Positions 1-64,000 of a stretch of 64,000 bases of DNA are shown piece after piece. The DNA lies in NCBI GenBank assembly GCA_003707065.3, contig PPXM03000010.1, positions 372,001 through 436,000 on the forward strand, read 5' to 3'. The stretch comes from Trigonopsis variabilis (lineage: Eukaryota > Ascomycota > Trigonopsidomycetes > Trigonopsidales > Trigonopsidaceae). Both the position numbers and the translations under genes were made by a program. Numbering within the stretch: the stretch's first letter is position 1; each line of letters begins with the position of its first letter. The notes below the pieces were generated by a model. It saw nothing but the letters and a program-made list of their open reading frames with translations, was not told the DNA's origin and did not search any database.

Positions 1-299
1 CTGTTTTCCACTGTAATCTCTAAAAGATCACCGACGTTGGCCCGAATTGTAGGTCCGGGAAATTGTCCGTTGACCAGAACCATATCTTTAGACACCCCAT
101 CAGGAGCGAAAGAGTGATGATCAATCACCCAATGTTGGCGGTGAACTTGAAATGAGTGATTTGCTGTCAGGATACTTGATTTGGCGAAATTGAAGTCTGA
201 AATGCCAAAGAATGTTACCAAAGTGGTAATTGTAAAAATGACAATCGCAATAAACTGCACTTTGACTTTCCTCGGAAGGACTGACCACTGTGGAGGCAT
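1..299 (-). CDS. Multicopper oxidase, N-terminal part (runs off the left edge)
   Basis: The first 99 codons of a gene read on the minus strand from ATG at 299; the rest lies beyond position 1. An in-frame TAG upstream fixes this as the first usable ATG. After a short basic N-terminus there is one hydrophobic segment (about residues 13-34), which looks like a type II membrane anchor or uncleaved signal. A cupredoxin start follows, with the typical [16 protein letters not shown] block near residues 77-92, the signature of the first domain of laccases and Fet3-like oxidases. The copper-binding histidines lie outside the window, so laccase and ferroxidase cannot be told apart. Family knowledge: these enzymes oxidise phenols or metal ions and reduce O2 to water. 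A TATATAT stretch near 375-382 lies about 75 bp upstream of the ATG. Family assignment is fairly sure; substrate is not. Confidence 0.8.
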
Positions 300-3200
300 T
301 TTATATAGAAGAAAAATTGCACGTGCGCTAAAGGAAAGAGTACTAATCTACTCAAATATTCCAGCAGTAGTAGTAGATATATATCACCTGCAGCAATGAA
401 TGAGAGCAATAGAAAGCTAATTGGTAGATAACTTTGCTCGATGGTGAGGCAAAAGACTTATTCCGTAAGTAATAATATCTATTACTTCAGTAGCCCCTGG
501 AAGCTTCAGCTAAAAATATTATATATAATGGTAAGCCGCATTGTTCAATGCTAACCTTTACAGACAAAATCTGTAAGATCTTGATATCCAAATTGGCATA
601 GCTGGTGGTAATATATGTCTTGTGGACGTGAAACTCCACATTGGAAACTAGGAACACGGATCACGACGGTAATTCAACGATATCTGGTCATTCGATATTT
701 TTGTGATCTCCAAGACATATTTGGGTTGAGATAAGACTTCTGTACCAAGAATAAAATTTATAGCACATTTCTACTTCTCATTTTCTGCCATGCGAGCGAC
801 ATCCCTGTAACACCCACGTTCCATGAATTTATATCGTCGGTTCCCGACCCTATTAGGAACAACACTCTCTCTAAACTGAATCTAAGGACTCCTTATTCAA
901 GTCAAATGCGATGGCCGTCTTGATGGGCCTTAGACGTATCTATTAGGAACAGCAATCCTTCTGCCTGCCCTCTGCCTGCGTTAATGGCTGTCATTTTATC
1001 TTTTTTATCATTATGTCCTGCGTAATACTGTTCTTATTTAGCCATCATCTATACATCGTACATATTCTCAACTGAGACGATTTCTATGTACTGTTTAGAA
1101 TTCCTAATCTAGCGAGCTTCTAATCGTTACACGTTAGTCTGCACTGAGGTTGTTCTTCACTCATTTCATGAGCAATAGATGGACACGAAGGAAGTTTTCT
1201 TCCTTTCTCGATCTTACCTTGGAAAATCACAGCTTAATTTGAGAATACCATAGTGTCCTTCTGGAAGATAATTTCCAGTTCGGCATAGCCTGCTTACTCC
1301 CAGAACTCTAGGGAGCAGTAAAGTTACTGCCTTCTCCCAGCGAACAAGCTAGGGGAGAAAGAAACTAGCAGCGTACTAATAGCATTATTAGGGGAATATA
1401 GGGAAAATGAGCCCCATGTTGCTGGCACCAGAGACCCTTTCCTCATATCCTATAGCTATCGTCATCTTGTGCTCAGGTCATCGTATAAATAAATGCAGTA
1501 CTTGGGATCCGTTGGTTGCACGTAGGAACTCCCAAAAAAAACACTATCTTACTTTTATCCCACATTTGAGAGTGGTTCAACTTTTTAAGTAGGTTGAACA
1601 TCAACTCGAAATGAATCAGTGAAAAGGAAGCTTTCGTCAGTTCCACCGTAACTAGGACAAAGATATTTCCTAGAATATCTTCTATTGGAGAAAATCACAC
1701 GGTATGTCACCCCTACAACGAGAATAAAAGCTCACTTGTATCGTTCGTCTCGTCGATACTGCGAAAAGGAAATTATTCCTTAATAGGAAGTAAGGCACTG
1801 AGTTCTTCCCAACAATACATCTTCATAAAAATGGGCTTCACCTGGTATGCTTTTGAAGGAGCTATCACGAGATCAGAATCCCGTGATTTTGCTGTCTTTA
1901 CTAAAAAAAAAAGTTTAGAAAAAAGTGAAGCTTCTATTAAGAGCTCCTGATACATGGTTTATCTAAGATGTAACTAATAAGAAATATGATATTGAGGTGC
2001 AGACTTAAAAATGGCAACCCCCAGATTAAAGAGAAAGCGCACGGCTAAAACTAGACAAAGACATTGAAATTCTATTGGCGTAAGACGCAGTAAAAACCTC
2101 AAACGTACGTGGCATGATACTTGAAAATCTCGATTGATTAGACTACAGATACCGTTACTCCAGATTGGTGAACAGCTAATGTAGATCTGAAATACTAGAG
2201 TTGTAGGAATACATGGATTAGCAATGAATGCCATCACAGTTGACCTTCACCAGAGTTCTCGTTTGTTCCACCGTTCTGGTACTGGGAAGTCCCTATGTCG
2301 ATTTAAAGGAAGAAGCGCAATGAATCAGACGCTGAGATGGCAATCCTGCATTCAATTCTACGGTCTATGAAGTTTCTAAGGAATGTGCATGTGCGCTCGG
2401 TATCTCTTAGAATATTGCTTCTATTCTATGATCCCCCATTCTCATAGAACCACTTATCTCCCCACTGCGAAGACGCATCTGTTGAGTGCCATTTTGAGTC
2501 AGATCAAATGTTGTAATCAGCATCGCTTTGGCCTTTATTAGCTCGTCGACTTTAGTTACGCTGCTGATAGATAGTTCACATCTTCCCATTCTGATTTTTT
2601 TTTCACCTCCCTAGAAACGAAGAGGGTGACATCCGAATTCTCACTCAATTCTCAAACAAACTTCACAACAATCTTTTCCACTGATTTTGGCCTGGGATGA
2701 CTTTTAGCACCGAAGAACTGTTCATTTTGCCCGCATTTTCCGTTCTAGACGAAAAGGCTGGCACCCGATGATGTTTTCGAGAATAATACTCGGTGTCTCG
2801 AAAATGATTTTAAGCTAGTGGATATCCCGGGAACGAGTAATTTCACATTGTCTGATCTGATATCTGACGTTGTCCCTCATCTTATCGAGCTTTTCTCGAA
2901 GCACCTCCGATACTTGTTCTCGGAGAACTGTCTTTTGTTTACTTTCATTCATTCCTCTTGCACATTTTCTCTTATCTCTATCTCCCTCGTCCACTTACTA
3001 GCATTCAGGGTTTTACGAAGTCCACACAGTGCGGTTTAAAATGTCACGCCCAACTGAAGTGAGGTCAGCAACATTCGCGAATATCTTAAATACATAACTT
3101 TTCTAATCATAATCAAAAGTAATCAGCTCCGTGATCAGCTATAAATACCTTCACTGAAAAAGATTTGAAGCTCACAACAGATGAAACTAACTTGGGTTTC

Positions 3201-3556
3201 CTTTTGGTCAAATCCAGATCAAGGTGAGTTCCTCGTCAGGAACGGTCAGATAAAAGAGCGACATGAAAGGTCGTGGGTTTATCTAATAGAGACGCACATG
3301 CCGAACCTGTATATCAGCCCTGAAAATCTCAACGTAGAAGTTATCACTGTTGATAGTACCTCATGACTGTCTCTGAGCTAACATATACATATTCAGTTGG
3401 TTAAAGGCTTTTAGTCTCGATGATGTGACGTTAAAGCAAAAGATACAACCACCTTGGAAGCGTCCATATTCATCTCTGCTTTTTCCATTTCTAAGAAGTC
3501 TTCGCAAAGTCTTCTCTTCATCTTACGATCATCCACCATAAAGCATACACACTGAA
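300..3556. other. Long intergenic region, no convincing gene
   Basis: About 3.2 kb between the multicopper oxidase start and the 3' end of the YeeE-like gene. Only short open frames occur. Two start with a true ATG and have faint gene-like features: 3181-3366 (+, 61 codons, a TATAAATA about 40 bp upstream) and 2407-2589 (-, 60 codons). Neither resembles a protein I know. I see no tRNA, repeat array or transposon here. Confidence 0.5.
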
Positions 3557-4510
3557 TTAGAAAAATCGATAAGCAGTAAGAAATGAGAGAAACCATAAGA
3601 TGCCGGCCCGACCATGTAGAACGGCACCAATGATACCAGGTCCGGGGCAGACACCAACCATTCCCCAACCGACTCCGAAAAGGACAGAGCCGAAGATCAA
3701 TTGCCAGTTAATATCAGTCCGTGTAGGTATATCGAACCTCTTGGTCCGAGAACAATGAGGCTCTTTAGTTAGCCCTCGAACCTGGAACATGATAAGGTTG
3801 GGTAGCACAGCCAGGAGCATGACCATTAAAAGACTAGGATCGAATTTCTGAGGACTCAGGATTGATAAAAAGCCCAAAACCTTAGCTGGTTCAGCCATCC
3901 TAGATATAAGAAGTCCCTCACCAAAAATGAATCCGTTCACGAACGACGACGTCACTTCAGAAAAGAAGCTGGGCTTCAAAAACACTGTTGACAGGCTAAT
4001 CAAGATTGAAGCTCCAACCAGCAATGTTGCAACCGATAGGTCATGACGGGAAATCGATTCAGTAGATAGACACGGCCCTGATATGCATCTTGGAGCGTTA
4101 CTAAGAATGTTGCTCGTCAACATAGCTGTGGATGTAAATGTCATGGTTGCTGCAAAGGACCGCTTTGATAGCCGGCTTAACCCACAAAGCATATGGCCTG
4201 AAGTACATCCTGAACCATATTTAGTTCCCGTCCCCACCAGTAATCCTGCTAAAGCATATAATAGATCCGTATTCCGCTGTCCTGAGTCACTAATATAGTA
4301 CTTGGGAAGGAACTCTGGGGTAAGAGTTTTCGTGAATAAAGCCGAAGATAAAATTCCCACAACCACTGGTACGTTGAATGTCGTCGGAGAGAAAAATGAC
4401 TTGTATAGGATTGATGAAATCCCCATGATCTTGCCGTCTTCATAAAGAAATCCGGATGATGATAAATGTAGAAGAATAGCTCCAAGACCTGTCAAGACAG
4501 GAGTGAACAT
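3557..4510 (-). CDS. YeeE/YedE family sulfur-compound (thiosulfate-type) transporter
   Basis: A 317-residue integral membrane protein. The open frame reaches a GTG further upstream, but the first ATG is at 4510 and gives the N-terminus MFTPVLTGLGA, which fits how fungal members of this family start. Two family hallmarks are visible: GSGCTSGH at about residues 100-106 in the first half and GVGWGMVGVCPGP around residues 280-291 in the second. In bacterial YeeE such cysteines line the thiosulfate path. Several hydrophobic stretches fit a multi-pass membrane protein. The frame ends in TAYRFF and a stop, but the bases at that stop (CTAATTCAG) look like a branch site and acceptor. An overlapping frame continues to 3411 with a hydrophobic and then charged tail, so the 3' end may be misjudged because of an intron or frameshift. 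Confidence 0.75.
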   Translation of the reverse strand: MFTPVLTGLGAILLHLSSSGFLYEDGKIMGISSILYKSFFSPTTFNVPVVVGILSSALFTKTLTPEFLPKYYISDSGQRNTDLLYALAGLLVGTGTKYGSGCTSGHMLCGLSRLSKRSFAATMTFTSTAMLTSNILSNAPRCISGPCLSTESISRHDLSVATLLVGASILISLSTVFLKPSFFSEVTSSFVNGFIFGEGLLISRMAEPAKVLGFLSILSPQKFDPSLLMVMLLAVLPNLIMFQVRGLTKEPHCSRTKRFDIPTRTDINWQLIFGSVLFGVGWGMVGVCPGPGIIGAVLHGRAGILWFLSFLTAYRFF

Positions 4511-5013
4511 GATGATTGGTGCTTCCGGATCGGAAACGCTACCTGCCGTTGTGATGAGCAATGTCACGCCTGTGAATGGGACGCGAACTCAGCAGTCGAT
4601 CTGAGACAATTTGTAATCCAACCTTTCTCCTCGTATGAAGTAGTTACTGCAGGTTGCTGAATAAGATTAATGTATTTGCCTCATATAGCTTATAGATTTT
4701 AGAACAAAGTGAGCTCTGATAGCTCCTACGGACATTTCAACAAAGAGCACTCCTTAAAAATCTATCAACTAGTCCTCTAAAATGAAGCAGCTGGTCAGCC
4801 TGCTAGGATAAGCCCATGTCGTTCTCCTGAAAAGCCCTCTTCTGCTCATTATCGCATACTATTTACTAGGGTGGATATGATAAAAATAATCTCGTATGAA
4901 TATAAACATTCCAAAAGGTTTCTCTCTATTCATTTAAAGTACTTGCTTTCTTTCAGAAATCTCGTGCTCCTTGATCTAATAGCCTCGTCAGCTGTAAAAG
5001 TGTCATATAATCC
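4511..5013. other. Spacer between YeeE-like gene and Zn2Cys6 regulator
   Basis: About 500 bp. It holds the promoter of the YeeE-like gene (read leftwards) and the 3' flank of the regulator gene. Nothing else is recognisable. Confidence 0.5.
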
Positions 5014-7279
5014 TCACAGAACCCGTCGATCAAAAAGATTATATCCTCTCGTTGCATACTTCGCAAGAGAGGCCATATACATAGCGGCCGAATTCCCGAT
5101 CTGACTGAACCTACTGATAAGGAACTGGTAATCGGCTGGGTCCCTACAGACCAGAAGTAAGCAGTAGAAAGAAATCTCAGAAAAGAGCTCAGATTCACCA
5201 TTAGGGTTTAGAGTGGAACGTCTGCTGACATATAGAATAGCTTCTCGCACCAGTTGATCCATTTCGGGGCTAAACGGGGAATGACCTAGAATAGACGACT
5301 TCAAAACGTTCAGAAAAGCTATAGCGCCATTCTTGAAGATACCGCTTTCATTAACACGGGCCACAAAGGCTTTATCGTTAAAGTCACCAATAGGAGGGCT
5401 CCATTGCTCGAGAAGAAAAAGGAGGTCATCAATCTCCGGTAAGTCTGAAAGATGGGGGTTACCGTATATGCTTATTCCTTCGAGCAGAAGAAGTAAAAGA
5501 CGATGGCAACATCCAAGAAGAGCGCTGCACCTCCAGAACTGACTCCCATTGACGAAGAGATGATTGGCATAGTGAAGATATCCTAAAGCGGCAGGAAACG
5601 ATCGTATCCGTTGTGCAAAAAAAGGATTGACCATTCCATATCTAGCTAAATGATAGGAAACACTTTCCAGACCCACAAGGCCTGATGAGTAATTGGTCAA
5701 CAAAAAATCAAAGTCTTCTGTCTGAGGTAGTTTGTCGAGTATTAATTTATAAAGAGTGTGGATATGGACCCAACATCTTGTACCGTCATCTCCAAAAGTA
5801 TTATCATAGAGATATGCTGCCGACATTGCGACCTCCAACTTTTCGACCACCTGCCGGTTTGGCCTCTGCTTCAGGTCAGATCGCATTCGAATAATGGCTT
5901 TGTTGTAAAATTGGCCAGAAATAATCTGTTTATCCCGTGGGTCAGCATCGAGCCCAGATAGAATGAAAAGCGCTTGGGCAAGATAGAGATCCAAGACAGG
6001 AGGATATATATAGAGACAGGGTAGGATGATCCGTTTGAGATTGAAAGAAGGATGAATATGAACGTAACCGAAATGGGGGAAAACAGAAGACAAAAAAAAT
6101 TCGAACGCTGGCCTATACTCAAATGGAAGAGTGGAAGGAAGCAAACTGTCGGGTAGGTTTCTGGGACGTGCGGTCAACTTGACCCTATTATTTACAACTG
6201 AACTTGCGTCCGCTCCATGAGGTTGTAGGAGATCAACGGTATTTTCTTCGACAGGGGATTCAGAGTTTGTTGGGTCGAGCGCCCAAATTGCATTCACGAT
6301 GTCGATGCTTCGTTCATCCAGACCTATATTTGACATGCCAAACTCTTCCTCCAACAACTCGCGTATGAAATCATGGAGCATATTGAACATATTGCGGGTG
6401 TCTTCAACGTGGTCACTAGTAAAAGCATGATTCGTAACAAGACTAGTGCCTTTGTCGTCCGATTCCATTTGAGACTGTGATAATATATTAGACGTCGGGA
6501 GTTGGCTGTGCATCAGCTTGTCGAAAACGGTCGTTCCTAGAGGAGAATTATGAACCCTGACCGAACTTTCAGATACTGACGAGCCTATAGGAGGAGGAAT
6601 GGAGTAAGACTTAAAAACGGACAGATCACGGCTAGCGTTTGTATTATGTGCAGATGATGATGGGGGTCGAAGTCTAGGGGTTTCAGTTAAAGGACTTGCT
6701 ATAGAATTAAACCTCTGTAGTGTGGAACATTTGCACATACCTGAATTATATGAATTACCAGCAGTGGAAGGAAATTTGTCTTGCAACGAAATATCAGTTG
6801 TCTTTTGCGTCGAGGTCGGGGCATTGTTTTTATCTAGACCCCTTGTCGTCTTGTTTGATGAATTTCGAGGAGCAACGCTTGCTCTCCAAACAAGGGTTGA
6901 TATACCATCATCATCATATTCTGGGGATTTGTTTAAAGAGGCTTTATTAAAGCCTCTCTTGGTCCTTAACGTCCTGAGCTCTTTTTTCATCGGAACAGGA
7001 TAAATACAAGGAACGCCTCGTTTCTCACAAGATGAACAGGAAGGCTTCTTTTCGTCGCATTTTTTCTTCTGGTCCCGTCTACCTAGATAACATTAGCTTG
7101 ACCTAACCAATTGATAAGGCTGCATCATGATGACCTGCCTTAAGTGCGAAATAAAAATGGTCGTACTTACATCCTAAACAGCCGGTGCGCACACGTGTAA
7201 AAACCCGCTTTTGATGTTCCTCCTTGATTGGAAACTTGAGCTGGAAAGTGATGACTCCTGTGTCTGAGTCCTTCTCCAT
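5014..7279 (-). CDS. Zn2Cys6 (fungal binuclear cluster) transcription factor, two exons
   Basis: Join of 7279-7171 and 7082-5014, 725 residues. The 88-nt intron (7083-7170) has GTAAGT at its donor, GCTAATG before the acceptor and TATCTAG at the end. The start ATG at 7279 follows an in-frame TAG. Splicing restores the DNA-binding cluster at residues 34-62: CLGC, then a third Cys at 45, Cys52, Cys55 and Cys62, i.e. C-x2-C-x7-C-x6-C-x2-C-x6-C. The second spacer is one residue longer than the usual x6. The intron splits the codon of Cys37. A Ser/Asn-rich linker follows. From about residue 330 on there is a helical region of the Fungal_trans_2 type found in many regulators of metabolism. It probably acts in the nucleus. 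Its target is unknown; the aldehyde dehydrogenase, permease and amidase nearby are candidates by position only. Confidence 0.88.
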
Positions 7280-9149
7280 TGGAGACGACTAGTCAATTAT
7301 CAGATCTAGAAATCCTAACAAAATAAACAAAAAAAAAGAACGCCTAAACCAGTATTTCTTTAATTTTTATAACCAAAAGAGGGTGCTATGACTTTATGTC
7401 TTGGACATCTATTCGCAATAAAGATGTGTATAGAGACCGTTATTGAGAGTGGTGGTAACTTGGCCAGTGATCTGAGTCCGCCACGTCTTGCTAGACCAAG
7501 TTGGGGAAACGGAATTTCCGAAAAGGGTGACTAAGCCACCTTGCACATACGTAATTAATCTGGCTCCTTTTGTTCGCGAAAATTCTGTATTATTAATTAC
7601 TTCTTTAAAGGAGGCTCTCTATTTATCTCCGCAAAAAAAACAAGTGCTTTCTTTGTAGGGCTAGTGCGCCTTACATAACAAGTAGCTACAGTAAAGACTA
7701 AAGTTTTAAAAACAGAATAGAATTCCAATCATTTCACTGATTCCGTACGCAATTTTCCCCCTCGAGTACATTATCATTCTTGAAGCAATCTTTACTGAAG
7801 TGAGATCTCCGATGTGACTCGAGCGAGATCAATCATCCCCACTGACAGTGCCAGTATCCATCAGAAAATCCCCACGAAGAACTGCGTTCCCAAGCCAAAA
7901 AAAAATGCACCATTAACGGTTTTGCTTGCGCTTGTTAACATTTCAGTCCATAGTCCGTCACTGAAATGCTAGCCACAAATGGAGAATCACGTCTCCAAGC
8001 ATAGAATTATGCCTATCTCTGTTTGGGAGTCAGTCTCCTTGTTGAGCCACCGAGCAGCCAATCCAAAAAGGGAAGAAAGGCTTGAGTTGGAGATTCTGAG
8101 ATAAACTTGCAAAAAAGATTGTCTTCGTACTTTTTCCTTATCTTACCATGGCCTGTGTCTGCTCGCGTGCAGCGTCTAACCTCCATACATTTACGGCGGA
8201 GGAAGCTAGTCTTGAGGTTCCCTTTCGGGTACGATTCTCGTTTCGGGAGCAAAACCACTTGGCCAGTACAAGTCCGTATTGATATGACCCAGATGTCTAA
8301 CTTGCAATAAGTGGGCCTCCTTAGATTAGTAGGATCTCGCCTATATCAGTTGGTTAAACTACGGTCTTCAGTGTGCTCTGCGACTTCTGGACGTCAGTCC
8401 GGGCTAGCGTTATGATAAATCACCCTAAGTATCGTCTAATAAAATTCCAGTACCACATACGTCCAGTTCCAGAAATCAAAGTGTTGCCATTTTTTTCGGT
8501 GGACACAACAGAACACGCATTTCTCACTCATATTGAGATGGTTTACATACAGTCTTTAATTTCAAGGTGTGCCTAGTAACTCGGATGAGGACACAAATGA
8601 TCACCAGTAAAGGTCTTAAGATTTGTACATTGTTCTTATTCGCGAATAGAATCCAGATGGATGTATGACTTTCTGATGAGGCATACATCCCTTATCATCG
8701 TTCTCAGCCGCCATAATATGCACTCCGTATAAACCAAATAGCGCCCGTCAGATAGTGAATAGACGCCATGTAATATTAACTAACAATGCTCTCGGCCATC
8801 ATGAAGAGAGTCTACAAACAGTTTGAAAGACAAAATAAGTTTATCTAAAAATGAAGAAGTTTTCTCAAGGTAAATAATTTCATATCAACTAATCGAAATA
8901 CTAACGTTCATAGACGTTCATTTGGAGAACAGCATACTAACCGATGCTCTCGCCCATCAGAGACTCCTGGACCCTGGGGACACTGGGGACATATGTCTTG
9001 AAAATAATGGTTCACGGAAGCTACGTCTATATCCTTACCATTAGCAAAGCAAAGATCCACCAGTATGGCTCAACTATAAACTCGTCACTCTGTTGTTTAT
9101 CAAGTTCGTACAATAAATACATATATTCTGTTGACATTATTTTCATTCA
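7280..9149. other. Intergenic region with small imperfect repeats
   Basis: About 1.9 kb holding the regulator's promoter and the 3' flank of the aldehyde dehydrogenase gene. No supported gene. An imperfect direct repeat around GATGCTCTCGCCCATCA occurs near 8782-8803 and 8941-8960. A perfect 9-bp tandem pair (CTGGGGACA) lies at 8974-8991. Open frames here are short and unlike known proteins. Confidence 0.45.
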
Positions 9150-10688
9150 CTAAAGTCGTTCTCTTAAATTGATGATAACGCTCTTAACCTCAGTGTAATT
9201 AGCTAGACTGTAGGATCCGAGTTCACGGCCGACACCAGACTGTTTATAGCCACCAAACGGCACGCGGAAATCGATTTCATTCGATTGGTTGACCCAAACC
9301 GTACCGGCTTGTAGTTCGCTAGATACCCAGTTGGCATTTTCTATATTTGAAGTAAACACAGCGCTAGCAAGACCATATTCCGTATCATTCGCAACTTTGA
9401 GAACGTCTTCGCGAGAAGAAAAGGGAGCAATCACTACCACAGGCCCAAAGATCTCTTCTTTAACGATCTTCATATCCGGGCGAACATCAGCAAAAACAGT
9501 GGGCTCGACAAAGTAACCTTTACCTTGAACTTTCTTTCCACCAGCCACCAAGCGCGCACCTTCTTCTTTTCCAATGCGTATGTAATTTAAAACTGTTTCT
9601 TCTTGAGCAGTTGAAATTAAGGGTCCGTGAGTAGTCCCCTTATCAAATGCATTACCGATCTTGCTCTGTTCCTTCAGGTATTTTGCAAAAGCATCGACAA
9701 ATTTGTCGTAGATCTTATCCTCGACGTAGATTCGAGAGGTGGCTGAACACACCTGACCAGAATTGAACATAATACCAAGATAGGTCCACTTGACTGCCTG
9801 CTCAAAATCGGCATCGGCAAACACAATAGCTGGAGATTTACCACCAAGCTCTAGAGTGATTTTCTTGATGGTTGCGGCGCTCTTGGACATTAAACTGCTA
9901 CCAACTGAAGTGGAGCCAGTGAATGCGACCTTCCGCACATTCTTGTTCTCAACGATCGCATTGCCAACCTCTGAGCCATGGCCATTAACAATGTTCACAA
10001 CACCAGGAGGAAGACCGGCAGCCACAAAAATTGGCCCAAGCATTAAGGCTGAAGCAGGAGTAACACTAGAAGGCTTCAGCACAACTGTATTTCCAGTTGC
10101 AATAGCTGGGGCGATCTTCCAAGCAGCCATAAGAAGAGGAAAGTTCCAAGGAATAATTTGTCCGCATACACCCACGGGTTCGATGAGAGTATAAGCAAAC
10201 TTGTCTTTGCCCGTTTTGATGGTCTCTCCGTAAAATTTATCAGCCCATCCAGCATAGAAGCGGAACACATCAATCACTGCCTGTAATTCTCCATCAGCGT
10301 TACCATTTTTTGGCTTTCCCGAATCCGCAACCTCAACATCGAGTATCAGTTCAAAGTTCTCTTCCAAAAGTTCGGCTATTCGATAGATGATTTTACCTTT
10401 CTCGGTTGCAGGAACATATTTCCAAGAATGAAAAGCCTTTGAAGCTGAATCAACTGCATACGTAACATCATCGACTCCTCCAGATTCAACCTCAGCAAAA
10501 GCCTCTCCAGTAGAAGGATCAATTGCTTTGATAGTTTTGCCTGATTTGGCTTTGACAAATTCATTGTCAATAAACAGACCGGTAGGTTGAATATAAGTGC
10601 GCCCATTAGCAAGAGTAATCGAGGTAGATGTACCCTTTGGAGGATCGAGTGCTTTACCTCCAGCTGTAAGATAACTAGGACTTCCCAT
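9150..10688 (-). CDS. Aldehyde dehydrogenase (NAD(P)+ dependent)
   Basis: A 512-residue, apparently cytosolic ALDH-superfamily enzyme of normal length, starting at ATG 10688. It oxidises an aldehyde to the acid with NAD(P)+. Visible landmarks are the general base Glu280 in LELGGKSP, the nucleophile Cys314 in FNSGQVCSATSR, the nucleotide-binding FTGSTSVG at 256-263, the PWNFPLL block near 180-186 and the EEIFGPV motif late in the protein. No mitochondrial presequence is evident. Sequence style is close to betaine-/acetaldehyde-type ALDHs of fungi. Together with the pyruvate decarboxylase 12.5 kb downstream it could make acetate from acetaldehyde, but that link is inference from linkage. A TATA box lies 60 bp upstream. 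Confidence 0.93.
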   Translation of the reverse strand: MGSPSYLTAGGKALDPPKGTSTSITLANGRTYIQPTGLFIDNEFVKAKSGKTIKAIDPSTGEAFAEVESGGVDDVTYAVDSASKAFHSWKYVPATEKGKIIYRIAELLEENFELILDVEVADSGKPKNGNADGELQAVIDVFRFYAGWADKFYGETIKTGKDKFAYTLIEPVGVCGQIIPWNFPLLMAAWKIAPAIATGNTVVLKPSSVTPASALMLGPIFVAAGLPPGVVNIVNGHGSEVGNAIVENKNVRKVAFTGSTSVGSSLMSKSAATIKKITLELGGKSPAIVFADADFEQAVKWTYLGIMFNSGQVCSATSRIYVEDKIYDKFVDAFAKYLKEQSKIGNAFDKGTTHGPLISTAQEETVLNYIRIGKEEGARLVAGGKKVQGKGYFVEPTVFADVRPDMKIVKEEIFGPVVVIAPFSSREDVLKVANDTEYGLASAVFTSNIENANWVSSELQAGTVWVNQSNEIDFRVPFGGYKQSGVGRELGSYSLANYTEVKSVIINLRERL

Positions 10689-13516
10689 TATTCAATGACG
10701 AAAAATATGAGGGAAAAGAAGTTTGAAAGAAATGGGGCAGTAGCACTCTTTTATAACCGCGGATCTAGATAACCGACGTCATTGCTGATAGAAAGACCCG
10801 TATCGGGTGTATCGTCCAGCTTACAAGGAAAGGTCATCTTCCAGAACATCCCTTATTTCCGTATCTTAGTAAGCCATTTACATCACTCAGGCACTTACTT
10901 TCCCTGGAAACAAGGGCGTAGTCTCATTAGCCGCTCTTTATGGTATTTCCACTACGGCATAGGCTCATTTGGAATATGCAGTCTTGAACCGGCAAATGAA
11001 GTTGTAATGCCACAGCCGCTCAAATCGATGTCCGAGATCATTCATTGGAGCCTGGAAAGCCACAGGTCTCATGTCCATACAGCTTACCCTCCACAACGGC
11101 TTCAACGGTTATACAGCTTATGGCCCGAGAGCCGTCCTCCACAGCGAACGCCTCTGACTGTGCTTCCTGTTGTTCATTATTTGCATTAATGGTCTAGTAT
11201 TCTAACGAGATTACTTCCTGGAATTTTATTTTGTGAGACCGTTGAACTCTTTTTACATAAAATGGCTATTGTACTACGTCTTTTCCGATGAGATCTGAAG
11301 GTGGGCAAGCAAGTTCTGTCTGATAAGAAGCCGATCCATCATTTGTTGATTTTTGCTCAGTCCACACGTTCCTAAGAAATGACGGGTATGACTTAGATTA
11401 TCTAGTTCTCAAGTCGTAGCAATTCTTGAGATCACCTATATAGCAGGATTTGGTCTAATCGGCCTTGTTAGCTAATGGGTGGTATCTATATTGAAACACT
11501 ATATTTCCAGGTGAAACTTTATCTATCCCTATTGATCTGAAAATCAATCCTATCCTCGGGCTTTAGTCGCAAAGTATCATGATGTCATAGGTAACATGAT
11601 TTAACTGTTGTGATATTTGTTTCTCTAATTGGTGATTGGGCTGACATATGATCTTTTTTCTCGGTTGCCTTGAATTACTAACCATCACTTGTGTGACGTG
11701 TTGGGGTCTCAAGGACTCTTCTTATTCACGTATAGCGATGCATCTATCGCACCGGAAATGGGTGCTCTTGTATTTGACAAACTGATCACGCACTCGTAAG
11801 ATCTATTGAGGCATTGTAAGGTTTTACGATAAAAAATTGCTACAGACACAACTGATGCTGATTTCTGTCAAAGAAAGCTATTCTACCCAATAACTTGACT
11901 TTTCGAGATTGAGATTGAGATTCCGCAAGAAGCATGGCATTTCTTGAAAAAAGGATGAAACCCCTATCTATCACCTTGTTTTTAAAGAAAGTAATATCTC
12001 TATAATTTTGGATTTGTATGCTCCAGTCTCTTTCTAGGCTTACCCCGATTTAACTCCACTCAGGAATATCCTGAATCCACTGTGCATTGTTTTCATGTAT
12101 CAAGTGCAAGTGCGATCTGTGAATACCTAGCTGGTGTAGTAATGCTACTCGGTCACTGCAAGACGCAAGTGAAGCTTGTAGCAATGTAAGACATGTGGCT
12201 GGTATGTAGTCTATAGTCTAAATACTCTTTTGGGCCATTAGGCGAGTTATATTCCTCCTCAGAGACCTACATGCTGATCTAGACATCCTGTGCTGAACTG
12301 AAAGTCTGAAGTAGACGTCACCCCAATGGCGGGTGACTAGAGCTTTGAACTCTCAGCGTCTAGATGGCACCAGCAGCACCAGAAGATAGAAAGAAGTCTG
12401 ATGCGCTAGCCGATTACTCTATGTGGATCGAAGAGCATTTTTTTTTCTTTCTGGCTTTGTTAGGCAATTATCTAAGTTTGACTTAGGTTTTTAGCGGTTC
12501 ATTTCCAAGATTAAAATATTGTATAATAACAAAATGAATGTCGAACTTATAAAACCTGATCCAACGAGAACATCAATGCAACTTGCAAAATTTGATGGGG
12601 CTTCTTTTCCCTGCACATAATAAGTAGACTACATGAGTCATTACGGAAGACTATAAGGACTTCGTCCAAATGAGTCATTTCCGTAATGGTCACTATCAAT
12701 CATTCGGAGGTTATAATAGAATACATCCATCCTGAACCGCTGGTGTCCATGAGAAACGTTACGCGTGCCTTGACCCGCTAGAAATTAGGACATGGCCAAG
12801 TCTGCGACGGCCGTAACTGAGTTTTCGCACCTTTACGATTTTTCACCGGTGACTGCGATGGCGCGAGCGAAGAGTGCCACGGCTTGCCGGGAGAGCGAAT
12901 GAGGGGCCAAAATAAACGGCATGAGTCAAGCTTTCTAGCCCAAGAGCAATCATTGTACGAAATGTCGGAGAATTTGACCGAAGAAAAAAGCTTATTTTCA
13001 AAACAGATAGCTTGGCCTCTCGAGTGGTCTCGTCAACGTGTTAAGTGAAGTCAGGACGTGCAGAAAATATGATCTGCGGCCCATTGTCACCACTTATAGT
13101 TGTGCGCTTTTTAGTTACTTAATTGAGTAATGAAGGTCGGACAATAATAACCTAAACCGGTCATGGGTTCAACGGCGGTACAAAAGTGAGGTGAATAAGA
13201 CAAAACCGTCAAACCACTGAATTGATCTCATTTCAAGTATTCCAAGAAAGATGAATTCCATTTGAATTTGATGCCGCTGATTCAGGGCTAATAGCTAATA
13301 GCTACTTTTGGCCATTGTCGGCTGCTGAACGGGGTTACTGGAATAAAATCTCTTTTAGGATAACGCTGTGAGGCTTTGGTAATGCGTTAATGATCTGGAA
13401 GTAGTCTGCGAAAAAGACATTCGCACGCCATCGACGATTACGTTTCGGAGAATGTAAATAAAAAGGCATCTCTGGCCTTTTGACTGTAATTTACTGGAAA
13501 AAACTAGCGATTAAGA
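10689..13516. other. Divergent intergenic region between ALDH and Dal5-type permease
   Basis: About 2.8 kb. No gene is supported; the longest open frame (10782-11189, +) begins with TTG and matches nothing I know. The permease side carries three TGAGTCA (Gcn4/AP-1-like) motifs at 12634-12640, 12671-12677 and 12922-12928. A perfect 10-bp inverted repeat, CATTACGGAA at 12639-12648 and TTCCGTAATG at 12679-12688, overlaps the first two. A TAAATAAAA stretch near 13455 may serve as the permease TATA element. Confidence 0.5.
10749..10755 (-). promoter_or_regulatory. TATA box of the aldehyde dehydrogenase gene
   Basis: TTATAAAAG read on the minus strand, about 60 bp before ATG 10688. Directly upstream is a CCGCGG palindrome, a possible Zn2Cys6 half-site arrangement. 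Confidence 0.5.
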
Positions 13517-15159
13517 ATGTCTGAGAAGGAGATTCTTGAGATTGAGAAAAGCGGAGCAGTTGATGACCTATCAGACAGAGATGTCTCGGATACTGAAACT
13601 ATTGAGGAAAGGTCCGCTGATAAAACGCTGCGTTTTCTTGAGGAACATGATGCCGAAGTTGGTGAGCTAACGCCCGGTGAAGCGTTGAAAATAAAAAAGA
13701 AATTGTATCTCATTCTGGTGCCCCTTCTGTTGATTGTCAATCTAATGCTTTTTGTGAGTCTTATTTTCAGGTTCTGGGGCTAACTCTTCTTTAGATCGAT
13801 AAAGCTACTCTTAGTCAGGCTTCGATTCTCGGTCTTTTTGGAGAGACTCACATCAACAGCACCCAGTATAACAATTTGAACAGCATATTTTATACAGGAT
13901 ACATTGTTGCTCAGCTCCCAGGGAACTGGTTAATGCAGCGGTTACCGTTTGGAAAATTCGTGTCCGTCGGGATCTTTACTTGGGCTGTTATTGTATTTTT
14001 ACATTGTACAGCATCCAACTATGGAGGTCTGATCTGTCTTCGTTTCTTTCTTGGATTCGTCGAAGCTGTTCTAGTCCCTGCTATGGAAATGACCTTCGGA
14101 ATGTTTTTCACTAAAGAAGAACACGCAACTTTACAGCCGATCTTCTGGACAACTTGCATGGGTGCTCCTATTCCCGCGGCTTTCATTTCCTATGGATTGC
14201 TATTTTCCAAGTCCACTATTCTTCCATGGAAATACTTCATGATCATCACAGGAGGACTGACCTTCTTTCTAGCTATTGCATGCTGGTTCTTGTATCCCAA
14301 CAACCCAGCTGAGGCAGTGTTTCTTACAACAGGAGAAAAGGTCCATGTTATCCGAAAAGTCCATGAGTCTACTAAAGGCGCTATAGAACAAAAGACCTTC
14401 AAGAAATATCAATTCATCGAAGGCCTCAAAGATCCTATTAGTTGGCTTTTTGGATTGCAAGCATTTACCCTTATGATTGCCAATAACCTTGCCTACCAGC
14501 AGAATCTCTTATTTATTGGAATCGGCGTCTCTGATCTTGGCGCTAACCTGGTCACTGCCGCTGGAGGTGGTTTTGCCGTGGCTGTGTGTATTGTGGCTTC
14601 CATTTTGCTGAGATTCTTCCCAAATAATAACGCTTACTTTGGGGTGCTTTGGTGTATTCCTGCTCTCGCTGGAGGGATAGCAGTGGTTACTGTTCCCTGG
14701 CACAAATATATTGGCATTCTTGCTTGTATTACTTTGGCGGGAAACACTTTTGGTGTCACCTATATAATCGGTCTCGGATGGACTACTTCGAGCTGTTCAG
14801 GTTATACAAAGAAACTACTGAGAAATGCAATCTTCATGTTTGGCTATGGAGTATCAAATATCATCTCTCCTCAAATCTGGGTCGCAAAGGATGCCCCTCG
14901 ATACTATCCGGCTTGGATAGCTCAAATTGTCGTCTCTTGGGTATGTACTCCCATACTGCTTCTGGTCATTCGGTTTATCTTGGCTCGTCGTAACACCGAG
15001 AGGAGAAAGTGGATCGCTCAGCAGGAAAATCTTGGGAAGGACGGGGCCGGTTATGTCGAACAAGTGAATTCAGATGGAAAAACTATTAAAGTGAAGGTCG
15101 ACGTTTCTCTGCTTGATCTTACCGATCTCGAAAACAAATTTTTCCTTTATCCTTTATAG
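13517..15159 (+). CDS. Dal5/ACS-type MFS permease (anion:cation symporter family), two exons
   Basis: Join of 13517-13753 and 13795-15159, 533 residues. The 41-nt intron (13754-13794) has GTGAGT, a GGGGCTAAC branch region and TTTAG. Splicing joins VNLMLF in the first membrane helix to IDKATLSQASI, where Dal5-family proteins have a conserved Asp-Lys. An acidic cytosolic N-tail of about 65 residues precedes about twelve hydrophobic segments, including the conserved YNNLNSIFYTGYI region, LRFFLGFVEA, and a basic cytosolic C-tail. Family members carry allantoate, ureidosuccinate, nicotinate, pantothenate or other carboxylates into the cell with protons. The true substrate cannot be told. It converges tail-to-tail with the amidase gene (86-bp gap), which makes an amide-containing or ureide substrate plausible but unproven. 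Confidence 0.88.
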
Positions 15160-15245
15160 AAGTGAGAGGTTTGCTATATCATTTTTGTACCTACGCAACA
15201 GATAGAATTGAGACTTTTGTATTATACTTATAAGCATTATATGAT

Positions 15246-17306
15246 CTACTCCTTCGCCGACTCTGGGTCCATCATCAGCAGTTCACCGGCCGCCCTGTTA
15301 TTATCATACTTGGCTTGCACAATAACCATTATCATGTTTTGAGCAATCTTTGCTTTAGCTTGAAGGTCCCCGTCGACGTTAAATGGTCTGATTGGGAATT
15401 GACCTGCCCAACGAGATCCAGCTAGTGTGGGTTCATGTGCTTCGCCATCAATATATATCGTAAGCGATTTCGGCTGAGGTGTAGCTTTGCCCTCGATAGT
15501 TAGAGTTAGGGACCCTTCATGGCTTTTGAGCTCATATGAGCTCACTGACGCACAAAGAGCTGACGAAGACGACGAGGAAGATCCCTTTTGCATATTTTCA
15601 GGGCTAATGACATCCGTGGGTAAGGGTGGAGCAAGCTTGGGAGGACGTCGATTCTTAGTCGAGGTCTCGTAAGCATATGCATATTTCAAAAGATTATTAT
15701 CGTCATAAGCCTTGCCCGCAAAAGTAAGCCCCACAGGCATTTGAGTATCGGCCATAATTCCCATATTAACTGTCACGGTAGGAACTCCCAGGTGACGGAT
15801 AGCTCTATTCCCATTGGAATATTTAACTCCATTTGACCATGCAAATTTGGCAGAAACATCATTAACATCAGCGTCTTCGCGTCCAACATCACCATTGGCA
15901 GGAAACACGACAGCATCAATAGAATTCTGGTCCATCCAGTCTTCAAGAAAGCTCTTTCGTGCGGATTCAAGCGAGCGAAGAGCTTGCTCTATACCCGGTA
16001 TGTCCAATAACGTTCTTCCTTCACGTTCCTCAATAAAAGAGGGCAACTGAGTGAATTTAATTGCGTTTTTAGGCTCAGAGTACTTTATCTGAGGGTGCGA
16101 TAAATCTTTAGAGGCCGGGAAAAGTTGATCACATTGAACTTGGAAAAGGGTATGGCAACTGGGATCATCATTTTCACGAAGAAAATCCTCCCAAGCATAA
16201 GCTATCATAATCCCTCGTTCAATTGAATTCCAATCATTAGGCATGCCTTCCTTGTTGGTCAGATGGTTCAACTGCACCATTTGCTTTTCATATTCGGTGA
16301 CCAGAGGGAATTCGGTCTCTACAACCGTAGCACCAAGGTCCTCCAGTGCCTTTCGTGCCGATTTCCAAAGGTCAATAACGGACTGTCGGACATTGACATG
16401 AGCACCATCAGCATCTTTAGCGCCAATGTACATCTTGGGGACGGCAAGGCGTTTCCCAGCCAAACTATCGCTATTAATCAAGTCAAAGTAAGATTCAGGC
16501 CTGATGTCAGTGAGCTTTGGCAATGAGATAAAGGGTTGTTGTCTCCATAGTTCACTCTTCTCGCACAGCTCGTCCTGGACCAAGGTCACGTTGAGAATCT
16601 CAAAAAGATCCTTCATGGAGCGAGTGTGAGAGATCACAACATCACAAGTAGGATACAACGGCCAACTTCCACGCGCCGACCATAAGCCTCGCGAAGGAGT
16701 GTAAGTGACTATCGCATTATTTGAAGCAGGAGATCGCCCTGAAGAGACAGTTTCACCCCCAAACCCAAAAGCCGAAAAACTGGAGGTAGTGGATGTTGCA
16801 GAACCATTCGATGATCCTGAAGCAAAAGCCGCCGTCAAAAATTCTGAATTATAAGGGCTTTTAGGACCACCATATACGCCTTTTTGCATCCCGCCGTATG
16901 CCATCGGAGGCATATTCGTTTGACCAATAAGAACTCCACCTGCTCCACGTACTTTCTTTGTAATAAAACTGTCATCATTGGCCACCAGATCTCGCAATGC
17001 CGGAGAGCCACATGCCACCGTTAGCCCTTTCACCTTATAACTGTCTTTCAAAGTAAATGGGATCCCCTCTAACGGTCCAAGTACCTCTCCTTTGGCCCGT
17101 CTTTCATCTGATGCCGCGGCCTCAACTAAGACGTTTGGATTAATAAGAGGAATGGAATTGAGAACTGGACCTCGACAGTCATACTTGCTGATACGAATCA
17201 AATGCTTGATTACCAGTTCGACACTTGATATCGCTCCACTTTCTAGAGAATTGCGCAAATCAGCAATGGACGCCTCAACAATATTAAGCTCGGCGTCTTG
17301 AGTCAT
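15246..17306 (-). CDS. Amidase-signature hydrolase with a C-terminal extra domain
   Basis: A 686-residue protein starting at ATG 17306. The amidase fold spans about residues 10-565. The Ser-cisSer-Lys triad can be placed at Lys87 (GIPFTLKDS), Ser165 (in ASGSSNGSA) and Ser189 (in GETVSSGRSPA). The nucleophile loop differs from the classic GTDTGGSIR, as in distant relatives of GatA. The last ~100 residues lie beyond the usual amidase end: a Ser-run linker (SSSSSS near 585) and a beta-rich segment including KSLTIYIDGEAHEPTLAG. I do not recognise this part. The enzyme should hydrolyse an amide, releasing ammonia or an amine, probably in the cytosol since no signal peptide is seen. A GATAAG site lies about 110 bp upstream, compatible with nitrogen control. 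Substrate unknown. Confidence 0.85.
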   Translation of the reverse strand: MTQDAELNIVEASIADLRNSLESGAISSVELVIKHLIRISKYDCRGPVLNSIPLINPNVLVEAAASDERRAKGEVLGPLEGIPFTLKDSYKVKGLTVACGSPALRDLVANDDSFITKKVRGAGGVLIGQTNMPPMAYGGMQKGVYGGPKSPYNSEFLTAAFASGSSNGSATSTTSSFSAFGFGGETVSSGRSPASNNAIVTYTPSRGLWSARGSWPLYPTCDVVISHTRSMKDLFEILNVTLVQDELCEKSELWRQQPFISLPKLTDIRPESYFDLINSDSLAGKRLAVPKMYIGAKDADGAHVNVRQSVIDLWKSARKALEDLGATVVETEFPLVTEYEKQMVQLNHLTNKEGMPNDWNSIERGIMIAYAWEDFLRENDDPSCHTLFQVQCDQLFPASKDLSHPQIKYSEPKNAIKFTQLPSFIEEREGRTLLDIPGIEQALRSLESARKSFLEDWMDQNSIDAVVFPANGDVGREDADVNDVSAKFAWSNGVKYSNGNRAIRHLGVPTVTVNMGIMADTQMPVGLTFAGKAYDDNNLLKYAYAYETSTKNRRPPKLAPPLPTDVISPENMQKGSSSSSSSALCASVSSYELKSHEGSLTLTIEGKATPQPKSLTIYIDGEAHEPTLAGSRWAGQFPIRPFNVDGDLQAKAKIAQNMIMVIVQAKYDNNRAAGELLMMDPESAKE

Positions 17307-18082
17307 TGTACGAAGTAAAATATGGCACTTAGATAATGACTGTTGCCATTTTTCAGACCAGGCAAGCTCTTCTTATATGGTGCTCGGCGGTCCATAATAT
17401 GTCCATTTCGAGCGATAAGATACAGGAAATCGTAACCGCTGCAGCGGCGCGCTAATCTCGCGCCCCCTGTCCTTATTGGCTTTTCACGCGACCGATTGTT
17501 GTCGTGGAAACCGCTAATCAATCTGTTACGGTGTGAGCGTAATTTATGAAAAACGATCTCAATTGAAGCTTTTTTCTATAGCGTACAAAGCTACTCGTTA
17601 TATATTCATAATTGCGGCCTGAGCCACATTCTTAGGACATTAGGTGAGAATTCCTATCTCATAACTCACGCATGAGTAGGTGTTACCAAAAGTCGTCAGG
17701 ATTGCAGGATTGCCTAACAACGGTTCCTAACCGTTAATTAATCTCAAAATGTCCCTGCCATCGCGATCGGCTAACTTGTGTGCGATTCCTTACGATTACT
17801 ATCTCTCTCACAGTTGGACGTAGGAATGGTCTGCTTTCTGTCAAAGACTGAGGCGAATCCGCTTATGCAATACAAATTCGCCTTAAGGATTAAGGATTAA
17901 TGGCCATTCCTGTGTTTACCGTGCGGTTCAACGATTTCGTGTTGATGAGCAGTGATGGTTGATTCCGTAAATCAATCTACTCTCTGTCTGATACAATTAA
18001 AATAAATAAAGCACTTTAGAATAAAGAGTCTGCATATAATGTTTTAAATGCATTAGGTCGTTTGCAATGTGGTGGTGGGTTT
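17307..18082. other. Spacer upstream of the amidase
   Basis: About 780 bp. It holds the amidase promoter, with GATAA near 17332 and GATAAG near 17415 and a GC-rich patch around 17440-17480, and the 3' flank of the metallo-hydrolase gene. No gene seen. Confidence 0.45.
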
Positions 18083-19030
18083 TTATTCATCGACGCACAA
18101 AGAATAAGGTCCACTCAGACATTTCTGCCCTAAGGATAATCCATGGGCCATGATAATCTGAACATCGCCTCCAGATATTTTTTCCAGTGACTTAAGTTTC
18201 TTGATGGTACTTTTTGCCTGCTCTTCATTGACATGCATGCACATTAGGCAGCCTGTAGGACCTTCCCAATGGCCTATGTTCACTTCTCCATGTAAGAGTC
18301 GGATGTCATGGAGAGCATCCCCGCAAAAGAGTAATCCTTTACCGGAGTCACCGCGCAGCAAAAGCCCAGAATGGCCTGGTAAATGACCGGGCAGATCTAC
18401 AGCAAAGATTCTTCCATCATTGAAGATATCAACCACTGACAGATCAACCCCATTGCCTATTGTGGTCCATTCCCAGTCAAAAGTTCGATCTTTAACTGAT
18501 GCAGTCTTGGCTTCGCCTAGTGAAGGCAATTCGGTAGTCTGCGACGGTATGAAGAGGTTTCTTTCAAACTTGTCGTGAGATCCATTCAAAGATAAATCCA
18601 CACTACCCGCTCCAACGATGAAGTGGCATCCTGCATCTCTAAAAGCCTTTGTATTTCCAATATGATCCCAATGGATATGACTCAAAAAGACAATATCTAT
18701 ATCGCTGGGTGATAGTCCTAATTTAGAAATTCCTTCAATAACATCAACGTCAGAAGATAAAGGTTGGAAGTTTTTGAAAGGGGCGATCATAGCCTCAGGG
18801 TAGGCTTCTAGAGGCTTTCGAATACCTAAGTCAAACAAAAGCTTCAAAATTTGGCCTTGGGCATTGGTGTGCTCAATCAGAAATGCAAGTGAAGGAACGG
18901 TAAGCAGGCAATCCTCCTTGGCAGGTTCAATTAAAGTCATCTCTGGTAAACTCAGGATTCCTCCATGTAAACAGAAACATTTCACAGTAGAGTCTCCTAT
19001 TGTCATAGGTACGAGAGCCTTTAGGTTCAT
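18083..19030 (-). CDS. Metallo-beta-lactamase fold hydrolase, AHL-lactonase/AttM-like
   Basis: A 315-residue protein starting at ATG 19030. It carries the full metal site of the superfamily: HIHWDH at residues 118-123, His220 in DLPGHLPGHSG, Asp238 in FCGDALHD and a late His in MAHGLS near residue 297. The spacing and the LPGHLPGHSG block resemble the quorum-quenching lactonase group (AiiA/AttM-like), which opens lactone rings using two metal ions, usually zinc. No signal peptide is visible, so a cytosolic location is likely. It lies on the same strand as the D-lactate dehydrogenase gene, 415 bp downstream of that gene's end. Fungal relatives have many substrates; lactone hydrolysis is a family-based guess. 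Confidence 0.85.
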   Translation of the reverse strand: MNLKALVPMTIGDSTVKCFCLHGGILSLPEMTLIEPAKEDCLLTVPSLAFLIEHTNAQGQILKLLFDLGIRKPLEAYPEAMIAPFKNFQPLSSDVDVIEGISKLGLSPSDIDIVFLSHIHWDHIGNTKAFRDAGCHFIVGAGSVDLSLNGSHDKFERNLFIPSQTTELPSLGEAKTASVKDRTFDWEWTTIGNGVDLSVVDIFNDGRIFAVDLPGHLPGHSGLLLRGDSGKGLLFCGDALHDIRLLHGEVNIGHWEGPTGCLMCMHVNEEQAKSTIKKLKSLEKISGGDVQIIMAHGLSLGQKCLSGPYSLCVDE

Positions 19031-19445
19031 TTTATTTTTATCGAAGAGAGACCCTTGCTTGGGTTATCTTGATAAACAACATGTCAGTCTTTGCGCGATA
19101 CAGCGTTCAATTGAGCTGCCTTATTTGGAAGCCACTTCGGAGATTGACCATCTCGACTCGACCTAATATGAGGATTCACAAAATTTATTTATAACTTCTC
19201 AAATGCACTGGTACAATCCTTTAGTCTGTCAAGTTTAGTAGTCTCGTTTTCTTCTTCAGTCCTCGTATGATCGCAGTCTCTTGCCTCCTCCGGGTAACTG
19301 CCATTTCGGCTGACGAACTGGATCACCACATTAAGGATCCTCTTGATTTATTCCCGAACATGTGAAATGGTATCTGCTTTGGGCTACGGGCACTCAACAA
19401 GAGTATTATTCTGCTTTTCATTCATTCATCTTTCCTGGTTCCACA
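19031..19445. other. Promoter spacer of the metallo-hydrolase
   Basis: About 415 bp between the metallo-hydrolase start and the 3' end of the D-lactate dehydrogenase gene, both on the minus strand. Nothing recognisable beyond AT-rich promoter-like sequence. Confidence 0.4.
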
Positions 19446-20438
19446 TCAGAGTGTTTTCACGGGATCAGTCTTTCCTTTAGCAAAGTCCGACACATTTTGC
19501 AAGGTAGTATTGGAGATGGCATTAAGGGCCTCTTTAGTGAAGAATGCCTGATGTCCGGTGATTAAGACATTTGGAAACGTGATGAGCCGTTGGAAGTCGT
19601 TATCCTTAACGATGTAGTTGGAGAGATCGCGGAAAAAGAGATCCTTTTCGTCTTCGTAAACGTCCATTGCGACGCCAGCCAGAGTTTCGCTTTCGATAGC
19701 GTCAATCAGAGCATTGGGATCAACCAAGCCTCCTCTGCTCGTGTTAATGAGGTAGGCGCCCTTTTTGAACAGCTTGAGGCTAGATTTGTTGATCATGTGA
19801 TGAGTCTCAGCGCTGAGAGGACAGTGGAGACAAACCACATCTGATTTCGATAAGAGCTCGTCGATTGAAAGATAGGGAATCCCCATATCTTTGATCTTCT
19901 CATTCTGATAAATATCTGAAGCTAATACCTCGCAGCCAAAGCCGAGTTTAAAAGTCCTGGCAACCAAGGTTCCAATCCTTCCTGTTCCAATGACTCCAAC
20001 GGTTTTACCATGCAAGTCTCTTCCTAATAAGCCGTCAAGGTTGAAATTGTCCATTCTGACTCGTGCCCACGCTCGGCAGATTTGACGATCAAGCGCAAGA
20101 AGCAGACCGACCGTATATTCGGCGACTGCATAAGGCGAATATGCAGGAACTCGGACAACGGTCAGTCCGAGATGTTTAGCAGCCTTGAGATCGACGTTAT
20201 TGAAGCCTGCGCATCTCAATGCGATAAGCTTAGTACCGTTCTGTGCCAAAACCTTGAGGACCGGAGTATCGACTTGATCGTTCACAAACACACAGACAAC
20301 GGGACAGCCTGAAGCAAGGATAGCGGTCGATTCGTTTAGCGAAGCCTGATGGAATTCTAGCTCATGGTTGAAACTCCTGTTGGCCTCCTCGAAAGAGGTC
20401 TGGTCGTATCGTTGAGTACTGAAAACTGCAATCTTCAT
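19446..20438 (-). CDS. ldhA: D-lactate dehydrogenase (LdhA-type, NAD-dependent)
   Basis: A 330-residue member of the D-2-hydroxyacid dehydrogenases, starting at ATG 20438. It reduces pyruvate to D-lactate with NADH. It closely resembles Escherichia coli LdhA from end to end: MKIAVFSTQRYD at the start, ALRCAGFNNVDL at 73-84, the Rossmann glycines GTGRIG at 151-156, catalytic Arg235 in NTSRGG, Glu264 in DVYEDE and His296 in TGHQAF. The length equals that of the bacterial enzyme (329). It is divergent from the L-lactate dehydrogenase gene with a 790-bp shared promoter. A TATATAT at 20478-20484 lies 40 bp upstream. LdhA-like proteins are also known in ascomycetes, so bacterial resemblance alone does not prove recent transfer. 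Confidence 0.93.
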   Translation of the reverse strand: MKIAVFSTQRYDQTSFEEANRSFNHELEFHQASLNESTAILASGCPVVCVFVNDQVDTPVLKVLAQNGTKLIALRCAGFNNVDLKAAKHLGLTVVRVPAYSPYAVAEYTVGLLLALDRQICRAWARVRMDNFNLDGLLGRDLHGKTVGVIGTGRIGTLVARTFKLGFGCEVLASDIYQNEKIKDMGIPYLSIDELLSKSDVVCLHCPLSAETHHMINKSSLKLFKKGAYLINTSRGGLVDPNALIDAIESETLAGVAMDVYEDEKDLFFRDLSNYIVKDNDFQRLITFPNVLITGHQAFFTKEALNAISNTTLQNVSDFAKGKTDPVKTL

Positions 20439-21228
20439 AGTTTATTTTTTGTCTTGCACCTCTGTCCGAGATTGCCATATATATTCCGAAGATCACTGCA
20501 TACGGCCAGATCCGGACTTTGAGGGACATACGCATTAGGGTCTGGTTTCTGAATTGGCAATCACTAAGTATTGATGTCATTAGACCATTTTTTGACGTAG
20601 AGTATCTGAATCTTTGTATCAATGCTGCTCCTGTTCAAGCTGCTCTTTTACTTAGAAAGGATTATGTATGCCCTTTGTTCACCCAATCATGATGTTCTAG
20701 AGCCCGGAAAAGAATTCTGACATAAACAGGAGCTCAAGCTTAGGTAATACTGTTGACATGAACCGCTATGTCTCTAACACAATTGGCCCTTTCACTACAC
20801 ATGTTGATCGTCTCGAAAAAATTCTTGATCTACATGACGTATATGACATAAGAGAAGAGCCTAGACAATACGACCTTTGTATGGTATTCTATTCTTTTTT
20901 TTAAAATCTAGTTATATTGTCTTTTTATGAACATTATTTGCTCTTTCATTCGTCTCTGCTCGCCGCCATCTCCTGATTTGCCGGCCCTCATCCCGAGGCC
21001 AAAAATTTGAGACAAGCCTAGCACTTAGCGTGATGAGTAGGCTTGAAAAGGAAGAAAACGGGCACCCAAATAGGCAATAAGAGCTTTCACACTTTTCCGT
21101 GGCATGAATCGTACAACCGAACCCGTGGCCAGATAGATTAAGTACCATGATCTCATACTTTAGGCCATGACAATTCTTTAAATAGCCAGCCCTCACCATG
21201 ATGTGGAGCCATAATATTGAATATCACC
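20439..21228. promoter_or_regulatory. Shared divergent promoter of the D- and L-lactate dehydrogenase genes
   Basis: 790 bp between two diverging genes. A TATATAT (20478-20484) serves the D-LDH side. A TTAAATAG near 21178-21185, about 45 bp before ATG 21229, may serve the L-LDH side. A GC-richer patch at about 20950-21000 (GCCGCC, GCCGGCC) may bind regulators. An ATG-started 95-codon frame on the minus strand (20912-21199) covers it but resembles nothing known and is probably chance. Confidence 0.5.
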
Positions 21229-22260
21229 ATGCCTAGCACGACGTCTGTGAACAAAGATAAAGGACTCAAGAAGGACAACTTAAAGGTAAACGATCATTTC
21301 ATGCCAGAATTAAGCTAATTTATCTAGCCCGTCAAAATTACAATTGTCGGAGTTGGTTTTGTAGGATCTACGACCGCTTACACTTTGCTTTTGAGTGGTT
21401 TAGCCAGTGAAATCGTCCTGATTGATGTTAAGGAGGAGAAAGCAGAAGGAGAGAGTATGGATCTGAATCATGCGGCACCCTTTTCACATGAAACTCGTGT
21501 CAAAGTCGGGGAGTACAAGGACTGCGAAGGAGCGGACATTGTAATTGTGGCTGGAGGAGCAAATCAAAAGCCCGGACAGACTCGAATGGACCTAGTTAAG
21601 ATTAATGTCGAAGTCTTCAAGTCCATCATTCCCAATGTCGCTAAGTATGCACCAGGGTCTATTTTGGTAATCGCGACAAATCCGGTGGATGTGTTGACTC
21701 ATGTCAGCTGGAAGTTGTCTGGATTCCCTGCTTCAAGAGTCATCGGCTCGGGAACGATTATTGACACTGCGAGGTTTCGATACTTGTTGAGCAAGTACTA
21801 TAAATTGGATCCTGATAGCATTGACGGATTCATTATCGGTGAACATGGTGATTCAGAGTTGGCTGCCTGGTCGCTTGTAAATATTGCTGGTATGAGACTC
21901 AAGGATTACTGCGAACAATCCAAGCAACAATACAATGAAGCTGCTATGCAATCGGCTTTCCAAGAGACCCGAGACGCTGCTTACGAGATTATTAAAAGAA
22001 AAGGTTACACCGCTTTTGGAATCGCTTCTGGATTGACACGAATTGTCGAGGCCATCCTCCGTGATGAGCGGTGCCTGCTCACTGTCTCAATTGTAGATGA
22101 TTACTTTGGCGTCAAAGAAGTCGCGCTCAGTGTTCCTACAGTCCTTACTCGAGACGGTGCTTTCCACAATGTCGAGTTGTTACTCGATGACAACGAGTTG
22201 GCTGGTATCCGCAAGAGCGCTGAAAATATTAAATCTGTCACGAGCTCTTTTGCGATTTAG
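21229..22260 (+). CDS. ldh: L-lactate dehydrogenase of bacterial sequence type, two exons
   Basis: Join of 21229-21285 and 21328-22260, 329 residues. The 42-nt intron (21286-21327: GTAAAC, AGCTAAT, TATCTAG) must be removed to restore the N-terminal Rossmann strand, ITIVGVGFVGSTTAY at 23-37. It interconverts pyruvate and L-lactate with NADH. Visible determinants: Gln99-Lys100 in the mobile loop (NQKPGQTR, the lactate- rather than malate-type choice), Arg105, Asn137 in ATNPVD, Asp165 and Arg168 in IDTARFR, and catalytic His192 in IGEHGDSE. The GSGTIIDTARFR block is the form seen in Bacillus-like enzymes, unlike the GSGCNLDSARFR of animals. The first ~19 residues are a basic extension. It probably arose by transfer from a bacterium followed by intron gain, which is an inference. 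Confidence 0.93.
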
Positions 22261-23198
22261 TGACGACCGATGTTATGCAAAGAATAGTAATCATGAATGA
22301 TTGGACTGAATGGAAAAGCGTATAATATGCTTGCGTAGCTTTTGCATCAAGCAGTTCTGGAATAGGGTCTTGCTTGTTACTCTAGTGAGAAGCATACTGC
22401 CTGACGACTTCAAAGCCTCGAACTCAAGAGTACGTAACGTTGAAATCTCAATCATTTCAAGATTTGGTTTCGCTGCATTCTGAATGGAAATATTTGGCCT
22501 TTCATACACGATGCGTAGCTGATCTGTCATATGGATGGATCGGACTAGATTTCACTCAACTATAGGCTGGACTAAGGCTCCGCTTCTAAATCAAGCTTAA
22601 GGCAGGATACTAATAGGTAGACTAAGCGCCGCTAAATAGCGGTGACTTCCCGAAATAGGAAGCTAGAAGCTTGATATCAGTTCAATGTGATGATATGTTC
22701 TAGACAAAGGAATGAATAAATTTCACACGAGATTCTCTGGAGTGGCTTTGGCTATGCTATGACTAGGCTGATCCAAAAGGCCTACAATTGATCCTAAACG
22801 AATCACGTATGCTTAGTAAACAATATGAATGATGCGCCGGTCTATCGATAGAACTGGTTCGGGATAAACAGTACCGGCCTCCCCCGTTTGGCTTTCCTGG
22901 AGACGGTTGATCGCTTGTCTAGCATGTTCAGGTGTCTTCCTTGACTATCCGCATATTCCGATAGAGCACGGCGACAATGGTGGGCGGGAAAGTAGCAAGT
23001 TTCGATGAACCATTCTACTTGTGACCTCGATGTGGTATGATTTTGCGCCCCGTGGGCCAGCATTACCGAAACAGTGTCGTCATGATGCAGAGAATTGGTT
23101 TCACCAAAGCGAGGCAGTCACTTTATGGAATGGTGCCAAAAAAAGACAAGCATATATATCTCCAGCCGGGTCCTAGAAATTTATCAATTGACTCTTTA
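22261..23198. other. Promoter region of the pyruvate decarboxylase gene
   Basis: About 940 bp between the L-LDH stop and the chosen PDC start. It holds a TATATATA at 23153-23159, 45 bp before ATG 23199, which supports that start. The PDC frame itself stays open back to an ATG at 23037. No separate gene is seen. Confidence 0.45.
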
Positions 23199-24899
23199 AT
23201 GTCATCATCTACCAGCGTTGGAAGTTATCTTGCTACTCGCTTAGCGCAGATTGGCATAAGCCATCATTTCGTTGTTCCCGGAGACTACAATCTAGTGCTT
23301 CTCGATAAGTTGCAGGAGAACCCAAATTTGCAGGAAATCAACTCTACTAATGAACTGAACTGTTCCTTTTCAGCTGAAGGATATGCTCGAGCTAAGGGCG
23401 TGGCTGCTTGCGTGGTAACTTTCAGTGTTGGTGCCTTCTCGGCCTTTAATGGAATCGGCGGCTCCTACGCTGAGAATCTCCCGGTGATCCTGGTCAGTGG
23501 TGCCCCCAATACAAACGATGGGCCTGATTTCCACTTACTCCATCATACTTTGGGAATTCATAACTTTGACTACCAATACGAAATGGCCAAGCAGATCACT
23601 TGCTGTGCCGTCCAGGTTAAGAGAGCTGAGGATGCTCCTTTCCTAATCGATAAGGCTATCCGAGAGGCTCTTCTCCAGAGGAAACCTTGCTACATTGAGA
23701 TTCCTACTAATCTCTCCGTCGCCCCATGTGCCGAACCTGGACCAATTAGCTGCATCACGTCGCCTATCCCCACCAATCAGGAGTCTCTGGATGCCGCTGT
23801 TGATGCTGCTGTCAAATTCCTCGGATCAAAACTCAAGCCCGTTCTGGTTGCTGGTCCTAAACTCCGAGCCGCTGGCGCTGAGGCTGCCTTTTTGAAGTTA
23901 GCAGAGGCATTAGGCTGTGCTGTCACCGTGATGCCTTCTGCCAAGTCATTCTTTCCTGAGAATCATAAACAATTTGCTGGAATCTACTGGGGTCAAGTGA
24001 GCACCAAGGGAGCAAACTCGATCTTGAATTGGTCTGATTTGGCCGTTTGTGCCGGTTCGGTCTTTACTGATTACAGCACCACCGGATGGACTTCTCTTCA
24101 GCCTGGCACTCATCGAATCGAGGCTGATTTCACCACCGTCAAGTTCCCTGGACACTTTTATCATCGTATTCACATGGCTGATTTCTTGTCTGCCCTTGCT
24201 GACAAGGTCACTCGAAATGAAACGAGTTTGTTAGAATACAACCGTCTCAAGCCCGAGTCTGTCCCTCATCATCCTACGGATCCCGAAAAGCCATTGACAA
24301 GACAAGAAATGGCCTTCCAGATCCAAAACCTTATTACAACCGATACCACTCTCTTTGCAGAAACAGGCGATTCCTGGTTCAACGGAGAGCAGATGACCCT
24401 TCCTGACGGTGCGCGATTCGAGGTTGAAATGCAATGGGGTCATATTGGCTGGTCGGTCCCTTCAAGTTTCGGCTACTCTGTTGGTACCCCTGGAAGACGA
24501 ATCATTACCATGGTCGGCGATGGATCCTTCCAAATGACTGGACAGGAGGTCTCTCAAATGGTCCGTCTCCGTCTTCCTATTATCATCTTTTTGATTAACA
24601 ATCTCGGTTATACCATTGAAGTCGAGATCCATGATGGCCCTTACAACAATATCAAGAATTGGAACTATGCTGCATTCATTGAGGCGTTTAACGCTGGAGA
24701 TGGCTACGGTAAAGGATTCCAGGCCAAGACGCCCAAACAATTGCATGAAGCTATTAAGCAAGCTTTGGCAAATGACAAAGGGCCTACACTTATTGAATGT
24801 TGCATCAACCGGGATGACTGCACAAATGAACTCATTAGCTGGGGTCATTTCGTTGCCATGGCCAACGGTCGAGCTCCTAGGCCTTTACCTCCTTCTTAA
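23199..24899 (+). CDS. pdc: Pyruvate decarboxylase, Zymomonas/plant type
   Basis: A 566-residue thiamine-diphosphate enzyme that turns pyruvate into acetaldehyde and CO2. The frame is open from ATG 23037, giving 54 more residues (with ATG 23082 in between). ATG 23199 fits the family length (Zymomonas PDC, 568) and the TATA element at 23153. Key residues in this numbering are Asp29, Glu52 in NELNCSF, and the His pair 115-116 in LLHHTLG. The ThDP motif begins with GDGSFQMT and ends with NNLGYTIE around residues 440-475, including the Glu of TIE. Blocks such as HDGPYNNIKNWNYA are near-identical to Zymomonas and unlike Saccharomyces PDC1. The optional N-terminus is basic and could be a presequence. 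It follows L-LDH on the same strand. A CTG codon encodes a conserved Leu in PVILVSG. Confidence 0.93.
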   Translation: MSSSTSVGSYLATRLAQIGISHHFVVPGDYNLVLLDKLQENPNLQEINSTNELNCSFSAEGYARAKGVAACVVTFSVGAFSAFNGIGGSYAENLPVILVSGAPNTNDGPDFHLLHHTLGIHNFDYQYEMAKQITCCAVQVKRAEDAPFLIDKAIREALLQRKPCYIEIPTNLSVAPCAEPGPISCITSPIPTNQESLDAAVDAAVKFLGSKLKPVLVAGPKLRAAGAEAAFLKLAEALGCAVTVMPSAKSFFPENHKQFAGIYWGQVSTKGANSILNWSDLAVCAGSVFTDYSTTGWTSLQPGTHRIEADFTTVKFPGHFYHRIHMADFLSALADKVTRNETSLLEYNRLKPESVPHHPTDPEKPLTRQEMAFQIQNLITTDTTLFAETGDSWFNGEQMTLPDGARFEVEMQWGHIGWSVPSSFGYSVGTPGRRIITMVGDGSFQMTGQEVSQMVRLRLPIIIFLINNLGYTIEVEIHDGPYNNIKNWNYAAFIEAFNAGDGYGKGFQAKTPKQLHEAIKQALANDKGPTLIECCINRDDCTNELISWGHFVAMANGRAPRPLPPS

Positions 24900-25108
24900 T
24901 TTATGAAATCATGAGCTAAAAGATTGTGGACTGAATGAGTAAGTGTAGATAAGCATAGTGCCATCCCCCATGCAGTGTGTATTCTCTGATAGGCAGCGTT
25001 TCTTTGAATTTTGCCTTTTTTACTAGTAAAACTCTGTCTACGAGTATATTGCAAACGACCCAGTTAATTCAGATGAGAACACAAAAATCTATCACTGTAT
25101 CAAACCTA

Positions 25109-27196
25109 TCAAACTTCTGCCTTTTCAACAACGACGTTTTCGTTCTCTTCTGCGGACGTGGAATCATCCGAAACAAGGACGTCGTTTTTCTCGCCATCGT
25201 ACACCTCAGCGTCAGAGGTCACAGCCTGGCTATGATGACCATCGAGGAAGACAACATCGGTTGGCTTCTCCTTGTGCATGACTTTGCGGTAAAGATGGAT
25301 GAGAGACTCTCGACTTTCCCAGATAGGATAGAAGGTGATGTAAAAGAAAGCTAAGAAAAGCCAGATGAAGATAACCACGATCCAGCCTCGGAAGAAAGGT
25401 TTAGAAAAGATGTACTTCTGGCCATACATAGGGAAAGGAAGAATGAAAGTCAGCCCGATAAAGATAAAAGGAACAACGAACCAAGCCCACTTGATAGCAA
25501 CATCCAATTGATGTTGAGTTTCAGGGGACAGCTTCATTAAGCGTTTCTCTTCCACTGTAGCATCATCACCAACTGTGAATTTACTTTGCATGGAATCAAA
25601 GTCGAAATCCTCGGGGAAAATCAAAGTGAGGACGAGAGAGTAGATCAAGGTTGACCCTGCAGTGACGAAATTGGCAATGATAGTAGAATCGACAAGTCCC
25701 AGAGTGTCCTTAGTAATCTCGCCGTAAAAGTGATAGGCGGCGCCTAACCAACATCCGAGACCAGTAAGAGAACCAAGAGGCATGGCAGCATAGATACACC
25801 ACTTACTCATCCGGCGGGAGAAGAGAGTAAGAGTGATACCAACAGGTGCAGCACCGAGAATGATACCAATAAAGGTCAAAATCCATGAGATTGTAATGCC
25901 GATGTAATTAAACATGATTGTTAAGCCCCCGGTGAAAAGAGCAAAAGTGATAACAAAGAAATGAGACACAGCAACTAGCTGTTTACCAGTAGCCTGAGGA
26001 CGAATGTATGTTCGGAACACATCGTATGTCATAACAGATGAGAAAGACACCAATTCAGCCGAAAGAGCAGAAGTACAAGACATGAAAAGGATGAGTAGGC
26101 CGGCAGCAGCACCACTCTTGCCCATGATGGCATAAAGCCCGTAAAGCATGGGCATTCCCATATTGACTTCAGAAGTACTGATGACATCAGGATAAGTAAT
26201 GGAGACAGGGTTGTTGGTAAGAGCCAAGGCGGACAAGGCGCTAGCAGAACCAAGAGCCCATGGGATGACGAACCAGCACAGAGATCCAATAACATAACCA
26301 GACACAGTAGAAAGAGGTCTAGCAGCAATAGCCTTCTGTCCATAGGAAGGATCTGCAAAAACAGAAGCGAAACCAGACATGATCTGACTCCAAGCGGTCA
26401 TTACCAAAGTTTTGTTGCGGAAAGTGAGGTAAGATCCACCTTCGCCAGTAGAAGGATGCGTCTTTGAAACTTCAACCAAAAGATCATACATTTTGTCAGG
26501 TGAACCAATGTGTTCGGAAGTAGAATAGGCAACGAACATCGCGACAATGATAATAACGTATATGACGACAGTATGAGTCCAATCAGATAAGAAAGTACTC
26601 TTGAGACCGCCCAACGTGGTATAAATAGCAACAGAAACTGGGAAAAGCATTGCACAAGCAACGATGTGAATCTATATATTAGAATCCAAACAGGAAACTA
26701 GTTTCGTTACCTTCGAGATATGAGAAAAGGACTGAGAACCGCCCAAGAGAAGCATGCTAGCAATGATGATATTGGTGCCACAAGAGTAGAATATATAGAT
26801 GCAATGTCCGATGGCTCCAAATCGAGCTCGGACGATTTCGACAATGGTATGAGCGCCAGTAGCTTTCCGCTTCATTTGAAGGGCGACCAAGGTGAAAAGC
26901 ATAGAGTGGGAAATACCACAGATGCCATACCAGTAAGATCCAGCGACACCATATCGATAGGCATAGACAGACGAAGACAACAAAGTACCAGGCCAGCACC
27001 ATGATGAAACGACAGCCGAGGAAATCAAACCAGACTTGATGGAACGTGACGCTGTCGAGAAATGTTCGGAATCCTGCACTTCACCCATATATTTAGATAA
27101 AATTCTGGTTACAAAAATCATGATCATAGCAAAGGCAGCGCCCAGGCCAACAACAAAGCCGTAACCATAGCCTGCATTCAACACTTCAGTGGTCAT
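25109..27196 (-). CDS. DUR3: DUR3-type urea/polyamine transporter, copy 1, two exons
   Basis: Join of 27196-26711 and 26671-25109, 682 residues. The 39-nt intron (26672-26710: GTAACG, TTCTAAT, ATATAG) splices HISK to IHIVACAM at the place where the intronless paralog at 46468 reads straight through. It is a sodium:solute-symporter-family plasma-membrane protein with about fifteen hydrophobic segments. Typical blocks are NAGYGYGFVVGLGAAFA at the start, GEVQDSEHFSTASRS, LGGLKSTFLSDWTHT, FADPSYGQKAIAA and FNYIGITISWIL. Dur3 imports urea, and in yeast also polyamines, with protons. The C-tail is acidic. Five GATA motifs within 160 bp upstream (27249-27356) suggest nitrogen repression. It converges with the PDC gene (209-bp gap). 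Function is well supported by family. Confidence 0.92.
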
Positions 27197-30100
27197 AGAT
27201 GATGATGGATTTCACTACCTTGGAGTCCCATCTTTATAATGCCTAGTTTTATCTACAGAGATGGGCAATCAATATCGACGACCTGTTCTTGGGCCATTAA
27301 TGATAGTCAAATGACAGTATTATCCACTATGAGTCCTATCAATCATGAGTCTTATCGCCAAAGCGCAACCGGTATACTTTTAATGCTATCCTGCTCAGTT
27401 TAACGTCCGGCTTCGAGTCAGTTATGATTCGAAAATAATAAAAAGAATAGAGAACATTTCACCCTTATCTACGTCTCCTTGATGTTCCCTGGTACTACCA
27501 TGTCTTGATAGCGAAATTGCTGTTCCCAATTAGGACTAACGGGGCCTTAATCTAAAGATCCAAGAGATAAGCTTGATAGCTTTCTTACTAAATGAAAACT
27601 AATAGCCCAAGGCACAAAATTCTGGCAAAGGCACCCAGAATTCAATAAAATAAGCACTCTATTTAATTTTTCGGTGAACAGATTTGATATAGCATTCACC
27701 TTCTTTATTTGTTCTTCGACGGGCCGTGACAAGCTCCGTCGGCTAAGACTATTGTCCGGGAGTCTTTCAGGTCCCAAATGACTACCACCTGGGGATTTTC
27801 CTTCTCTCCGATTACTACCGACCATTAGGCAGACGGAAATTTTCCCCGGCATTGGGACTCACTTTGAGACATCAGTCCATACAATGTAAATAAGACCAAT
27901 CATGTGCCCCTTCTGTCCCTCTTCAATTGCAATTTCCTTCTTTTTTCTCTCATGTCCCATTGCACTCTTCCCATCATCACCCTGTGGTTCCTTTGCATAC
28001 CTTATCTTTGCAGACTTCTACGAATACGCCTATCGACGAATAAATCAATGCACAACCGGCGACATCCTTCCTTAATTTCCTAATGGAGCTAGTGGTTCGA
28101 GTCATGTAACGGTCCACCGAATCAGTCACCTATTGAGCAAATCATGACTCGTTGCGACCCTTGGGACTCCTTCGGGCAAATCCCGATCGTTAACCTTTGC
28201 GCTCGCGTGCGGTCCAAGGATCATGCGCTCTTCGGACAGTCAAAAAAGAAAGTCGTTCCACCAGCACTGATAGTGGATCTGGAAGCTCCGGCAATGATCG
28301 GCGCTAAGCAGACTTTGGCAGCTGTCCTATCTTTAGCCCAGTTTCCCAGCCCGAGCCCGAAGCCGGCCTTTTTTTTGCACTATCTTAATATCCACAATAT
28401 GAATACCGTCACTCAAATAGCCTACAATGTGACCCGTTTGCTTACAAGAGTGGGAGACATTCCGCCAAGCAGATAAGTAAATACGGATCTCGGTTGCTAG
28501 TAGTACTGCCCCTCGTTGCCTCTCATCAATAGCAAAAGAAGAATCAAACTACTCCGGTTAGATGAACCTGTAAGCCAAACAAGCAGTACGCCGTGAAACA
28601 AGATCTGGGATTTTTGCCGGAGATTCAGACAAACAGTCATCCGAGTCTCAGTGAGAAGTCACTACATCTCGCTACCGCCTTCATTGACTCTCACATGCGT
28701 CGTTAGGCCATAAAAGGAAATGCCGTGAATGCGGGATGGCTCTTACCTCTTTGAGCAATTCCTCTGATTCACCTAAGCAAGCTGCGGCCGCCAACCAGTT
28801 CCCATGTGACCTGCGACTTGCCGATAGTCATGTTTTGCATTTAAAGCTGACAAAATGAGCAGAATCCTAGTTTTCTCGTTTCGGTCTTCGCCCTGAATAG
28901 ACTGTCAAGAACCTTAGCTCGTACTAAGAAAAGACAAGATTTTTAAGTCGAGACAATGATGTACGCCCGACACAACCATCTGTGCATCATAGGAGTGCTA
29001 TCTTATCGTGGTCGAAGCACTTGCGTATGACAGACATGACGCGAGAAAACCCTCGGCAACGAAGTGCGAAGGTTTTCCATCGGATTACAGCCGCCCTTGT
29101 TTGGAAGGAAATAACCGGAACAGCATCAGCCTCACTTCGCCGCGTACGCTCTGTCTCTTGGCATCCGATTGTCTCGAAAAGAAGAACGCTTTCCACGAAG
29201 TGAGATGAGCATAAGATAAGCTTGCTAGGAAAAAGCTACAAAAATATGATATGACTAAGAACTCCATTGCACAAGTGCTGCGGTATATAGCGTAGATGCT
29301 GGTTTCATTGAGCTTCTCGTCGCGAGACGGGCCTCTGCCTGATGTCTCACTAAAGCCGTATAGAGCCGTTCGACGGCAGTAGAGACCTTCAGATATTTGA
29401 TTATCAATGGTGTATCAATGAGATACTCGGCAAATATTTCGCGAACTAGCTGGGTAAATCACGTTAAAATGAATTGCTCAGCCTCTTCAATCAGATTCTT
29501 ACTGTCATCCTGTATCCCTTCGATGGGCCATTCAGGCCGAGTATGGACGCACCAAACTTACTCGCTTTTTGGACTTTGAATGGGCCTACTTTCACGTTTT
29601 CTTATCCGCGTTTCAGGCGAGAGAAGCAAGTAATCGCTTAGGCTACCACCTGACATCCTAGGGATAGCGAATATTGAATTCGAGCTCACAATGCTGTGTC
29701 TGTGAATATGAGCTTGCATGTTTCATCCCTGCATGATTAAATGGCACATTCCTGACAGCTTTAGCTGTGTCTCGGAGCACCTCTTGGAGGTTCGTAAAAG
29801 ATTGGACAAAGATCTCGTGTGAGGAGGCGTTGGCTAATTTATTGTGATATTTGGCTTTTTTTATTATGAATATAAGGATCCTTCTTTACTTTTTTGTTCT
29901 GGCTGCGTTCGAATTGTTGCATTCCAGGCTATCCAGGATCTCTCATCAATGGCTCAGTTACCAGCTTCTCATGATTCGCTTACGATTCCATCTAGTGTTC
30001 GCTAATCTTTCCTTGGCTCCTAGACGTTCCATTTCACACCAATTTTTTGCACTCGATATATTTCACGAGGCCAAAGTCGACTATCTCTGAAGGTCACCAA

Positions 30101-33100
30101 CTATTAAAAAGAGTCCCCAGTTTCTGACAGTTTTATATGGACTATTTTTTCTGTGATGCTCTCGGATGGCTTATATCGGACATGGTTGTCCTACAAGTCT
30201 TTCATGTTTCTTGATCGCAGTATTCTGTTGATTGCATTGAGTGTAGTGGGTAATCACTTCTTAAATCTGCTACATAATCAGAGCCTCCCAGACACTATGG
30301 GAGCGGACTAATGTAAACGAGATCAGAACTTGTCATCCTTGAGCTATTCCCGTTTCTGTTTCTCATGAGTACAATACGTATCTGATCAAACCAATTTCCT
30401 ACATGCAATTATGGAATAACTGACGTGACGTCCTTGGAGATTGTGCACTATTGTACTTGTGCATATATTCACCTAGAAGGGATTTGATAGTTGCTGTCTA
30501 GACAGCATTTATGTTAGCGGTTCGATAAGGCCTCTCTGCCTAGGAGCAGTCGGTGAATATTCCTTCCCACTATATTGGACAACTTTAATGGCTGTTTTTC
30601 CCCTCCCCTGTCTGATACCAGGCGGCACGAATTTAATGGCGATGGCGACAAGATACGGGGACGCCTATTACTATTGGCGATCCACTGTTCTTTAGAGACG
30701 TGGACTCTATATCTCGAAACTTTTACTCTGCAGTCGACAGATTGATGACAAATCTGATCTTGATTTATTCTCTGTTGTAGACCAGGCTGAAGTCCATGGA
30801 GCGCAGTGAATACTCAAAGTTCTTCCTGAATAGTTATCTAGACGTTACTCCTCTGCGTGAACCAGTCTGATGAGAATCTGGTATCACCTTTTTCTGGGAT
30901 AGGGAGAACTTACGGCCGCGTGTGGCCAGGTGAATTTTACGTATTTGTAATTACATGCCCTGGTTGAGCCTGAGGATAGATTTCAGGCCTTCTCATCTTT
31001 GCTTCTTTTATTTCGCGGGTGAAAATGTTGTCAGAATTAGTAGTGTGAGTTAGGACGAACTTTCTACTGGTATCGTTAATTTTTGAACTTTTCTTTGGTG
31101 ATTCACATAACTGTGCATACGTAGCGGAGCAACTTCGAGTGGATGAAAAGAATGCAACTCTCGTGTCAACCTCACTGCTCTGATTGGGCTCTTGTGAGCG
31201 GGTCAAGTCAGATAGTGCCATAAACAGTATCACAAATAACACTGAGTGCGATTGTGCGGGTCCAAACTGTTCCAGTGATCACAATAAAGCGAACTGCCAG
31301 ATCTTAATAAATCAGACTAATCCTTTGAAATCAAAATGAACCCATAACTTCACCGTAACTGCATTATTTTTGAGAAATTATCCCTCATGAGCGGAGCCTT
31401 TGGACTAGAGCCGTTGGCTGGCTATTATCTATTCTACCCTCATCGATGTCTGCCTACGAGAGCAAATTCAACGTATCAGTCGTCTCTTCTATCGCATGAG
31501 TATACGAGGCTCAGTAGAACATCAGGGAAAAACACTCAAATATAAAATACAGACTATCTACGTTCTCACACCTTGGGATGCCAGTACATCGGGATTATTG
31601 ATAAGGCTGTATGTGGAAGCCGTAAACCGCAACTACCAACGTATCACGCCTAATGGAGAATTTAGAGTCTGTATGAGGAAATAACTCAAGGACTTGAACC
31701 GATTGTGTAAATTCTCTGCCGATTCAGGAACGTGAACTTTACTCGTGCTGGACGTTCTTCATGCCATTGGTCCACGTGTGGCGTACATAGATACCAAGTC
31801 AGCTCCTTCAAAAAAGGTAAATATCGGTGCCTTTAAGAGTGAAGCTTTCATACATGTCTCTTGGTACAAATGGCTTGATAACATTGTGCAAACAGGACCA
31901 GGAATGAGAGAAGCCGTACGTCTTCTTCAAATCAACTGACGCGTTCAAACAAAAATTATGCGACGCAAAAACTGAATCGAATAAAGTAACTTCTTTGTGC
32001 TAAAGCATCGTTCTCGGTTACCTTGAATTCCCAGTATTCGCATACTCGCTTCTCAAAATGAAGCCTGTCACGCACTCACGCGCGAAGACACTCGAGGAGT
32101 ACTTGAAGTTATGTTTTTTTGAGATGAGTCTTTCTTTATTTTTTCCCGTCACACCGATTAGATGGTATATGATCGCCGCGCCGGGAAGCTCATCTGCTCG
32201 ATTATGGTCGCAGTGGTTTGCTCTCATCCTGGTGTTAAATTAATCAGGCGGGAGCACACCTCGGAAAGGGTACAAAAAAAGAACATCGTTTTAAACTAAG
32301 TGCTCTGGAAGCAACAGAAAAGAAGACGATGAGTACCCTGAATTAATCCTTGATCATAAACCTTAGTGCAGCCGGTGTCACATTCAAGCTAGACCATGAT
32401 TATGGGCATAAGCGATAAACTACATATCGAATGCCGAATGCCGGATTCCGAAGAGAAGGAACTTATCTTTGATATCTCATCCTCTTCGACATTAGCTTCT
32501 CTCTATCGGTTCAAATCTGAGAGCTATCTGGAGGAAGGCTCAATACAAAGAGCAAAAGAAACTATATTCTGGCCAAAAAGGATATGGTTAACCTCTTGCA
32601 ATTCGAATCCTAGATGCTGAGACATAGCCAAGGATCGACCGCTTTCAAGTCAGTCGTGCCTGCTCCTTCAGAAGTCATATTCTGATTTTTTTGAACCGCT
32701 TCAGGGGTACATACTCTGCATCAAAGATACTAAGATACCGCATCGATGAAACCACTGGTATAGGATCATACTTACTCAATGAGCATTGTTTCAGATCGAG
32801 AGCATGTTGACTCGGCGTTTTATCGCTGATCAGGGCCGCATCAGAAATTGAAAACATCGAGTCACAGCTTTAAGCTACACAGGTGCGTGCTTGGTCTTTG
32901 ATATGTGCATCGTACATAATTGCTATGAAGCAGTTTAATCCTTTGCAGTACTTCAAGAGAAAAACGTCCACTAAGGGTTTTACATATCCATCCCATTAAG
33001 TCTTCGAAGGCTATACTCGATGAATATACATAGAGAGAGGAAGGTTACAGCTCCGCGTGGTCTGAACATCAACATTGACGAGCAGGAGATCCCTGGCACA

Positions 33101-35761
33101 AGCACAGGTCGCACTTGAATCACAACACAAGAAGAATTCATTTCATGATCACACAACATTGTGATCGTTAAATAGTCTCTTTACCTGCCAAGAGCATGGT
33201 CCTGTCGAGAAGCACACCGGGTTACTATCGATGAGTCAGATTATTTCCAAAACAGAAAAACAATCTACTTACCTCTTTCGATCGCGGGGAACTCACAAGT
33301 GAAAAGTGCCAAAAGGAACACCGGACCGATCTAACACTGGACCGATCTATCACTGATGCGACTCTGTTACTACCTAACAGTGCCAAGAGCAGCAATCTAT
33401 TTTTACCAGCCAAAAAGAGCTTTGAATGCTAGAGGAGTCATATGCTACAGGACGAATTTGAAATAGTTTTCAATGTGAATGGCAAACAGTGCAGCAAACA
33501 TTCCGAAAATATATGCACCAAGAAACCAAGAAATTTAGAGGCACAAGAAATTTTCCCATTAAAGAAAAAAGGTTATAAGCACGATTTAGTTTACCTTAGC
33601 GGTTTAATCTGATGCGTTCAAGGTAAAAAAATCTGTAATCGTGGTATCTGGCCAAAATAGGTAAGATCCGAATTCGATCGCATCTGGAAACACGAGAATG
33701 ACAAGAGGCATGAGCGGCCTCTCTCATGTGTTGTCGAGAGAATCCTGATCTGGCACTACTCCCAGATTGGGTCTCTGTGGAAAGCTGCCATCTCCATAGA
33801 GCATCAGGAGTTTCAACTTGGATCTTCAGATACGAATGCGGGTTTGTGATATACGTGGTTGAGATATGGGCTGTTCTTTCATTCACTGAATCAGTCTCGA
33901 GTCAGGCAAGCAAAGAGTACCCCTTCCAACATCAGGTCTACTATCCAGGGCAAGAAAATCTTTCTGCCCTACGTGGCAGGTAGCCACTGGCATTGTAAGA
34001 TTCGGGTTGGTCTGAGATTTTACAGTAAAGGAAGGTAGAACTGCATCTTCGAGGGCAAGCACTTCCATTTTCTCCGATATTCTTCCAGCTTGAGAGTAGC
34101 ACGTCTGCAAGAATTGGCCTTTCTTTTTTTTTTGTTAGGAAGAAAGCCATTAGTGCTAATAACCTGGGTCATTAGTTTGTGTCTTTCCTGATTGGTCAGC
34201 CCGGTCAATAATATGTTAACATCTTACCTGGAGACCGATTGGCGTTTCAATAGGCCGATCAGATTACCGAGAGAGACCAATCCGAAGTACAGAGCAAATT
34301 TACCTGGAAAATCATCTGTGTGCGGGACACATTCCAGAGCTGGATGGCAATGTGATTGCCCCGGAGTAGTACATACCGAAAAAGATAGCTATGACGGCAT
34401 CGTACCTATATTCGACCTTGACGTCCTGAGTTGGCCAAGTGCAGGTGCTCGCCGCGGCTTCATCTGCTTCCGAGTGAACAGGGTAAAAAGCTGACATTTG
34501 TTAAAGTCCGCGCTAGACTGAGGCCATATTGTGTTGAATGGCATTATTCTTTTCTGACATGTGGCTCACTGATGACCGTCACAGTGTAGCAGCGACCTAA
34601 CACCACGTCGGAATTACATAGCCACGGTCGATTGGTTCCAAATTTGGTGATGGGCGCCATTCATCCATCCACGTATTCTCCTATCTTCCGTTCCGCTCGA
34701 TTCAATAATGCATTTATTTTGCCTGAGTCGATCATATAACATTGAAGCTAATGATGCTTCTGTCACGTGCGAGCGACCACTTCTGCGGTATTGAACATAG
34801 GGTATCGCTCTTGTCACAGATATCTTGTGCCATATGTGCATATCCTAATGCGGATAGGGAATCAGAGGTTACCAAAAAATGGACTAGCTACGAAGCGGAG
34901 TGAAATACTAATAATCCATAGAGAGGGATGACAATGAGGAAAAAAGAAAGATAGCACTGAACGAAGCTCTCATCTAGATTGTTTGTCTTTTTCCTCATTT
35001 GCCTTGGTTCCATATCTCATGGACAACGGTTTTTCTCCAACGCTGCGTATGTCAATCTCAAATTGGCGCCGATCTCAGGCAGACCGTCTTACTAGAAGCC
35101 ACCGTGAAGAAGCAATATTAATCGAAAAGTCAGGTCAAATCACAGAAGAAAATTCATGAAGACATTGGGATGGTAAGATTGTTATCAGAGACGTCCCAAT
35201 TGGCTTAGAGGTTAAACTAGCGTTGCTTTCACTTGGCCCGCAGGTTAGACAGCATAAGCGCTATGCCAAAACTGTTCCCAAGCGGGACCTATTACCTTTT
35301 CAGGTCAGAATGGGAGATCTGTCAAGTCAGGCCATTGATCAGTCAGCAGAGAAGAACTATTCCTATGAGCTTGCATGCGAAAGCAACTGGTGAACAAACT
35401 ATATTTTTTTATCTTTCAGATGAACACCTGCTAAATTAAGAACAAGAATGAACATGACAACAGGTAGCTATTTTGAGAAGTAGCAAGGGATGCGTTGCGC
35501 GAGAAGACGGGGATTCCAAGAATTCCATGCCTTCCTGATTGGGGAATCCGATTTTTGAGTTTGTCAATCTCGGAAGCATTCAGAGCTACAGGCTGATGGC
35601 TAATTATGGCTTGTGGATGGATTACCACGGCAGCTTGATTAGGAGAAAGTGCGGCACCTGACTTCCTATCTAGGAAAGACGTTGTTGGTGGAGACTATGA
35701 GCTGCGCGATCATGATTATAGTATAAGTAGATAGGATGAGGAACAAGAAACAGCCAACCAG
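27197..35761. other. 8.5-kb region without a convincing gene
   Basis: Between the DUR3 start and the wall-protein start. The first 160 bp is the DUR3 promoter, with GATA motifs at 27249, 27302, 27320, 27336 and a GATAAG at 27351-27356 (either strand). Beyond it there are only short frames. ATG-started ones are 28144-28476 (+, 110 codons), 32396-32620 (+, 74), 33726-33983 (+, 85) and about 30937-31221 (-, 94). None looks like a known family, and many others start only with GTG or TTG. Small items seen: a 16-bp tandem duplication at 33323-33354, a GATCACA/TGTGATC hairpin near 33150, and a weak tRNA-like patch near 35193-35260. I see no reverse transcriptase, transposase, terminal repeats or tRNA that I could defend. 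Confidence 0.5.
33323..33354. repeat. 16-bp tandem duplication
   Basis: GGACCGATCTAACACT at 33323-33338 is followed at once by GGACCGATCTATCACT at 33339-33354, one mismatch. No function is apparent. Confidence 0.7.
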
Positions 35762-37168
35762 ATGAAGTTCAATACCCTACTTTTTACAATCGTTCTTGCT
35801 GGACTTTCCAACGCACAAGCGTCTTTCTTCAATACTAGCAGCGTCGTCGCTTCAGGTTCTTCAGCTGGTAGCCCGACCTCGGCTTCAATTACCGCTGCTC
35901 CTTCCGGTGCTTCATCTTTAAGCTATCCCTTCTCGTTCGCTATCCCCGGAAAAGACTACATTTTTGGTCTCTTTGATTCAAGCTTTGCTTTTGAGGCTCC
36001 TTCAGGTCTCAAGAAGAGAGATTTCACACCTACATGCTTCAACCTTAAGAATGGCAACTTACTCGCTGGTTCAAGTTATGCAGTTGTCGGTGCTGATGGT
36101 GCAATCACATTCGTTTCGGGAAGCCCCTCAACTGGTTCTTTCACCTCCACAGGTGGCGTCTTAGCTTACGCTGGTCGCAGTGCTTTCTACGCTTGCTCTG
36201 CTGGCAGTGACTATTACAAGCTCTACCTCAACACTGGTACCTATGCTTGCGCAAACCCTTACCATCTCCAACTTGCCATTAGCGGCGGTGAGGGGAGCCA
36301 AGCCTGCTTCATTGGCTCTTCATCACTACCAGCTAACGCCTCTTCTATTCCTCCTGCGTCTCTTCCTAGTCCTATTAGTGTCTATACTCCTACTAGCAGT
36401 GGCAAGACCACTGCTGCCCCTGGAAAAGGCTCGACTTCGACCACCTACTCCACTGCGACTTTTACCGTTACTAGCTGTGATGAGAGCGGATGCCATGCTT
36501 CCACAGCCACTGGTTTGGTGCCCATTGAGACTGTCGAAGTCACTTCAGTCTATACAATTACGACATGCTCAGACCACAAGTGCCATGTTGCTACTACCAC
36601 TGTTGCTCCTGAGACTGTCACCGTTGCTACTACTTACACTGCTATTGTCACCTCTTGCTATACTTCGACTGTGTGCGAGGCTGAAAAGTGCTACGCTACT
36701 ACCGGAACAGTCACTGAGTACACCACCGTCGTCACCACTGTGCCCTGCACTACCTATCCTGTTCCCGGTAAGGTTACTTCCACTGGCGAAGTGATTGTTT
36801 CTACTGTTTCTCCCACCAAGGCTGGCGAGACCGCCTATGTTACCACTATCACCAAGGCTGTTTCTGGTGAGGTGATCGTCTCTACTGTGTCTCCTACCAA
36901 GGCTGGCGAGACTGTCTATGTTACTACCATCACCAAGGGTGGTGAAGCACCTGAAGCCACTGGAGAAGTGATTGTTTCTACTGTTTCTCCTACCAAAGCC
37001 GGTGAGACTGGTTTCGTTACTACCTATACCAAATCTCCTAGCCCAGGAGCCGAAGCAACTGCTGAAGCCTCGGAAAGTGCTGTCTATGGTGCTGGCTCAT
37101 CTCTCAAGGTGAATGTATGGTCAAGTGTTGTTCTTGCTGTTGGCGGTGCCTTGGCTGTTCTTCTCTAA
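35762..37168 (+). CDS. PIR-like, GPI-anchored cell-wall protein
   Basis: A 468-residue secreted protein. It has a signal peptide (about residues 1-20, ending SNAQA) and a Ser/Thr/Ala-rich stretch. A Kex2-like LKKR site near residue 85 is followed by a domain of about 100 residues with the PIR-type Cys pattern (AFYACSAGSDYYKLYLNTG...YACANPYHLQL). Next comes a long Ser/Thr-rich region with spaced CxxxxC pairs (SCDESGC, TCSDHKC, VCEAEKC). Three copies of a 24-residue repeat follow, then a hydrophobic C-terminus (VWSSVVLAVGGALAVLL) typical of a GPI-anchor signal. PIR proteins are bound to beta-1,3-glucan, while GPI proteins move to beta-1,6-glucan or stay at the membrane; both signals together are uncommon. 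It probably has a structural or adhesion role in the wall. It carries no intron and has no functional link to its neighbours that I can see. Confidence 0.85.
   Translation: MKFNTLLFTIVLAGLSNAQASFFNTSSVVASGSSAGSPTSASITAAPSGASSLSYPFSFAIPGKDYIFGLFDSSFAFEAPSGLKKRDFTPTCFNLKNGNLLAGSSYAVVGADGAITFVSGSPSTGSFTSTGGVLAYAGRSAFYACSAGSDYYKLYLNTGTYACANPYHLQLAISGGEGSQACFIGSSSLPANASSIPPASLPSPISVYTPTSSGKTTAAPGKGSTSTTYSTATFTVTSCDESGCHASTATGLVPIETVEVTSVYTITTCSDHKCHVATTTVAPETVTVATTYTAIVTSCYTSTVCEAEKCYATTGTVTEYTTVVTTVPCTTYPVPGKVTSTGEVIVSTVSPTKAGETAYVTTITKAVSGEVIVSTVSPTKAGETVYVTTITKGGEAPEATGEVIVSTVSPTKAGETGFVTTYTKSPSPGAEATAEASESAVYGAGSSLKVNVWSSVVLAVGGALAVLL
36785..37033 (+). repeat. Three 72-bp coding repeats in the wall-protein gene
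   Basis: Units at 36785-36856, 36866-36937 and 36962-37033 each encode a 24-residue block beginning GEVIVSTVSPTKAGET and ending in TK. Spacers are 9 and 24 bp. Differences are mostly silent third-position changes plus a few residues at the end of each unit. Such repeats often vary in number between strains. Confidence 0.9.
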
Positions 37169-38387
37169 ACTTCCATTCATACCTGTACAAATAGAGCTTT
37201 CTGTTTCTTACTGGTCTTATTTTGATTTCAGTGTCAAATCTCTTTTGAATTCGCCGTCATTCCTTGTCACTGGTTAACCATTTTCTTCCTTTTTCTCTTC
37301 TCCTGTGTCGATTTGATCGAAATAGCTTCCATTCAAATATAATATTCGTCATCTCTATAGGCTTAAGGTCAACGCTCGTAGAGCTTGTGGACATCATCTC
37401 ACATCATACCTAAGGTCGTGGGCCTATCGGATCAGAATTACTTTCTTATCCACACGTGTGAAAATGGATGGCATTGTGGTTCTATCATGCGCCTAGGTTT
37501 TCGGAAACAGCCGTACTCTTCCTCTCAGGTCTCTCTTGCAGGCCAAGAACACCGAGGCAACATCACCACTCCGCATGCAATACATACGGCTGATCTTGGC
37601 CGGGATTAGTAAAGCTCTTGGTAGGGACAATTTCTGCGCCATTCCCATCTAGTCTGCATATGTTGGCCTGACTGAAGCCATGGCGTTCAAGCCGCTCGAG
37701 GAGAAAACCCTCATCACAAATTCTTGTCATTGTGCTGGTGTCTTCTCTGATATAAGATGCATAATACAAAGTACGATAATAGTGTATATCATATATTAAT
37801 ACCGGTAAAAGGTCGTAGGACTCAAAAAAGTCATTGCTACAATTGTATATATAAAGATCCGTGGGCCCATTGGCTGGTTGTCCTCCCCGCTATAACGCAG
37901 AATATTGACCCATATGTTCCTTTTCCGGTCATGGTTTTCAAGGTGGCTGGTCGTCCACCATAGATCGCCAGGTGATAAGGATGTCGAAAGTCCCCAAAAG
38001 ATGCCATCAGAAAGCAGTAACTTGGATCAAGAGTTTTTAGGTTCGGCTTTTGCGTATCACATTTAGTTTGATCGATCGACCTGCCCTATCTGATCAATCA
38101 GCTCAGTGTCGATTGATTATCCATGTCTGTCAGTTTTGGTCTTACTTACATTCTTAAATGCCATTCATGTTCAACAATGTATCCGTATCACTTTCAATGG
38201 TGAAGATTGGAATGAGGTAAAACATAATCGCCTATATAGTGAACCTTAGGATAGATGGATCCTTGTAAAGTTCTTCTTGACATTTTCGGCCGGAGCTTCT
38301 ATTTACGGCAAGATCTGTTGTGCCTGGAAACGTCACATTGTCACGGTCAGCAGATTTGTAACAGTCTCGGGAAAGACAAATAGTATT
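37169..38387. other. Convergent spacer, no gene
   Basis: About 1.2 kb between two converging genes, with a C/T-rich stretch near 37270-37310 just past the wall-protein stop. Open frames here are short and mostly start with TTG. Nothing else recognised. Confidence 0.45.
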
Positions 38388-41300
38388 CTATTTAAGAATA
38401 ATAATGACGTCACCAGCGTTGACATATGAACCTGGATTGACACAGACTTTGACGACGGTTCCCTGGACAGAACTGAGGAGAGGCATCTCAGTCTTCATGG
38501 CCTCGACAATGGCGACAGGAGTGGAAGGTTTGACGCTATCACCGGGTTTGACCAACACTTTCCAACATCTTCCACTAAAATCACTAAAGACTTGAGACAT
38601 ACCATCTTCGAGTTCGAATTGTTCATTGTTGCTTTCAGGCGCCTTGCACGGCTGCTCATTGGCAATGCTAATCAATTCTACCATCTTCTCTCTTCCTTTT
38701 TCTAGGTCTACCGTATACTTTTCTATGGATTCCTTGTTGGCATGTAAGAAGTCCCTATATTCCTTGATGGAGAACGACCTAGTGGAAATATCAAACTTGA
38801 ACTGGCCGTTTCGACAATCCAGTGTCATCTGATCTAATTCCGATTCACTCACAGGGTAATACTGAATGATATCGAATATATTGAACAGCCATGGGTTCGA
38901 TTGATCGTTCAAAGACAAAGTGCTCCATATTGGAACGGTCCTTCCTACCAATTGATAGCCTCCAGGAGACTCCATTGCGTATATGGCCATATACATGCCT
39001 CCAAATGATACTGTGCCTTCTCCGGTATAACTCCGGGAGGGATTGTATTTAGTCCCAAGTAGCCGATGCCGAGGATCTAAAGGTAAAGTGCACGGTGATC
39101 CCAGAAAAACATCTCCTAAACCGAGGACCAAGAAATCGGCACTGAAACACAGTTCCGCAAGGTCCTGGGGAGAATTCATCTTATTGATCTCCACCAGAAA
39201 ATCTATATTGCTCGGCAGCCAGGGTGCCTCAGCTCGAATGGTCTCTCTATATCTATCAATGGCTTTTCTCGTACCAGAGTCGTCGAATGCCATGGGAAGT
39301 CGGATGACACGAGAATTGATAACCCAAGAATCCGAACATTCCACCGACTTTTCTATCTCAACCAGTTGAGAAAGTAACTCTGTCTGGGACATTACCAGAC
39401 AATCGAATTCAAGCAAAAGAGAACGAATACCAGGAGATATCTCCTTGACGGCTCCAATAAGTGATTGTATAGTGTCCGCCACTTTTTCTATTCTGTAGTT
39501 GATCTCGATATCGACCTTATTTGGTCCATATTCAGCGAGGATATATCGATCACCTGCTTGGCGATAGACGACTGTAGGGCGAGATTCCGTCTGATCCAAC
39601 TGTAGTAAAATAGGATCACCCAAGGGAATTTGTCTGGGTATGAATACCGAACGATTGAACTGCATGTCAGTAAAACCCTTGATAGAAAAATACCTACATC
39701 ATTTATGTTGAGAGCTTGAGCTCGAGTTAACTTCACAGCATCATTAAAAGAGACCAGTTTGAATTTTATTTCATCACCTGGTTTTACTTGACCCATTTTC
39801 CATAGATCTGACTGAATTATGACACCTAGGCACACAAACCCCCCCAAACTCGGGCCATCACAAGTAATGACTACTGGATCATCTCCAGTGAAATTGATTG
39901 CTCCTAGAGAGTAAACGTAATCGTGTGCGTTTGACGGGTGCAGTCCACCCTCGCCCCCGTCGACACGAGCCCATTTAGGATTTGGACCGATTAGACGGAC
40001 ACCAAAGCGATTGCAGTTGTAATGAACCCGCCATTTGGACGACAACAACTCTTCAACACTTGTTTTCTGAAAAAAATCTGGATATGAATGAGGGCCAATC
40101 AGGATACCAACTTCCCAAGAAGATGGGTAAGCAGGAATCAGGCTTTCAGGGAATGATTCGGGAGAATAACAGGCAGGTTTGATTTCACGCGACGCGAATC
40201 TAGAATTTGCGATAAAACAAATGTCACCAAATTTGATGATGGATCCATTGATACCACCAAATTTACCAGGGACATATGTGGAACAGGATCCAAGATATGG
40301 AATACATTCAAGACCTCCACGAAAGGCTATATAGGCACGTACCCCATCTCTTAACTTGCCTAACTTTAGTTTTTGCCCCTTTTTTACTTCGATCGGTTTC
40401 CAGTTGGGCACGGGCTCGTTGTCCAGAGTAATCTTTCCCGAAGCGCCCGTAATTGCAATCAAAGCATCGTAATGAAACAGCATTGTAGGTCCAATGAGCG
40501 TACATTCTATTCCTGGAACAGATGAGTCATTACCGACGATCCTGTTTGCAACCTGAAAAGCGAAATCGTCCATCGGTCCGGAGGGAGGTATCCCTACTTT
40601 CCAATAGCTAGCACGACCAGGATAATCTTGAATGGTGGTATAATTTCCGGGTTCTAAGAACTCAATAGCAGAGTCTTCATATTCGAACTCGTTAAGGAAA
40701 CTTGTATAGATCTGCTTGTTTCGGAAAGCTGGGCAGGAAACAATAGATCTCAGGTATCTGAGATTAGTAGTTATGCCTGCTACTACTGTTTCTTCGAGTG
40801 CTTTGAGCATAATATTTATTGCGTCTGATCGCGAGGGCGCCTTGATTATGATTTTCGCCAGGAGTGGATCATATTGACTCGAAACTTGTGATCCTTTTGC
40901 TACCCACGTGTCTGTTCTAGCAAATGAAGGAAAGGATACCTCACTCAACAATCCCGATGATGGTGTGAAGTTCTTGAGAGGGCTTTCAGCATAAAGTCGG
41001 ACTTCCATTGAGCAGCCGTCCAAGTGAATTGGTTTAGAGAAATCAGGAGGAGTATCAGCGGCTATTAGAATCATCCATTCGACCAGATCGATACCTGAAA
41101 CTTGCTCGGTAATAGGATGTTCAACTTGTAACCGGGTGTTGACTTCAAGAAAGTAGAACTCGCTTGTTTCATTGTCGTAGATAAACTCGACAGTTGCGAC
41201 ATTCTTATAATTTATGGATTCAATCAATCGCTTTGCTGTTTCATGAAGATTATGACGGATTTGAGGGTCAAGATCAAAAGCTGGTGTTTCTTCAATAACT

Positions 41301-42016
41301 TTTTGATTCCGTCGCTGGAGCGAGCAATCTCTCTCACCCAGTGTCATAGCATTTCCTCGACCATCTCCTATAACTTGGACCTCTATATGACGCGCTCGTT
41401 CGATGTATTTTTCCAGGAGGACAGCAGAGTTATTGAAATATCTCAACCCTTGGCTTGCGACTGTTTCATAGGCCGAATCCAGCTCGGCCTCAGAAAAACA
41501 CCTTTGCAATCCTATTCCCCCTCCACCAGCGCTTGATTTTATCATCACCGGATATCCAATACTTTGGGCGAAATTTCTCGCTTGCTCGAGATTATCTATT
41601 AGTCCTGTTCCGGGAATCAAGGGAACGCCTGCCGTCTGGGCAATTTCACGAGCGTAATGTTTTAATCCTAGTATCCGTATGCATTCAGGAGAGGGTCCTA
41701 TAAAAACAATCCCTTGGTTTGCGCATTCCTGTGCGAAATCTGCGTTCTCGCTGAGAAATCCGTACCCAGGTATGATGGCGTCGACATCATGAAGCTTTGC
41801 TTGTTGGATTATAAGACCAATATTTAGATAAGTCCCTGAGACGGTGCTTCCTGGCAGAAATATCGATTCATCTGCAAGCTGTACATGTTGAGAATACTTG
41901 TCTGTCTCTGAGTAAATAGCGACACTGCAAATGTTCAGTTGTTTGAGAGTCTTGATTATTCTGACGGCTATTTCACCTCTATTAGCGATCAACACCCGAG
42001 AGAATGGGCGCGTCAT
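38388..42016 (-). CDS. Urea carboxylase (biotin-dependent), stand-alone, two exons
   Basis: Join of 42016-39698 and 39659-38388, 1196 residues. The 38-nt intron (39660-39697: GTAGGT, TTACTGACATGCAG) shifts the frame unless removed and joins ALNIND to FNRSVFIP. It carboxylates urea to allophanate using ATP and bicarbonate. Domains in order: biotin carboxylase (1 to about 450, with KSSAGGGGIGLQ, EKYIERARHIEVQ and ERDCSLQRRNQKVIEE); carboxyltransferase B/KipA-like (about 470-770, QDYPGRASYWKVGIPPSGPMD, GGEGGLHPSN); carboxyltransferase A/KipI-like (about 790-1050, GLGDVFLGSPC); biotin carrier (about 1120-1196) with Lys1162 in EAMKTEM. It closely resembles the C-terminal two thirds of yeast Dur1,2 but lacks the amidase part, which is encoded by the divergent neighbour. 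No guanidine deiminase gene is nearby, so urea is the likely substrate. Confidence 0.93.
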
Positions 42017-42484
42017 GATGATTTACCTCAATATACAGTCGAGCTAATGCTGGAGTGTTGATACTAACAGCACTTTATCCAGGGTAGGTTTCAAAGTTCG
42101 GCTTCTTCCGCTCGACAATCTAGGATAGCACAGATAGCGCAGATAACAATCAATCTAGATAATGCTGACTCGATCTTGTCCAATTATTATCGGTTAGAAC
42201 TGTCCCTTGGGAGTTCACCTGCCACTTTTGGATTAGTCCTATATCTTCCGAGTCATCGGGAATTCCGCCTCATTATCAAGGTATGCATTTCGGTAATTAC
42301 TTGTTCTAAAGAAGTGAAGAATTATCTGTAGCAAAATCCCGGATATTGTACTTTTTATATATTCGCTGAAGGTGCAAAGGGCTCTTAAAAATTGTCCTAT
42401 CGGTCTTAAACTCGGCTCTGGTAACCGTGTCATTGCTTATCGGGACACAAGTGTCCAAAAACATTCGATGTTGACTCATGAAAG
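42017..42484. promoter_or_regulatory. GATA-rich bidirectional promoter of urea carboxylase and allophanate hydrolase
   Basis: 468 bp between the two diverging starts. Ten GATA motifs on either strand: GATAA at 42075, 42142, 42158, 42187, 42273, 42322 and 42437 (the last is GATAAG), and GATAG at 42124, 42133 and 42397. Chance would give about two. GATA factors (Gln3/Gat1/AreA type) switch on nitrogen-scavenging genes, so co-control of both genes is likely. A TTTTTATATAT at 42352-42362 is a TATA candidate for the rightward gene. Confidence 0.7.
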
Positions 42485-44239
42485 ATGAGATCATTATCAT
42501 CGGGTCTCTCCGCCCTGCTATCATCAAGTCACCTTACTCCTCTGATACACAGATATCCGTCGTACTTGATATCGGCTCGTATTCCGTCCAAACTTGTAGT
42601 AGTCACTTTGATAACCTGTATGAGTGGACTGACAATACCGGAATGGCTGGACCGTCAACGTGGCGGCGATTTTGATTACGGTCTGAATAATCTACTGGAA
42701 CTTGTTGGATCATTTGATAAATCAGACCCTGCTTGGATCACTGTGGCAAGCCCTGAATTCATTAGAGAGCAATGGAATGAGCTGAGAGCAACCGAAGGAG
42801 CTAGGAACTTACCTCTTTATGGTGTGCCGTTCGCAGTCAAGGATAATATTGATGTCGCCGGACTGCCGACGACGGTAGCCTGCGAAGCCTACGCATATTC
42901 CCCTTGTCAAGATGCCACTCTAGTCAAGTTATTGAAGAAAGCTGGAGCGATTGTGGTTGGGAAAACGAACTTGGATCAGTTTGCTACAGGATTAGTAGGA
43001 GCCAGATCCCCCTATGGCAGGCCCTGTTGTGTTTTCTCCTCGGACTACATCTCAGGAGGCTCTTCTTCAGGATCAGGTGTAGTAGTGTCTAAAGGACTGG
43101 TTCCTTTTGCTCTAGCAAGCGATACCGCGGGAAGCGGTAGAGTTCCAGCTGGAATAAATAATATCATTGGACTAAAACCTTCTAGAGGAGTATTCAGCTA
43201 TACCGGTGCCTGTGCTGCCTGCCGGTCTCTGGATTGTATATCCCTCATGGCTTTAGATATTGCCGATGCTCAGCTTTTATTTGAAATCTGCGCTAAACCT
43301 GACTCGACAGACATGTATTCGAGAAGCCTACCTGCCTTCCCACTGTCTACCTTCGGTACGGAGCCTTGTCTAGCCTATCCTCAAGAACCCAAGTTCTTCG
43401 GAGATGAAGAAAATAGCCAAATCTTCAGTTCCGTAATTGATGAAATGAGATTTCTCGGTTTTAATATGGTCCCTGTTGACTTTACTCCTTTGGACGAACT
43501 GGCGCTTTGCCTATATGAAGGCCCATGGATTGCTGAGCGATATGAAGCTACAAAGGGCTTTATCAAGAACCACTTTGACTCAATGAATCCCACGGTACGT
43601 ACCATTTTAATGGATGGTGAGAAATACACTGCTGCTGATGTGTTCCACTATGAACATAAGCGTCAAGCTATTCTTAAAAAGATAGAACTCCAGTTCGAAG
43701 GAATTAATGGTTTTATCGTCCCCACTTTTCCGTTTATTCCAACTTTTAAAGTATATGATGAAGATCCGATCGGAGTGAATGCCAAAATGGGGACCTATAC
43801 TAATTTCGTCAATCTAGCCGATATGTGTGGCTTAGCAATTCCTGCAGGCTTCAAAAGAAACGGGCTACCTTTTGGAGTTACTCTCTTGAGTTGCAAGTTC
43901 AACGACTATGCATTGCTAGATCTTGCGAGTCGGTTTTTGACTGCTAGAAGAGCAGATCGCACCATGGGAGCGACCAAACGCTCCATAGAGTCGCGGGATC
44001 AGTTGGCAAAGGGCATCCAACCTCTCTCCTTTACTACGGCTACCTTTTCTTTTGCACTTCCTTTCTCAAAAAAGGCCCTAAGCGCTTTTGGAGGGAGAGA
44101 AACTGAAATGAATGGCCAAAAGTACCTCTTGACGACTTTGAACCCTGAGAAGTCCCCCTTGATATTTGAATTCTTTCCTGATTCGACCCTCAAAAGGATT
44201 ATGCTAGAAGGTAAAGAATTCATTCTTGTGTCGCTATAA
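42485..44239 (+). CDS. Allophanate hydrolase, stand-alone
   Basis: An amidase-signature enzyme that splits allophanate into two ammonia and two CO2. From ATG 42485 it has 584 residues. In this numbering the triad is Lys119 (GVPFAVKDNID), Ser193 (SGGSSSGSG) and Ser217 (DTAGSGRVPAG). Blocks such as NLDQFATGLVG, YEGPWIAERYEA and TNFVNLADMCGLA are as in yeast Dur1,2. The first 45 residues are not family-like. A start at ATG 42620 would give 539 residues beginning MSGLTIPEWLDRQ, which matches the Dur1,2 N-terminus, so the start is uncertain. An ATG at 42478 in another frame precedes both. After about residue 500 the C-terminal domain is shorter and much changed compared with AtzF or Dur1,2. It diverges from urea carboxylase, its pathway partner. 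Confidence 0.9.
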   Translation: MRSLSSGLSALLSSSHLTPLIHRYPSYLISARIPSKLVVVTLITCMSGLTIPEWLDRQRGGDFDYGLNNLLELVGSFDKSDPAWITVASPEFIREQWNELRATEGARNLPLYGVPFAVKDNIDVAGLPTTVACEAYAYSPCQDATLVKLLKKAGAIVVGKTNLDQFATGLVGARSPYGRPCCVFSSDYISGGSSSGSGVVVSKGLVPFALASDTAGSGRVPAGINNIIGLKPSRGVFSYTGACAACRSLDCISLMALDIADAQLLFEICAKPDSTDMYSRSLPAFPLSTFGTEPCLAYPQEPKFFGDEENSQIFSSVIDEMRFLGFNMVPVDFTPLDELALCLYEGPWIAERYEATKGFIKNHFDSMNPTVRTILMDGEKYTAADVFHYEHKRQAILKKIELQFEGINGFIVPTFPFIPTFKVYDEDPIGVNAKMGTYTNFVNLADMCGLAIPAGFKRNGLPFGVTLLSCKFNDYALLDLASRFLTARRADRTMGATKRSIESRDQLAKGIQPLSFTTATFSFALPFSKKALSAFGGRETEMNGQKYLLTTLNPEKSPLIFEFFPDSTLKRIMLEGKEFILVSL

Positions 44240-44427
44240 TTTTGATAAGGTGCAGCGAAAGGCGTAGAATTCGAGAAAAACTTGGTAGTGGTTTATAGAG
44301 CCCTTAGTTTTGTAGTATTCTTTAACATATATTCTGTTGCGACTACGTCGAAGGTAAGAAGATTACATCATATACACTAAAGAAATATCTTAAGATAAAC
44401 TAAAAATGAAATCGAACTCCAGACCCA

Positions 44428-46071
44428 CTATTCTGCCTTGAGAGCATCACGAAGAGCCTTCGCGCAAAGAACTGCCTTTTCGTCCTCATATCGCTTGGTA
44501 ATGACTTGCAGAGACACAGGAGCTCCATGGTAAACGTCAGGATCATAGCCTTTCCAGAACTCCTCGTCTTTCTCGCTGATGGGTTTATACGATTCGTCGA
44601 CTGGATCTTGCACCCTATCGGCAAAAGTCACGGGGCATGTCATGACGGGAGTGTCCAGTATGTTTTGGATCAGAGCATAAGAAAAGCCAGTGATAGCATA
44701 ATCACCTGGCTTAGCCGTAGCAGCAGCACAGATAGGCATGATCCAAGCATCGACAGGACGACCAGTAGATGTCTCTTTCTCTGTGCTCTGCCAATACGCC
44801 AAGTAGTCCTGTTGGATCTGATACTTGGTCTGAGCTGTTTCCCACCAGGTATTGATTGATTTCGTCGCATACTTTGGATTGACATTGGCTGCGACCACAT
44901 CAACCAAAGGCTCACCAGTCAAATCACAGAGATCGTAGGTTTCTTTGAATCCATCTGCATTGTAGATCTGGTTAGCCACTTCGACAATCTTGGCATGATT
45001 CTGTGGAACCCATTCAATAACTTCATGACCAGCAGCGAGCAAGGCTTCCTTGGCTAATTTTAATGCCCTTTGAACAGGGGGATGAGGCATGACGAAACCG
45101 TCCCATTCGAGTATTCCGAAGCACAGCTTCTTTCCCTCAAGTTCAGGTAAAGACCTCCACTGTAAAGGAATGCATTTAGGGTCTTCGAGCCAAGGTTGGC
45201 CCTCAATCACGACTTTGGCAAATAACTCGGCATCTTCGAGAGAGCGGGCCATGGGGCCGACCACTGACGGCATGAGTTCCTGGCCCTGGAAAGAATTTGT
45301 CATCTTACAGTAAGGTATTCTTCCAAATGATGGTCTCAGGCCGTAAAGAGCTTGAAACGCTGATGGGACACGGATTGATCCGCCAATGTCGGTGCCGATT
45401 CCTAGGAGAGAACCTTTGGCACCAATCAGGGCCCCTTCTCCACCGGATGACCCCCCGCAGCTCAGATGGCGGTTGAAAGCATTAGATGTATAGCCATGGA
45501 CGTTGCTTTTGGTCTCACAAGCCATCAAAACAGTAGGGACAGTGGTCTTGACGTAGAACACCGCACCAGCCTTTGACAGAATCTTGGCCAGAGTTGATAC
45601 TTCCGAAGCAGACTTGGGTTTATTGAGTAATCCAACCACCCCCATAGCCGAGTCGTAACCTTCGAGATTGATTTGGTCCTTTAGCGACACTGGGACACCA
45701 TGGAGAGGGCCAACCAAATTTCCAGTTCGTTGGAATTCCTCGTCAAGAGCTTGTGCACGGGCCCTTGCTTCATCAAATAAGATTTCGGTTAAACAATTGA
45801 GAACCTGGTGGGCGAGCGCGGCTCGGTGACAGTAAGCTTCGCAAACCTGAACGGCAGTCAAAGTTCCGCTTTGAATTCTTTCCGTGATTTCGGATGCAGT
45901 AAGCGAAGTGATCAAATTCTCCTTTGGCAAGCAAAGAGAATCGAGAAGCTCTATCGCATTAGGAACATCATCAGGAGAAGGGACGTTTTCAAGGACCCAT
46001 TGGCTTGGAATTTTGTTGAAAACGCTTTGGCGTTTCTGCTCAGAGATCTCAGACCAGGAAAGTTCAACCAT
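44428..46071 (-). CDS. amdS: AmdS-type amidase (acetamidase family)
   Basis: A 547-residue amidase of normal family length, starting at ATG 46071. The Ser-cisSer-Lys triad is complete: Lys131 (VPVSLKDQ), Ser208 (CGGSSGGEGAL) and nucleophile Ser232 (GTDIGGSIRVPSAF). The overall pattern, including the N-terminal helix with KIPSQWVLE and the C-terminal APVSLQVI, matches fungal acetamidases, which free ammonia from acetamide and other small amides so that they can serve as nitrogen source. No secretion signal, so cytosolic. It is head-to-head with DUR3 copy 2 across a 396-bp promoter with GATA sites, and tail-to-tail with allophanate hydrolase (188-bp gap). Family is sure; the preferred amide is unknown. 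Confidence 0.92.
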   Translation of the reverse strand: MVELSWSEISEQKRQSVFNKIPSQWVLENVPSPDDVPNAIELLDSLCLPKENLITSLTASEITERIQSGTLTAVQVCEAYCHRAALAHQVLNCLTEILFDEARARAQALDEEFQRTGNLVGPLHGVPVSLKDQINLEGYDSAMGVVGLLNKPKSASEVSTLAKILSKAGAVFYVKTTVPTVLMACETKSNVHGYTSNAFNRHLSCGGSSGGEGALIGAKGSLLGIGTDIGGSIRVPSAFQALYGLRPSFGRIPYCKMTNSFQGQELMPSVVGPMARSLEDAELFAKVVIEGQPWLEDPKCIPLQWRSLPELEGKKLCFGILEWDGFVMPHPPVQRALKLAKEALLAAGHEVIEWVPQNHAKIVEVANQIYNADGFKETYDLCDLTGEPLVDVVAANVNPKYATKSINTWWETAQTKYQIQQDYLAYWQSTEKETSTGRPVDAWIMPICAAATAKPGDYAITGFSYALIQNILDTPVMTCPVTFADRVQDPVDESYKPISEKDEEFWKGYDPDVYHGAPVSLQVITKRYEDEKAVLCAKALRDALKAE

Positions 46072-46467
46072 GATGATATCGAGTGCTAAGGATACTAAGG
46101 GTAAATAAGACGCCCACCTTATCCATTCTGTTGGCCCTGTCTAGTAATTAAGCACGGAGTCAACCGATGGCTCGTGAATATCAGTTATGACCCCGAATCG
46201 GATAAGCGAGTTTGCAGGTCGCGTCCATTTCGAGTCATACGGCGCGGAGCGAACCGAAGAACAGCTCGGCGGATCTTGCCGTCGGGAGATTGCGAACAGG
46301 ATTTCCAAATCGATACAACGACGTGGCCAAAAATGAGAGAGACATGATAGTCAAGATACATGATATCTGGAACCAAGCCAAAGATCTTATCGTCAAACAT
46401 CTGCTTTTCCGAAGTTTCCAACACCATATATAGAGGACGTGATCCAGCAACAGTCGAAAATTGACCG
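46072..46467. promoter_or_regulatory. Bidirectional promoter of amidase and DUR3 copy 2
   Basis: 396 bp. It holds three GATAAG motifs (46118-46123, 46201-46206 and 46386-46391, either strand) and one GATAG (46346-46350), as expected for nitrogen catabolite control. A TATATA at 46427-46432 lies 41 bp before the DUR3 start. The middle (about 46240-46300) is GC-rich with several CGG triplets, possible Zn2Cys6 sites. Confidence 0.6.
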
Positions 46468-48480
46468 ATGATCGACCATCCGATTTTAAACCAAGGATAT
46501 GGATATGGCTTTGTCCTCGGCCTCGGAGCGGCCTTTGCTGTTCTTATGATTTCTATTACTTATATTTTATCCAAGTATATGGGTGAAGTCCAGGATTCCG
46601 AACATTTCTCTACTGCTTCTCGAAGTGTCAAAAGTGGTTTGATCTCGTCGGCCGTTGTCTCGTCTTGGACCTGGCCGGGAACATTACTGACTTCCTCGGT
46701 CCTGGCCTATTCCTATGGAGTATGTGGATGCTATTGGTATGCAACTGCAGGCACCGCTCAAGTCTTACTATTCACTTGTCTTGCTATTCAAATTAAGAAA
46801 GTTGCTCCATCCTGTCATACCGCCGTCGAGGTTATCAAGGTCCGATATGGCAAAGCTGTCCATGGAATGTACCTCTTCTTTGCTTTGGGATGTAATGTCA
46901 TTGTCTGTTGCATGCTACTCTTGGGAGGTTCACAGGCCATTTCGGAGATGACTGGAATGCACGTCATTGCTGTTTGTTTCTTGTTGCCCTTGGGTGTCTT
47001 GTGTTATACGATCCTGGGAGGTCTCAAGGCTACCTTCTTGTCTGACTGGACGCATACCGTTATCATTTACATGGTAATCTTGGTCACCTTATTCGTTGCC
47101 TATTCGACTTCAAGAAACATCGGCTCTCCTGATAAGATGCATAGTTTACTCAGCGAGATCGCTGAACTCTTTCCCTCCACCGGCCATAATGGTTCTTATC
47201 TTACCTTTGGGAATACCGAAGCTGTATATGCCGGATGGAATATCATGATCTCAGTCTTTGCTACCGTCTTTGGTGATCCTTCTTATGCTCAAAAAGCCAT
47301 TGCCGCTAAACCCAAGGCAGCTTTATATGGGTATCTCACTGGATCCCTGTGCTGGTTCATTGTTCCTTTTGCGTTAGGTTCCTGTGCTGCTTTGTCTGCC
47401 TTGGCTCTTACTAACAATCCTGTCAGTGTGACTTATCCTAACTTGATCGATTCTTTGTCTGTCGCCAAGGGAATGCCGATGGTCTACGGTCTTGCTGCTT
47501 TGATGGGCAAGAGCGGGGCTGCTGCTGGTTTGTTGATCATCTTTATGGCCTGTACTTCTGCCTTATCTGCCGAAATGGTGGCTTTCTCTTCCGTCGTATC
47601 TTACGATATCTTCCGCGAGTATATTCGACCTAACTGTCACGGTAAGGAACTCGTGCGAGTGTCTCACTTTTGTGTTGTCTTCTATGCGCTAGCTATTGGC
47701 GGATTGACTGTCATGTTCAACTACATTGGTATCACCATCAGCTGGATTTTATACTTTGTTGGTATTGCTCTTGGGCCCTCTGTCTTTACTATTGTCTTCG
47801 CCCTTGGTTGGAAACGATGCAGCAGACTTGCAATGCTCATAGGAATGCCTCTGGGTGCTGTGACTGGTGTTGTGTGCTGGGTCGGTGCTTGCTATAGGTT
47901 CAATGATGGCATCGTCAATGTGACAACTCTTAATGATGCCCGAACTTGCTTTGTGGGCAACTTTGTCGGATTATTCTCGGCCCCTATCTACATGATAATT
48001 GTGTCAATTTTCGTCCCTGATGATTTCGACTTTAATACTTTCAAGACTGCCTTCAAGATCGGTGATGATGCCACGGTGGGCGAAGAAAAGATCATGTACG
48101 AGCATTCTCAGGACGAATTGGACGAGCTCAATTGGGCGAGCAAGATCAGCGCAATCTTCTCTTTTGTTTGGTTGGCTTTCACTGTCTTTATTATCCCCAT
48201 GCCAATGTACGGAACAAACTATATCTTCTCCAAGAAATTCTTCCGCGGTTGGATAGTCATCATTTTCATTTGGACCTTTTTAGCATTCTTTTGGATCACG
48301 TTCTATCCCCTCTATGAAGGCCGAGACTCTATCCTCCATCTTTGTCGCCGGGTATTTGGACGAGAGCAGGCCAAGACGGTTGAGTATATTGGCCAGGAAG
48401 GTAACCCGCCCGCGGAGCTCGATACATCCGATAATGAAGATCTCAGCCACGAGGCTATTTCTTTGGGCGTCAAATCTTGA
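46468..48480 (+). CDS. DUR3: DUR3-type urea/polyamine transporter, copy 2
   Basis: A 670-residue sodium:solute-symporter-family protein without intron, starting at ATG 46468. It is clearly paralogous to the gene at 25109-27196: both share GEVQDSEHFSTASRS, SAVVSSW.WPGTLL, LGGLKATFLSDWTHT, FNYIGITISWIL and KFFRGWIV. About fifteen hydrophobic segments fit a plasma-membrane urea importer. It lies in the middle of the urea-using block, so the imported urea can be used by the carboxylase and hydrolase next door. The loops and the C-terminal tail differ between the two copies, which suggests an old duplication with possibly different affinity or regulation. Confidence 0.93.
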   Translation: MIDHPILNQGYGYGFVLGLGAAFAVLMISITYILSKYMGEVQDSEHFSTASRSVKSGLISSAVVSSWTWPGTLLTSSVLAYSYGVCGCYWYATAGTAQVLLFTCLAIQIKKVAPSCHTAVEVIKVRYGKAVHGMYLFFALGCNVIVCCMLLLGGSQAISEMTGMHVIAVCFLLPLGVLCYTILGGLKATFLSDWTHTVIIYMVILVTLFVAYSTSRNIGSPDKMHSLLSEIAELFPSTGHNGSYLTFGNTEAVYAGWNIMISVFATVFGDPSYAQKAIAAKPKAALYGYLTGSLCWFIVPFALGSCAALSALALTNNPVSVTYPNLIDSLSVAKGMPMVYGLAALMGKSGAAAGLLIIFMACTSALSAEMVAFSSVVSYDIFREYIRPNCHGKELVRVSHFCVVFYALAIGGLTVMFNYIGITISWILYFVGIALGPSVFTIVFALGWKRCSRLAMLIGMPLGAVTGVVCWVGACYRFNDGIVNVTTLNDARTCFVGNFVGLFSAPIYMIIVSIFVPDDFDFNTFKTAFKIGDDATVGEEKIMYEHSQDELDELNWASKISAIFSFVWLAFTVFIIPMPMYGTNYIFSKKFFRGWIVIIFIWTFLAFFWITFYPLYEGRDSILHLCRRVFGREQAKTVEYIGQEGNPPAELDTSDNEDLSHEAISLGVKS

Positions 48481-48641
48481 AATTGCTTTAGATATAGATT
48501 CTGTTGTCTTTAGGGTGTTTAGCTAATATGATTCAAAGTATTGTGAAATATGTAGACCGAAAAGATGTAAATAGCTTCTGGGGTTGGCTTCCTACGGTGC
48601 TTTTTTCCTTCCTGGGAGAGATCTATTATATCATATAGGAA

Positions 48642-49631
48642 CTAGACTGTGGGTGGTTCGATGATAGCCTTCTGCTCGATAATTCGAGTATAAGTGTGAG
48701 GCTGTCGATGGCGTTCGAAATCAAAAACGTTTTCACGGGGACTCTTGCATTCATCCAAGTCTATCGTGGTCGTAATCAGTTCATCATCGTACGTTTTCGC
48801 TTGGGCCAAGATTTTCCCGGTGGGACCGACAATCATGGATGAGTTGATCATGTTATACTTGTCGTCATCAAGGCCACATCTTCCTGAAGATATAGAAAAT
48901 GTGGCGTTAGCATATGAATTATAGGTCACGCTTATCTCATGATGATATTTGGCCAGAGACTCTCCTCCGTCTTCGTGGGAACCGCCAAACCCTTGACTTT
49001 CGGTAGCACTGGAGGGAGTGTTAAACCCACACATGACTATCTCAGTTCCTTGAAGGCCCAAGACCCGCCAAGGTTCACCCCAGCGTCGGTCGTTGCAAAT
49101 CAAGGTACCAAGAATTGGGTCAGGAGATAATCCGGTGCCTGGTAATCTGAAAGCAGGGTATCCCAGGTCGCCAACCTCAAAGTATCTCTTCTCAAGGTCA
49201 TAGACACCCGTGGAATTGATTCGAGGATCCTTTCTTCCTGGCAAATGGATTTTCCGGTATTTCCCGACTATTTCGCCGTTCCCTCCAACGACTATCGCAC
49301 TATTGAAATACTTGCCATCGTCGGTCATTTCGGCGTATCCCACATGGACTGCAATATCACATTCCTTGGCTAGATCGAAAAATGGTTTATAGTCTTCACT
49401 GAATCGGATGTCTCCTTTATCGAAATACTTGTCCAATTCAGCAGAGCCTGGTTCAAATAAAAATCGAGCAAAATAAGTCGTGAATGCTAGTTCTGGATAT
49501 ACAATTAACTTGACTCCGTCTTGGTGGGCTTCTTTGAGCAATTTGATCATTCTCTCCACAACATCTTTCTTGGCGGTATCCTTATGGACCGCACCTAACT
49601 GAGCTGCACATACACGAATTAGCCGAGCCAT
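48642..49631 (-). CDS. N-carbamoyl-D-amino acid hydrolase (D-carbamoylase-like nitrilase-superfamily enzyme)
   Basis: A 329-residue carbon-nitrogen hydrolase starting at ATG 49631. The Glu-Lys-Cys triad is intact: Glu47 (VYPELAFTTYF), Lys127 (GKYRKIHLPG) and Cys179 (LICNDRRWGE). The sequence follows Agrobacterium D-carbamoylase closely, with CNDRRWGEPWRVLGLQG, NTPS, FEVGDLGYPAF and HRQPHTY matching in place; a plain nitrilase or beta-ureidopropionase is less likely. The bacterial enzyme converts N-carbamoyl-D-amino acids to D-amino acids with loss of CO2 and ammonia, the last step of hydantoin breakdown. No hydantoinase is in the window. It is tail-to-tail with DUR3 copy 2 (161 bp) and head-to-head with the gamma-glutamyltransferase-like gene. 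Family is sure; chirality and substrate are inferred. Confidence 0.88.
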   Translation of the reverse strand: MARLIRVCAAQLGAVHKDTAKKDVVERMIKLLKEAHQDGVKLIVYPELAFTTYFARFLFEPGSAELDKYFDKGDIRFSEDYKPFFDLAKECDIAVHVGYAEMTDDGKYFNSAIVVGGNGEIVGKYRKIHLPGRKDPRINSTGVYDLEKRYFEVGDLGYPAFRLPGTGLSPDPILGTLICNDRRWGEPWRVLGLQGTEIVMCGFNTPSSATESQGFGGSHEDGGESLAKYHHEISVTYNSYANATFSISSGRCGLDDDKYNMINSSMIVGPTGKILAQAKTYDDELITTTIDLDECKSPRENVFDFERHRQPHTYTRIIEQKAIIEPPTV

Positions 49632-50533
49632 TAACCCTAATACTCTTTTCTTGCACCCCTATATACTTTTTTCATGTCTTACATAGCCGTCGATAGGCCG
49701 ACGGTTATCTGCAACCCAGGCCGCTGCGGCTTTCCATCTTCGGCTATCTATCGCAGGAGCAGCAGTAATGTCAGCGCCGTAGATCTAATGAAAGGTATCT
49801 GACGCCCACCAGATAAACTTTCAAGTATAATGAAATGATAACTGCACTATCCGGTTTAAATTCTACTGAGGTCTGGCTGCTTTCCTTTTTCGTTTTCTGT
49901 GTCTGGTTGCACGTGACCTAACTTCCGGGCAAAGATCGAGTGAGATGGGCAAACGTTGTGGATGGGCGTTACCTAAGCGTCGATGACTCTATCCTGTCGC
50001 GCTGATTACAGACACAAGGTCTTATCCGGATTGATGCCACGGTCATAAGGAATCTTGCCGATAAGCAATGGAAAGCAGCGAAGCGGGGGCGAAATGTCTG
50101 GGTACTGTGAGAATCGTAATCAGATCTAGTCTCTCTCTTCATTTTGGTTCATAGAATTTATCATAAGGGACCTGCACTCGTCTGTTAGTCTATCAGCCGT
50201 CATTCTAGCCCTGATATGTTTGCAATAATCCTTTAAATACTGATAACAAGCAATCTATAGCTGTAGCCCTGCGTGGCATATCTATAAGAGTGTATTCTGG
50301 CAACGATGATTACGGTCGCCTTATCGTACAATCTCCACCATAACTTTATGACTATCAGCGTAGATTACGGGTAGTCCATAATTGGGAATGAATATATTAA
50401 TATATTAATGAATTGTGTTAGGATGATTAGGAGGGTGTGAACGATCAAATTAGCTAATCGAAGCCGTTGTCGCCCTGCTGTCTCACCGCTGCCTGTCCAC
50501 GGAACTTGCCCGAGATAGATTCTTATAATAGCT
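49632..50533. promoter_or_regulatory. Bidirectional promoter of D-carbamoylase and GGT-like genes
   Basis: 902 bp with three GATAAG motifs (50021-50026, 50060-50065, 50320-50325), further GATAA (49705, 49812, 49837, 50158, 50242) and GATAG (49692, 49744, 49748, 49989), counting both strands. A 16-bp AT palindrome, AATATATTAATATATT, lies near 50390-50406, about 130 bp before the rightward start. The pattern again suggests nitrogen control. Confidence 0.55.
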
Positions 50534-52276
50534 ATGAGCGAGGGACCTTTCCCTTCAATGACCGTTCCACAGACAGAACCAAGCCCAGTTTTTTTTAATT
50601 CTCGGAGGTCAACTGTACATTCCACCAAGGGAATCGTTGCCTCCTCTCAGACGTTGGCTTCAGCTGCTGGCGTTCGCATTCTCGAGAAAGGTGGCAATGC
50701 TGTCGATGCGGCCGTGGCTACTGCTGCTGCTTTAGCAGTGGTTGAGCCTCATATGACTGGAATGGGGGGAGACGCCTTCGCTTTGTTTTATTCCGCCGCT
50801 GACAAAACGGTCTCGGGGATCAATGGATCTGGCAGAGCACCGGCAGGTTTGGACATCGAGTTTGTGCGAAAGGCAGGCATCCAGGGGTCTACCATTCCTG
50901 CTCTATCGCCTTTAACCGTGACTGTTCCTGGAGCCGTCAGCTGTTGGGTTGATTCAGTGTCCAAGTGGGGATCAAGAAAACTGTCCTTCGCAGAGATCTT
51001 GGCACCTGCGATTGAATTTGCCGAGCAGGGTTTCGCAGTTGGTCAGTTCTGTGCTCATGGCTGGAGCCAGAACACCGAGAAAGTTCGAAAAGCGTCTGTT
51101 TATTCCAAGGAGATTTTGGATCCCGTCAACGGTGAAGCTCCTCGCGAGGGAACTATTTTCCGAAATCCGGGAATGGCTAAAACTTTGAAAGCCATCGCAA
51201 ATAAAGGCAAGGCTGGATTCTATTCTGGTCCTGTGGCTGCCTCGTTGGTGGAGACTCTGAATGAACTGGGGAACCCCATGACTACTGGCGACTTAGCTGC
51301 TCATCATGCTGACGTCGTCGATCCTATTAAAGAATCATTTCGTGACTTAGATATATGGGAAATTCCTCCTAATGGCCAAGGCCTGGTGGCTCTGATCGCA
51401 ATTGGAATTATCGAAACGATGGAAAAACAAGGCCGATTTAGACTAGGTGAAGGCAAATATACTCATAATAGTCCTGCTTACATCCATCTGGTTGTTGAAG
51501 CTCTCAAAATGGCATTCAAAGATGGAGAAGAATACATTGCTGATCCTACTAAAGCTGAGGTCCCGACTAAGGCTTTGTTGGATCCCCAGTATCTTGCTGG
51601 ACGTGCTGGACTATTCGACACTACAAAGTCTAATGGTGAATATAGTCATGGTGTTCCCAACCCTCAGTACAAATCTGATACTGCCTACTTTACCGCTGTC
51701 GATAGCCAAGGCAATGCATGTTCCTTTATCAACTCCCTTTACATGGGCTTTGGCAGTGGTATCGTCGTGAAAGACCATGGCTTTTGCTTACAGAATCGAG
51801 GTGCGAATTTCAATCTTATTCAAGGCCATAGGAACTGCTTGGAGCCAAACAAGAGGCCTTATCATACAATTATCCCTGCCATGATCACCAACAAAGACTC
51901 TGGTAGCCTTTATGCCACTTATGGTGTCATGGGAGGCTTCATGCAACCTCAAGGTCATCTACAGGTCATGTTAAACCTCCGAGCCTTTGGTATGAATGCC
52001 CAAGAATCAGTCGATGCGCCTCGTGTCATGATTGCTCCTTCCCAACCGGACGAGGATGGCAACACGCATACTGTTATCTTCTTGGAAGATGGTACCCCTC
52101 AAGGTGTTGCCACTGAACTGAGACGATTGGGTCATGATGTCCAGTATCTTACTGGTTACGAGCGTCAGCGAATGGGACGAGGTCAAGTCATTCGTCAGAC
52201 TACTGATCAAGGTCGCTTCGTTCATCATGCTGGTTCCGATCCTCGTTCCGACGGCGCCGCCATTCCTCAAATCTAA
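50534..52276 (+). CDS. Gamma-glutamyltransferase-family hydrolase (oxamate amidohydrolase-like)
   Basis: A 580-residue Ntn-hydrolase proenzyme starting at ATG 50534. The large-subunit signature GGNAVDAAVATAAALAVVEP is at about 53-72 and GMGGDAF at 77-82. Self-cleavage is expected before Thr383 (KSDTAYFTAVD), which would then be the catalytic N-terminal residue. The small subunit shows SFINSLYMGFGSGIV and GGFMQPQGH. The motifs NSLY and GVMGGFMQPQGH are those of the branch that includes bacterial HpxW (oxamate amidohydrolase) and YwrD-like proteins, rather than classic glutathione-cleaving GGT. No signal peptide or membrane anchor is seen, unlike most fungal GGTs, so it is probably cytosolic. 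In this cluster it may release ammonia from a small amide; the substrate is uncertain. Confidence 0.85.
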   Translation: MSEGPFPSMTVPQTEPSPVFFNSRRSTVHSTKGIVASSQTLASAAGVRILEKGGNAVDAAVATAAALAVVEPHMTGMGGDAFALFYSAADKTVSGINGSGRAPAGLDIEFVRKAGIQGSTIPALSPLTVTVPGAVSCWVDSVSKWGSRKLSFAEILAPAIEFAEQGFAVGQFCAHGWSQNTEKVRKASVYSKEILDPVNGEAPREGTIFRNPGMAKTLKAIANKGKAGFYSGPVAASLVETLNELGNPMTTGDLAAHHADVVDPIKESFRDLDIWEIPPNGQGLVALIAIGIIETMEKQGRFRLGEGKYTHNSPAYIHLVVEALKMAFKDGEEYIADPTKAEVPTKALLDPQYLAGRAGLFDTTKSNGEYSHGVPNPQYKSDTAYFTAVDSQGNACSFINSLYMGFGSGIVVKDHGFCLQNRGANFNLIQGHRNCLEPNKRPYHTIIPAMITNKDSGSLYATYGVMGGFMQPQGHLQVMLNLRAFGMNAQESVDAPRVMIAPSQPDEDGNTHTVIFLEDGTPQGVATELRRLGHDVQYLTGYERQRMGRGQVIRQTTDQGRFVHHAGSDPRSDGAAIPQI

Positions 52277-52747
52277 ATATATGTAACAATAGGGAATTAA
52301 ATTTAGAAGTCCATGCTTCTGTCCGATACGCATGGATTCTGCCAAAACTACTCCGAGTCCTAACTATTCGTGAGACACCATTTTGGTAAGCTCACGTGCA
52401 CTCACAGTATTCAGATCTCCCTCTAACGAGCCCGAAATAAGTAGCTCTATGTCGACGGTGAAAAGGTAGCCGTGCTGTAGTAACTCATAGAACGCGCATG
52501 CCGCCGCCACAGATTGTGTAATATTCGTGTTTCTTTACGCGCAAGCAGCGGTAGTTTAAAAGCTTGTTTTTAAGCTCACTGAGCATTCTGCAAATGCTTG
52601 TTTTGCGCTGCGCGCCTTCTTTTTAGTCTCCTAAATTGGTTTAGCAACTAAATGTACTGCACTAAGCATGCCCTGCTACGTGGCACGTTTAATTATATGA
52701 TCCAACCTTTATCGAAATCTAATGCACAAGATAACTCCTTTCCATCC
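52277..52747. other. Convergent spacer
   Basis: About 470 bp between the converging GGT-like and sugar-porter genes. Nothing recognised. Confidence 0.4.
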
Positions 52748-54691
52748 CTAATCATTGGACTCGTTCTCCTTAGTGTTCGAGCCTGCGTTTGATAGCTCAG
52801 GACTGACGGTCAACGAGGGAGCGCCAGACTCTCCATCAGATTTGTTTCTAGCAATCTCGTTGTAGACATCACGAAGTTGTCGATCCAGAGTCTCACCTCG
52901 GTATTTGGGCATATTCAAGGAAAGACGGACAGGATCCTTCTTCTCCAGATATGCCGTAGCAAAGACCAAATCTAATTCCTCAAGTGAGCGGCCTTTAGGC
53001 TCGGGGAACCAGAAAAAGACCACTGGAAGGAAGAAGAAGTTGAGAACGGCGAAAATAATATAAGTCCGATATTGGATATTGGCAAAAGCTGGGGGTGTAA
53101 TCATAACAATGACAAAGTTCCAAATCCAATTGGACATCGAAGAGATAGCATTGGCTTGGACACGAATGCGCAAAGGAGTGATTTCGGCGGGGTAAAGCCA
53201 TGTCATACCGAGCCAACCGATAGCAAAGAAACTGTTGAAGACAAACAAAAAGACAGTAGCCACGATACCAGCAGCAGTGTTGCCTTGCGAAGAATAATGG
53301 ACAGTAATAGCCAAGACAATCATAGATGCAGACATACCAGCAGCACCAAACATCATCATGTCTCGTCTTCTGAAATACTTGATCAAATAAATGGCAGCGA
53401 CAGAAGCCATCCAATACTCGGTTCCGTTACAAGAAGACAATATGCGCGCCTTCACTGCAGAGAAGTGTAGCTGATCCTCAAAGAGAACGGTGGCATAGTA
53501 GGTAATCAAGTTGATACCCGACAGTTGTTGGAAAGCCTGAGCAGTGATACCAATTGCAGCACGGTAGAAATTAAACTCGGGTCCGAAGGTAAATAGCTCC
53601 TTGAAAGAGAACTTATTTTCGCCGTATCCAGAAGCTTCCAAGGCGGAATTAATTTCAAGAATAGCATCTTTAACAGCAGGCTCGTCTTCCGCGCAGCCTT
53701 CAAGCCTGGCGATAACGTTACGGGCCTTTGCATATTTCTTCTTCATCACCAACCATCGAGGAGACTCGGGTAAAGTGGTAACAAATGTAATTATAATCGC
53801 AGCAAAGAAAATCTGAAAGGCAATAGGAAAGCGCCAGGACACCTGGTTTGGCTCGGCAAAGTAAAATCCAAAATCAACCCAGTATGAGATCGCGATGCCA
53901 GCAGCAATCAACATACCTTCGTTCATGACTAAGGCCCCTCTTTTCTCAGCCTTTGCGCATTCAGACTGCCACGTTGGGACCGTGGAAGTGTTCATGCCGT
54001 TGCCGATACCAGCGACGATTCGGCCGACAATCAGCTGGCCGTATGAGAAAGCAGAAGCTTGTAGAATGGCACCGATAATCATAATGGATGCCCCGACCAA
54101 AATGCTTAGTCGACGGCCTAATCGATCACCAAGCCATAAGATCAGTGCGCTTCCAAGCATAGCACCAACTTCATAGATAGCAACCATAACACCCTGAGTA
54201 TTCGCGTCACCGGTAGCTGTGGGATTATCACCAACCGGAGTTGCTTTAGGAAACTGGTCCTGGAATGAAGGCAAAGTCAAAAGAGAACCCATGACACCTT
54301 GATCGTAGCCAAACAATAAAAAAGCCATGCCAGCTATGATTGAGATAGCAAACTCGAGCTTCTGGCCCGTATACGGAAGCTCGCGATGCTTAACCAACCA
54401 GCCTGTCAGCTTGCTCTGCTTCAAGCTTTCCAATCTTGAGCTATCAGCGCCGTGGTCAATCTCGAAATGGTCGTCGTCATAGTCGGAAGCATGCTTTTTC
54501 TCTCCATTGAAGGAACTCTGGTCCATTGAACTAGAGTTCTCGCCATGTTCTATTGAGGCTTTACCCGCACCGAAATCCACATTTTCGCCAGCGACATTGT
54601 TTCGAAATCCAGGAGCCTCGTGTTGTTCATTCAGATGGGCTTCTTGTTGAGCTGAGCTCACCACCTGCTCATTATCGGATGTCTGACTCAT
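52748..54691 (-). CDS. MFS sugar-porter family transporter with long acidic N-tail
   Basis: A 647-residue plasma-membrane transporter starting at ATG 54691. Sugar-porter signatures are in order: GYDQGVMG at 128-135, GDRLGRR at 188-194, PESPRWL at 308-314, QQLSGIN at 388-394 and PEPKGRSLEE at 563-572, across about twelve hydrophobic segments. The N-tail of about 108 residues is polar, rich in Ser, Asn, Asp, Glu and His, and longer than usual. The C-tail is also long and hydrophilic, so degradation or phosphorylation control is possible. The substrate may be a hexose, pentose or polyol, or another solute. It closes the alternating-strand block but has no GATA cluster as evident as its neighbours. 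Confidence 0.9.
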   Translation of the reverse strand: MSQTSDNEQVVSSAQQEAHLNEQHEAPGFRNNVAGENVDFGAGKASIEHGENSSSMDQSSFNGEKKHASDYDDDHFEIDHGADSSRLESLKQSKLTGWLVKHRELPYTGQKLEFAISIIAGMAFLLFGYDQGVMGSLLTLPSFQDQFPKATPVGDNPTATGDANTQGVMVAIYEVGAMLGSALILWLGDRLGRRLSILVGASIMIIGAILQASAFSYGQLIVGRIVAGIGNGMNTSTVPTWQSECAKAEKRGALVMNEGMLIAAGIAISYWVDFGFYFAEPNQVSWRFPIAFQIFFAAIIITFVTTLPESPRWLVMKKKYAKARNVIARLEGCAEDEPAVKDAILEINSALEASGYGENKFSFKELFTFGPEFNFYRAAIGITAQAFQQLSGINLITYYATVLFEDQLHFSAVKARILSSCNGTEYWMASVAAIYLIKYFRRRDMMMFGAAGMSASMIVLAITVHYSSQGNTAAGIVATVFLFVFNSFFAIGWLGMTWLYPAEITPLRIRVQANAISSMSNWIWNFVIVMITPPAFANIQYRTYIIFAVLNFFFLPVVFFWFPEPKGRSLEELDLVFATAYLEKKDPVRLSLNMPKYRGETLDRQLRDVYNEIARNKSDGESGAPSLTVSPELSNAGSNTKENESND

Positions 54692-57690
54692 TGATAAGTT
54701 TGTCCGCAGGCATCTTTAGGGTTTTATATAGTTTTATTATTGATTCGATGCCATAAACTCTTTATGGCCTCACCGAAAAGGGTCATCAAGCTTTTGGTTA
54801 TGTAATGAACTCTTTTTTCGGGAATATATAACCCTGTTGCCAAAAGAAAGACCTTCCTCTTACCACTGCATATAAGTTTAATAATATTGAGATTCAGAAC
54901 TTAACCGAAATTTTTCATCTTCCGGGAATATGTCGACTTTCTATTGTCTGTTGCCTCCCAATTACTGTGTCGTCAAATTCGCTCACGACACCTGTAGCGC
55001 GGCCTGACTGAGATATTTATGTAAAGTTTTGTCGCGCTGTTGTTTCTCCTACCCCACCACTTTGACAATCTCTTTGTCTAAACCGTCCAGTTGGAGGTCT
55101 GAAATAATACATTATCTAGATAATTTTTCACTGTTTTAGATTTAGCTTAGTTATTTTTGTAACTGTGGGCCCTTCGGACGCGAATCCCCCATATTGTCAC
55201 GGTCAAAAGTAACCTATTAACTCACGTCTCGCCCGAATTTTGCTACGTCATTTTGTGCACTAGCCGCACGATCCGTATGGACGAAACTTGACATCTCCAG
55301 ATACTTTTCTAGCTCAGGGGCCTAATACTTGACAGTGCTTCCAAGAATATTTGTATATGTACTCCGGACCGAATAGCTTTGAATCCTGGAGTTCTATGTG
55401 TACATTGTGTGGTTGGTTCGCACCGAATGAACGTTACGCACGATGATCACCTGGTCCGCTATTGCGGGGTGGGAGCATCCTAGACACAAAGAAGAAACTC
55501 TTGTTGGTCACGTGTGTGCCTGTGTTGACCTTTGCGTTCGTTTCTAGTGAATTAAATGTAAGAGATCCCTGGATTAATTGGATGATTGTTCGCGGCTCTC
55601 AGTAAACATTTCCAGTAATTAATTCTGAGGAAAGTTCGCCGAATCGGGAATCGACTATTCGGGTATCACCTTCATAATAGTAGTCGTCAGGGGTATTGCT
55701 GATAATCCGAGCACTTAAGCTTTTGCTATCTTTACTATCCTTTTTTGTTTACTTGAGAGGATTCACAAGCTTGACAGCGTTGTAGATGTAGGATTCTCAT
55801 CCATGTTTCTTTCTGTCACAGTTATCCTGTGAAAATTTTGTGTCCGTTCTATGGCCGCTTGCCCTGCCAGCGGTCCTTTTTGACCCATCTGTCCACTGTT
55901 GCCTTCCAGAACTGATCGTCCCGCGCTTGGCGAGGGAGCCAACTTGTTAGACCTTGCTCTAGAGTCGGGTCGTCCCGGGCTACAAAAGTTCGCCGACGCA
56001 TCACCATGCGCGCGGTTCGGGAATCATCCGAAGGAGAAGAACAGCCCCCCATACAGTATTACAGGGCGTGTTTTCTTTCCGTCGTTGTGTCGCTGCGTAC
56101 TGGAACGAATTACGGCTAAATCTGCCATAGGTATGCTTATTAAACTTGGCTCTACCTTTATGAACTTTGAGCAGACGTAGAATTCTGCTGGAAGTCGGCG
56201 TGTTCAAAGTTTAAATCCGAACGTGACGAAAAACCAGTAGAACTTCCTGAAGGCAGTGAGATGGTCCGGATAAACTGAACTCTCGTCTGGTTGAAAGGTT
56301 ATTGTGAGACTATTGCATTGCCTTGTATCATACCATATAATCCACATGGCGCAAGGCTAGTAGTGTACGGCTGGGGATAAAACAAGAATAGCCGAGCAGC
56401 GGTTGATGAGGCTGAGTTATGGACTTTCAGAAGAGCCTTCAATTGTCTATTGTGTTACGTGAGCAATAGAGCTCTGTCCAACTTCGGAATAGGGACAAAT
56501 GGTCATCGCATGAGTTATCTCCGAGATGGAAGAAAAACGATGGACGTAAGGAAGAGTACGGTCGCGTCACGTATGATATATTAATGAGTTGATTTCTTAT
56601 AGTCCGGATCATCTGAGCAGAGCTCTCGTCGGGCCAATGATCATTCACATAGTCTCATGGTTTCCCAGGAAGTGCTCTTGCATCTTTCTTGTATGAATAT
56701 TATACGTGTCTAAAAGATGACAAAGCGCTTTATATGAGTCTGGATGAAAGTTTATATTGTTGCCACAATGTCCTATTTCTTCCCATACAACTGGTTTGTT
56801 GGTTGGTGGGGTCCCAAAAAATAGATATATATAAAAAATAGGAAGATTGCTATTAAATCAAGAATGCACTTTTTAGATTTCCGAATAACAAAGATAATCT
56901 GAACCACAAAGAGTGCGTTGGGTACGCACCAATGCCACGACAATGTGTCTGAGTTAGGCGTCTATTGCACTGGAGCTCGGGACACAGGAAAGAGACAGCA
57001 GTCTCGGATAAGCTGTCGCTCGTATACGAGTGCGCTCATGCTAAAATAAAGGTAGATCAAAATCTCATTCACTAAACACTAAAAGATACAACAGACTATC
57101 CCTCACTGAAATGGAAGCCGAGAGAAGAGATATTAATCCAACAAAGGGGATTGATCAAAGACAAGCTGTATATGAGAGGTTTTCTCTCATATTACGGATT
57201 AGCCACAGCATGTCTGAGCTAAGAAGATTTGAGTGAGAAGCTAGTCATTTCAGAGCAGAAATATCTGGGTATGGACGGGCTTGTGGGAATAATACTGACC
57301 TTAGGTAGGACACCTAGCTTTCCACAGGGCCAAGTTGGAATGATATGAAGACAATCAGACATGTCAAGCCACACTATTCCGATGACATGTTATGCAGTCG
57401 CGCATGCTTTCCAGCGAAATCACTCGGTATGACATATCACACAAAGCAAATGACACGCAGCAAATCAAGCACCGAATGGCCCTTTGCTTTATACCACTCT
57501 GGTAGCCTTTAAGGGAGCGGCTAAGAGAGTCAGGATATTGGCGCGGAAGAGTACATTTCAGTACAGTTGGTTGTCAGGAACTGGCGGTAGTGTGTAGCTT
57601 CAATTTTCCCCAAGCGCTCACTCTTTCTTCCTTTCGATCTATTCTGATAAATTATTTATTAAGTTACTAAACTCTTGCTTTCATTTATAA
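54692..57690. other. Intergenic region with a GC-rich patch
   Basis: About 3.0 kb between divergent genes. Most of it is AT-rich and without frames. A stretch at about 55850-56110 is visibly richer in G and C and holds open frames on both strands. The only ATG-started frame is 55849-56052 (-, 67 codons, rich in Arg, Asp and Trp). It resembles nothing I know and may be a small gene, an exon of one, or chance. The last ~150 bp before 57691 is pyrimidine-rich and promoter-like. Confidence 0.45.
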
Positions 57691-59212
57691 ATGCCGGCTT
57701 TACCCAAGGGTCCTTCAAAGCCTTTGCGAGGGGATACTCCCTATGATCGTCCTTCCACTCCGCAATCTCGTATTAATTATCCTCAAGTGAGTAAATAGCG
57801 GCTTATCTCAAACACTAATCGTATAGAATACGCCAGGATCAATTTTTTCCCGAGTCATGGGTTTGTTTTCTAATTCTCCTTGGAAATCTCGTGAGCCAGA
57901 GACGCAGAAGGAAGCCTCCACTGAGTATTACTCCGACCATGATGTATCCATGACATCGACTTACTCTGGTGGCCCTACTCAGAACTCTCCCAAAACTTCG
58001 GTTGGAACTGCACACTTATCACCGAACCAGACTTTAGCTCTATTCTTTCAGAACAAAGGTGATGATCAATTGTCTGAGATTGAAGTGGAGGGCGTCATGT
58101 CCTTGATGAGAAAAAGCTGTGTCCAGGGTGACGGATTAGCAAGTCCTTTTGTTGAGTCCGTTGAGTCCACTCATGTGATGCTTGAGAGTCAGAGCCCTCG
58201 ATTACTGGACCAGGAAAGCTCTCATGCTAGGCCCGATATCACTGATGATGCTTATTCTCTCATTCATGCATTATCTACTCCTCCTTCTAGACGAGATGCT
58301 CTCTTTTCTTCCGCCTCCAGGACCAGTCGATCGATCAAGGGCATAAAATCTCCCAGATATAGCCCTGTTCTGAACCTAAAACCACGGAATTCTTCTCCCA
58401 GCTTCAATCAACGGCCGAAAATTTCTCCCGCGTCTCCGTCTCTTAATCTTCCCTCCCTCTCAACGCCCTTCACTCCGAAAAGTAATTCTCTACGTCCGAG
58501 TCAGGCTACGAAACATCTCACAGAACAACCGAAAGCCTCCCACCCTCCTGCGGCTGAGCCACCGACCAAATCATTTATGAGCTCTACTGCTTCGACTCTT
58601 TTAGACATATTGGGCCCTGCTCCCCAGTCACCTCAACCTGTCAAGGCTGAACCAGTTCCGGTTTCCCTAGCAAATGCTTACTCCCCATCGCCATCTCCTC
58701 CCCAACGTCAATCGAAGTTTTCTATTGGTCATCCGTCACCAAGAGAGTCTCCAATCCGCACACTGGAAAGAACATTTCCTAACGACAGCGGCATCTCTCT
58801 CCGACCGAAAAATAAATACCAACCAACTGTTTCTTCTAACCTTCGTCAAGGAATCTCCAGGACAACGGCCTACAACTCACAGACTCCGACCTTTTCCTTT
58901 GGAGATGCCCGTCCAGTGGTCGACCGGTCGGTCGGCAAATCCCCCTCGAAACCCATCATGGAAACTCACCCACAACACCAAGAGGAAGGAGAGCAGATAA
59001 CTAGGTCTGAGCTGCCCATTAGTGCTGTGCCTACTCCAAATGAAGAACTTTCTCCTAGGGATAAGGCGCTGCAGGCTCAGCCCGAGGAGTTACAAAAGCT
59101 GAATTTTGATTTTGACATTCCAATGAGCGCATTCTCTTCAACTGCATCTTCTAGAGCTCTAAAGGCTGATCCAGAGAGTCTGATCTCTGTGGCTACTTCT
59201 TTTGTATTTTAG
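57691..59212 (+). CDS. Putative Nup60/Nup1-like nuclear-basket nucleoporin, two exons
   Basis: Join of 57691-57786 and 57827-59212, 493 residues. The 40-nt intron (57787-57826: GTGAGT, CACTAAT, GTATAG) adds a 32-residue N-terminus (MPALPKGPSKPLRGDTPYDR). Most of the protein is disordered, rich in Ser and Pro. Near residues 36-50 an amphipathic stretch, SIFSRVMGLFSNSPW, resembles the membrane-binding helix of yeast Nup60 (SLFSKIKTFF). Around residue 100 is LALFFQNKGDDQLSEIEVEGVMSLM, the best-ordered part. One FSFG motif (TPTFSFGDA) occurs near residue 380, and the end is hydrophobic (SVATSFVF). These traits fit a nuclear-pore basket protein, but with one FG motif and no clear domain it could be another disordered nuclear protein. 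It ends 115 bp from the converging ABC transporter. Confidence 0.5.
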
Positions 59213-59327
59213 CCACCCGGGTCGCACGCTCCTTTCCTGATCTTATGTATGATATCATCTACGCTTTATGAAATCTCGTAGACCCTGAGCGCACTCCTAT
59301 CAACAATATTTTTTAGCACTAACATAC

Positions 59328-62300
59328 TTAGTTAGCCAACCCGGCTTCTCGTACAAGCGAATAGAAAACCGATTCTTGATTCTCGAGCAACTTTTGGGGT
59401 GTGTCGAACTCGACAACTTTACCAGCACTAAGGACCAGCACGCGATCAGAGTCCATGATGGTGTTAATGCGATGAGCGATAGTCAGAATGGTTCTATTCT
59501 TGAACTCTGTCCGAATTGTTTCTTGAAGGACCTGGTCAGTCTCTACATCCACAGCTGCAGTAGCTTCGTCGAGGACAAGAATATTGGATGGCGTCAGCAA
59601 CGCACGGGCAAGACACATCAGCTGCTTCTGACCGACAGATAAATTTGATCCACCTTCACTAACCTTGGAATCTAGACCGCCCATAGCGGACACATGATCC
59701 TTTAGGTGACTTAATTCCAGTACTCGCCAAATTTCGGAGTCGTCGTATACCATAGCAGGGTCGAGGTTATCCCGAATGGTACCTTGAAAGGCTTGAGAGT
59801 CCTGTGGAATGATCGCCAGTCGCTGCCTGAGATCGCGAAGCCCGATAGTAGAAGTATTGAGACCATCAATGTCGATGTATCCATCTGCAGGCTCAATGAT
59901 TCGGAATAGTGCCAGCGTCAGCGATGACTTTCCTGCTCCTGTTCGACCAACAATACCAATCTTCTCCTTCGAGTTAATTGCAACATTGATATCCTTAAGC
60001 ACCAAATCCAGTCCTGGCCGATATCGTGCACTATAGTGATTGAATCCAATTTCACCCTTGGAGGGCCACGAGGCAGGAGGACGGTGGTCAGGAATAATGG
60101 CAGGTGCCTCCGAAGGGAGTCTTGAATACTCCAAGATTCGCTCAACTGAAACAATATTTGTTTCAACTTCGACGGTCATACGCACAATCCAGTTAAGTGA
60201 CTGAGTTATCTGGAGTGCATATGACATGGCCAGGCCGACGGCGCCTGGAGTAATCCCTTGGCGGACAGATAAGACAGACAACGACGCAGCGATAAAAATA
60301 ATAAACGACCCAATAGATTCTAGCCTGACGGCCAGCCATCGATTGGCGCTCACAGAAGGAAAATATGCGCTTTGGTTTAAATCTACTCGTGAATTATTAT
60401 CGGCAATAAACAATCGCTGCTGTCCAAAGGCACGAATAGTAGCCAGGCCTCCCAAAGATTCTTGAAAATGGGAATAGATAGGACTTTTTGTGACGCTGTT
60501 GAGGCGCTTCAATTCCCGTGAGGTTTGGAGATAATATCCCTGATAGTATAGATAGACATAAGATAGCGGGATGATCACAACGAGGAACAGGGGTGTTGAG
60601 AACGATACAACACCGAGAGTGAATAATACCTTGACGGTATTATTGAAGAACATTCCAAAGACCCTGCTGAGTACCTCATCCACTCGATACATATCATTCG
60701 AGAACCTATTAAGAATGCGTCCCAATGGTGTTGTCTCAAAAAACGACATGGGACTGCGGAAAATTGATACCGCCATATCGTCATGGAGCTTCTTGGCCGA
60801 ACGAATCGTACAAAAGATCCATAACACAATTGTATATATCACAGTCATAGCGGAAGCGCCTATTCCTAATAGGAAATAAATGGCGAGGTATCGGCCTATA
60901 TGAGGATTGCTACCATAATGAGTATTTACCTCAGACCAATGTTTGAGCCAAACGTTGTCCAATACACTTAGGACTTGAGAACAAACCAAGAGAACCAAAA
61001 ATACAGCAACTCCTCCAAGACTGCACGATCGAGCATAATCCACGTAGACTGACCATTTGACCTTACCTTGTTCAGAATGTTCCTGCTGCATTGCTGACCG
61101 TTTAGCATGTTCTTCATCATAAGCTTTAGCTTTCTTTATAGAGGCAGTCGATGCTCGACGAAGGGTGTCCACACTCCGTCGCCTTACAAGATCTATTCCT
61201 TCCTTGTACTCTTCAATCGGCTCATCTTCGCTTTCGACTTTTTCATCGCTTTCTGCAATTATTTGGCCACTTGGTGTTGGACTCGATCCCGAGGGTGTGG
61301 CAGTCCCGAATTCAGAAATCAGCCGATAGATGGCCGACGATTTATCGGCCATGATTTCCTGGTAAGATGAGCACTCCACTATTGCACCACCTTTAATCAT
61401 AGATATTTGATCAGAGACACTCAACACTGGGATAGAATTGGTAGCTAAGATCCTAGTCTTAGTTGATAAAAGACCATTGGGTCCAAGAACATCGTCAATC
61501 AACTTGCGACCAACATGCTGATCAACTGCTGATAAGACGTCATCCATCAGGTATATATCACTCCTGCTATAGACCGCTCTTGCCAATGCCAATCGAGCTT
61601 TTTGGCCTCCGCTCAGAGAGATCCCTTTCTCACCAACTTCGGTCTCATCACCATCAGGCAGAGCTAACATATCTTCAGTCAAGCAACATGCATCCAAGGT
61701 CTTGTGGTAGAACTCTGGATCAAATCGACGATGAAAAAGGATGTTTTCTCGAACCGATGAGTTCATGATCCACGGAGATTGAGCGACATAAGCAATATCC
61801 CCACTGACTATTACTGAACCGTCTGCTTTATAGAGTTCACCCATGATGGATTGCAAAAGTGCCGACTTACCACTTCCAACACGTCCCACGACACAGGAGA
61901 GTTGTCCTTTTTTGGCAACAAAATCAATATTATGAAGAGCAATCTTATACTCAGGATATCGAGCCCAGCAAAAAGTTCCGTTCTTAATTACCACAGTTGG
62001 TTGACCAAGCTCTTCAGCCCGTGGCCGATGTACAATAGCATCTGGCTGAAGCTCTTCTGCCAAGAAATAATCCCGAAGACGACCAATAGCTACACTAGCC
62101 TCGATGAGAGAAGTAATAACCATGGGAAAGACACTCAGAGGAAAATTTAACAGATTAAACAAGGACAATGCCGGGAAAACAATGTCTGTCGACAAAGGCT
62201 TATCATAAAGGTAAACGAACAGAGCAAATGTCGAACAGGAGACCATGAACGGAGTGCATGACCAAAGAAAAGACGACAGAGCATTGAAAATACCAATGAA

Positions 62301-64000
62301 ACGAAGGTTCGCGAGCTCTAGATTATTCCGGACATATCTGAGCTTGGCCATATAAGGCTCCTCCCATGAATAAAGTTTGATAGATCTCATATTTCCGAGA
62401 ATTTCATTGACCAATCGTGTCCGCTCGTCTTTATTTTTCATTTGCTTTTGGTTCAGCTTTTTGGAATAAGATGCAATCACCGAGTTCACAGGGATCATGA
62501 TGATCATGATCAACACTCCCGCCCACATACTGTTGCCCAACAAATTGTGAAGTGACGCCAGACATAGAATAATTTGCAGGGGGCCTGACCATATAGTTTG
62601 ACCATATTGACAGAGATCTTGCAGTCTTTGAGCGTCCACCGACATGAGATTGACGATTTCTCCGGTAGTCTTTTGAGATCGTGCATCATTAGACAATACA
62701 AGTGCTTTTTCATAGATAGCTCCAGTAAGAGCAGATTTTAATCTCATGCCTGTATCAATAACTCTTTGGAAATATTGATGAAGAAAGGCAGTTTGGGTAA
62801 CTGAAACACAAAGCATCCCGACTGCAAGCATCATTCCTTTGAAAACCGAAGTTTCCTCTGGTTTATTATAATAGTCATTAACGAAGCGAATCAGGTACTT
62901 GAGTAATTGAGGTTGAGTGAAGGCTAAAATATCCTGAGAGAACTTGAAGCATGATCCAATCATGAAAGGTTTACCAAAAGCCCTAAATAGAGCTATGGAT
63001 AGACTAGGATGTTTCTTCTTGGTCTGGGCTTTCCATGCTTTTTCAAATGCAGGCACCACGGTGGACATTTTGTCTACTTCAGGAACGTCGTTTAGATCTT
63101 CCTGAGTAAGATAAGACTTGTAACCCAAATGCATCAGAGGGGAGAGCCACGTAAAAGTCAGCCGAGAGAATAGATGTGCATCTTCTATGGGATTATGGTC
63201 AGTTTGAGCCCAAAGGGCATCATAGGGTGATTTTGGGAAAGGGAATGTAGTTTCCACTGAAGTTAGTACCGCAAGAAGTTTAAAGCTCTTACAAATCAGT
63301 AGAGCGATCGACGAAATGACAGTCAATCCATAAATGGCAATATTGAACATTGACACATTATAGCCTGGGTCAGAAAGCAGAGCTTGGAGCTTGACTAGAC
63401 CAAATAATGAAGCAAATAGCCAATACATCAGTAGCACCCCATTAGCCACATGTCCATGGAAATGCTCGACATAGTGAAGAATCACAGCAACAGCCAGGGC
63501 TACAGATTTCAAGGCTGTAGATAATACAAGCACGTCGACAACATGATTGCTTAGCACCAGATGTACTAATTGATAAACAGTCGAAAAAAGAACAAATGAA
63601 GCAAACGCCTGAAGTTAGCAAGCGTATACTATAAGCAAGAAAAGAGAATGAAGACCAAAGACAGGAAGATAGAATATAGTAGGAATAACACATAGAGTAG
63701 ATATCGAATTTCTGGATAAGATAGTTATTTCAAACCTTGCTAGTCTATCGATCATAGACATTCTCACCTCTTCCGGCCAAAGCACTAACCAATTTAGCTT
63801 TAAGTAACCAGTTAAACTCCCTCTCGCGTCGTGGAGCATTAGAGAGACTCCATATCTGAGCTGATCCCAGCAATAAAAGGAGCAAGGCTGGTATGATGAC
63901 TAGTACGCCTTCAATAAAACAAAGCCCTAAACCCATATACTTTTCAGAAATTGGGCTCCAGCCGTCGCTATCATTACAAAGGCATTCGATATAGCTCGAA
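59328..64000 (-). CDS. ABCC/MRP-type ABC transporter (runs off the right edge)
   Basis: Join of a first visible exon (64000-63790) and 63608-59328, 1496 residues seen; the start codon lies past 64000. The exon 1 frame (CLCNDSDGWSPIS...) matches the usual start of fungal MRPs, so few residues are missing. The inferred intron, 63609-63789, has a GTTAGT donor and GCTAACTTCAG end; a GTGAGA donor nearby gives the wrong frame. Order: N-terminal membrane domain TMD0, TMD1, NBD1 (Walker A GRVGSGKS near 645-653, signature LSGGQKARLALARA, Walker B YLMDD), a charged linker, TMD2, NBD2 (GRTGAGKSS, LSVGQKQL, VLDEATAAVD). NBD1 has Asp rather than Glu after Walker B (LMDD), as is typical for this class. Family members pump glutathione conjugates, metals or drugs out of the cytosol, often into the vacuole (Ycf1/Bpt1 type). 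Substrate unknown. Confidence 0.92.

Follow-up and report, generated by a model that had tools for sequence, protein, structure and literature searches.

The stretch of DNA analysed here, referred to as the window, comprises 64,000 nt of the Trigonopsis variabilis contig PPXM03000010.1 (positions 372,001-436,000, forward strand). ORF analysis of the window revealed three neighbouring genes, each intact and open, for a D-lactate dehydrogenase (D-LDH), an L-lactate dehydrogenase (L-LDH), and a pyruvate decarboxylase (PDC):

19446-20438, minus strand: D-lactate dehydrogenase, LdhA type (2HADH family, LDHD subfamily), 330 aa
20439-21228, no strand: intergenic region shared by the divergent D-LDH and L-LDH genes, 790 bp, from the gene coordinates
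21229-21285, plus strand: L-LDH exon 1, 19 codons
21286-21327, plus strand: L-LDH intron, 42 nt, GTAAAC...GCTAAT...CTAG
21328-22260, plus strand: L-LDH exon 2, NAD-dependent L-lactate dehydrogenase, whole protein 329 aa
22261-23198, no strand: intergenic region 5' of PDC, 938 bp
23199-24899, plus strand: Zymomonas-type pyruvate decarboxylase, 566 aa; an in-frame upstream ATG at 23037 is possible

The start codons of D-LDH and L-LDH lie head to head at a distance of 790 bp, and L-LDH is followed in tandem by PDC on the same strand, with 938 bp between the two genes. The initial annotation had described three adjacent genes for pyruvate-consuming enzymes with a divergent first pair. This layout is confirmed, and the predicted enzyme assignments hold as judged from ORFs, domains, and motifs.

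For L-LDH, the listed ORF starts within the gene; the true start is the ATG at 21229 and the gene ends at 22260. A short intron of the same kind is also found in the adjacent symporter gene. A reassignment of CTG was considered and dropped: in the MDLNHA stretch of L-LDH, CTG encodes a Leu that aligns to Leu of bacterial LDHs, and the standard genetic code was therefore retained. The PDC ORF opens at 23037, where the first TPP domain begins only at residue 60. From the ATG at 23199, the alignment with solved PDCs starts at residue 4-6, and an ATATATA box at 23152, within the 938-bp region, precedes this ATG by 47 bp. Because of this homology start and the position of the box, 23199-24899 is the better gene model, and the ATG at 23037 was dropped as a certain start. 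The codon-use distances of D-LDH (0.082) and PDC (0.083) fall within the span of 16 window genes (0.055-0.123), among which L-LDH is the most deviant (0.123).

The D-LDH protein contains the 2-Hacid_dh and 2-Hacid_dh_C domains (PF00389 and PF02826) over their full length (Pfam scan), and its top matches among solved structures are D-LDHs (1.5e-108). The motifs LASDIY with the NAD-binding Asp, NTSRGG, DVYEDE, and TGHQAF are present, with the Arg-Glu-His triad at the positions usual for the family. Phe51 and the flanking VCVFVND motif agree with the E. coli enzyme. In E. coli LdhA, Phe51 is linked to pyruvate-sized substrates and is thought to exclude larger ones (PMC6303947). Among the 23 NCBIfam models listed, the protein stays under every cut-off, the best being a VanH model with 260 vs 540 bits; such a cut-off is a database criterion and no defining trait of the LDHD subfamily.

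The L-LDH protein contains PF00056 and PF02866 (Pfam scan). Exon 2 alone reaches 381.3 bits with TIGR01771, above the NCBIfam cut-off of 303.55 for NAD-dependent L-LDH, and 385.5 with PRK00066 (cut-off 339), whereas malate models score below their own cut-offs. Present are the substrate loop ANQKPGQTR with Gln instead of Arg, GEHGDSELAAWS, GEHGD, and VLIDV, which comprise the substrate-loop Gln, the catalytic His, and the NAD-type Asp of this family. The gene at 21229-22260, neighbour of the third gene of the trio, is read from these features as an NAD L-lactate dehydrogenase with a predicted activity of converting pyruvate into L-lactate.

In PDC, all three TPP domains were found (Pfam scan), together with the TPP motif GDG..NN, the catalytic Glu, and the double His. 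The best solved matches are the chain ANC27, presumably an ancestral reconstruction, and others named pyruvate decarboxylase. With four of the solved PDC chains, including ANC27, the protein shares 55-60% identity. The five best chains score 676-754 bits vs a maximum of about 247 for the chains regarded as yeast-type. This agrees with the earlier statement that classic yeast PDC is of a different sequence type, and the enzyme is not of the S. cerevisiae Pdc1 type. The indolepyruvate model TIGR03393 remains far under its cut-off (349 vs 946), an argument solely against an indolepyruvate enzyme; the preference of PDC for pyruvate is predicted.

The bacterial look of all three sequences had led to the proposal that the block may have been gathered from bacteria by horizontal transfer, perhaps as a unit; the Zymomonas-type PDC and the LdhA-type D-LDH do look bacterial. 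In what was searched, the best bacterial identities are 62% for PDC, which is 51-62% identical to the 80 bacterial loci kept, and 58% for D-LDH; for L-LDH, the least widely searched of the three with little of the bacteria covered, the maximum is 49%. Within these searches no close bacterial donor was found for PDC, D-LDH, or the less widely searched L-LDH. Bacterial "L-LDH" matches of 27-34% identity were not taken as L-LDH, as they are more likely malate dehydrogenases. In 23 PDC-bearing bacterial genomes picked from the 80 loci, all three genes never occurred together at the thresholds used (0/23). Viral contigs were scanned for stray fungal relatives of the PDC, and the 87 candidate stretches contained no gene for one.

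In trees with the window protein as the sole eukaryote, a bacterial sister was obtained both for PDC and for D-LDH; this is in favour of a transfer, which such trees alone would not exclude. The nearest rows, however, come from different phyla, namely an Acidobacteriaceae MAG for PDC and two Pseudomonadota genomes for D-LDH. At the thresholds applied, the partner gene is not found: a D-LDH match at 1e-60 is lacking in the Acidobacteriaceae genome, and a PDC match at 1e-30 in the two Pseudomonadota genomes. In Methylobacterium sp. BTF04, D-LDH and PDC are clustered as in the window, both on the same strand with a single MFS gene, likewise on that strand, between them. This bacterial row differs by the interposed MFS gene and the missing L-LDH, and its D-LDH, which is about 50% identical to the window D-LDH, falls outside the supported group holding the latter (with a weak backbone). 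For this placement of its D-LDH, and with a sole L-LDH-like match of 29% identity, it was dropped as a donor. In its recent or joint form, the transfer proposal is not supported, in view of the maximal identities in what was searched, the lack of the trio in the 23 genomes at the thresholds used, the differing sisters of PDC and D-LDH, and the spliceosomal intron in L-LDH. We regard the gathering of the block from bacteria as highly improbable.

A closer parallel is found in fungi. In Schizosaccharomyces pombe, the genes SPAC186.07c, SPAC186.08c, and SPAC186.09 are numbered consecutively on a single subtelomeric cosmid of 30 kb, c186, with SPAC186.09 at its end. They represent the same three enzyme types as in the window: SPAC186.07c is hydroxyacid dehydrogenase-like, SPAC186.08c is annotated as "L-lactate dehydrogenase (predicted)" and described as a lactate dehydrogenase missing from S. 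japonicus and budding yeast, and SPAC186.09 is pdc102. The arrangement is not identical, since by the strand suffixes (c, c, none) PDC should lie opposite to the strand that carries the first two genes; the S. pombe L-LDH is apparently inverted relative to PDC, whereas both are in tandem in the window. We infer from annotation and gene numbering that the window trio may be orthologous to the S. pombe set.

Pdc101 and Pdc102 share a clade with the PDCs of Neurospora crassa, Aspergillus fumigatus, and plants including Arabidopsis, apart from Saccharomyces cerevisiae Pdc1/5/6; the window PDC is likewise distant from Pdc1 by its bit scores. We take this mould/plant-type clade to be the same group as the Zymomonas type. 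Aspergillus and Cryptococcus (CNAG_00832) carry D-LDHs of the LdhA type, which were compared with E. coli P52643 and for which an old bacterial origin has been inferred (PMC11185503); the window D-LDH is likened to them by description, and the portion of this source that was available mentions no L-LDH or PDC neighbour. The window D-LDH and PDC would accordingly be members of these published fungal groups. To the knowledge of the initial annotation, a cluster of this kind had not been described in fungi. The consecutively numbered S. pombe genes qualify this statement, which stands insofar as no account of the trio as a cluster was found in the open-licence PMC literature, as far as its texts were accessible: the parts seen of PMC2329640, PMC10662464, PMC7175467, PMC10618596, and PMC6838020 contain nothing on it. 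Further material was drawn from parts of PMC7615655, PMC4153625, PMC7218141, PMC8960879, and PMC4370569.

The S. pombe data also bear on the substrate of D-LDH. Five genes for putative hydroxyacid dehydrogenases, which include SPAC186.07c and SPAC186.02, were deleted singly, and in each case the medium is reported to have contained less hydroxyisocaproate (PMC9639812); starvation for heme precursors is described to raise SPAC186.07c (PMC12303383). From this, D-LDH might be a general 2-keto-acid reductase with hydroxyisocaproate and other D-2-hydroxy acids as products, and the role of the set would lie less in fermentation than in the disposal of keto acids and aldehydes. We consider this rather unlikely, as Phe51 and VCVFVND match the E. 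coli enzyme with its presumed exclusion of larger substrates.

Both LDH reactions are reversible and NAD-dependent, and both dehydrogenases could run in reverse, with D- and L-lactate supplying the carbon. For the Cryptococcus D-LDH, a role in growth via gluconeogenesis has been suggested (PMC11185503). The adjoining PDC would, however, drain the pyruvate formed. Furthermore, fungal lactate use proceeds mostly via flavin- or cytochrome-linked enzymes, and the LDH equilibrium favours pyruvate reduction. Lactate utilization is therefore a very improbable function.

The divergent 790-bp region contains ATATATA at 20477 as well as three CCAAT-type and two TGACGT words, which are candidate elements only. 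Compared with 200 random sequences from a first-order Markov model, the two intergenic regions do not share words above chance (8-mers: 34 vs a null mean of 27.3; 10-mers: 2 vs 1.92). No alcohol dehydrogenase was seen among the window genes scanned, including those beside PDC. PDC itself neither consumes nor recycles NADH. For this reason, and because the intergenic regions have no above-chance words in common, a co-regulated NADH-recycling module formed by the trio is still an unproven proposal.

The chance-level word sharing would also suit three accessory genes that are loose neighbours among catabolic genes, having neither common regulation nor a joint pathway role. Many of the surrounding genes scanned resemble nitrogen-use genes, and pdc102 mRNA is reported as barely detected, its deletion having no significant effect on stationary survival. 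On the other hand, D-LDH and L-LDH have one intergenic region in common, and the consecutive numbers of the same enzyme types in S. pombe argue for an adjacency beyond chance. In addition, silver nanoparticles are reported to lower both SPAC186.08c and SPAC186.09 (PMC9997555), which may be a weak hint at a common response. Such a chance neighbourhood is unlikely in our view.

Gene structures, enzyme families, and key motifs are established for the three genes, as is the lack of a close bacterial donor within the searches made. We somewhat favour the interpretation that they form a small cluster in which a fungus combines three enzymes acting on pyruvate, an accessory fermentation set with a counterpart in S. 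pombe that was assembled in fungi. D-LDH and L-LDH would convert pyruvate and NADH into D- and L-lactate and return NAD+, this direction being the presumed one in vivo, and PDC would form acetaldehyde and CO2 from pyruvate. Use of NADH on the acetaldehyde branch would need an alcohol dehydrogenase encoded elsewhere. As counterpart of SPAC186.07c/SPAC186.08c/SPAC186.09, the trio may jointly serve overflow or stress fermentation beside the main PDC of the cell. D-LDH would stem from a gene of old bacterial origin that ascomycetes already possessed, PDC would be a member of the mould/plant-type clade, and the genes would have been brought together within fungi and not through a single recent bacterial transfer. 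More tentatively, the trio could be a conserved ascomycete fermentation cassette of D-LDH, L-LDH, and mould/plant-type PDC. This fungus-assembled unit of separate bacterial ancestries would have been passed on or kept across lineages as distant as the S. pombe subtelomere and the window fungus, and its expression would be confined to conditions of low oxygen or redox stress.

Similar genes are known from fission yeast and moulds, and the trio is a modest addition, not a new system. For now, its chief contribution is a further fungus in which these known genes occur. Should the three genes turn out to be conserved as a unit, they would illustrate how a second route of NAD+ regeneration, via lactate, arises in fungi. 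Such a trait would be useful for organic-acid production and of interest for non-respiring life; the non-respiring S. japonicus is reported to be without the L-LDH.

The region 19446-24899 was read from the sequence as three complete genes, encoding a D-lactate dehydrogenase (D-LDH), an L-lactate dehydrogenase (L-LDH) and a pyruvate decarboxylase (PDC):

19446-20438, minus strand: D-LDH gene, 330 amino acids, without intron
21229-22260, plus strand: L-LDH gene, its ATG at 21229 upstream of the listed open reading frame, not inside it
21229-21285, plus strand: L-LDH exon 1, 19 codons
21286-21327, plus strand: L-LDH intron, 42 nt, with donor GTAAAC, branch-like site GCTAAT and end CTAG
21328-22260, plus strand: second L-LDH exon
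23199-24899, plus strand: PDC gene, preferred model, 566 amino acids
26672-26710: intron of a symporter gene, 39 nt, resembling the L-LDH intron

The D-LDH and L-LDH genes are divergent with 790 bp between them, and the PDC gene follows downstream of L-LDH after a gap of 938 bp. The PDC frame is open from 23037; the 566-residue model is preferred because solved enzymes align from residue 4-6 onward when the frame is started at 23199. Because of the similar symporter intron and a Zn2Cys6 fungal regulator encoded in the window (Pfam), the DNA is fungal and the L-LDH gene is spliced like its neighbor. Adjoining D-LDH is a gene for a metallo-beta-lactamase-fold hydrolase (18083-19030, minus strand), whose matches to bacterial lactonases are weak and far below the cut-off.

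Pfam assigns two D-2-hydroxyacid dehydrogenase domains to D-LDH, two lactate/malate dehydrogenase domains to L-LDH and three TPP-enzyme domains to PDC. The five solved chains most similar to PDC score 676-754 bits, four of them with 55-60% identity, in contrast to about 247 bits at most for PDC chains of the yeast type. This makes the PDC a Zymomonas-type enzyme, and the initial annotation was right to set it apart from the classic yeast enzyme. L-LDH exceeds the NCBIfam cut-off for NAD-dependent L-LDH, while the malate models remain below their own. D-LDH reaches the cut-off of none of the 23 listed NCBIfam models (best is the VanH model, 260 of 540 bits); its top matches are solved D-LDHs, the E. 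coli enzyme with 366 bits and 5z20 with 361 bits. The enzyme has the Phe that corresponds to E. coli residue 51, tied in LdhA to a pyruvate-sized pocket (PMC6303947), as well as the Asp for NAD and the motifs with Arg, Glu and His.

The trio had been considered undescribed in fungi. This does not hold for the genes themselves, as counterparts are known from S. pombe and fungal D-LDHs have been reported; as a cluster, the D-LDH/L-LDH/PDC trio was not found in the portions of the searched literature that were accessible. In S. pombe, such genes are numbered on cosmid SPAC186. SPAC186.08c is listed as a predicted L-LDH (PMC7218141) and described as a lactate dehydrogenase that neither S. japonicus nor budding yeast has (PMC7615655), and SPAC186.09 is pdc102 (PMC4153625). 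The Pdc101/Pdc102 clade includes PDCs of N. crassa, A. fumigatus and plants, with S. cerevisiae Pdc1/5/6 apart; Pdc101 is considered the principal PDC during growth, pdc102 mRNA is barely detectable, and pdc102 deletion does not significantly change stationary survival (PMC4153625). Further studies list pdc102 among genes from an expression dataset on Atf1/Pcr1 (PMC8960879), name SPAC186.08c and SPAC186.09 as lowered by silver nanoparticles (PMC9997555), and describe the hydroxyacid dehydrogenase-like SPAC186.07c as induced by heme-precursor starvation (PMC12303383). Its deletion strain, like four other such strains, has less hydroxyisocaproate in the medium (PMC9639812). Cosmid c186 (30,176 bp) covers subtelomeric DNA on the right arm of chromosome 1, with SPAC186.09 at its end (PMC4370569). 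From their consecutive numbering, SPAC186.07c,.08c and.09 are probably adjacent; by the suffixes, L-LDH is opposite in strand to PDC there, unlike in the window. Fungi are known to hold the LDHD subfamily (PMC6303947), and an old bacterial origin is described for the D-LDH of Cryptococcus and Aspergillus (PMC11185503).

Bacterial relatives were found for each enzyme. A pattern scan of one genome per species (84,980 bacterial and archaeal species), which detects only genomes with one of two conserved peptides, yielded 169 PDC relatives, the best 80 at 51-62% identity. Such a PDC was present in four of 298 genomes of one family sample, three of them already in the scan. The PDC tree comprised 37 rows from 93 hit loci, with repeats dropped and lower-scoring hits, mostly Acetobacteraceae, thinned to every fourth. 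In this tree, the window PDC, the sole eukaryote, pairs with that of an Acidobacteriaceae MAG (L014:926-2692) with support 100/98; both rows are long and the wider placing is weak. The neighbors of the latter gene look bacterial by eye. D-LDH has matches with E 1e-85 or better in 88 of 398 Pseudomonadota and 18 of 148 Bacteroidota genomes, with a top identity of 58% among the matches listed. Of these matches the best 30 and best 12, respectively, were available as loci. In a 49-row tree, again with the window as sole eukaryote, it groups with two Pseudomonadota genomes (L105, L106; support 98/95, weak backbone), neither of which shows a PDC match at 1e-30. Both trees are otherwise bacterial, so that a fungal clade and a lone transfer look alike in them. 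The narrower L-LDH search, confined to cyanobacterial genomes and a solved enzyme of the Geobacillus type, gave matches at 1e-70 in 26 of 146 genomes (top identity 49%) and 44% identity to the solved enzyme.

Among 23 PDC-bearing genomes picked from the best 80 of the 169 PDC loci, six have a D-LDH at 1e-60 and two, both Microcystis, an L-LDH above 40% identity; none has all three by these thresholds. In Methylobacterium sp. BTF04, D-LDH, MFS transporter and Zymomonas-type PDC genes lie in a row on one strand (L098:8560-13541), so clustering of D-LDH with PDC is possible elsewhere, but with the MFS gene between them and a D-LDH outside the group of the window enzyme. In codon use, D-LDH and PDC stay within the spread of 16 window genes, and the largest distance is that of L-LDH (0.123, followed by 0.113). 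The suggested horizontal gathering as a block is not borne out: the sequences searched show no sign of a recent or a joint transfer from bacteria, and none of the 23 genomes has all three genes at these thresholds; old, separate bacterial ancestry, published for fungal D-LDH, is possible.

The window also encodes apparent nitrogen-use genes and others:

3557-4588, minus strand: open reading frame with DUF6691 and sulphur-transport (PF04143) matches
15246-17306, minus strand: amidase, passing the bacterial equivalog PRK06565 (685 vs 575 bits)
25109-27196, minus strand: first sodium/solute symporter, DUR3-like by eye, TIGR00813 below cut-off
38388-42022, minus strand: stand-alone urea carboxylase, two frames matching TIGR02712 (positions 1-769 and 789-1200)
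39660-39697: urea carboxylase intron, 38 nt, read by eye
42482-44239, plus strand: separate allophanate hydrolase gene, TIGR02713 551 vs 511 bits
46465-48480, plus strand: second sodium/solute symporter, DUR3-like by eye, PF00474 above cut-off
48642-49658: carbon-nitrogen hydrolase, after the second symporter
50519-52276: gamma-glutamyltransferase, after the second symporter

The urea carboxylase and allophanate hydrolase genes lie head to head; in budding yeast, both form one fused urea amidolyase. The two symporters bracket the stretch with amidases and these two genes. At its C-terminus, the amidase at 15246-17306 runs on for about 120 residues past the matched part.

The trio had been proposed to form an NADH-recycling module. 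Word sharing between the two intergenic regions is no higher than in random sequence of the same make-up, and thus gives no sign of a common switch. Flux direction, inducing condition and any joint action of the trio are inferred. Both LDHs would convert pyruvate and NADH into D- and L-lactate. PDC would form acetaldehyde from pyruvate and use NADH only through an alcohol dehydrogenase, none of which was seen among the window genes scanned. Since the PDC branch needs this further enzyme, only two of the three genes, D-LDH and L-LDH, would recycle NAD+ directly.
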